Under the pieces are notes generated by a model that saw only the letters and a list, made by a program, of their open reading frames with translations, ran no database searches and had not been told where the DNA came from. This document shows, one piece after another, positions 1 through 33,002 of a stretch of 33,002 nucleotides of DNA. The position numbers and the translations under genes were made by a program. Source of the stretch: an uncultured Eubacteriales bacterium (GTDB taxonomy: Bacteria > Bacillota > Clostridia > Oscillospirales > Oscillospiraceae); assembly GCA_900316745.1 (NCBI GenBank), contig ONEB01000017.1:1-33002 (forward strand), written 5' to 3'. Position 1 is the stretch's first letter; each line of letters opens with the position of its first letter.

Positions 1-72
1 GTTGATAGGCCGAAGGTGTAAGCGTGGTGACATGTTTAGCTGATCGGTACTAATAACCCGAGGGCTTGACCT
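1..72 (+). rRNA. 23S ribosomal RNA, 3' end (partial)
   Basis: The first bases match the conserved 3' end of bacterial 23S rRNA: a GCTGATCGGTACTAATA-like stretch followed by CGAGGGCTTGACC. The rest of the gene lies outside the window. The exact 3' end is estimated from the usual end just after GGCTTGACC. A spacer of about 70 bases follows; it contains a small hairpin (79-85 with 94-100) and a TTCAGTTTTGAAGG-type segment common after Bacillota 23S genes, probably part of the processing stem. Confidence 0.93.
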
Positions 73-145
73 ACAAGAATTTGCAGGCAGCCTTGCAAAT
101 GATTCTTCTCTGTTCAGTTTTGAAGGTGCAGACAGCACATGGTGT

Positions 146-220
146 GGCCCGTTGGTCAAGTGGTTAAGACGGGGGCCTCTCACGCCCCAAACGGGAGTTC
201 GACTCTCCCACGGGTCACCA
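146..220 (+). tRNA. tRNA-Glu (anticodon CTC)
   Basis: A complete cloverleaf is visible. The acceptor arms GGCCCGT and ACGGGTC pair, the anticodon stem GGGGC/GCCCC carries the loop CTCTCAC with anticodon CTC, the T arm contains GTTCGAC, and CCA is encoded at the 3' end. It is the first tRNA after the 23S gene and is probably cotranscribed with it. Confidence 0.95.
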
Positions 221-228
221 TTTTTCGA

Positions 229-304
229 GCACCATTAGCTCAGCTGGTAGAGCACCTGACTCTTAATCAGGGTGTCCAGGGTTCGAGTCCCTGATGGTGT
301 ACCA
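229..304 (+). tRNA. tRNA-Lys (anticodon CTT)
   Basis: The acceptor arms GCACCAT and ATGGTGT pair with one G-T wobble. The anticodon stem CCTGA/TCAGG holds the loop CTCTTAA, anticodon CTT. GGTTCGAGTCC forms the T arm and CCA is encoded. Eight bases separate it from tRNA-Glu. Confidence 0.95.
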
Positions 305-337
305 CCCATCGGATGTGTGTGGTACGCATCCGATGGG
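305..337 (+). terminator. Perfect hairpin after tRNA-Lys
   Basis: CCCATCGGATG at 305-315 is exactly complementary to CATCCGATGGG at 327-337, giving an 11-bp stem with an 11-base loop directly after the encoded CCA. An A-rich run, not a T-run, follows. It could therefore be a processing stem or a weak terminator rather than a classical intrinsic terminator. It separates the 23S-tRNA unit from the promoter of the 5S unit. Confidence 0.5.
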
Positions 338-349
338 AATAAAAAGTGC

Positions 350-378
350 TTGACATGTGCATAATTTTATAGTAGTAT
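350..378 (+). promoter_or_regulatory. Sigma-70-type promoter for the 5S/tRNA unit
   Basis: TTGACA at 350-355, a 17-base spacer and TAGTAT at 373-378 give a near-consensus housekeeping promoter. Transcription would start near 385, about 16 bases before the 5S gene. This lets the 5S, tRNA-Asn, CAT tRNA and tRNA-Trp be made independently of the 23S transcript. Confidence 0.8.
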
Positions 379-400
379 CTGGCTTAGCCATTTACTTCAA

Positions 401-574
<174 letters not shown>

Positions 575-579
575 AGACG

Positions 580-607
580 ATGCCGCCACTTTTTTTGGTG
601 GCGGCAT
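580..607 (+). terminator. Hairpin between tRNA-Asn and the CAT tRNA
   Basis: ATGCCGCCAC at 580-589 pairs perfectly with GTGGCGGCAT at 598-607 across an 8-base T-rich loop. A loosely T-rich stretch (TGATTCTTTTATG) follows. It may act as a partial terminator or as a processing stem between the tRNAs. Confidence 0.5.
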
Positions 608-619
608 TGATTCTTTTAT

Positions 620-696
620 GGGCCTTTAGCTCAGTCGGTCAGAGCAGCCGGCTCATAACCGGTCGGTCCCGGGTTCGAGTCCCTGAAGGCCCACCA
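620..696 (+). tRNA. tRNA with CAT anticodon (Met or Ile2)
   Basis: The acceptor arms GGGCCTT and AAGGCCC pair perfectly. The anticodon stem CCGG/CCGG holds CTCATAA, anticodon CAT, and CCA is encoded. A CAT anticodon can be elongator tRNA-Met or tRNA-Ile2 whose C34 is changed to lysidine. The acceptor and D-arm sequence resembles the Bacillota tRNA annotated as Ile2, but this cannot be settled by eye. Confidence 0.9.
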
Positions 697-715
697 GTTA
701 AAATGCATTTCATAT

Positions 716-791
716 AGGGGAATAGCTCAGTTGGTAGAGCGACGGTCTCCAAAACCGTAGGCCGAGGGTTCGAAGCCTTCTTCCCCTGCCA
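716..791 (+). tRNA. tRNA-Trp (anticodon CCA)
   Basis: The acceptor arms AGGGGAA and TTCCCCT pair perfectly. The anticodon stem ACGGT/ACCGT holds CTCCAAA, anticodon CCA. G is the discriminator base and CCA is encoded. It is the last gene of the stable-RNA block. Confidence 0.95.
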
Positions 792-794
792 AGG

Positions 795-830
795 AAAAGT
801 CCTGTAACTGTAATGGTTACAGGGCTTTTT
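795..830 (+). terminator. Intrinsic terminator of the rRNA/tRNA block
   Basis: AAAAGTCCTGTAAC (795-808) pairs with GTTACAGGGCTTTT (816-829), with one T-G pair. The descending strand ends in a T-run. It lies four bases after tRNA-Trp. The following 150 bases, up to the SLH gene, show no confident promoter. Confidence 0.85.
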
Positions 831-983
831 CGCGTCTTGAAACAGGCGTTTCTGCTTTTTTTCAGTGAACTGCGGATGAGCAGATTTTGTCACTCCGGAA
901 TGGCTTTCGCCTTTTAGATTTCTGGAACTATTTAGTAATTACAACGTCTAAACATTCATCGTATGTCATTTGGAGGTTTCAAC

Positions 984-1676
984 ATGAAAAAACTGGTTTC
1001 CTTGCTGCTGGCGCTGTGCCTGGTCTTTGCGCTCGGCGTCTCTGGCTTTGCGGCGAGCTTTCCCGCAAACGGTTTTTCCGACGTTTCCCGCTCCGCTTGG
1101 TATGCAGAGGCGGTTGATTTTGTTAATGCCAGCGGGCTGATGAACGGCGTCGGCAACAATCGGTTTGATCCCACCGGCACCGTCACGCGCGCCATGGTCA
1201 TAACGGTGCTCTATCGTCTGGCAGGCCAGCAGGATGTGAACGGCCAAAGCAATCCCTTCCGCGACGTGCCGAACGACCCCGGCTGCTGGTATCGCGACGC
1301 GGCGATCTGGGCTGTAAAGAACGGCGTGACTGACGGCGACGGCAGCGCAAACGTGTTTTCCCCGAATAAGGCCATCACCCGTGAGCAGATGGCCACGATG
1401 ATCGTTCGCTTCCTGCTGAACCAGGCAGAGCCGGACGACGCCTCCGCGCAGATGATCCAGCGGCTGGACGCAAAAACGTCCTCGGCGCTGCTCCAAAACG
1501 AGTTCCGGGATTCGACCTCCATCAGCTCCTGGGCTACCACGAGCGTGCTGATCTGTAAAGTGTCCGGAATTGTGGACGGCTACGAGGACGGCACTTTCCG
1601 CCCGCAGGCCACGCTCAGCCGAGCCGAGTGCGCACAGATCTTCCTGAATCTCTACACAATTGGAACGGAAGGCTGA
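984..1676 (+). CDS. Secreted S-layer homology (SLH) domain protein
   Basis: This 230-residue protein has a Sec signal peptide (KK, a Leu-rich core, then GFAAS around residue 24) followed by almost nothing except three SLH repeats. Repeat 1 (about residues 30-80) has FSDVSRSAWYAEAV and NRFDPTGTVTRA. Repeat 2 (about 85-150) has FRDVPNDPGCWY and NVFSPNKAITREQ. Repeat 3 (about 175-225) has YEDGTFRPQATLSRAE. SLH triplets bind pyruvylated secondary cell-wall polymers and hold proteins on the surface. With no effector domain, this one may coat the wall or cap binding sites. ATG 984 was chosen over an upstream in-frame codon because TGGAGG at 971-976 is well spaced and the signal peptide then starts correctly. 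It is a monocistronic-looking gene ahead of the subtilase cluster. Confidence 0.9.
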   Translation: MKKLVSLLLALCLVFALGVSGFAASFPANGFSDVSRSAWYAEAVDFVNASGLMNGVGNNRFDPTGTVTRAMVITVLYRLAGQQDVNGQSNPFRDVPNDPGCWYRDAAIWAVKNGVTDGDGSANVFSPNKAITREQMATMIVRFLLNQAEPDDASAQMIQRLDAKTSSALLQNEFRDSTSISSWATTSVLICKVSGIVDGYEDGTFRPQATLSRAECAQIFLNLYTIGTEG

Positions 1677-1728
1677 TCCGTTCGGCTGTTTTCACAAATC
1701 CAAGCTCTAATTTTCTATATCCCTGACC

Positions 1729-1757
1729 GCGACATGCGGACAGATTTGTGATATAAT
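1729..1757 (+). promoter_or_regulatory. Promoter of the subtilase cluster
   Basis: TATAAT at 1752-1757 follows GCGACA at 1729-1734 after 17 bases. The -10 is perfect and the -35 keeps the GACA half. A 9-bp inverted repeat (TCACAAATC 1692-1700 and GATTTGTGA 1743-1751) has its right arm abutting the -10, a position suited to an operator. The first subtilase starts about 50 bases downstream. Confidence 0.65.
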
Positions 1758-1809
1758 GAACATCATAGCAGAAGAATGACTATATTTTAATACTTTGAGG
1801 AGGAAGCAC

Positions 1810-2895
1810 ATGAAAAAGACGAAAAAACTGTTCGCCATGCTGATGATTCTGTGCATGCTCGTTCCGCTGTTCGGCATCTCCGCGCTGGCAGCTGACAAGA
1901 TGACCAACGACCCCGGCTCTGCCAAGCAGTGGGGCATGAAGGCCGTCGGCATGGACGAAGCCTGGGGCATGGGCCCCACCGGCAAGGGCGTCAAGGTCGG
2001 CATCATCGACTGCGGCCTTTCCACCGCCACAGGCGACATTGCCAGAAGCCGCGTTGAGGCCGGCCCGAACTACACCGGCTCCATCGGCAACTCCGCGACC
2101 GACATCGAAGGCCACGGCACCTTTGTCGCCGGCATCATCGGCGCGGCGAAGGACAACGGCGTCGGCATCGCGGGCGTCGCTCCCGAGTGCGATTTCTACA
2201 TCGTTAAGGCGCTCAGCGATATGGCGCAGGCCGTCGATGACTGCGTGGGTGCCGGATGCCAGGTGATCAACATGAGCATGGGCACAACCTACAGCAGCGA
2301 TGCGCTCAAGTCCGCCGTTGAACGCGCTCTCGCCGCCGGCGTGATCGTGGTCGCTTCCGTCGGCAACGAGGGCAACGCGACGGTCAACTATCCCGCAGCC
2401 TATCCCGGCGTCATCGGCGTCGGCGGCGTGGATCAGAATCTGAACGTCTGCAGCTTTTCCAACAAGAACGACAGCGTGTTCGTTGTGGCTCCCGGCGAGA
2501 AGGTCGCGAGCCTCAGCCTCCTGCCGGGCGTCGTCAGCACGAAGGACGGCACCAGCTTCTCCGCGCCCTATGTGGCCGGTCTGGCAGCCCTGCTCAAGCA
2601 GATGAACCCCGCCATGGATGCCGCGGCGTTCCAGGAGATCCTGGCTGCCACCAGCAAGGATCTGGGCGAAGCGGGTTATGACATCGAGGCGGGCAACGGC
2701 CTCATCCAGATTCCCGCTGCGCTCAGATATGCCGCCGAGAAATGGGGCTATGAGCTGAGTGACACAAGCGCTCCCACCGAGCCCGATCAGCCGTCCGGCA
2801 ACTGGAACATCTTCGATTTCAGCTGGCTGCGCGAGTTCTTCCAGAACATCATTCGCAACCTCTTCAAGGGCTTGATTCCCGGCATGAGCTTCTGA
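1810..2895 (+). CDS. Secreted subtilisin-family (S8) protease, copy 1
   Basis: A 361-residue exported serine protease. A signal peptide ends near ALAAD (residue 28). The S8 triad is complete: Asp67 in VGIIDCG, His102 in EGHGTFVAG and Ser249 in DGTSFSAPYVAG, with the oxyanion Asn186 in SVGNEGN. Only about 20 residues lie between the signal peptide and the start of the catalytic fold, too few for the usual I9 inhibitory propeptide. After the catalytic domain come a Pro-rich linker (about 320-332) and the tail WLREFFQNIIRNLFKG, shared with the two downstream paralogues. ATG 1810 follows GAGGAGGAAG. The protein probably works outside the cell in peptide supply or surface processing; its substrate is unknown. 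Confidence 0.93.
   Translation: MKKTKKLFAMLMILCMLVPLFGISALAADKMTNDPGSAKQWGMKAVGMDEAWGMGPTGKGVKVGIIDCGLSTATGDIARSRVEAGPNYTGSIGNSATDIEGHGTFVAGIIGAAKDNGVGIAGVAPECDFYIVKALSDMAQAVDDCVGAGCQVINMSMGTTYSSDALKSAVERALAAGVIVVASVGNEGNATVNYPAAYPGVIGVGGVDQNLNVCSFSNKNDSVFVVAPGEKVASLSLLPGVVSTKDGTSFSAPYVAGLAALLKQMNPAMDAAAFQEILAATSKDLGEAGYDIEAGNGLIQIPAALRYAAEKWGYELSDTSAPTEPDQPSGNWNIFDFSWLREFFQNIIRNLFKGLIPGMSF
2824..2871 (+). repeat. Conserved amphipathic tail segment, copy 1
   Basis: These 48 bases encode WLREFFQNIIRNLFKG near the C-terminus of subtilase 1. The DNA matches the equivalent segments of the next two subtilase genes (4023-4070, 5258-5305) at all but two or three positions, synonymous sites included. 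Confidence 0.85.
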
Positions 2896-2933
2896 ACAGA
2901 CACTGAACGTAATCCATTGCAAGGAGGAAGAAG

Positions 2934-4094
2934 ATGAAAAGCATTTTCCGCAAGAGTCTCACCCTGCTGATGGTTCTGTGTCTGCTCATTCCGCTGTTTT
3001 GCCTTTCGGCGTTCGCGGCAGACACGCCTGCAGATTATCAGTTTACCGAAGTCAAGGAGAGCAGCATTTCCGGCAGCCTGAAGGGCATTTCCAACGATCC
3101 CTTTTCCGCTCTGCAGTGGAATCTGAAGGCGATCGGGATGGAGGAAGCCTGGCGCTCCGGCCTCACCGGCAAGGGTGTGGTCGTCGCGATTGTGGACTCG
3201 GGTCTGTCCGACATGACGCTGGACATCGACAAGAGCCGTATCCTGCCCGGTAAAAACTGCGTCGGCGGCACCGGCGTAACCGACACGATCGGCCATGGCA
3301 CCTTTATCGCGGGCATCATCGGCGCGACGAAGGACAACCTCGTCGGCGTCGCGGGCATTGCGCCCGGCGTCACGATCGCGCCGATCAAGAGCTACGCCTC
3401 TTCCGAAACGGACTTTGCTGCGCAGGCCGCCGGCATTTACGCCGCGGTGGACGAATACCACTGCGACATCCTCAACATCAGCGCCGGCGATCCGGACATC
3501 GTGCCGGAGGTACAGGCCGCAATTCAGCACGCGCTGGACGAGGGTGTGATCGTGATCGCAGCCGCCGGCAACTCCGGGGACAATCAGCTGCTGTATCCTG
3601 CCTCCTATGACGGCGTCATTTCCGTCTCGTCTGTGGACAAGGATCTGGTGCTCAGCGCCACCTCCAACCGGAATGACCACGTGTTTGTCGCCGCACCCGG
3701 TGTCGGCGTGTACAGCCTCGGCAGATTGCCCGGCACCGTCACGCTCAGCAGCGGCACCAGCTTTGCCGCGCCGGTTGTTGCCGGCGTAGCGGCGCTGCTG
3801 AAGGAGGCCTGGCCGCAGATGACCGCGAACGACTTCAGGGAAATCCTGAAGAACTCCTGCAAGGATCTCAGCACCAAGGGCTATGATATCTACTACGGCT
3901 GGGGTCTCGTTCAGGCGCCCGACGCGATCCGCGCTGCCGCCGAGTATTTCGGTGATGAAGCGCCCGACATGTCTGCGCCGGACAATCCGGGCAGCGCCTG
4001 GAGCGACTTTTTCAGCTTCAACTGGCTGCGCGAGTTCTTCCAGAACATCATCCGCAACCTCTTCAAGGGGTGGAATCTGAACTTCTCGCTTTGA
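2934..4094 (+). CDS. Secreted subtilisin-family (S8) protease, copy 2
   Basis: A 386-residue paralogue of its neighbours. The signal peptide ends near AFAAD (residue 29). The catalytic residues are Asp88 (AIVDSG), His121 (IGHGTFIAG) and Ser276 (SGTSFAAP), with Asn213 (AAGNSGD) for the oxyanion hole. A short segment of about 25 residues (31-53) precedes the NDPFSALQWNL start of the fold and is not a recognisable I9 domain. The C-terminus repeats the WLREFFQNIIRNLFKG tail followed by WNLNFSL. ATG 2934 follows AAGGAGGAAG. The gap to copy 1 is 38 bases without a terminator, so the three genes look like one operon made by tandem duplication and then divergence of the substrate-binding parts. Confidence 0.93.
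   Translation: MKSIFRKSLTLLMVLCLLIPLFCLSAFAADTPADYQFTEVKESSISGSLKGISNDPFSALQWNLKAIGMEEAWRSGLTGKGVVVAIVDSGLSDMTLDIDKSRILPGKNCVGGTGVTDTIGHGTFIAGIIGATKDNLVGVAGIAPGVTIAPIKSYASSETDFAAQAAGIYAAVDEYHCDILNISAGDPDIVPEVQAAIQHALDEGVIVIAAAGNSGDNQLLYPASYDGVISVSSVDKDLVLSATSNRNDHVFVAAPGVGVYSLGRLPGTVTLSSGTSFAAPVVAGVAALLKEAWPQMTANDFREILKNSCKDLSTKGYDIYYGWGLVQAPDAIRAAAEYFGDEAPDMSAPDNPGSAWSDFFSFNWLREFFQNIIRNLFKGWNLNFSL
4023..4070 (+). repeat. Conserved amphipathic tail segment, copy 2
   Basis: It encodes WLREFFQNIIRNLFKG in subtilase 2. It is nearly identical in DNA to the copies at 2824-2871 and 5258-5305. Confidence 0.85.
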
Positions 4095-4123
4095 GATTTC
4101 AGTAATCGACAAGGAGAAAGAAT

Positions 4124-5329
4124 ATGAAAAACACCTTCCGTAAGGGTCTCGCGCTGTTGATGGCTCTGTGCCTGCTCGTGCCGCTGTTCGGCATTTCCGT
4201 GCTGGCGGAGAACGCAGAGGACCTGCCCATTGATTATCAGTTCAAAGACGTTGAGGTTCCGGACAATGACGGCGCGCAGGCGTTGTCCGCCGGCATGACG
4301 AACGATCCCTACTCCTCCCAGCAGTGGAATCTTGAAATGATCGGTATGGGGCAGGCGTGGCAGAGCGGTCTGACCGGAAAAGGCGTGCGCGTCGCGGTCA
4401 TCGATACCGGTGTTTACACGAACACAAACGACTTCGGCGACGGCCGCCTGGAGGCCGGCAAAAATCTTGTAAGCGAAACTGCGTCCACCAATGACACGAG
4501 AGGCCACGGCACCTTTGTCGCCGGTCTGATCGGCGCAGAGAAGGACAACGGCGTCGGCATCGCGGGCGTCGCGCCCGGCGTGACGATCGTTCCGATCAAG
4601 ACCTCGAACGACGGCTCAACCGCCGACGGTGTGAGCGCGCAGGCAATTCGCGCGGCGGTGGATGAATTCCACTGCGACGTGATCAACTACAGCTCCGGCT
4701 CCAAGGCGCTCATGTCCGGTGTGAAGGATGCGGTCAATTATGCCGTCAGCAAGGGTACCATCGTCGTCTGCTCGACCGGCAACGACGGCAACACAAGCCT
4801 GTATTACCCCGGCGCGCTGGAGGCGACCATCGGCGTCGGCAGCGTGGACAAATCGATGGTGCGCAGCTCCTTCTCGCACAACAACAGGAGCATTTTTGTC
4901 GTGGCGCCCGGTGAGGACTCCACGAGCCTTGGGCTGGGAAGCGGTTCCGTCCGCACGGCCAGCGGCACCTCCTACTCCGCTCCGCTGGTGGCGGGTCTTG
5001 CCGCACTGCTGAAGGAAGCACACCCCGAGATGAACACCAACGATTTCAAGGCCATCCTGCAGTCTTCCTGCAAAGATCTCGGAGAAGCGGGTTACGACTA
5101 TGAATACGGCTGGGGTCTGATTCAGGCGCCTGAGGCGATCAAGGCCGCGGCTACATACTTCGGTACGGAGGTTCCCGATATTCCCGATACGCCCGAAATG
5201 GAGCCCGAACCCGAGCCCGGCGAAGGATGGACCATTTGGGAGCTGTTCAACTTCAACTGGCTGCGCGAGTTCTTCCAGAACATCATCCGCAGCCTCTTCA
5301 AGGGCTGGTCCCCGAATCTGACCTTTTGA
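4124..5329 (+). CDS. Secreted subtilisin-family (S8) protease, copy 3
   Basis: A 401-residue paralogue. The signal peptide ends near VLAEN (residue 29). The triad is Asp94 (AVIDTG), His128 (RGHGTFVAG) and Ser283 (SGTSYSAP), with oxyanion Asn220 (STGNDGN). A region of about 30 residues (31-59) precedes the fold and is again too short for I9. A Glu/Pro linker (EMEPEPEPGEG) joins the catalytic domain to the tail WLREFFQNIIRSLFKG, in which one Asn has become Ser. ATG 4124 follows AAGGAG. The gene sits 29 bases after copy 2 and is followed by an intrinsic terminator, so it is the last gene of the protease operon. Confidence 0.93.
   Translation: MKNTFRKGLALLMALCLLVPLFGISVLAENAEDLPIDYQFKDVEVPDNDGAQALSAGMTNDPYSSQQWNLEMIGMGQAWQSGLTGKGVRVAVIDTGVYTNTNDFGDGRLEAGKNLVSETASTNDTRGHGTFVAGLIGAEKDNGVGIAGVAPGVTIVPIKTSNDGSTADGVSAQAIRAAVDEFHCDVINYSSGSKALMSGVKDAVNYAVSKGTIVVCSTGNDGNTSLYYPGALEATIGVGSVDKSMVRSSFSHNNRSIFVVAPGEDSTSLGLGSGSVRTASGTSYSAPLVAGLAALLKEAHPEMNTNDFKAILQSSCKDLGEAGYDYEYGWGLIQAPEAIKAAATYFGTEVPDIPDTPEMEPEPEPGEGWTIWELFNFNWLREFFQNIIRSLFKGWSPNLTF
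5258..5305 (+). repeat. Conserved amphipathic tail segment, copy 3
   Basis: It encodes WLREFFQNIIRSLFKG in subtilase 3. The DNA is almost the same as at 2824-2871 and 4023-4070, while the pre-catalytic regions and linkers of the three genes differ clearly. Confidence 0.85.
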
Positions 5330-5344
5330 TCATCCGAAAACCCG

Positions 5345-5380
5345 AAACGGGACTGCTGCGTGTTGCGGCAGTCCCGTTTT
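5345..5380 (+). terminator. Intrinsic terminator after the subtilase cluster
   Basis: AAACGGGACTGC (5345-5356) pairs perfectly with GCAGTCCCGTTT (5368-5379) and ends in a short T-run. It lies 15 bases after the stop of subtilase 3. Between it and the next gene (5381-5571) I see only the promoter described below. Confidence 0.85.
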
Positions 5381-5512
5381 CCATCCGCATCGCCGAAAGA
5401 TGGAGCTGCGAGCCGATCAAACGGGAGATCCTGAAGGAAATCACCGACGGCACGAGGAAGAGGACTTTGATAGACTTTTTGACATGCTGTGCAGTTAAGA
5501 ATACGTTTTGTC

Positions 5513-5541
5513 TTGCTGGATCGAACGCATTCTGCTAAAAT
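5513..5541 (+). promoter_or_regulatory. Promoter of the SGNH-SLH gene
   Basis: TTGCTG (5513-5518), 17 bases and TAAAAT (5536-5541), with an extended -10 TG at 5533-5534. Transcription would begin about 25 bases before the start codon at 5572. Confidence 0.55.
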
Positions 5542-5571
5542 GGGCTTGATTTCTTGAAACAGAGGCGCGTT

Positions 5572-6138
5572 ATGAAGCGCTTGCGTCGCGGGATCTGTAT
5601 TTTGCTGATGGCTGCTGTCCTTTCATCGCTCTGCGTTTGCTTCGGCGCGCAGAAGGATTACAGCGGCTATTCCTGTTATGTTTCGCTCGGCGACAGCATC
5701 GCCAATGGCATCGGAGAGAACAATATCTCCCATAAGTATATGCACCGCACGCCCGGAGCGTATCCCGACCGGATCGCGCATGCGACGGGGGCATATCTCA
5801 CGCAGCTCGGCTGCGGCGGTATGCGCACGGTGGAGCTGCGCGCGTGTCTGGAGCCTGACTATGTCATGCCGGATGAGTACGCGAATCATTTCACCCGCGC
5901 AAAGGTCGCGGAGATCCGGCAACTTTACAAGCCTGCGATTGCGCTCCCGGCTCTGTATGCGCAGGCGGTGTTTACCGACAGCGCGGCGATCAGTCGGTGG
6001 GCTGCGGCAGAGGTGACGCAGCTGCAGCGCGCCGGTGTGCTCGGCGGGTATCCGGACGGCTCGTTCCGCCCGCAGGGCGCCGTCACGCGCGAGGAGGCAT
6101 GCAAGATCCTCTGCGAAGCGATCCTGTATGGACTGTAA
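5572..6138 (+). CDS. Chimeric exported protein: SGNH/GDSL hydrolase start fused to one SLH repeat
   Basis: A 188-residue protein with a signal peptide (residues 1 to about 26). YVSLGDSIANGIG follows, the block I motif of SGNH/GDSL hydrolases with the nucleophile Ser42. The hydrolase part runs to about residue 120 (AKVAEIRQLYK) and then stops before the GxND and DxxH blocks. The sequence passes directly into a single SLH repeat (about 134-185: FTDSAAISRWAAAEV, GGYPDGSFRPQGAVTREEA). With the Asn and Asp/His catalytic residues missing, it is unlikely to be an active esterase. It looks like an in-frame deletion that joined the start of a wall-anchored SGNH enzyme to its own or a neighbour's SLH end. 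ATG 5572 follows AGAGG; an upstream TTG has no ribosome binding site. Confidence 0.75.
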   Translation: MKRLRRGICILLMAAVLSSLCVCFGAQKDYSGYSCYVSLGDSIANGIGENNISHKYMHRTPGAYPDRIAHATGAYLTQLGCGGMRTVELRACLEPDYVMPDEYANHFTRAKVAEIRQLYKPAIALPALYAQAVFTDSAAISRWAAAEVTQLQRAGVLGGYPDGSFRPQGAVTREEACKILCEAILYGL

Positions 6139-6162
6139 GAGATTTCGGATAGGAGGCTTTTT

Positions 6163-6888
6163 ATGAAAATCATTCTCTGCGGCAAAGGCGGCAGCGGCAA
6201 GAGCACGCTTGCTGCGCTCCTGGCGCGCGCTTACGCAGCGCACGGGAAAAACGTCCTTGTGATCGACTCGGACGAATCGAACTTCGGCCTGCACAAGCAG
6301 CTCGGCATGGAGCTGCCGGAGGATTTTACGCAGTATTTCGGACACAAGAAAGGCATCTTTCAGGACGGCGCGCAGGACGTCTTTGACGGCGGCTGGCATC
6401 TGGAGGACATTCCGGAGGGGTACTGCTCGCGCAGCGGCAGCATCCGCCTGATGGTGATCGGCAAGATCCATGATGCCGGCGAGGGCTGCGCGTGCGCGAT
6501 GGGCGCGCTCGCGAAGATCTTCCTTGAGCACCTCGTCCTGCGTGACGATGAGATCGTCATCGTCGATACCGAGGCCGGCGTGGAGCATTTCGGCAGGGGC
6601 GTGGACCAGTATGCCGACGCGATTTTGATGGTCGCGGACCCGTCCTTTGAATCCATTCAGCTCTCCGGCAAGATCTGCGAGATGGGCAGGAGCTTCTCAA
6701 AGCCGGTGTACATCGTTGTGAACCGAGCCACCGAAGCGCAGTTTGCCTGGATGAAGGACCACATGCCGAACCCGGAGGCCGTCATCGCGCGTGTGCCGAT
6801 GGATGACGATGTGTTCCTCGCCGGGATGAAAGGCGAAGCCATCACAAAGGAGCTTTCCGGGATCGAGACGATTCTTGAAAAGCTCTGA
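6163..6888 (+). CDS. CooC-type nickel-insertion/metallochaperone ATPase
   Basis: A 241-residue cytoplasmic P-loop ATPase of the MinD/CooC group. The deviant Walker A GKGGSGKST (residues 7-15) with its signature Lys8, VIDSDESN (33-40) and IVDTEAGVEHFGRG are all visible. Cys109 and Cys111 form the CxC pair in GEGCACAMG that binds metal between the two subunits of CooC, the ATPase that loads nickel into carbon monoxide dehydrogenase. No CODH gene is in the window. The next gene, 46 bases on, is a molybdopterin oxidoreductase, so the protein could serve a CODH elsewhere or have another metal client. ATG 6163 follows AGGAGG. Confidence 0.85.
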   Translation: MKIILCGKGGSGKSTLAALLARAYAAHGKNVLVIDSDESNFGLHKQLGMELPEDFTQYFGHKKGIFQDGAQDVFDGGWHLEDIPEGYCSRSGSIRLMVIGKIHDAGEGCACAMGALAKIFLEHLVLRDDEIVIVDTEAGVEHFGRGVDQYADAILMVADPSFESIQLSGKICEMGRSFSKPVYIVVNRATEAQFAWMKDHMPNPEAVIARVPMDDDVFLAGMKGEAITKELSGIETILEKL

Positions 6889-6934
6889 GACAGTTTGAAA
6901 GCGAACGGCCCACCGTCAGATCGGAGGCGAGGAC

Positions 6935-9172
6935 ATGGCAACCGAACAGATCATCCATACCACCGGACGCAACAACTGCGGCGGGCGGTGCATCATCCAC
7001 GCACATGTGCGCGACGGGGAGATCCTGCGCCTGACGACCGATACGCCGGAGGCGGCGGGAGAGGGCGTGCCGCTGTGCGCCTGCGCCCGCGGGCTGAATT
7101 ATCACAAGACCTTTCTGCGCTCTGACCGCCTCACGCAGCCGCTGCTGCGTACAGGGGAGCGGGGCTCGGGACAGTTTCGCCCCATCTCGTGGGCGGAGGC
7201 CGTGGATTGCATTGCGTCCGAGTGGATCCGCATTCGGGACACCTACGGGCCTGCGTCACGTTATGTAAACTACGCCACGGGTGTCAGCGCCGCCTTTCGC
7301 CCCAACCAGCTGGCAAAGCGGCTGCTCGCGCTGGACGGCGGATTTTTGGATTATTATAACTCTTACAGCACGCCCTGCATCGAGCACGCCACCCGGCTGA
7401 TGTACGGCACGGATCAAACCGGCAGCAGCCGCGACACATGGCTGCGCAGCCGCCTGATCCTGCTCTGGGGGCACAACCCGTCAGAGACGGTGTTTGACGC
7501 CACGACCATGTTCTATCTGCGCAGGGCGAGACAGCAGGGGACGCCGATCATTGTGATCGATCCCCGCCGGAGCGATACCGTCCGCGCGCTCGACGCAGAG
7601 TGGATCCCCATCCGTCCGGCGACCGACGCGGCGCTGCAGGACGCCATGGCGTATGTGATCTATACCGAGGGGCTGCACGATCAGGCGTTTCTGAATCGCT
7701 GCTGTCTGGGCTTTGATCCGGAGCACATACCGTCCGGCGCGGACGGGACGGAGAGCGTCGTGTCCTATCTGCTGGGGCATTCCGACGGCGTGCCCAAGAC
7801 GCCCCGCTGGGCGGAAGCCATCACAGGCGTGCCGGCGGAGACGATCACGGATCTGGCGCGCCGCTTCGCCGCGGCAAAGCCCGCCGCGCTTGTTCAGGGC
7901 TACGGCGCCCAGCGCCACGCCTACGGCGAGCAGAGCGTGCGCGGCGGCATTCTCCTCGCCTGCATGACCGGCAACGTCGGCGTCGCCGGCGGCTGGGCAT
8001 CCGGAACGGGTTATGTAAACCGCCACGCCTTGCCCCACATGCCCTTTGTGCCGAACCCGGTGCGCGCGCAGATCCCGGTCTACCGCTGGACGGACGCGGT
8101 GGATCACGGCAGCGCCATGACGGCGCTGGACGGCGTTGTTGGCGCGGAACGGCTGGACACGGATGTGAAGATGATTCTGAATCTGGCGGGCAACTGCCTT
8201 GTGAATCAGCACGGGGATATCAACCGCACGACGGCGCTGCTGCGCGATACAACAAAATGCGAGTTCATCGTCTGCAGCGATCTCTTCCTCACGTCGAGCG
8301 CACGGTTTGCGGACATCGTGCTCCCCGGACTGTCGTTTTTGGAGTGCGAGAATCTCACCATGCCCTGGGAGGCGGGAGACTTTCTCGGCTATAACAACCG
8401 CGTCGTCGATCCGATCGGGGCAGGACGCTTTGAGTATGACTGGCTCGCGGAGGTCGCGGAGCGGCTCGGTCTGCGCGAGGCGTTCACCGAGGGACGCGAT
8501 ACGCGCTCCTGGCTCAGGTGGATGTATGAGGATCTGCGCCGGAAAGAGCCGCAGCTGCCGCCCTTTGAAGCGTTCCGCGCTCAGGGCGTCTATCGCTATC
8601 AGGGGGACGCGCCGGTGGTGGCCTTTCAGGAGCAGTGCGCCGATCCGGAGTGCCATCCGTTTCCCACGCCGAGCGGCAGGATCGAGCTTTATTCACCTGC
8701 CGTTGCGTCCGGGCGCTTCAGCGCGCCGTTTCCGCCGATTCCCCGGTATATGGCTCCGCCCGAGGGCGCGCAGGATCCGCTGCGCCGGCGTTATCCGCTG
8801 CAGCTGATCGGCTGGCACACGAAGCGCCGCTGCCACAGCACCCATGACAACAATCCCGAGCTGGAGCGCCTGGATCCCCAGCGCCTCTGGATCCACCCGG
8901 AGGACGCCGCCGCGCGCGGCATTCAAGAGGGCGATACCGTGGAGGTCTTCAACGATCGGGGACGCCTGCGCACCGTCGCGCATCTGACGCCGGATATCTG
9001 TCGGGGCGTAACGGCGCTTGCGCAGGGGAGCTGGTATCAGCCGGACGAAAACGGCACGGACTTAAACGGCTCCATCAACGTCCTCACAAGCCTGCGTCCC
9101 ACCCCTTACGCGCACGGCAACGCGCAGCATACCAATCTGGTGGAGGTCGCAAAGCAGGGCAGTCCCGGCTGA
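6935..9172 (+). CDS. DMSO-reductase-family molybdopterin oxidoreductase, no Tat signal
   Basis: A 745-residue catalytic subunit of the DmsA-like type. The N-terminal Fe-S region reads GRNNCGGRCII and then LCACARG: Cys15, Cys19, Cys48 and Cys50. Gly11 stands where DmsA-type enzymes carry their first Cys, and Cys48 is an extra Cys just before the usual last one. YNSYSTPC (about residues 145-152) lies where the Mo ligand is expected, possibly Ser. The C-terminal molybdopterin-dinucleotide domain is present (HSTHDNN, WIHPEDAAARGIQEGDTVEVFNDRG, DLNGSINVLTS). There is no twin-Arg signal and no DmsB or DmsC partner nearby, so it should act in the cytoplasm, perhaps with a soluble electron donor. Substrate unknown. 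ATG 6935 follows GGAGG. The Moco operon at 13.5-21.4 kb could supply its cofactor. Confidence 0.88.
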   Translation: MATEQIIHTTGRNNCGGRCIIHAHVRDGEILRLTTDTPEAAGEGVPLCACARGLNYHKTFLRSDRLTQPLLRTGERGSGQFRPISWAEAVDCIASEWIRIRDTYGPASRYVNYATGVSAAFRPNQLAKRLLALDGGFLDYYNSYSTPCIEHATRLMYGTDQTGSSRDTWLRSRLILLWGHNPSETVFDATTMFYLRRARQQGTPIIVIDPRRSDTVRALDAEWIPIRPATDAALQDAMAYVIYTEGLHDQAFLNRCCLGFDPEHIPSGADGTESVVSYLLGHSDGVPKTPRWAEAITGVPAETITDLARRFAAAKPAALVQGYGAQRHAYGEQSVRGGILLACMTGNVGVAGGWASGTGYVNRHALPHMPFVPNPVRAQIPVYRWTDAVDHGSAMTALDGVVGAERLDTDVKMILNLAGNCLVNQHGDINRTTALLRDTTKCEFIVCSDLFLTSSARFADIVLPGLSFLECENLTMPWEAGDFLGYNNRVVDPIGAGRFEYDWLAEVAERLGLREAFTEGRDTRSWLRWMYEDLRRKEPQLPPFEAFRAQGVYRYQGDAPVVAFQEQCADPECHPFPTPSGRIELYSPAVASGRFSAPFPPIPRYMAPPEGAQDPLRRRYPLQLIGWHTKRRCHSTHDNNPELERLDPQRLWIHPEDAAARGIQEGDTVEVFNDRGRLRTVAHLTPDICRGVTALAQGSWYQPDENGTDLNGSINVLTSLRPTPYAHGNAQHTNLVEVAKQGSPG

Positions 9173-9201
9173 CGTATTTTGCGTCCAGTTATTCAACATT
9201 C

Positions 9202-9229
9202 TTGACACAAAATGTGCGCATGCTATAAT
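9202..9229 (+). promoter_or_regulatory. Strong promoter of the flavin-reductase-like gene
   Basis: TTGACA (9202-9207), a 16-base spacer and TATAAT (9224-9229): consensus -35 and -10 hexamers. It lies between the molybdoenzyme and the flavin-reductase-like gene and gives the latter its own transcript, with a leader of about 60 bases. Confidence 0.85.
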
Positions 9230-9294
9230 AGTTACAGTCCGATATCAAATGTCCGGCTTTGGCAAAATGCTTTGAGAAAAGAGAGGATCACTTC

Positions 9295-10233
9295 ATGAGC
9301 AGCTTCAAAGACCTTCGCATCGTTGATAACTTCTATCAGACCAGCTCCTATTTCCCCATGCCCACCGTCATGATCTCGACGCTCGCCGAGGACGGCAGCA
9401 CGTCCGTGGGCTCGTACTCGCTGTGCTTCCCGTATTACATTGCGGGCAAGGACTATTACGCCATGGTGCTGGAGGCGCGCAACTCCTCCAATACCGCGCA
9501 GCATCTGCTCGCTGGCCGCAAGCAGGTGGCGATCAATTTCATGCCCGAGGGCAGAGGCTACCACAAAAAGATCGTCGCGCAGGGCTGGCCCGGCGACACG
9601 CCCGCCGAGAAGATGAAGGACTTCGGCTTTACGCTCGAGGACGGTCTGTGCATCGAGGCCGATCCCTCCACGCCGCGCCCGAAGGTCATCCGGGAGGCAT
9701 ATCAGGTCATGGAGTGCACCTGGATGAGCGATCTTGAGAACGCGGAATCCGATATCGGCCGCAAGCTCGAGGACGGCTGCTATCCGCCTCCGTATCACGA
9801 TTTTAACGGCATCACGACGCAGTACGGCGCGCACTTCATTCTGCGCATTGACAAGATGCTCATGAAGCCGAAATTCTATGACAACATCATCAACGGCGTC
9901 AAGGGCCGCCTCTGGCCGAACGTCCTGATCTGCCACGGCTACCGCGACAGCAAGAACTTCTGGTTTGCAAAGACGCCGCGTCTCGTGCCGGAGCTGCTGC
10001 CGATCCGCAACGCCTCGCTCCAGTCCGTCCGCTACGCCGCCGACCGCACCGACCCCGACGTGCACTTTACCGACGACGCGCTGGAGATGATCGTGAACGT
10101 GCCGCGCATCTTCCTGCCGACGGTGCTCAAGGCCTGCGCCGCGTGGGCGAAGGAACACGGCGTCAAGGAGGTCACCGCCGTCGAGATGCAGATCATCAAT
10201 GACAAGCGCTCCAAGGAAAAGGGGAAGAGCTGA
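9295..10233 (+). CDS. Flavin reductase-like FMN-binding split-barrel protein
   Basis: A 312-residue soluble protein. The opening (NFYQTSSYFPMPTVMISTLAEDGSTSVGSYSLCFPYYIAG) and the following AARNSSNTAQHLLAGRKQVAINFMP-type region match the flavin reductase-like split-barrel fold, in which the early TVMIST strand and the NTA segment contact FMN. The C-terminal third (after about residue 200) is an extension that I do not recognise. Enzymes of this fold reduce flavins or pass electrons to partner oxidoreductases. ATG 9295 is favoured by GAGAGGA a few bases upstream; an upstream TTG in frame has no such site. It is transcribed alone and ends at a strong terminator. Confidence 0.72.
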   Translation: MSSFKDLRIVDNFYQTSSYFPMPTVMISTLAEDGSTSVGSYSLCFPYYIAGKDYYAMVLEARNSSNTAQHLLAGRKQVAINFMPEGRGYHKKIVAQGWPGDTPAEKMKDFGFTLEDGLCIEADPSTPRPKVIREAYQVMECTWMSDLENAESDIGRKLEDGCYPPPYHDFNGITTQYGAHFILRIDKMLMKPKFYDNIINGVKGRLWPNVLICHGYRDSKNFWFAKTPRLVPELLPIRNASLQSVRYAADRTDPDVHFTDDALEMIVNVPRIFLPTVLKACAAWAKEHGVKEVTAVEMQIINDKRSKEKGKS

Positions 10234-10263
10234 GCGCGTTATTAACAAACAAATTGCATAGGA

Positions 10264-10320
10264 AAAAAGCGACTGCGAATGGCGAAGTTTGTCTTCTTTG
10301 CCATTCACAGTCGTTTCTTT
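10264..10320 (+). terminator. Intrinsic terminator after the flavin-reductase-like gene
   Basis: CGACTG-C-GAATGGC (10270-10283) pairs with GCCATTC-A-CAGTCG (10300-10313) with one internal mismatch. An A-run flanks one side and TTTCTTTTT the other. Part of its 3' arm also serves as the -35 region of the next promoter. Confidence 0.85.
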
Positions 10321-10332
10321 TTATGCTATAAT
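10304..10332 (+). promoter_or_regulatory. Extended -10 promoter of the MATE gene, overlapping the terminator
   Basis: TTCACA (10304-10309), 17 bases and TATAAT (10327-10332), with a TGn extension at 10324-10326. The -35 lies inside the terminator stem. The predicted transcription start, 10338-10340, is right at the annotated ATG at 10341. Confidence 0.75.
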
Positions 10333-10340
10333 TTGCTGCT

Positions 10341-11702
10341 ATGAAAAAGACGAAGAACGAAATGGATATGACGCACGGGCCGCTGGCAAAAAAGATTTTG
10401 CTGTTTGCCGTGCCGCTCGCGCTGAGCAGTATGCTCCAGCAGCTTTTTAACGCGGCGGATCTCGCCGTGGTCGGACGGTTTACCAACCCGCAGGCGATGG
10501 CGGCGGTCGGCTCGAACGCTTCGGTGATCTCGCTGCTCATCAGCCTCTTTATCGGCCTCTCCGTGGGCGCGAACGTGGTGGTCGGAAACCTCATCGGCGC
10601 GGGGCGCCGGGACCGGCTCAATGACGCCGTGCACACGATCATTGCCGTCTCGCTCATCTCGGGTCTCATTCTCACCGTCATCGGAAACGCGGCGGCGCAG
10701 CCGATTTTGCGGCTGATGGGCGCGCCGGAAAATGTGCTGAACCTCGCCGTGCTGTATCTGCGCATCTACTTTTGCGGCATGCCGATGATCACGCTCTATA
10801 ACTTTGCCTCCGCCGTTCTCCGCTCCAAGGGCGACAGCGCGCGCCCGTTTCTCGCCATGGTGCTGGCGGGCGTTCTGAACGTGGTTTTGAATCTCTTCTT
10901 CGTCATTGTCCTGCATCTGCATGTGATCGGCGTCGCGCTCGCGACCGTGATCTCGAACTGCCTGAGCGGCGGGCTGATGGTGTATTACCTGACGCACGAG
11001 GAAAAGGCGTTCCGGCTGGATCTGCGGCGTCTTCGCATCGACCCCGTGATCCTGAAAAAGATGATCCAGATCGGCCTGCCCGCGGGCCTGCAGGGCATGG
11101 TGTTCTCGCTCTCGAACGTCGTGATCCAGTCGGCGGTCAACAGCTTCGGCTCGGACTGCATCGCGGGCATGACGGCGGGGCAGAACTTCGATTTTATCTC
11201 CTACTGCCTCCTGAATGCCTTTGCGCAGGCATGCGTCACGTTCATGTCCCAGAACTACGGCGCGGGGGACGAGGAGCGCTGCCGCCGCGTGTGGCGCATC
11301 TCCATGCTGATGGGCGTCGGCATCGACATGGCGTTCATCGCCGTGATGTTCCTCTTGCGCAACCAGCTCATTCAGCTCTTTACCACCGATCCCGAGGTCA
11401 TCCGCTACGCGATGATCCGCGTGACCTACGCGTTTACGCTGCACTTTCTCTGCGCGACCTATGAGATCACGGGCGGCGCCCTGCGCGGCATGAACCGTTC
11501 GGCGATCCCGGCGCTCATTTCGATCTTCGGAACGTGCGCGGCGCGTCTTGCCTATGTGCAGTTTTTCTTCCCGCTCTATCGTTCGCCGGAGGTGCTGATC
11601 CTCGTCTATCCCGTCACATGGGTGCTCACGACGATCGCCATGAATTCGGCGTATCTCATTTCCCGCCGCCGCGCGTTTCGCTTTGCGCAGCCGGCGGTCT
11701 GA
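10341..11702 (+). CDS. MATE-family multidrug/toxin efflux transporter
   Basis: A membrane protein of up to 453 residues with about twelve hydrophobic segments and the two-fold MATE layout. The first half starts with LAKKILLFAVPLALSSMLQQLFNAADLAVVGRF and the second with a similar IGLPAGLQGMVFSLSNVVIQSAVNSFG. MATE proteins export cationic drugs or metabolites in exchange for Na+ or H+. The start is uncertain. ATG 10341 has no ribosome binding site and sits where the promoter predicts the RNA begins, so it would be leaderless. In-frame ATG 10362 or 10368 would give the family-typical MDMTHGPL start with a leader of about 25 bases. The YgjV-like gene follows after 17 bases. Confidence 0.92.
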   Translation: MKKTKNEMDMTHGPLAKKILLFAVPLALSSMLQQLFNAADLAVVGRFTNPQAMAAVGSNASVISLLISLFIGLSVGANVVVGNLIGAGRRDRLNDAVHTIIAVSLISGLILTVIGNAAAQPILRLMGAPENVLNLAVLYLRIYFCGMPMITLYNFASAVLRSKGDSARPFLAMVLAGVLNVVLNLFFVIVLHLHVIGVALATVISNCLSGGLMVYYLTHEEKAFRLDLRRLRIDPVILKKMIQIGLPAGLQGMVFSLSNVVIQSAVNSFGSDCIAGMTAGQNFDFISYCLLNAFAQACVTFMSQNYGAGDEERCRRVWRISMLMGVGIDMAFIAVMFLLRNQLIQLFTTDPEVIRYAMIRVTYAFTLHFLCATYEITGGALRGMNRSAIPALISIFGTCAARLAYVQFFFPLYRSPEVLILVYPVTWVLTTIAMNSAYLISRRRAFRFAQPAV

Positions 11703-11719
11703 CAAACCGAGGTGTTTTT

Positions 11720-12241
11720 TTGTTCTATGATATCTTTGTGCAGGCGCTGGGTCTGATCCCGTCTGTCATCTGTTTTACTTCCCTGCAGTCCGGCAGCCGC
11801 AAGCGCATTCTGATGCTGCAGGTGGTGTGCTCCGTGATGTGGATTGCGCACTATGGGCTGCTCGGCGCGTTTACGGCGGTGCTCACGAACGTGGTGAACA
11901 TCGCCCGCGCCGGAATCTGCTATTGCAACGACCGGCCATGGGCGAAGAGCAGTGCTTGGGTCGCGGGGCTCATCTGCGCGTACGGCGCGTGCGCCGCGCT
12001 CACATGGGCAGGCTGGACGTCCGTCCTGCCGTGCTGGTCCATGATGCTCACCACGGTCGCGCTCTGGACGCACGACATGAAGAAGACGTGGCTGCTCTTT
12101 TTGCTCAACTCGCCGCCGCTGGTGCTGTATAACTTCATGATCGGCTCCTGGGCGTGCCTTGCCGTGGAGCTGTGCGCGCTCGCGTCCTTTGTCCTCGCGG
12201 TGTGGCGGTTCGATCTCCGCGGCGCCCGGCGCGCGGCTTGA
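11720..12241 (+). CDS. YgjV-like inner membrane protein
   Basis: A 173-residue protein with five or so hydrophobic segments. IPSVICFTSLQSGSRKRILMLQ, then VMWIAHYGLLGAFTAVLTN and NIARAGICY, are typical of the Imp-YgjV family, whose function is not established. An in-frame TTG at 11720 is the likely start, placed about eight bases after CGAGG; there is no suitable ATG upstream outside the MATE gene. The 17-base gap suggests cotranscription with the MATE gene, ending at the hairpin at 12268. Confidence 0.75.
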   Translation: MFYDIFVQALGLIPSVICFTSLQSGSRKRILMLQVVCSVMWIAHYGLLGAFTAVLTNVVNIARAGICYCNDRPWAKSSAWVAGLICAYGACAALTWAGWTSVLPCWSMMLTTVALWTHDMKKTWLLFLLNSPPLVLYNFMIGSWACLAVELCALASFVLAVWRFDLRGARRAA

Positions 12242-12267
12242 TGAATCACATACATTGAAAACGCATG

Positions 12268-12305
12268 AAAAGAGCGGCTTTCCGATTCCGGAAAGCCGCT
12301 CTTTT
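12268..12305. terminator. Bidirectional terminator
   Basis: AAAAGAGCGGCTTTCC (12268-12283) is perfectly complementary to GGAAAGCCGCTCTTTT (12290-12305), a 16-bp stem with a 6-base loop. It has T-runs on both strands and serves the YgjV-like gene (+) and the convergent transporter remnant (-). Confidence 0.9.
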
Positions 12306-12313
12306 GCGGTGGA

Positions 12314-12742
12314 TTACAGAAGCCCGTAGAACAGCACGATGGCCGCCCACGCCGTGACAAGACCGATCAGGCCGACGAGACCGCCCATGCGCAGGTAATC
12401 CTTGAAGCGGTAGCCCGCCACCTGCACCATCGTGATCGTGAGCGTGGCGACGGGGGTCGCCATGGCGAGACTGGAGCCGAACACGCACGCGAGTGCCACG
12501 GGCATCGGGTCCATGCCGATCTGGATCGCCATCGGCACCGCCATCGCCGAGAGCATCGACACGAGAGAGCCGTTCGCCATGAACTGGCTCAGGAGGAAGC
12601 CCGCGAGCAGAAACAGCGCCACGAGCGCGGCGGGCTTGACAATCCACGCGCCCAGCACGGTGACGAGCCAGTTCATGATGACGGCGCCCACGCCGGAGGC
12701 GACAAAGCCCTTGGCGATTGCGAGCGCGCTTGCAAACGTCAT
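12314..12742 (-). pseudogene. SLC13/DASS-type anion transporter, C-terminal remnant
   Basis: The minus strand encodes about 140 residues equivalent to the last third of an SLC13/DASS or related ion-transporter-superfamily permease: ALAIAKGFVASGVG, then LLAGFLLSQFMANGSLVSML, SLAMATPVATLTI and the closing GLIGLVTAWAAIVLFYG. The family is normally 400-470 residues, so the first two thirds are gone. The reading frame survives to a TAA stop. The remnant ends at about 12720-12742, where plus-strand MATE-like coding sequence begins. A start at 12742 lacks a ribosome binding site, so the gene is most likely dead. Confidence 0.8.
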
Positions 12743-12932
12743 TTCGCTCGGATATTTTGCGCTCTATTTCTCCCGAAGCGGGGAGGCGCTCTTCTCCTTT
12801 GCGCCAAAGCTGCTGCGCCGCGGCTGGCGTATTTTGCGCGACGTGCTCTCCTGCGGGCTCGCGGGCATTACGATGGTGGCGCTCGCAATGGTCTCAAACT
12901 GCTTCCTCAACGCTATGATCAGCGAGCTCGGC
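12717..12932 (+). pseudogene. MATE transporter internal fragment
   Basis: The plus strand from about 12717 encodes ALANVISLGYFALYFSRSG, then APKLLRRGWRILRDVLSCGLAGITMVALAMVSNCFLNAMISELG. This is the loop and the first helix of the second half of a MATE transporter. Neither end of that gene is present. It is joined upstream to the minus-strand SLC13 remnant and runs in frame into a cytidylate-kinase-like gene downstream. It is not a copy of the complete MATE gene at 10341, whose equivalent sequence differs. Confidence 0.75.
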
Positions 12933-13502
12933 GCGGGCAGCGGCGGGCGCGAGCTCGGCAGACGTCTGGCAGAGGAGCTGGGCTTTGAATACTATGACCG
13001 CGAGATCGTCGAGCAGATCGCGGCGCACACGAGCTTTTCCGAGGAATATATCCACCAGATCGTCGAGGGACGGCGTCACCGGCTCTATCCCATCACGATC
13101 AACCACAGCTTCAATTTCACCTCCGATACCCATGCGCAGATGATCGCCTCGGTCTTCGAGGCGCAGAGCCGGATCTTAAACGAGGTCGCGAGCCTCTCCA
13201 GCTGCGTGATCGTGGGCCGCTGCGCCGACTATTATCTGCGCGAGCGTGATCCCTATCGGATCTTTGTCTATGCCGACATGGAAAGCCGCATCCGCCGCTG
13301 CATGGCGCGCAGCGAGGGCTCCGAGCAGTTCACGGAAAAGGAGATCATGCGCCACATCAAGCGCATCGACCGCCAGCGCGCCCGGTACTACAACGACACG
13401 ACGGGGCAGACCTGGGGCGACAAGCGCTGCTATGACCTCTGCGTGAACACAACGAACCGGGAGATCAAGGCGCTTGTGCCGCACATCGCCGCCATGCTGT
13501 GA
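12915..13502 (+). CDS. Cytidylate kinase-like protein with replaced N-terminus
   Basis: From about residue 8, the 195-residue reading matches the cytidylate kinase-like family (P-loop NMP kinase fold): GSGGRELGRRLAEELGFEYYDREIVEQIA, CVIVGRCADYYL, RIFVYAD, and the lid-like REIMRHIKRIDRQRARYYND-type region. Members normally begin with IITIGREFGSGG. Here the first strand is replaced by MISELGAG from the MATE fragment, so the P-loop reads GAGSGG. An 11-base direct repeat (GCGAGCTCGGC at 12922-12932 and 12949-12959) sits at the junction. ATG 12915 is in frame but has no ribosome binding site, so expression and activity are doubtful. Confidence 0.7.
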   Translation: MISELGAGSGGRELGRRLAEELGFEYYDREIVEQIAAHTSFSEEYIHQIVEGRRHRLYPITINHSFNFTSDTHAQMIASVFEAQSRILNEVASLSSCVIVGRCADYYLRERDPYRIFVYADMESRIRRCMARSEGSEQFTEKEIMRHIKRIDRQRARYYNDTTGQTWGDKRCYDLCVNTTNREIKALVPHIAAML

Positions 13503-13513
13503 GCGTTTTGCGG

Positions 13514-13542
13514 TTGCAATTGACAGCCGATTGTGGTATAAT
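13514..13542 (+). promoter_or_regulatory. Promoter of the Moco/molybdate operon
   Basis: TTGCAA (13514-13519), 17 bases and TATAAT (13537-13542), with the TG extension at 13534-13535. It lies directly upstream of the structured leader. Confidence 0.8.
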
Positions 13543-13552
13543 CAATCAAACG

Positions 13553-13690
13553 TTTCCGATCCTCAGTACCTAAAGGTCATGCCCATGGTGCTGCGGACGG
13601 GGTGCCGCCGGAAACGGCAGCGCCTTCCCTGTTTGAAAAGGAAACAGTCCATACGCCCGTCGTGGGCGTGCTATACCCGATTACAGTGGG
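13553..13690 (+). promoter_or_regulatory. Moco (molybdenum cofactor) riboswitch
   Basis: The leader carries features I recognise from the Moco RNA motif: ATGCCCATGGTGC, GGGGTGCCG with a GGAAAC loop and CGGCAGCGCC, then TTCCCTGTTTGA, the stem CTGTTT/AAACAG (13629-13634 with 13642-13647) and the stem ACGCCC/GGGCGT (13653-13658 with 13664-13669). Moco RNAs sense the cofactor and sit before Moco synthesis, molybdate transport or molybdoenzyme genes. Here the leader precedes ten Moco and molybdate genes and is followed by a terminator, so Moco binding would be expected to stop transcription. The identity is from recalled consensus and context, not a covariance search. Confidence 0.82.
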
Positions 13691-13729
13691 AATGGTCTGT
13701 TTTCTGATTCAGACCATTCCCATTTTTTT
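13687..13729 (+). terminator. Riboswitch-controlled intrinsic terminator
   Basis: TGGGAATGGTCTG (13687-13699) pairs perfectly with CAGACCATTCCCA (13710-13722) and is followed by seven Ts. It stands between the aptamer and the first start codon at 13742, so it is the natural expression platform. Confidence 0.88.
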
Positions 13730-13741
13730 GCAGGTGTCATT

Positions 13742-14767
13742 ATGAAAGAAATCAGAACCGAAGAGGCTGTGGGGCATGTGCTGTGTCATGATATGACGCA
13801 GATCATCCGCGGCGTGACAAAGGACGCGCGCTTCCGCAAGGGGCATATCGTGACGGAGGAGGACATTCCCGTGCTCCTGAGCATGGGAAAGGAGACGCTG
13901 TTCGTCTGGGAAAAGACGCCCGGTATGCTCCACGAGGACGAGGCGGCAGATCGCCTGCGCGCAATGTGTCAGGGCGAGAACATGCACGCCACGGCGCCCA
14001 AGGAGGGCAAGATCGAGCTCATCGCGGACATCGACGGGCTGTTTACCGTGGACGTGGAGCGCCTGGAGCGCGTAAACGGCGTGGAGCAGCTCATGATCGC
14101 GACGCGCCACACGATGACGCCGGTGAAGGCGGGCGACAAGCTCGCCGGCACGCGTGTCATTCCGCTCGTCATTGAAGAGAGCCGCCTTGCTGAGGCGGAA
14201 GCGCTCTGCGGCGATCAGCCGCTTTTGCAGGTGCTGCCGTTCCGCCTGAAGACTGCGGGTCTCATCACCACCGGGAACGAGGTCTCGAAAGGCCGCATTC
14301 CGGACACGTTCACGCCCGTGATCGTGCAGAAGCTCAAGCGCTACGGCATCGAGGTGACGCGCCACTGCACGCCGGGCGACGACATGGACGCCATCACGCG
14401 CGCGGCGCTGGACTTCCGCGCGGCGGGCGTGGATATGATCCTCTGCACGGGCGGCATGAGCGTCGATCCCGACGACCGCACGCCGGGTGCGATCAAGGCC
14501 ACCGGCTGTGAGATCGTCACCTACGGCGCGCCGGTGCTCCCCGGGGCGATGTTCCTGCTCGGTTATTTCCCGGACGGCACGCCCATCATGGGGCTGCCGG
14601 GCTGCGTGATGTATGCCGCGACCACAATCTTTGATCTCATGCTGCCGCGCATTGCGGCGGGTGTGCCCGTCACGAAGCGGGATCTCGTGCGGCTGGGTCA
14701 CGGGGGACTGTGCCTCGGGTGTGACGTGTGTACCTGGCCGAACTGCGGCTTTGGAAAGGGTGAATGA
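13742..14767 (+). CDS. MoeA-related molybdopterin-binding protein with C-terminal Cys cluster
   Basis: A 341-residue protein. An N-terminal region (GHVLCHDMTQIIRG, FRKGHIV, LLSMGKETLFV) is followed by a MoCF-biosynthesis/MogA-like domain at about 170-310 (AGLITTGNEVSKGRI, ILCTGGMSVDPDDRTP, VLPGAMFLLGY, GLPGCVMY). It ends in GLCLGCDVCTWPNC, with Cys324, 327, 330 and 335, a set able to hold an Fe-S cluster or metal. Related proteins often accompany molybdenum hydroxylase genes in Clostridia. It probably binds molybdopterin and helps deliver or modify the cofactor. It is the first gene after the riboswitch. ATG 13742 has only a weak AGGTG site. Its end overlaps the moeA start by four bases. Confidence 0.85.
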   Translation: MKEIRTEEAVGHVLCHDMTQIIRGVTKDARFRKGHIVTEEDIPVLLSMGKETLFVWEKTPGMLHEDEAADRLRAMCQGENMHATAPKEGKIELIADIDGLFTVDVERLERVNGVEQLMIATRHTMTPVKAGDKLAGTRVIPLVIEESRLAEAEALCGDQPLLQVLPFRLKTAGLITTGNEVSKGRIPDTFTPVIVQKLKRYGIEVTRHCTPGDDMDAITRAALDFRAAGVDMILCTGGMSVDPDDRTPGAIKATGCEIVTYGAPVLPGAMFLLGYFPDGTPIMGLPGCVMYAATTIFDLMLPRIAAGVPVTKRDLVRLGHGGLCLGCDVCTWPNCGFGKGE

Positions 14768-15990
14768 CGATGGAAACGGGCATTTCCGTAGAACGCGCCA
14801 TCGAATTGATCGAACAAAATACGCTGCCCGTGGGGACGGAGCGGATTGAAGCCACGCGCGCGCACGGACGCATCCTCGCAGAGGACGTCTGCGCGCCGAT
14901 CAGCCAGCCGCCGTGGCCGCGCTCGCCTCTGGACGGCTACGCCCTGCGCGCCGCCGACAGCGCCGGCGCGTCGAAAGATACGCCCCGCATGCTCCGCGTG
15001 GTCGATACGATCTACGCCGGCGGGTGGTCGGAGGTGACCGTTCAGCCGGGCGAGTGTGTGCGTCTCATGACCGGCGCGCCGATTCCCGCCGGATGCGACT
15101 GCGTGATCCGGCAGGAGGACACGGACCTGGGCGCGGAGCGCGTCAGGATTTACAAAGCGCTCAGCGCGTGGGACAACTACTGCAAGATCGGCGACGACTT
15201 TCTCAAGGGCGACAAGCTGCTGCCTGCCGGAACGAAGCTCAACGGCAACGCGCTCGGTGTGCTCGCGTCCGCGGGACTGCACCGGGACGACGAGCGGCTC
15301 ACCGTTTACAAACGCGTGCGCTGCGCCGTGCTCTGCACCGGGGACGAGCTTGTGCCGAACGCGGTGCGCCCGCTCCCGCCGGGGAAGATCTATTCCTCGA
15401 ACGAGGCGGTGCTCTCCTCACGGCTATCGGAGCTCGGCATGGAGCTCACTGTGGTGCGCGGGGAATTTACCGACGATCCCGCGGCGCTCGCCGCCGCCAT
15501 CCGGGAGGCCGCCGGGACCGCCGACGTGATCTTCACCACGGGCGGCGTGAGCGTCGGCGCGAAGGACATCCTGCACGAGACGCTGCCGCGCTTAAACGCC
15601 GACCGTGTGTTCTGGCAGGTGCGCCTGAAGCCGGGCTCGCCAATGATGTTTTCCATTTACGACGGCAAACCGCTCCTGTCGCTCTCCGGCAATCCCTTTG
15701 CCGCGAGCGCGACGTTTGAGCTCTTCGGACGTGTGCTGCTCTCCGTGCGCTCCGGCGACGCCTCCTTGCGCGCGCAGGTCGTCACGGCTGAGCTTGACAC
15801 GACGTTTGAGAAATTCGGACGCGGACGGCGCTTCGTGCGCAGCGTGTTCCGCGACGGACACGTCACGATCCCGCAGGGCCATTCCTCCGGTCAGCTCGCC
15901 TCCGCCGTGGGGACGAACTGCCTCGCGGAGATCCCGCCCGCGGATGCCCCGCTCAGGGCGGGCAGCACGGTACGGGTGTGGCTGTTATGA
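14764..15990 (+). CDS. moeA: Molybdopterin molybdenumtransferase MoeA
   Basis: A 408-residue enzyme that inserts molybdate into adenylated molybdopterin. The MoeA N-terminal domain shows PPWPRSPLDGYALRAAD and RLMTGAPIPAGCDCVIRQED (about residues 40-120). The MogA-like domain shows CTGDEL, IYSSNEAVLSSRL, FTTGGVSVGAKD and PGSPMMF (about 185-310), and a C-terminal beta domain follows. It starts at ATG 14764 inside the ATGA overlap with the previous gene (ATG 14770 is an alternative) and overlaps mobB by four bases, so translation is coupled. Confidence 0.95.
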   Translation: MTMETGISVERAIELIEQNTLPVGTERIEATRAHGRILAEDVCAPISQPPWPRSPLDGYALRAADSAGASKDTPRMLRVVDTIYAGGWSEVTVQPGECVRLMTGAPIPAGCDCVIRQEDTDLGAERVRIYKALSAWDNYCKIGDDFLKGDKLLPAGTKLNGNALGVLASAGLHRDDERLTVYKRVRCAVLCTGDELVPNAVRPLPPGKIYSSNEAVLSSRLSELGMELTVVRGEFTDDPAALAAAIREAAGTADVIFTTGGVSVGAKDILHETLPRLNADRVFWQVRLKPGSPMMFSIYDGKPLLSLSGNPFAASATFELFGRVLLSVRSGDASLRAQVVTAELDTTFEKFGRGRRFVRSVFRDGHVTIPQGHSSGQLASAVGTNCLAEIPPADAPLRAGSTVRVWLL

Positions 15991-16475
15991 GACAGAAGAT
16001 CATTGCGGTCTCCGGCGTGAAAAACTCCGGCAAGACCACGCTTTTAACCAAGCTGATTCCCGCGCTGATAGATCGGGGAATCACCTGCGCCGTCATCAAG
16101 CACGACGGGCACGGCTTTGCCGCCGACCGCGAGGGCACGGATACCTGCCGCATGCTTGCTTCGGGCGCCATGGGCGCCGCCATCTTCGACGGCGAAAAAT
16201 TTCAGGCGGTGAAGTACGCCGCCGTGACGGAGGAAAACCTCTTCGCGCTCTATCCCGAGGCGGATCTGATCCTGCTGGAGGGGTTTAAGTGGACGGACTA
16301 TCCGAAGATCGAGATCGTCCGCAAGGGTGTCTCGGAGCAGGCTGTCTGCGATCGGGATACGCTCCTTGCCCTCGTCACGGACACGGCGCTGCGCATTCCC
16401 GGTGTCCCGACCTGCACGCCGGATGACATTGCCGGCATCGCCGCGCTGATCGAAAGGGAGGTGCGCCATGATTGA
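15987..16475 (+). CDS. mobB: Molybdopterin-guanine dinucleotide biosynthesis protein MobB
   Basis: A 162-residue GTP-binding P-loop protein. Walker A is GVKNSGKTTL near the N-terminus, followed by VIKHDGHGF, GTDTCRMLASGA and LILLEGFKWTDYPKIEIVR, all MobB hallmarks. MobB assists MobA in forming the guanine dinucleotide cofactor used by DMSO-reductase-family enzymes, which fits the oxidoreductase at 6935. No MobA is seen in the window. ATG 15987 overlaps the moeA stop by four bases. Confidence 0.93.
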   Translation: MRQKIIAVSGVKNSGKTTLLTKLIPALIDRGITCAVIKHDGHGFAADREGTDTCRMLASGAMGAAIFDGEKFQAVKYAAVTEENLFALYPEADLILLEGFKWTDYPKIEIVRKGVSEQAVCDRDTLLALVTDTALRIPGVPTCTPDDIAGIAALIEREVRHD

Positions 16476-17436
16476 CGCTTTGGGGCGGAACATTGACTAT
16501 ATCCGCCTTTCCATCACGGACCGGTGCAGCCTGCGGTGCACCTACTGCATGCCTGCCGAGGGCGTTCAGTGGCTGCCGCACGAGCGCATTTTGCGCTATG
16601 AGGAGCTGCTGCGCCTGTGCCGGATCTTCGTCTCCCTCGGCATCACGAAGTTCAAGATCACGGGCGGAGAGCCGCTTGTGCGAAAAGGCGTCGCGGACTT
16701 CACCCGCGCGCTGAAACAGATCGACGGCGTGCAGAGCGTCACGCTCACGACGAACGGCGTGGATCTCAAAGCGCAGCTGCCCGCCCTGATCGACGCGGGG
16801 ATCGACGGGATCAATCTGAGCCTGGATACGCTCGACCGCACGCGCTTTTTTGAGCGCACCCGGCGTGACGCGCTGCCGCAGGTGCTTCAGGGGCTGGACG
16901 CCGCGCTCGGCGTTCCGGGCCTGAATCTGAAGCTCAACTGCGTCGCCATGGCGGGCGCGGAGTCTGACTGGCTCTCGCTCGCGGAGATCGCAAAGGATCA
17001 AAATGTTACGGTGCGTTTCATTGAGCTCATGCCCATCGGCATGGGGCAGGGGAGCGTGCCCTGTACGGAAGCCGAGGTCGCGGCGGCGCTGGAGAAAGCC
17101 TACGGGAAGCTCACGCCCTATGACACGCCGCTCGGAAACGGTCCCGCGCACTACTGCTCGCTGCCGGGCTTCGTCGGAAAGATCGGCTTTATCAGCGCGG
17201 TGAGCCACGGCTTTTGCGACCGGTGCAACCGCGTGCGCCTCACGGCGTCGGGCTATCTCAAAACCTGTCTGCAGTATGAGACGGGCGCCGACCTCTCGGC
17301 GCTGCTCTCTGAGCCGGACGAGACGATCCGCGCCGCTGTTCAGGAGGCAATCGGCCGCAAGCCCGCCTCGCACCAATTCCAGTCCGCCGCCGTACAAAAC
17401 GGCGAAACACACATCATGAGTCAGATCGGAGGCTGA
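16468..17436 (+). CDS. moaA: GTP 3',8-cyclase MoaA
   Basis: A 322-residue radical SAM enzyme for the first step of molybdopterin synthesis. The SAM cluster motif is Cys20, Cys24, Cys27 (CSLRCTYC). ITGGEPLVRKG and TTNGVDL follow. The second cluster is formed by CDRCNRVRLTASGYLKTC. The protein ends in MSQIGG, matching the double-Gly tail that MoaA inserts in its active site. It overlaps mobB by eight bases. Its product is processed by MoaC, encoded further down the operon. Confidence 0.96.
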   Translation: MIDALGRNIDYIRLSITDRCSLRCTYCMPAEGVQWLPHERILRYEELLRLCRIFVSLGITKFKITGGEPLVRKGVADFTRALKQIDGVQSVTLTTNGVDLKAQLPALIDAGIDGINLSLDTLDRTRFFERTRRDALPQVLQGLDAALGVPGLNLKLNCVAMAGAESDWLSLAEIAKDQNVTVRFIELMPIGMGQGSVPCTEAEVAAALEKAYGKLTPYDTPLGNGPAHYCSLPGFVGKIGFISAVSHGFCDRCNRVRLTASGYLKTCLQYETGADLSALLSEPDETIRAAVQEAIGRKPASHQFQSAAVQNGETHIMSQIGG

Positions 17437-17441
17437 TTATT

Positions 17442-17879
17442 ATGGGCAAGGTTCTTGCTGTGTGCATCAGCGAAAAAAAAGGCACGGAGAAACGAAACGT
17501 CGGCTCCGCGCGGTTTATTGAGGATTGGGGCATCGAAAACGATTCCCACGCCGGAAAATGGCACCGGCAGGTGTCGCTGCTGAGCCACGAGAAGATCGAG
17601 GCGTTCCGGGCGCGGGGCGCGGAGGTGATCGACGGCGCGTTCGGCGAAAACCTCGTCGTGGACGGCTTTGACTTCCGCACGCTTCCCGTCGGCACGAAAT
17701 TCAAGTGCAATGACGTGGTTCTGGAGCTCACGCAGATCGGCAAGGAGTGCCACTCCGGCTGCGCGATCTATCAGAAAATGGGCGAGTGCATCATGCCCCG
17801 CGAGGGCGTGTTCACCCGCGTGCTGCACGGAGGCACGATCTCCGTCGGCGACACAATGGAAATTTTGAAGGAGGACTGA
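17442..17879 (+). CDS. MOSC domain protein
   Basis: A 145-residue stand-alone MOSC domain (molybdenum cofactor sulfurase C-terminal fold): GSARFIEDWGIENDSHAG, RQVSLLSHEKI, FGENLVVDGFDF, LPVGTKF, LELTQIGKECHSGCAI and HGGTISVGD. The conserved Cys in GKECHSGC is the likely sulfur- or Mo-binding residue. Single MOSC proteins are thought to carry or transfer sulfur to the cofactor. ATG 17442 lies five bases after moaA and ten bases after CGGAGG. Confidence 0.88.
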   Translation: MGKVLAVCISEKKGTEKRNVGSARFIEDWGIENDSHAGKWHRQVSLLSHEKIEAFRARGAEVIDGAFGENLVVDGFDFRTLPVGTKFKCNDVVLELTQIGKECHSGCAIYQKMGECIMPREGVFTRVLHGGTISVGDTMEILKED

Positions 17880-17881
17880 AC

Positions 17882-18376
17882 ATGGCTTTTCGGGCATTCA
17901 TTCTCACAGCCAGCGACGCAGGCTCACGCGGCGAGCGCGAGGACAAGTCCGGTCCCGCCGCGCAGGAAATGCTGGAGGACGCGGGATACACCATCGCGGG
18001 TTATGCCATGCTGCCGGACGACCGCGCCATGCTCGCGGACAAGATGCGCGAGGTCTGCGACAGGGATCTCGCGGATCTGCTCGTGACGACGGGCGGCACG
18101 GGCTTTTCGCCGCGCGACTGCACGCCCGAGGCGACCGCCGACGTCACCGAGCGCGCCGTACCCGGCATCCCGGAGGCCATGCGGTATTACTCGCTGCAGA
18201 TCACGCCGCGCGCCATGCTCTCCCGCGCCGGAGCCGGCATCCGCAAGGGCACGCTCATCGTGAATCTCCCCGGCAGCCCCAAGGCCGTCAGGGAGTGCCT
18301 GGAATTCATCCTGCCGAGTCTGGAGCACGGACTCGAGATTCTCAGAGGCACGGCGCATAACTGTGCAAGGACATAA
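17882..18376 (+). CDS. Molybdopterin adenylyltransferase (MogA/MoaB family)
   Basis: A 164-residue MoCF-fold protein. TASDAGSRGEREDKSGP, LLVTTGGTGFSPRDCTPEAT, ERAVPGIPEAMR, RAGAGIRKGTLIVNLPGSPKAV are the family motifs (the TTGGTG loop and NLPGSP). It adenylates molybdopterin with ATP to make the MoeA substrate. ATG 17882 is two bases after the MOSC stop, with GGAGGA just upstream. By sequence alone, MogA and MoaB cannot be separated here. Confidence 0.93.
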   Translation: MAFRAFILTASDAGSRGEREDKSGPAAQEMLEDAGYTIAGYAMLPDDRAMLADKMREVCDRDLADLLVTTGGTGFSPRDCTPEATADVTERAVPGIPEAMRYYSLQITPRAMLSRAGAGIRKGTLIVNLPGSPKAVRECLEFILPSLEHGLEILRGTAHNCART

Positions 18377-18391
18377 GAAAGGAGCCGTCAC

Positions 18392-19225
18392 GTGAAAAAA
18401 ACCATCGCATTCCTGCTTGCCGTCATGATGCTGTTTGCCCTCGCGGCCTGCGGCAATGACAAGGCACAAGCCGAGGTGGAAGCAGCTGAAGCGGAAGAGA
18501 TCACACTCTATGTCTTCGCCGCCGCCTCCATGACGGAGACGCTCGATCAGATTATCGAGCTCTACAAGGCGGAAGCGCCGAACGTCACGATCGTCCCGAC
18601 CTACGATTCCTCCGGTACGCTGAAGACCCAGATCGAAGAGGGCGCGGAGTGCGACCTCTTTATCTCCGCTGCGCAGAAGCAGATGAACCAGCTGGACGCA
18701 GCTGTGGACGCCGAGGGCGGCAACACGGACGGCCTCGATTTCGTCCTCTCCGACTCGCGCGTGAACCTGCTGGAAAACAAGGTCGTTCTCGCTGTTCCCG
18801 ACGAGAACAAGGCCAATATCCAGTCCTTTGAAGACCTCGGCACGGACAAGCTCACGCTCCTTTGCATCGGCAACGAGGACGTGCCTGTCGGCGCGTACTC
18901 GGAGGAGATTCTCACCACGCTCGGCATCCTCGATACGCTGAAGGCCTCCAATAAGCTCACCTACGGCTCCAACGTAAAAGAGGTCACCACGCAGGTCAAG
19001 GAGGGCACCGTGGACGCCGGCATTATCTATGCGACCGACGCGTTCTCGGCCGATCTCACCGTCGTGGCGCAGGCGGACAGCGCCCTCTGCCGTCAGGTCA
19101 TCTATCCCGCCGCCGTGATGAAGAACACGCAGCATGAAGAGGCTGCACGCGACTTCCTCGCATTCCTGCAGTCTGACGCCGCCATGCAGGTCTTCCAGTC
19201 CGTCGGCTTCGCGCCCGCACCGTAA
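18392..19225 (+). CDS. modA: Molybdate ABC transporter substrate-binding lipoprotein ModA
   Basis: A 277-residue lipoprotein. The lipobox is LAAC-G at about residue 20, then an acidic linker and a ModA fold: [81 protein letters not shown]. Ser in AASM and SSGTL are typical molybdate ligands. It starts at GTG 18392 with AAAGGAG eight bases upstream. It sits inside the Moco operon, separated from modB by moaC. Confidence 0.94.
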
Positions 19226-19229
19226 CGCC

Positions 19230-19712
19230 ATGAAAGAATTTACACATTTCAACGAATCCGGACGCGCGCACATGGTGGACGTGTCCGAGAAAAACGAGAC
19301 CGCCCGCACCGCCGTCGCCGCCGGCCGCGTGCGCATGAACGCGGAGACGTTTGCGCTGGTGAAATCCGGCGGCATGAAAAAGGGCGACGTGCTCACCACG
19401 GCACAGATCGCGGGCGTCATGGCGGCAAAGAAAACGAGCGACGTCATCCCCATGTGCCACCCGCTCATGCTGAGCGCCGTCGATCTGGATTTCAATCTCA
19501 ACGAGGCCGACTGCGCCGTGGACATCACCGCAACGGTGAAGTGCCGGGGCGTCACCGGCGTGGAGATGGAGGCGCTCACGGCGGTCTCCGTCGCCGCGCT
19601 CACGGTCTATGACATGTGCAAGGCCGTGCAGAAAGACATGGAGATCACGGACATCCGCCTGCTGAAAAAGACGGGCGGCAAGAGCGGCACATTTCAGAGA
19701 CAGGACGCATGA
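19230..19712 (+). CDS. moaC: Cyclic pyranopterin monophosphate synthase MoaC
   Basis: A 160-residue enzyme that converts the MoaA product to cyclic pyranopterin monophosphate. [19 protein letters not shown], the active-site region [16 protein letters not shown], and [24 protein letters not shown] are diagnostic. ATG 19230 comes four bases after the modA stop without a clear ribosome binding site, suggesting coupled translation, and its stop overlaps the modB start (ATGA). Confidence 0.96.
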
Positions 19713-20380
19713 TGGATCTCTATCCGCTGTATAACGCGCTGCGCATCGCGGCGATCAGCTGCGTGATCGTGTTCTTTCTCGGCATTTTCGCCGCGCACTT
19801 TGCGGCAAAGCTGCCGCGCGTGATCAAGGGGCTGCTCGATGTGGTGCTCACGCTGCCGCTCGTGCTGCCGCCGACGGTCGTGGGGTACTTCCTCTTGGTG
19901 CTTCTGGGGCCGAAGCGCGTGTTCGGCGCGTGGATGCTGAGCACGTTTCATGTGCGCATGACGATGGTGTGGTATTCTGCGATCTTCGCCTCCGTCGTCG
20001 TGGCGTTCCCGCTCATGTACCGCACGGCGCGCGGCGCGTTTGAGTCGTTTGACCCCGCGCTGCGCGACTCGGCGCAGACGCTGGGGCTCTCGAACCGCTA
20101 TATCTTCTGGCGCATCCAGATGCCGTGCTGCCGGCAGGGCATTCTCGCGGGCACGGTGCTCGCCTTTGCCCGCGCGCTCGGCGAGTACGGCGCGACGAGC
20201 ATGGTCGCGGGCTATACCCCGGGGCGCACCGCCACGATCTCCACCACGGTCTATCAGCTCTGGCGCACGAACGACGAGGCGCTGGCGTTTCGCTGGGTGA
20301 TGATCAATGTTGCGATCTCGTTCGTGGTGCTCATGGCGGTGAACCTGCTGGAGAAGCGTCAGCGAGAGGGGGCGCGCTGA
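19709..20380 (+). CDS. modB: Molybdate ABC transporter permease ModB
   Basis: A 223-residue inner-membrane permease with about five membrane segments. [17 protein letters not shown] and the cytoplasmic coupling loop [30 protein letters not shown] are characteristic of ModB. It starts in the ATGA overlap with moaC and is followed after one base by modC. Confidence 0.95.
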
Positions 20381-20381
20381 A

Positions 20382-21419
20382 ATGTCGATCACAGTGGACA
20401 TCGAAAAGCGCTTCGGAGACTTTCACCTGCGCGTGCAGTTTGAGGCGCTCGACGCCGTGCACGGGCTGCTGGGCGCTTCGGGCTGCGGCAAGAGCATGAC
20501 GCTCCGGTGCATCGCCGGCGTCGTGCGTCCCGACCGGGGACGCATCGTGGTAAATGACCGCGTGCTGTTTGACAGCGAGCGGGGCATCGACGTAAAGCCG
20601 CAGGAGCGGCGCGTGGGGCTGCTGTTTCAAAACTACGCGCTCTTTCCGAACATGACGGTGGACGGAAATCTCCGCGCCGCCGTGCGCTGCGCATCTCGCA
20701 GGGAAGCAGACGCCGCCGTCGCCGAAATGCTCCGCCGCTTTCGTCTGGAGGGACTGGAGCGCCACCGCCCGGCGCAGCTCTCCGGCGGACAGCAGCAGCG
20801 TGTCGCTCTGGCGCGCATCCTGCTCACGAAGCCGGAGATCCTCCTGCTCGATGAGCCGCTCTCCGCGCTCGACAGCTATCTGCGCTGGCAGACGGAGCTG
20901 GAGCTCCAGGAGGTGCTGGAGGACTTTCCCGGCACAACGCTGCTCGTGACACACAGCCGCGAGGAGGTGCACAGACTCTGCCGCACCGTCACTGTTCTGG
21001 ATCACGGCGCGGGCGAGGGGAGCATGCCGGTGCAGACGCTCTTTCACGCGCCGGAGACGCTCTCGGCGTGTCTGCTCTCCGGCTGCAAGAATTACAGCCG
21101 CGCCGAGCGGCTGGATGAAAAGCATATCCGCGCGCTCGACTGGGGCGTGACGCTTGCCTGCGGCGCGCGGCCTGATACGCGGTATGTCGCCATCCGTGCA
21201 CACCATATCGCGCTCTCGGACATGCCGGGGGAGAACACGATCCCCTGCGGGGTGCTGCGCGTCGTGGACGATGTGTTTTCCACCATCGTGATGGCCTCGA
21301 CCCCGGGCGGCGACACTGCGCAGAGCCGTCTGCGTGTGGAGCTGCCGAAGGAGGCATGGAGCGATCGCGAGACGCTGTATCTGCATCTCGCGCCCGAACA
21401 CCTGATGACACTAAAATGA
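20382..21419 (+). CDS. modC: Molybdate ABC transporter ATP-binding protein ModC
   Basis: A 345-residue ATPase. Walker A is GASGCGKSMTL (31-41; Ser-Met replaces the usual Thr/Ser-Thr pair), then FQNYALFPNMTV at the Q-loop, signature LSGGQQQR, Walker B ILLLDEPLSALD and switch VTHSREEV. A C-terminal region from about 270 (RYVAIRAHHIAL, NTIPCGVLRVVDD) is the TOBE-type molybdate-sensing domain. Last gene of the operon, ending at a terminator. Confidence 0.94.
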   Translation: MSITVDIEKRFGDFHLRVQFEALDAVHGLLGASGCGKSMTLRCIAGVVRPDRGRIVVNDRVLFDSERGIDVKPQERRVGLLFQNYALFPNMTVDGNLRAAVRCASRREADAAVAEMLRRFRLEGLERHRPAQLSGGQQQRVALARILLTKPEILLLDEPLSALDSYLRWQTELELQEVLEDFPGTTLLVTHSREEVHRLCRTVTVLDHGAGEGSMPVQTLFHAPETLSACLLSGCKNYSRAERLDEKHIRALDWGVTLACGARPDTRYVAIRAHHIALSDMPGENTIPCGVLRVVDDVFSTIVMASTPGGDTAQSRLRVELPKEAWSDRETLYLHLAPEHLMTLK

Positions 21420-21420
21420 T

Positions 21421-21457
21421 AAAACGAGGACAGACCGTCTTGGCCTGTCCTCGTTTT
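21421..21457. terminator. Bidirectional terminator between modC and the deaminase gene
   Basis: AAAACGAGGACAG (21421-21433) pairs perfectly with CTGTCCTCGTTTT (21445-21457). T-runs on both strands fit its position between two convergent genes. Confidence 0.9.
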
Positions 21458-21459
21458 GT

Positions 21460-23898
21460 TTATGAAAGGATTTCATGCACGGGATCATCGAGCTCCTGCA
21501 GGAGCCTTACATATCCTTGCAGGGATTTTGCCTTGGCGCGCAGGACGCGGGAGCTGGGGTCTATGAAGATGGCGCATTTTTCCGGCGCGTTCTTGGCCTC
21601 CTGCACGAGATTGGCACACGGGCTTTTGCCCTCCAGCGCGAGCAGCACGGACGGCCGGCGCTTGAAGATCTCGTAGGCAAAGCTCTTGTATACGCCGTTG
21701 CCGCTCGGCTCGATGGAGAGCCGGATGCCGACGCCGTGGCGCCGCAGCCGGTCGCGCTCCGCAGGCGTGATCGCCGTCGGCACAAAGGCAAAGATCCGAA
21801 ACCGGCCGCGGCTGCGCTCGACGAGATAGCGCTCATAGCCCGAGAGGCGATGCCCGATCACGAAGAAGACCTTCTCCGGGTCAGCCGTGCGCAGGAGCGC
21901 GTCGAGGAGGGCTTTGTCATCCTCCCGCATGGGCGCCGCGTGCCGGTCGCCGGAGAAGCTGCCGCCCGCAATGATGATCGGAAGCCCCTCCTGCGGCAGC
22001 GGCTCAATCTGAGCGCTGAGCGCCTCGGCGGCGTCGATCCTGCCGTCGGTGCGCCAGAACTGCGCCGCCGGACGCTGGGTGCCGGCTATCCGCGCGCGGT
22101 AGAGCGCTTCGGGGTCGCCGTCTCCGCACAGGGCGTTAAACGCTTTTTGCTTATGCGCAAACGCCTGCATCCCCGCCGCCGTGACGGCCTCTTCCGCCCT
22201 GCGCATAAGACGCAGCTCCTCGTGCTTTAAGCCCAGCAGCTTTTCCAGCGCCAGCTCCTCGTCGATGGAGTTCGTGCCGTAGAGCGCGCCGCCGTCCGTG
22301 CCCTGCACGCAGCGCACGCCCGCGCTTAAATATGCCTTGAGCGGGTGGCGGTCGAGGTCGCTGAGGTTATTGAGCCGCACGTTGGACGTGAGCTGAAATT
22401 CCAGCACGACGTTGTTCTCCCGAAGCTCGCGCAGGAGCTTGCGTCCCTTTGCGGTGCGCAGGTTCGAGGTATAGAGCCCGTGACCGATGCGCATGGGCGG
22501 CATGGCCTGTCCGGGAGAGAGCGCGTCGCGCACGCATTGGATGCTGCCCGCCACGTTGTCGCGCAGACTGTCGTTTTCGCCCGCGTGGACGCGGAGGACA
22601 AAGCCGGGGTTCTCGTTCGCGATCGCAGCGAGCTCGCGCAGCACGCCGCGCAGCTCTGAAATGTCGTTGATCTCCTCGCCCACGATGTCGCTGCCCGCAA
22701 TGTAAGGGTCCATGGCGACGGCGCGGAGCACCTGCAGGTTTTCTGCCAGCGCGTCGTTCGGCGTCACATTGTCGCGCACGATCGTGAGCGGTGTGCGCCG
22801 GAGCGCCGCGAGAAACCGCAGCGTCACGCCTGTCTCGCGCGTAACGGAGGGCATCACAGCGTGAATCTCGCGCAGGATGCGCGGCGCGTCAGCCTGCTTG
22901 CAGAGCGCCGTGTCGGAGATCTCCGCGTAGGAAATCCCGTAGCGCCGATACCCGCGCGCGATCCAGAGGAGCTTGTTTTGATAGAGCGTGTTGTCCCGGT
23001 AGTCGGGGCTTTCCATGTCAGAGAGCATCATGCGGAGCGTGCGCGCAATGTCCGCGTCCGGGAGCGTGAAATCATCCCGCAGTGAAATCGGGCGGTCGCT
23101 TGCGATTCCTTTCGTGAACACATAGCGATAGAGATAGACCTTTTCCAGATCCGCGAACACCGCCTGCCCGTCCTTCGGCACGGCGAGCGAGTTGCGGATG
23201 CGCGCAATATTATAGGCGGCGTCCGCAGGATTGTTCAAAATGAGATCCGCGAAGTTCAAAAAGCAGTTGTCGTCAATCTTGCGGTCTAAGTACTTGCCCG
23301 TGAGGGGTGAGCCGGCAAACCGGGACGCGGTCTCGGCGCGGTCGCGTTTGAGACGCTCGCGCTGCTCCGGCGTCAAGCGCAGACCCAGCTTCCGGATGTA
23401 ATAGAGCGGGTAGCGGATCTGATGGCGGATGCCGAGGGCGATCAGCACGTCCGGCTCCAGATTCGCGCTCATGTGCGTGTGGAGGTCGGCGTGGAACTTG
23501 CAGTCGTCGAAGATATAGGTCTTGACGATGGTTTTTGTCTCGCTCAGACGGTAGCTGCGCGTCTGGCTCATGAGCACCTTGGAGATCGAGGGGATGGAGG
23601 CTTTCAGCTCCACGGCGCCGTCGGGGAAGATGTTCGCGATTTTCGTGTTCCCCATGCGGAAAATGTAAAGCCTGCGGTTTTCGCCGTCCACATAGCAGGG
23701 GATCGTGCCGCGGATGACCTTCAGGCCGTTTTCGTCCAGGCTCAGCGGCAGGTCACACAGCGTCGCGAGATTCGTGATCAGGTTTCCCGTGCTGTGGTTC
23801 GGCGTGCGCAGCAGATAGCGCAGCGTCTCGCCGTCACGAAACAGCTCCACGACGATGTCCTTTTCCTTATCCAGAAAAAACTGACCGAATTGCTCCAT
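21460..23898 (-). CDS. Adenosine-deaminase-like protein with C-terminal SLOG-like domain
   Basis: An 812-residue cytoplasmic protein in three parts. Residues 1-135 form an unassigned beta-rich domain. Residues about 135-600 are an expanded adenosine deaminase/metallohydrolase barrel with His140/His142 (LHTH), His438 and Glu441 (HAGE), His473 (RIGHG) and Asp535 (GTDGG in place of the usual TDDP). Every metal and catalytic position of ADA is kept, with a roughly 200-residue insertion between the first and second motifs. Residues about 638-785 (IIIAGGSFSG, KVFFVIGHRLSGYERYLVE, RPSVLLALEGKSPCANLVQEA) look like a Rossmann-type SLOG nucleotide sensor; this part is inference. The size recalls RdrB of RADAR defence, but no RdrA ATPase is nearby. 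The start is ATG at 23898, preceded by GGGAGG; a codon seven residues upstream lacks a site. Confidence 0.82.
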   Translation of the reverse strand: MEQFGQFFLDKEKDIVVELFRDGETLRYLLRTPNHSTGNLITNLATLCDLPLSLDENGLKVIRGTIPCYVDGENRRLYIFRMGNTKIANIFPDGAVELKASIPSISKVLMSQTRSYRLSETKTIVKTYIFDDCKFHADLHTHMSANLEPDVLIALGIRHQIRYPLYYIRKLGLRLTPEQRERLKRDRAETASRFAGSPLTGKYLDRKIDDNCFLNFADLILNNPADAAYNIARIRNSLAVPKDGQAVFADLEKVYLYRYVFTKGIASDRPISLRDDFTLPDADIARTLRMMLSDMESPDYRDNTLYQNKLLWIARGYRRYGISYAEISDTALCKQADAPRILREIHAVMPSVTRETGVTLRFLAALRRTPLTIVRDNVTPNDALAENLQVLRAVAMDPYIAGSDIVGEEINDISELRGVLRELAAIANENPGFVLRVHAGENDSLRDNVAGSIQCVRDALSPGQAMPPMRIGHGLYTSNLRTAKGRKLLRELRENNVVLEFQLTSNVRLNNLSDLDRHPLKAYLSAGVRCVQGTDGGALYGTNSIDEELALEKLLGLKHEELRLMRRAEEAVTAAGMQAFAHKQKAFNALCGDGDPEALYRARIAGTQRPAAQFWRTDGRIDAAEALSAQIEPLPQEGLPIIIAGGSFSGDRHAAPMREDDKALLDALLRTADPEKVFFVIGHRLSGYERYLVERSRGRFRIFAFVPTAITPAERDRLRRHGVGIRLSIEPSGNGVYKSFAYEIFKRRPSVLLALEGKSPCANLVQEAKNAPEKCAIFIDPSSRVLRAKAKSLQGYVRLLQELDDPVHEILS

Positions 23899-23930
23899 GC
23901 CGCACCTCCCATAAGTCATTGATTTTAAAC

Positions 23931-23959
23931 AGCGTACCGAAGAATGTCGCGTTTGTCAA
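23931..23959 (-). promoter_or_regulatory. Candidate promoter of the deaminase gene
   Basis: On the minus strand TTGACA (23959-23954) is followed after 17 bases by TACGCT (23936-23931). The -35 is consensus and the -10 is weak, which would suit an activated or low-level promoter. Confidence 0.45.
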
Positions 23960-23969
23960 CCTTTCCGTC

Positions 23970-23998
23970 TTGGCAACGGAGGAAATATGCGGTAAAAT
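23970..23998 (+). promoter_or_regulatory. Promoter of panB
   Basis: TTGGCA (23970-23975), 17 bases and TAAAAT (23993-23998). It faces away from the deaminase promoter, with only ten bases between the two -35 hexamers, so a regulator bound here could affect both. Confidence 0.65.
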
Positions 23999-24038
23999 AG
24001 ACGCGGTAATCTGAAAATTCTCTCGGGAGGTTTTGACC

Positions 24039-24905
24039 ATGGCAAAAAAGAAAACGATCCTTGATCTCGTGCAGATGAAAGAAAACGGCGAACAGGCCGT
24101 CTGGATGGTGCTGTATGACGCGTGCTTTGCGTCCTACGCCGAGGAGGCCGGGATGGACATGATCCTCGTCGGCGACTCCATGGGCATGATCGTCTATGGC
24201 TGGGAGGGCACCGTCCCCGTCACAATGGACATGTCCATCGCCCACTGCCAGGGCGTGCGCCGCGGCGCGCCGAACACCTATCTCATCGGCGACATGCCGT
24301 TCGGCGCGTATCACGCAAGCTGCGAGGACGCGGTGCGCAACGCCGTGCGCTTCATGAAGGAGGGCGGCGTGGACGCCATCAAGCTTGAGGGCGGCGTCGC
24401 CGTCGCGGATAAGATCGAGGCCATCAGCAAGGCGGGCATTGTCGTGTTCGGTCACATCGGTCTGACCCCGCAGAGCAGCGCTGCCATGGGCGGCTTCAAG
24501 GTGCAGGGCAAGAACACCGCCACTGCCAAGGCCATCATCGAGGACGCCATCGCCGTTTACAAGGCGGGCGCGCGCGTGCTCCTGCTCGAAGGCGTGCCGG
24601 AGGAGACCGCCTCTTTTATCCACAAAATCCTGCCCATTCCGGTCTACGGCATCGGCGCGGGCGCGGACTGCGACGGTCAGGTGCTGCTCGCGGCGGACGC
24701 GCTCGGCATGTACAAGAATTTCACGCCGAAGTTTGCCAAGAAGTACTGCGACATCGCGTCTCTCGCCACGCAGGGCATGCGCGACTATATCGCGGAGGTC
24801 AAGGGCGGCGCGTTCCCCGCACCGGAGCACAAGTATAAATTCACCGGCGACAAGGAGGAGTTTGCGGCCTTCCTCGCGGAGTATGAAAAGGAACTCGATT
24901 TGTAA
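24039..24905 (+). CDS. panB: 3-methyl-2-oxobutanoate hydroxymethyltransferase (ketopantoate synthase)
   Basis: A 288-residue enzyme that adds a hydroxymethyl group from methylene-tetrahydrofolate to 2-oxoisovalerate, the first committed step to pantothenate and CoA. ILVGDSMGMIVYGW, VPVTMDM, LIGDMPFGAYH, AIKLEGG, VFGHIGLTPQ and the catalytic LLLEGVPEE are all PanB motifs. ATG 24039 lies eight bases after GGGAGG. panC, panD and panE are not in the window. The gene is followed by an aminotransferase 18 bases on. Confidence 0.93.
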   Translation: MAKKKTILDLVQMKENGEQAVWMVLYDACFASYAEEAGMDMILVGDSMGMIVYGWEGTVPVTMDMSIAHCQGVRRGAPNTYLIGDMPFGAYHASCEDAVRNAVRFMKEGGVDAIKLEGGVAVADKIEAISKAGIVVFGHIGLTPQSSAAMGGFKVQGKNTATAKAIIEDAIAVYKAGARVLLLEGVPEETASFIHKILPIPVYGIGAGADCDGQVLLAADALGMYKNFTPKFAKKYCDIASLATQGMRDYIAEVKGGAFPAPEHKYKFTGDKEEFAAFLAEYEKELDL

Positions 24906-24923
24906 ACAAAGGAGCAGTCTGCT

Positions 24924-26120
24924 ATGCCTGAATTTGCAAAACGCATGGACTATATGGCGGGCTCCGCCGCCATCATCCGCGGCCTCTTCGGCGCGATGAA
25001 CGATCCCGAGACGATCTCCTTCGGCGGCGGCGCGCCCGCGACCGAGGCGCTGCCGGCAGAGACGATCCGCAAGATTGCCGCCGAGGTGCTCTCACCCGAC
25101 AAGCGCGGCAGGGAAGCGCTGCAGTACGGCCCCGTCAAGGGCGTCAGGCAGCTGCGCGAGATCGTCGCGGAAAAGCTCTTAAAGCCGAACGACATTCCCG
25201 CGGACCCCGAGGATGTGCTGATCGTGAACGGCGGGCTCGAGACCATGAACCTCCTGTGTCAGGTGTTCATCGATCCCGGCGACGTGATTCTCGTCGAGTC
25301 CCCGACGTTCGTGCACTGCGTGGAGATCTTCGAGATGTTTCAGGCGCGGTGCATCGGCTGCGAGACGGACGAGCACGGTCTCGTCATCGAGGACGTGGAG
25401 CGCAAGATCCAGGAATACCACCCGAAGATGGTGTATGTGATCCCGACGTTCCAGAACCCCACGGGCAAGACCCTGCCTGCCGACCGCCGCGAAAAGCTCG
25501 CCGCGCTGGGTAGTCAGTATGACGTCATCATTCTTGAGGACGATCCCTACCGCGAGCTGCGTTACAGCGGCGAGGCGCTCAAGCCCATCAAGGCCTATGA
25601 CCGGACGGGGCACACGGTCTACGCAAACTCCCTTTCCAAGATCTTTTCGCCCGGCAGCCGTCTCGGCTATGTCTATGCCGACCGCGCCATCATCGAAAAG
25701 CTCTTCGACGCCAAGACCGCCACGAACTCCCACACCTCCATGGTGCCGCAGATCCTCTGCGCGGAGTTTTTCGCGCGCGGGTATTATGAGGCGCATCTGA
25801 AAAACCTCTGCGCCATCCACCGCACGCGGCGCGACGCCATGATGGCAGCAATGGAGAAGTATATGCCCGAGGGCACGAAGTGGGTGTATCCGGACGGCGG
25901 GCTGTTCACATGGGTGGAGCTCCCAGGCGACATTGACACGACGGAGCTGCTGAGAGAGGCGGCAAACTACAAGGTCGCCTATATCGCGGGCGCGGGCTTT
26001 TTCGCAGGCTCCGCCGGCGAGGGCAAAAACTGCATGCGCATCAGCTACGGCAACGTCTCGCCGGAGAAAATCGACGAGGGCATGCGGCGACTGGGCGCGT
26101 TGATAAAATCCAAGCTGTAA
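24924..26120 (+). CDS. PLP-dependent class I/II aminotransferase
   Basis: A 398-residue fold-type I aminotransferase of the branch that includes 2-aminoadipate aminotransferase (LysN/Aro8-like). ISFGGGAPATEALP, LQYGPVKGVRQLRE, VNGGLETMNLLCQVFIDPGD, PTFQNPTGKTLP, EDDPYRELRY and the PLP lysine Lys239 in SLSKIFSPGSRLGY are visible. The amino donor is unknown. Operon position after panB suggests it could interconvert valine and 2-oxoisovalerate, but that is inference. ATG 24924 follows AAAGGAG. Confidence 0.9.
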   Translation: MPEFAKRMDYMAGSAAIIRGLFGAMNDPETISFGGGAPATEALPAETIRKIAAEVLSPDKRGREALQYGPVKGVRQLREIVAEKLLKPNDIPADPEDVLIVNGGLETMNLLCQVFIDPGDVILVESPTFVHCVEIFEMFQARCIGCETDEHGLVIEDVERKIQEYHPKMVYVIPTFQNPTGKTLPADRREKLAALGSQYDVIILEDDPYRELRYSGEALKPIKAYDRTGHTVYANSLSKIFSPGSRLGYVYADRAIIEKLFDAKTATNSHTSMVPQILCAEFFARGYYEAHLKNLCAIHRTRRDAMMAAMEKYMPEGTKWVYPDGGLFTWVELPGDIDTTELLREAANYKVAYIAGAGFFAGSAGEGKNCMRISYGNVSPEKIDEGMRRLGALIKSKL

Positions 26121-26122
26121 AC

Positions 26123-26155
26123 AAAAAAGCAGATCCGATTCGGATCTGCTTTTTT
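26123..26155. terminator. Bidirectional terminator
   Basis: AAAAAAGCAGATCCG (26123-26137) pairs perfectly with 26141-26155 across a 3-base loop, with A/T runs on both sides. It ends the panB unit (+) and the gamma-glutamyltransferase gene (-). Confidence 0.92.
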
Positions 26156-26156
26156 A

Positions 26157-27785
<1,629 letters not shown>

Positions 27786-27825
27786 CTACATTCGCCTGCC
27801 TTTCAACAGGATCGGTTCTGCTCTG

Positions 27826-27854
27826 ATCATAGCATAAAGACGGAAAAGATTCCA
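27826..27854 (-). promoter_or_regulatory. Candidate promoter of the gamma-glutamyltransferase-family gene
   Basis: On the minus strand TGGAAT (27854-27849), 17 bases and TATGAT (27831-27826) with a TGC extension just before it. The -35 is weak, but the extended -10 can compensate. Confidence 0.45.
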
Positions 27855-27865
27855 CGCCGGATTTA

Positions 27866-27894
27866 TTGAATTTTCGCGCGAATGCACGTATAAT
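27866..27894 (+). promoter_or_regulatory. Promoter of the membrane protein/lipoprotein pair
   Basis: TTGAAT (27866-27871), a 17-base spacer and TATAAT (27889-27894). Transcription would start near 27901, about 26 bases before the start codon at 27927. Confidence 0.75.
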
Positions 27895-27926
27895 CGAGGC
27901 ATAGAAAGAAAAAGCGGGGGAAGACC

Positions 27927-28778
27927 ATGCAGACAGAGAAAAAACAACGCGCCGCGTGGAAAACGGCGCTGATCGCGGCGCTTGTCGTGCTCCTGCTCGG
28001 CGGCGCTGCCGCGGCGGGCTGGCTGCTCGGCGGCGCGAAAGATCGTGACGATGACGAGGCCGAGGATCCGCGCATCGAGTCGCGGGAGGAAAAACCTGAG
28101 GAAACGGACTCGGCAGAACCCGCCGCGAGCGCGGAGCCGACCGAAGCGCCCGTTCCGGTGCGCGTGCAGCTGCTGGAGCAGATGGGCTATATCGGCGATC
28201 GGGACGCGTGCACCATGACGTCCGCGCAGGCATTGGCGTGTGCCGACAAGATCCGCGCGGCACAGGGCGGCGTCGTGATGGCGGCGCTCTTCGACGGCGG
28301 CAGCGGCGTGCCGATCCTCTGGATCGCGCAGGCGGACAGCATGCGGGCGGAGTCTGACAATACGACCGCTCTGACCGGGCATTACCAGGACAAGCTCTAC
28401 GGCTTTCAGAGCGGACAGCTCGACGAATACACCTGGATGACGACGCTGCTGCGCGCCGGAACGGACGGCGTGATGGTGAAGCTCAGCCGCGACTCCACCA
28501 GGGTGCAGTTTTTCCATCTGAACAGCGGCGCATTTGAGAAGGAGCCGTTCGGCGTCGGCGCGTGGGATCATTCCGGCGACGCGACATATAATGGAGTATC
28601 CATCGGTGCGGGCAGCGAGGTCGCGCTCTGGGACTTCTACCGCGCGGCGGGCAGCGACCTGAAGGTGCTGCTCGAGGCCATGTCCGGCGACAGCGAGAAT
28701 CTGTATCTGACAGGGCCGTGGCTCAGCGGCGCCGAGATGAGCGGGCTGCTGGAGCGGTATGCGGCGTCAGTCGCGTGA
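27927..28778 (+). CDS. Membrane-anchored extracytoplasmic protein of unknown function
   Basis: A 283-residue protein. A short basic N-terminus is followed by one membrane segment (about residues 12-35, rich in Ala, Leu and Gly). An acidic, Pro/Glu-rich linker (about 38-75) leads to a globular domain of about 200 residues that I do not recognise. That domain has VVMAALFDGGSGVPILWIAQ, YGFQSGQLDEYTWMTTLLRAGTDGVMVKLS and GSEVALWDFYRAA. The topology suggests the domain faces outside. It shares a promoter with the lipoprotein gene 25 bases downstream, so the two may act together at the cell surface. Ribosome binding (GGGGGAAG) is modest. Confidence 0.75.
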   Translation: MQTEKKQRAAWKTALIAALVVLLLGGAAAAGWLLGGAKDRDDDEAEDPRIESREEKPEETDSAEPAASAEPTEAPVPVRVQLLEQMGYIGDRDACTMTSAQALACADKIRAAQGGVVMAALFDGGSGVPILWIAQADSMRAESDNTTALTGHYQDKLYGFQSGQLDEYTWMTTLLRAGTDGVMVKLSRDSTRVQFFHLNSGAFEKEPFGVGAWDHSGDATYNGVSIGAGSEVALWDFYRAAGSDLKVLLEAMSGDSENLYLTGPWLSGAEMSGLLERYAASVA

Positions 28779-28803
28779 TGTTTGCCGGAAAGGGCGTGTG
28801 GAA

Positions 28804-30117
28804 ATGAATCGAGTCTGGATTGCGCTGCTGGCGCTGGCTCTGCTCTGCGGCTGCTCGCGGCTGTCACAGCCGGAGCGGGAGACGCGCAGCGACACGCCCG
28901 CGCCCGCCCCGGCAGAGAGCGCCTCGCCGAGCGCGCAGCCCCTTGCCGTCTATCTCGGCGTGGAACACTACGGCAGAGTTGACGCCGCGCAAAAGGACGC
29001 GTTTCGCTATCGCTTTTCTACCGGCGGTGAGACCGTGACCTATGCGATCGCGCCGGACGCTGCGTACACGATCCAGAATCTGCTGGAGGAGGGCGGGGTC
29101 TACGCCCTCACGGTCGAGCAGGATACGGTCGTCGCGGCGGAGGCGGTGAAGCCTGTCTCCGCACTGCCGGAGCGCTCAGATTATGATTGCGTCGTGCGCG
29201 TGCGCACCGAGGCGGGCGGCGCGGTTCTCGAAGAGGGCGCGCCGGAGGCTGCAGAGCCGGTCAGCGCCGTGCTCGACGAGGCGAGCCGCACGCTCTATCT
29301 GCTGCCCGCCGCGCAAAGCTATACGCCGCCCGTCTCGGGGACTCCGGGCGAGCGGACGCTCTTAAACTTCCTGAAAACCGCCATGACGCCCGTCGGCACG
29401 ACGCTCTATGTCTACGGCGGCGGCTGGAACTGGCAGGATGACGCGGCCGCCCGTCAGGCGGCGTCCATCGGCCTGCCGGAAGAATGGGTCACGTTCTTCC
29501 AAACGCGCGGCGCGGACTATCACTATAAGCTCGGCGACGCGGCGCACAGCTTCTATCCGTTCGGCGGGTGGAACGAATACTACTTCGCCGGCGCCGACTG
29601 CTCCGGCTACGTCGGCTGGGCGCTTTACAACACCCTGTACGATAGCGACGGGGAAGCGGGACTCGTGTTCTTCGCCGACCGGGTCGCCTCTGAGCTTGCC
29701 GAGCGGCACTGGGGCACGATCGTACAGGGCGCGCAGACCGTGCGCCCGGGCGATATCATGAGCATGTCGGGACACGTCTGGATCGCGCTCGGAACCTGCG
29801 ACGACGGGAGCATCGTGATCGCGCACAGCACGCCCAGCGCCGGCAAAACCGGCGCCCTCGGCGGCGGCGTCCAGCTCAGCGCCGTCGGCTCCGGCACCGG
29901 CTGCGAGGCTTACCGGCTCGCGCAGGATTATATGACGCGCTATTATCCCGCGTGGTCGGAGCGCTATGCCGCCGTGGTGCGCGCTCCGGGATCGTATCTC
30001 GCGGGCAGCCTGTTTCGCTGGGACACGCAGACCATGCCGGGACTCTCCGACCCCGACGGCGTGCAGCAGATGGATGCCGCGACGGTTTTACGACTGCTGT
30101 TTGCCAACACATATTGA
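28804..30117 (+). CDS. Lipoprotein with C-terminal NlpC/P60-like peptidase domain
   Basis: A 437-residue lipoprotein. The signal peptide ends at a lipobox-like LLCGC with Cys17. A Pro/Ala/Ser-rich linker (about 20-45) and an unassigned middle region of about 180 residues follow. The C-terminal domain (about 255-400) has the NlpC/P60 or CHAP-like order Cys266 (GADCSGYVGW), His324 (SGHVWIALG) and His341 (IAHSTPS). Such enzymes cut peptidoglycan stem peptides. ATG 28804 was preferred over an in-frame ATG at 28759 inside the upstream gene because the lipoprotein signal then starts correctly. The promoter for the next operon overlaps its stop codon. Confidence 0.82.
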   Translation: MNRVWIALLALALLCGCSRLSQPERETRSDTPAPAPAESASPSAQPLAVYLGVEHYGRVDAAQKDAFRYRFSTGGETVTYAIAPDAAYTIQNLLEEGGVYALTVEQDTVVAAEAVKPVSALPERSDYDCVVRVRTEAGGAVLEEGAPEAAEPVSAVLDEASRTLYLLPAAQSYTPPVSGTPGERTLLNFLKTAMTPVGTTLYVYGGGWNWQDDAAARQAASIGLPEEWVTFFQTRGADYHYKLGDAAHSFYPFGGWNEYYFAGADCSGYVGWALYNTLYDSDGEAGLVFFADRVASELAERHWGTIVQGAQTVRPGDIMSMSGHVWIALGTCDDGSIVIAHSTPSAGKTGALGGGVQLSAVGSGTGCEAYRLAQDYMTRYYPAWSERYAAVVRAPGSYLAGSLFRWDTQTMPGLSDPDGVQQMDAATVLRLLFANTY

Positions 30118-30142
30118 CAAACCGTTCCAAAGCGCATACAAT
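30114..30142 (+). promoter_or_regulatory. Promoter of the TM1266/ABC transporter operon
   Basis: TTGACA (30114-30119), 17 bases and TACAAT (30137-30142). The -35 overlaps the TGA stop of the NlpC/P60-like lipoprotein gene. A leader of about 120 bases follows before the first start codon. Confidence 0.82.
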
Positions 30143-30148
30143 GCAGAT

Positions 30149-30260
30149 ATGAAACTCTGACCGCAAGGGCATTCCAAGCAGGAAGATGGCTTCATGTCAC
30201 AATACGCTTGCATGTTTCAAGCTCCCTTCGTCTTGTTTCGAGGGGAGCTTTCGGTTTTAA
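30149..30260 (+). promoter_or_regulatory. Structured leader with attenuator-like hairpin, possible riboswitch
   Basis: TGAAAC (30150-30155) can pair with GTTTCA (30214-30219), and inside it GCAAG (30163-30167) with CTTGC (30207-30211), giving a multi-part fold. Directly after it, AAGCTCCCTT (30219-30228) pairs with AGGGGAGCTT (30241-30250) and is followed by TCGGTTTTA, a terminator-like hairpin that shares its first base with the outer stem. The layout resembles an aptamer plus expression platform. I do not recognise it as a known riboswitch class. The start codon at 30273 has its own strong AAAGGAGG beyond the hairpin. Confidence 0.45.
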
Positions 30261-30272
30261 AGGAGGGGAGAA

Positions 30273-30539
30273 ATGAGCACCAGAGTCGCAGTCATTGCGA
30301 TCGTTGTGGAAAACCATGCCTCTGTCGAGGCGATTAACGCCCTGCTGCATGACGCGTCTGCGTATATGATCGGGCGTATGGGCGTACCCTATCGGGAACG
30401 CGGCATCAGTCTGATCAGCGTGGCGCTGGACGCGCCGCAGGACGTGATCAGCGCGCTCTCCGGGCGCATCGGCGCGCTGCCGGGCGTGAGCGCCAAAACC
30501 GCGTATTCCAACGTCATTACGGACACCATTCAAACCTGA
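30273..30539 (+). CDS. TM1266-family small regulator (iron-only hydrogenase system type)
   Basis: An 88-residue ACT/NikR-C-like ferredoxin-fold protein. RVAVIAIVVENHASVEAINALLHDASAYMIGRMGVPYRERGISLISVALDAPQDVISALSGRIGALPGVSAKTAYS follows the TM1266-family pattern, whose members often lie near [FeFe]-hydrogenase maturation genes and are called putative regulators. No hydrogenase gene is seen here. Instead it leads an ABC importer operon, so it may sense a ligand related to the imported substrate. ATG 30273 follows AAAGGAGG. Confidence 0.82.
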   Translation: MSTRVAVIAIVVENHASVEAINALLHDASAYMIGRMGVPYRERGISLISVALDAPQDVISALSGRIGALPGVSAKTAYSNVITDTIQT

Positions 30540-30565
30540 ACCATTCTGAAAGGAGAAATCCACCA

Positions 30566-31606
30566 ATGAAAAAGTATCTTGCCATTCTGCTGGCGCTCGT
30601 CATGGTGCTGGGCCTTGCCGCCTGCGCAAAGGAATCTGCCGAGCCCGCTGCCGACGCCTCCGCCGCCCCGGTCGAGGAGACCGAAGAGGTTCTCGAGGGC
30701 GCTGACGTGAATCTCGCCGTTCTCGCCGGCCCGACCGGCATCGGCGCCGTGGGTCTCATGGAGGCCAACGATGCCAAGGAAACCGTGAACAACTACACCT
30801 TTACCGTCGCCTCCGCTCCCGACGAGGTCGTCGCGGGCGTTGCCAACGGCAGCCTCGATATGGCGGCTGTGCCGACGAACCTCGCCTCCACGCTCTATGC
30901 CAAGACGCAGGGCGGCGTGCAGCTCGTCGCGCTCAACACCTATGGCGTGCTGTATATCCTCGAAAAGGGCGAGACTGTGCAGAGCATTGCCGATCTCAAG
31001 GGCAAGACCGTCTACGCGACCGGTCAGGGCTCGAACCCCGAATATGTCCTGGAGTATCTGCTTGAGCAGAATGGCCTGACCTACAGCCTCGACGGCAGCG
31101 CCGCCGATGTGCAGCTGCAGTTCATGGCCTCCGAGGAGCTCACCGCCGGCATGGTCTCCGGTCAGTATGACCTGTGCATGCTGCCCGTGCCCGCCGTCAC
31201 GGCTGTGACCGTGCAGAACCCCGACGTGCGCGTGGCGCTCGATCTCACCGCCGAGTGGGACAAGCTGGGCGTTGACGGCAAGCTCACGCAGGGCTGCATC
31301 GTCGTGACGACGAAGTTTGCCGAGGAGCACCCCGACGCCGTGAAGGCGTTCCTGAAGGAATATGCCGCCTCGATCGATTCCGTTCTCGCCGATCCTGCCC
31401 ACGCGGGCGAGCTCTGCGAGCAGTACGGCATCGTCGCCAAGGCGCCCATCGCGACCAAGGCGATCCCGAGCTGCAACCTCTGCTGCGTGACGGGCGAGGA
31501 TGTGCGTCCCGCCATCGAGCCGTTCTTCCAGGTCATGTTTGACGCTAACCCGAAGTCCATCGGCGGCGCAATGCCGGGCGACGATTTCTATTTCGTTGCG
31601 AAGTAA
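30566..31606 (+). CDS. NitT/TauT-type ABC transporter substrate-binding lipoprotein
   Basis: A 346-residue lipoprotein with the lipobox GLAAC at about residue 17 and an acidic linker. The binding fold is of the SsuA/NMT1/ThiY type: NLAVLAGPTGIGAVGLM, AAPDEVVAGVANGSLDMAAVPTN-like region, LKGKTVYATGQGSNPEYVLEYLL, LTQGCIVVTTKFAEEHPDAVKAFLKEY. The ligand cannot be read from sequence; relatives bind sulfonates, nitrate, thiamine precursors or other small molecules. ATG 30566 follows AAAGGAG; 26 bases separate it from the TM1266-family gene. Confidence 0.9.
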   Translation: MKKYLAILLALVMVLGLAACAKESAEPAADASAAPVEETEEVLEGADVNLAVLAGPTGIGAVGLMEANDAKETVNNYTFTVASAPDEVVAGVANGSLDMAAVPTNLASTLYAKTQGGVQLVALNTYGVLYILEKGETVQSIADLKGKTVYATGQGSNPEYVLEYLLEQNGLTYSLDGSAADVQLQFMASEELTAGMVSGQYDLCMLPVPAVTAVTVQNPDVRVALDLTAEWDKLGVDGKLTQGCIVVTTKFAEEHPDAVKAFLKEYAASIDSVLADPAHAGELCEQYGIVAKAPIATKAIPSCNLCCVTGEDVRPAIEPFFQVMFDANPKSIGGAMPGDDFYFVAK

Positions 31607-32348
31607 TCTGCCCAGGCCCTGGAGCTGGCTTCTGCCCGCGGCCTTTTGGCTCGCGGCGTGGTGGCTGGCGTCTCTGGCGGTGGGGAAGAGCCTGCTGATC
31701 CCCGCGCCGCCGGAGGTGGTGCGCAGACTGCTTGAGCTCATCGCGTCCGCCGCGTTCTGGCGATATACGGGGCTGAGCCTTCTGCGCATCACGCTGGGGC
31801 TTCTGATCGGAATTGCCGCAGGCGTGATCACAGCCGTGCTGACGAGCAGGTCTGCGTTCTTAAACGCGCTGCTCGCCCCGGCTGTGCGCGTCGTGCGCGC
31901 AACGCCGGTCGCAAGCTTCATCATCCTGGTGCTGCTCTGGGTCGCAAACGGGCGCGTGCCGGCCGTGATCTCCGCGCTTGTGGTGCTCCCCGTCGTCTGG
32001 GAGAGCACCTCGGCGGGCATCCGCAGCGTGGACAGACCGCTCATGGAGTTTGCCCGCGTCTATCGGCTTACGCGCATGGACACGCTGCGTCATGTCGTTT
32101 TTCCCGCGCTCTTGCCGCATCTCTCCGCGGCGGTCTGCACGGCGATCGGTCTTGCGTGGAAATCGGGCGTCGCGGCGGAGGTGCTCTGTCTTCCGAAAGC
32201 CGCGATCGGCACGCAGGTCTATTTCTCGAAGCTCTATCTCGATACGCCCGCGCTCTTTGCGTGGACGCTGGTGGTCGTCGCGCTCTCCATGACCGTGGAG
32301 CGCATCGCGCGGCGGCTCCTGCTCGGGAGAAAGGGGGAGCGGGCATGA
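31596..32348 (+). CDS. NitT/TauT-type ABC transporter permease
   Basis: A permease of about 250 residues with about six membrane segments. LLIPAPPEVVRRLLELI, SLLRITLGLLIGIAAGV, RATPVASFIILVLLWVANGRVPAVISALVVLPVVWESTSAGIRSVD and the coupling loop MEFARVYRLTRMDTLRHVVFPALLPHLSAA are typical of the SsuC/TauC group. The start is uncertain: no ATG lies near. TTG 31596 overlaps the upstream stop and CTG 31608 follows it; neither has a clear ribosome binding site, so coupled translation is likely. It overlaps the ATPase gene by four bases. Confidence 0.88.
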   Translation: MRSNLPRPWSWLLPAAFWLAAWWLASLAVGKSLLIPAPPEVVRRLLELIASAAFWRYTGLSLLRITLGLLIGIAAGVITAVLTSRSAFLNALLAPAVRVVRATPVASFIILVLLWVANGRVPAVISALVVLPVVWESTSAGIRSVDRPLMEFARVYRLTRMDTLRHVVFPALLPHLSAAVCTAIGLAWKSGVAAEVLCLPKAAIGTQVYFSKLYLDTPALFAWTLVVVALSMTVERIARRLLLGRKGERA

Positions 32349-32899
32349 AGCTTGACCGTGTCACATTCTCCTACGGGGAAAAGAGCATTTTCCGGGATTT
32401 CACGCTCCCGCTTCCGGACACGGGCGTCACGGCGCTGTCCGGCCCCTCCGGCTGCGGCAAGACGACGCTTTTGCGCCTCATCGCGGGACTCGAACAGCCG
32501 CAGAGCGGCAGCATCAACTGCCCGCCGCCGGGCGAGATCGCCCTGATGTTTCAGGAGGATCGCCTGATCCCGCGGCTGCCTGCCTGCCGCCAGATCGAGA
32601 TTGTCCGCCCAAAGGGGCGCGGCGCTGCCGACTGGCTGCGCAGCGTCGGACTCGGAGACGAGATCGACGCCGCGCCGGAGTCCCTCTCCGGCGGCATGCG
32701 GCGCAGACTCGCCCTCGCGCGCTGTCTCGCCTACGGGCAGGACAAACGCCTGCTCCTGCTCGACGAGCCGTTCACCGGCGTGGACGCAGAGCGCATCCAG
32801 TCTCTGATCGCGCTGATCCGCTCCATGGACATCCCGACGATCTTCACCGCGCATGACGCCGAGTCGCTGCAAATGGCGGATCGGGTCGTGGAGCTTTAA
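32345..32899 (+). CDS. ABC transporter ATP-binding protein, unusually short
   Basis: A 184-residue ATPase. Walker A GPSGCGKT (33-40), Q-loop MFQEDRLIP, signature LSGGMRRR (114-121), Walker B LLLLDEPFTGVD and the switch His170 (FTAHD) are all present. SsuB/TauB relatives usually have 230-260 residues; here the helical region is compact and the C-terminal part after the switch is nearly absent. The core is complete, so it may still work. It starts in the ATGA overlap with the permease and ends the operon. Confidence 0.9.
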   Translation: MKLDRVTFSYGEKSIFRDFTLPLPDTGVTALSGPSGCGKTTLLRLIAGLEQPQSGSINCPPPGEIALMFQEDRLIPRLPACRQIEIVRPKGRGAADWLRSVGLGDEIDAAPESLSGGMRRRLALARCLAYGQDKRLLLLDEPFTGVDAERIQSLIALIRSMDIPTIFTAHDAESLQMADRVVEL

Positions 32900-32937
32900 A
32901 AACAAAGGGCACGTTGCAAAATAACGCGCAGCAAAAA

Positions 32938-32980
32938 AGCACCAGTCATGCCCGAAAGGGCTTGGCTGGTGCTTCTTTTT
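32938..32980 (+). terminator. Intrinsic terminator of the ABC operon
   Basis: GCACCAG (32939-32945) pairs with CTGGTGC (32966-32972), and inside it GCCC pairs with GGGC around a GAAA tetraloop. TTCTTTTT follows. Confidence 0.88.
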
Positions 32981-33002
32981 GCGTTAAGCTGTAGGTGTGA
33001 AA

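Follow-up and report, generated by a model that had tools for sequence, protein, structure and literature searches.

What would a deaminase act on, and what would control it, if its catalytic barrel were fused to a nucleotide-sensing domain? The question is raised by one gene on contig ONEB01000017.1 of an uncultured member of the Eubacteriales, where we analysed a stretch of 33,002 nucleotides (the whole of it is here called the window). The preliminary description of the locus had proposed an enzyme of the adenosine deaminase (ADA) type joined to a SLOG-like nucleotide sensor. The gene occupies a single long minus-strand frame of the window, 23919..21460, in which an ATG at 23898 gives a protein of 812 residues. 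The features referred to below are the following.

21460..23898, minus strand: whole gene, 812 amino acids plus stop (N-terminal domain, ADA barrel and SLOG-type domain), from the open reading frame and its start
23905..23909, minus strand: GGAGG, a ribosome-binding site read from the sequence; it precedes the ATG by 6 nt
23494..23898, minus strand: strand-rich N-terminal domain, residues 1–135, from secondary structure
22129..23517, minus strand: ADA-type metal-dependent deaminase barrel, residues 128–590, with H140, H142, H438, E441, H473 and D535
22939..23388, minus strand: mostly helical segment, residues 171–320, between barrel strands 1 and 2, from secondary structure
23467..23469, minus strand: codon of S144, the position of mouse ADA Asp19, from alignment
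22291..22293, minus strand: codon of G536, the position of mouse ADA Asp296, from alignment
21994..22128, minus strand: linker, residues 591–635, poorly conserved
21499..21993, minus strand: SLOG-type Rossmann domain, residues 636–800, with a GGSF loop and a GNS...N..QEAxN loop-helix
21422..21457: inverted repeat AAAACGAGGACAG...CTGTCCTCGTTTT, read by eye, between the convergent ABC-transporter gene and the deaminase gene
20382–21419, plus strand: ABC-transporter ATPase gene, convergent neighbour of the deaminase gene
24033–24905, plus strand: panB, divergent neighbour of the deaminase gene

Because it lies between a convergent ABC-transporter ATPase gene and the divergent panB, the deaminase gene forms a single-gene unit in the window, and the inverted repeat, judged from its letters, is likely a two-way terminator. 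Within the protein, the segment of residues 171–320 is taken, from secondary structure and aligned lengths, to hold sequence extra to ordinary ADAs, with approximate borders. The N-terminal domain has no match by sequence in Pfam or the PDB, and the structure matches listed for the whole model span residues ~101 to 583 only. Mean pairwise identity among relatives is 0.68 in the N-terminal part (residues 1–130), 0.63 in the barrel, 0.51 in the SLOG part and 0.27 in the linker. Elsewhere in the window there are a cluster of five tRNAs (Glu, Lys, Asn, Met, Trp; 146–791, plus strand), three adjacent open reading frames with similar secretion-type N-termini (MKKTKKLF, MKSIFRKS and MKNTFRKG; 1795–5329, plus strand) that are possibly tandem paralogues, and a 324-aa open reading frame (9259–10233, plus strand) whose codon score is good and which matches nothing in Pfam at 1e-5.

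The search for relatives started from A1, in which three of them are aligned with the window protein. In the species-genome collection the A1 pattern gave 256 matches; 142 encoded relatives, and 80 loci were kept. By record these loci belong to the Bacillota (70) and Actinomycetota (8), with 2 unplaced, and by class to the Clostridia (62), Coriobacteriia (8) and Erysipelotrichia (8), again with 2 unplaced. The record titles of many point to rumen or intestinal material, and RUG codes, presumably denoting rumen genomes, stand in many other titles; named carriers are Acetitomaculum ruminis DSM 5522 (L079) and Lachnoclostridium sp. MSJ-17 (L065). None of the 80 reading frames has an internal stop; 77 run full length, and the other 3 are truncated where the contig stops. 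Our working alignment, A2, has 78 rows: the window protein, L002, L004 and 75 of the 80 loci. The partial rows L023, L083 and L084 stand outside it, as do L060 and L071, each apparently a near-copy of another locus (L052 and L070, respectively). Since L008 is identical to L004, A2 has 77 distinct rows. Across the three classes, relatives share 53–73% identity with the window protein.

The barrel belongs to the PF00962 superfamily, with the metal and catalytic set HxH...HxxE...H...D. Its six residues H140, H142, H438, E441, H473 and D535, which the preliminary description had listed as all kept, are identical in 78 of 78 rows. What that description had missed is that both substrate-binding Asp positions are changed despite this invariance. 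The position of mouse Asp19 holds Asn in 67 of the 78 rows and Ser in 11, and that of mouse Asp296 holds Gly in all 78, so the acidic residue and Asp that nucleoside adenosine deaminases have at these two sites are missing throughout. HMMER pairs the family's TDLHTHMNAN with TDIHRHLDGN of Salmonella ADA, and its TDGGA with TDDPA. As a control, 17 ordinary ADA-like proteins of the phylum (single-domain loci among L005, L006 and L089–L107) were aligned with 9 family rows: all 17 have Asp or Glu at the first position, while at the second 10 have Asp and 7 have Asn. Two arginines also set the family apart: Arg367 is invariant where 15 of the 17 ordinary proteins have Met or Leu, and Arg436 is present in at least 90% of family rows where all 17 have Thr.

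A precedent for such changes is Cad1. According to the published account of TaqCad1, Gly and Asn occupy its two substrate-Asp positions, adenosine is deaminated little, ATP is converted to ITP, and the change N549D abolishes ATP deamination (PMC12669630). By analogy with this enzyme, the active-site residues suggest that the enzyme acts on a phosphorylated compound more probably than on adenosine, and it is in this respect that the earlier suggestion of a RADAR-like nucleotide substrate gains ground. Two points weaken the analogy. In the same study, Cad1 with both Asp put back showed raised adenosine deamination that was not restored in full, and the two residues are therefore not the sole determinant of specificity (PMC12669630). 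In addition, the family has Gly536 where Cad1 has Asn, and Asn also occurs in 7 of the 17 single-domain ADA-like proteins, so a change at this position is not peculiar to Cad1. The same residues bear on the simplest alternative, an ordinary adenosine deaminase with accessory domains. The complete metal and catalytic set and the Pfam and NCBIfam ADA matches speak for it, but both substrate-Asp positions are changed and the NCBIfam ADA equivalog TIGR01430 scores 55 bits against a cut-off of 217 bits. We regard this alternative as very improbable.

The second half of the proposed fusion was borne out by a fold search, and with it the anatomy drawn in the preliminary description is confirmed. The modelled C-terminal part is supported as a SLOG-type domain of the SMF/DprA–LOG Rossmann kind, with TRPM, molybdenum-cofactor (Moco) carrier proteins, DprA and LOG as fold kin. 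The assignment is made from the fold alone: there is no Pfam SLOG match, and hhalign of the SLOG part against LOG proteins picked by their PGGxGT core gave nothing. ShosA, an anti-phage protein, stands at rank 4 of the Foldseek matches for this domain (E 3.6e-3). The motif PGGxGTxxE, characteristic of LOG phosphoribohydrolases, occurs in 0 of 78 family rows, and the family's own loop-helix, G[NK][SAT]xxxNxxQ[ED]AxN, occurs in all 78; binding is therefore favoured over hydrolysis of the LOG type. By analogy with other sensor-enzyme fusions the domain may serve as a gate of the deaminase; it could also be purely structural.

Taken together, these features lead us to propose a stand-alone, one-gene, SLOG-gated adenine-nucleotide deaminase, a reading to which we give a probability of about 0.5. 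The substrate, hydrolytically deaminated by the metal-dependent ADA barrel, would be not free adenosine but an adenine nucleotide: AMP, ADP/ATP, dATP or some modified version. Barrel activity would be turned on or off by a nucleotide-type ligand bound to SLOG at the C-terminus. We infer the phosphorylated substrate, the binding of a ligand by SLOG and the allosteric gating, the last being modelled on CARF in Cad1 and on SLOG in ThsA.

Among the fold kin of the C-terminal domain, Moco carriers are some of the best matches. This, together with Gly at the mouse Asp296 position in 78 of 78 rows as against Asp or Asn in 17 ordinary proteins, would suit an enzyme for another compound, such as a modified purine nucleotide, a dinucleotide or a pterin-like base. 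The pocket at Gly536 would fit a larger base and SLOG would grip the far end of the substrate. On the other side, Moco genes lie beside the window copy only and are unmatched in the 80 kept loci, many of them on short contigs; on balance this reading seems improbable.

The Moco genes themselves form a molybdenum-cofactor and molybdate-uptake cluster that adjoins the deaminase gene (window 13742–21419, plus strand). It comprises two MoCF-domain genes including moeA, mobB, moaA and a MOSC gene, as well as further genes that we take to be mogA, modA, moaC, modB and a modC-like gene. The window moeA, mobB, moaA, MOSC, mogA, modA, moaC and modB found no match at 1e-10 in the 80 kept loci, many of which are short contigs. 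Since the cluster genes are unmatched there save for generic ABC matches of modC in 11, we attribute the adjacency to chance.

The distribution and evolution of the gene bear on its role. A full copy is present in 4 of 60 relatives, the host genome included, and two further relatives have short barrel matches resembling ordinary ADAs. Of 398 genomes of the phylum, 2 contain the gene, again counting the host; 7 further matches cover the barrel only, and the end domains occur solely in the two genomes that encode the full-length protein. The host genome has one copy, which is also its sole PF00962 match, and of 16 scanned genomes, the 11 that lack the gene have no PF00962 match either. Of 44 close pairs, the 25 closest have a dN/dS of 0.00–0.23 in each of the three protein parts, and all parts are under strong purifying selection. 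In a quick tree the rows group by class (4 changes compared with a shuffle mean of 15.5), and the Coriobacteriia copies fall together in one supported clade next to two rows from Clostridia, which suggests, short of proof, transfer across phyla. In two genomes of the same genus as the host, the gene lies on a different contig from panB and an aminotransferase gene, which stay together as a pair, and the mod genes are likewise not beside the gene. These differences within the genus are reshuffling and are no proof of mobility.

Several of these observations fit a role in nucleotide homeostasis, in which a regulated AMP (or ATP) deaminase would tune the adenylate and inosinate pools and SLOG would read a normal metabolite or alarmone. 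Strong purifying selection, 53–73% identity across three classes, the scarcity of other PF00962 proteins both in the host and in genomes without the gene, and the lack of a clear defence context all point in this direction, as does an inosine-uridine nucleoside hydrolase gene beside two apparent near-copy loci, L052 and L060 (its cluster is present in 3 loci). The very patchy spread described above does not, and purine genes recur in no majority of loci. We hold homeostasis as a reasonable but tentative alternative, with less than an even chance.

The preliminary description had raised the possibility that homologues occur in purine salvage contexts only, and had looked to the neighbourhood for defence genes. 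The loci bear out neither. Pfam matches on 136 flanking genes are diverse, with none in more than 4 genes among the best 25 of 185 families, where the nucleoside hydrolase family PF01156 appears in 2 of the 136. Neighbour clustering over 81 loci yielded no general partner. The commonest non-self neighbour cluster consists of generic ABC transporters, in 9–10 of the 81 loci and in no constant place. Neighbours that do keep a fixed position are shared by at most 3–5 loci, mostly close relatives, and are taken as reflecting shared ancestry of the loci; one example, seen in 3–4 loci, is a secreted-type protein of ~890 aa encoded at +1 on the strand opposite to the gene. Same-strand neighbours lie within 30 bases in 15 of 48 upstream and 12 of 42 downstream cases, and some copies may therefore be co-transcribed with differing genes. 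RdrA, the partner of the RADAR deaminase, is indeed lacking beside the window copy, as had been noted from the outset.

For defence genes, PADLOC (E ≤ 1e-5) was run on 136 of the 145 neighbours at ±1, 9 shorter than 100 or longer than 900 aa being omitted, and on 136 control genes drawn from 171 eligible ones at ±6 to 9. The neighbours matched 76 model families compared with 44 for the controls, a count of families and not of matched proteins, since one protein can match many models; a small excess of defence genes near the deaminase gene is compatible with these numbers. Among the first 25 of the 76 families near the gene are AbiEii, PDC-M37B and DrmD/DpdE/ZorD-type helicase models (1 gene each), and among the first 25 of the 44 far families are AbiEi (1), reverse-transcriptase models (2) and MzaA (1). 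Defence islands around the gene were rejected as an explanation, the matches listed being mostly generic models or singletons of the same kind near and far.

Makers of a possible signal were sought in 50 carrier genomes, of which G013 and the genome of L008 look identical. Csm1, the Cas10 type covered by the type III search, exceeded the cut-off in 1 of 50, which is not the host; 19 of 50 had any match, the rest being short and weak. TIR_2 exceeded the cut-off in 29 of 50, with any match in 32, and none was found in the host's 92.5%-complete genome. Neither Csm1-made nor TIR-made messengers can therefore be the general signal. A repeat-array pattern of the CRISPR type appears in 1 of 81 stretches scanned, that of L074, where regularly spaced short repeats at about 4500–5500, some 5 kb upstream of the homologue, are possibly a CRISPR array.

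These data weigh on a second alternative, an anti-phage effector in which an infection signal would act through SLOG and the barrel would convert ATP/dATP to ITP/dITP, halting phage growth. It can draw on the substrate positions, both changed as in Cad1, on the SLOG precedent in ThsA, on ShosA among the best fold matches, on the patchy spread with the Coriobacteriia clade inside Clostridia rows, and on the larger number of PADLOC model families at flanking than at control genes. Ranged against it are the missing general partner, the mostly generic or singleton models among the PADLOC matches listed, the rarity of Csm1 and the absence of TIR_2 from the host genome. Moreover, none of the 119 pattern matches among viral contigs was confirmed as a relative, and none was found in the plasmid and phage collections. 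The low dN/dS and high conservation are also unlike RdrB, whose conserved C-terminal part is reported to have 24–28% identity among systems (PMC9994260). We consider an anti-phage role doubtful and homeostasis somewhat likelier than defence. The link to conflict systems thus found no backing in context: the active site lends support to a RADAR- or Cad1-like substrate, and the defence idea gains little from the surroundings. A one-gene effector, in which a SLOG receptor for a signal of stress or infection, derived from NAD or a nucleotide, is combined with a deaminase converting ATP/dATP to ITP/dITP and needs no CRISPR system, RdrA or linked signal maker, appears rather unlikely.

Our literature searches found no ADA–SLOG fusion, though the main SLOG survey (Burroughs 2015) may mention one. 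A review naming both deaminase and SLOG treats them separately in the passages cited (PMC12948488), and a survey of NAD/ADPr systems mentions SLOG domains 19 times with the word "deaminase" nowhere in the main text (PMC9503650). We judge ADA–SLOG to be a new sensor-deaminase architecture whose two halves have precedents: in Cad1 a bound nucleotide controls the deamination of ATP, and ThsA is an example of SLOG gating. If the SLOG-gated adenine-nucleotide deaminase is real, it would represent a third design, one that stands free of linked partners in Clostridia, Erysipelotrichia and Coriobacteriia; sensor-deaminases would have arisen more than once and could work outside CRISPR. It is a single testable protein, also encoded in the two named genomes.

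Compared with known systems, the closest parallel is Cad1/CAAD, a CARF–ADA effector of type III CRISPR. There the CARF is N-terminal, whereas here SLOG is C-terminal and an apparently extra N-terminal domain is present; the substrate positions are Gly and Asn there, Asn/Ser and Gly here; and most carriers of the present family have no CRISPR context. The PADLOC CARF_ADA match does not identify our protein with Cad1, as it covers the ADA part only and, among 14 control genomes, the model also finds matches in E. coli and five others. RdrB of RADAR, as described in PMC9994260, shares an ADA barrel with insertions, an N-terminal extension, a His/Glu metal site and probably nucleotide deamination, a likeness by description; RADAR lacks SLOG and has an adjacent RdrA AAA+ gene, while the window copy has SLOG and no RdrA beside it. 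ThsA, the SIR2–SLOG protein of Thoeris, is likewise a SLOG fused to a nucleotide-consuming enzyme (PMC11204291). Its enzyme is SIR2 and it needs a TIR partner, whereas the enzyme here is an ADA, outside the Thoeris pattern of TIR/ThsB with a SIR2–SLOG or TM-macro effector, and TIR is missing at the cut-off in 21 of 50 carrier genomes. TRPM, Moco carrier, DprA and LOG share the fold of the SLOG part and show no sequence kinship to it by Pfam or, for LOG, by hhalign. With the adenosine and AMP deaminases of PF00962 the protein has the barrel and catalytic residues in common, and it differs from them in the substrate-Asp positions and in its added domains.
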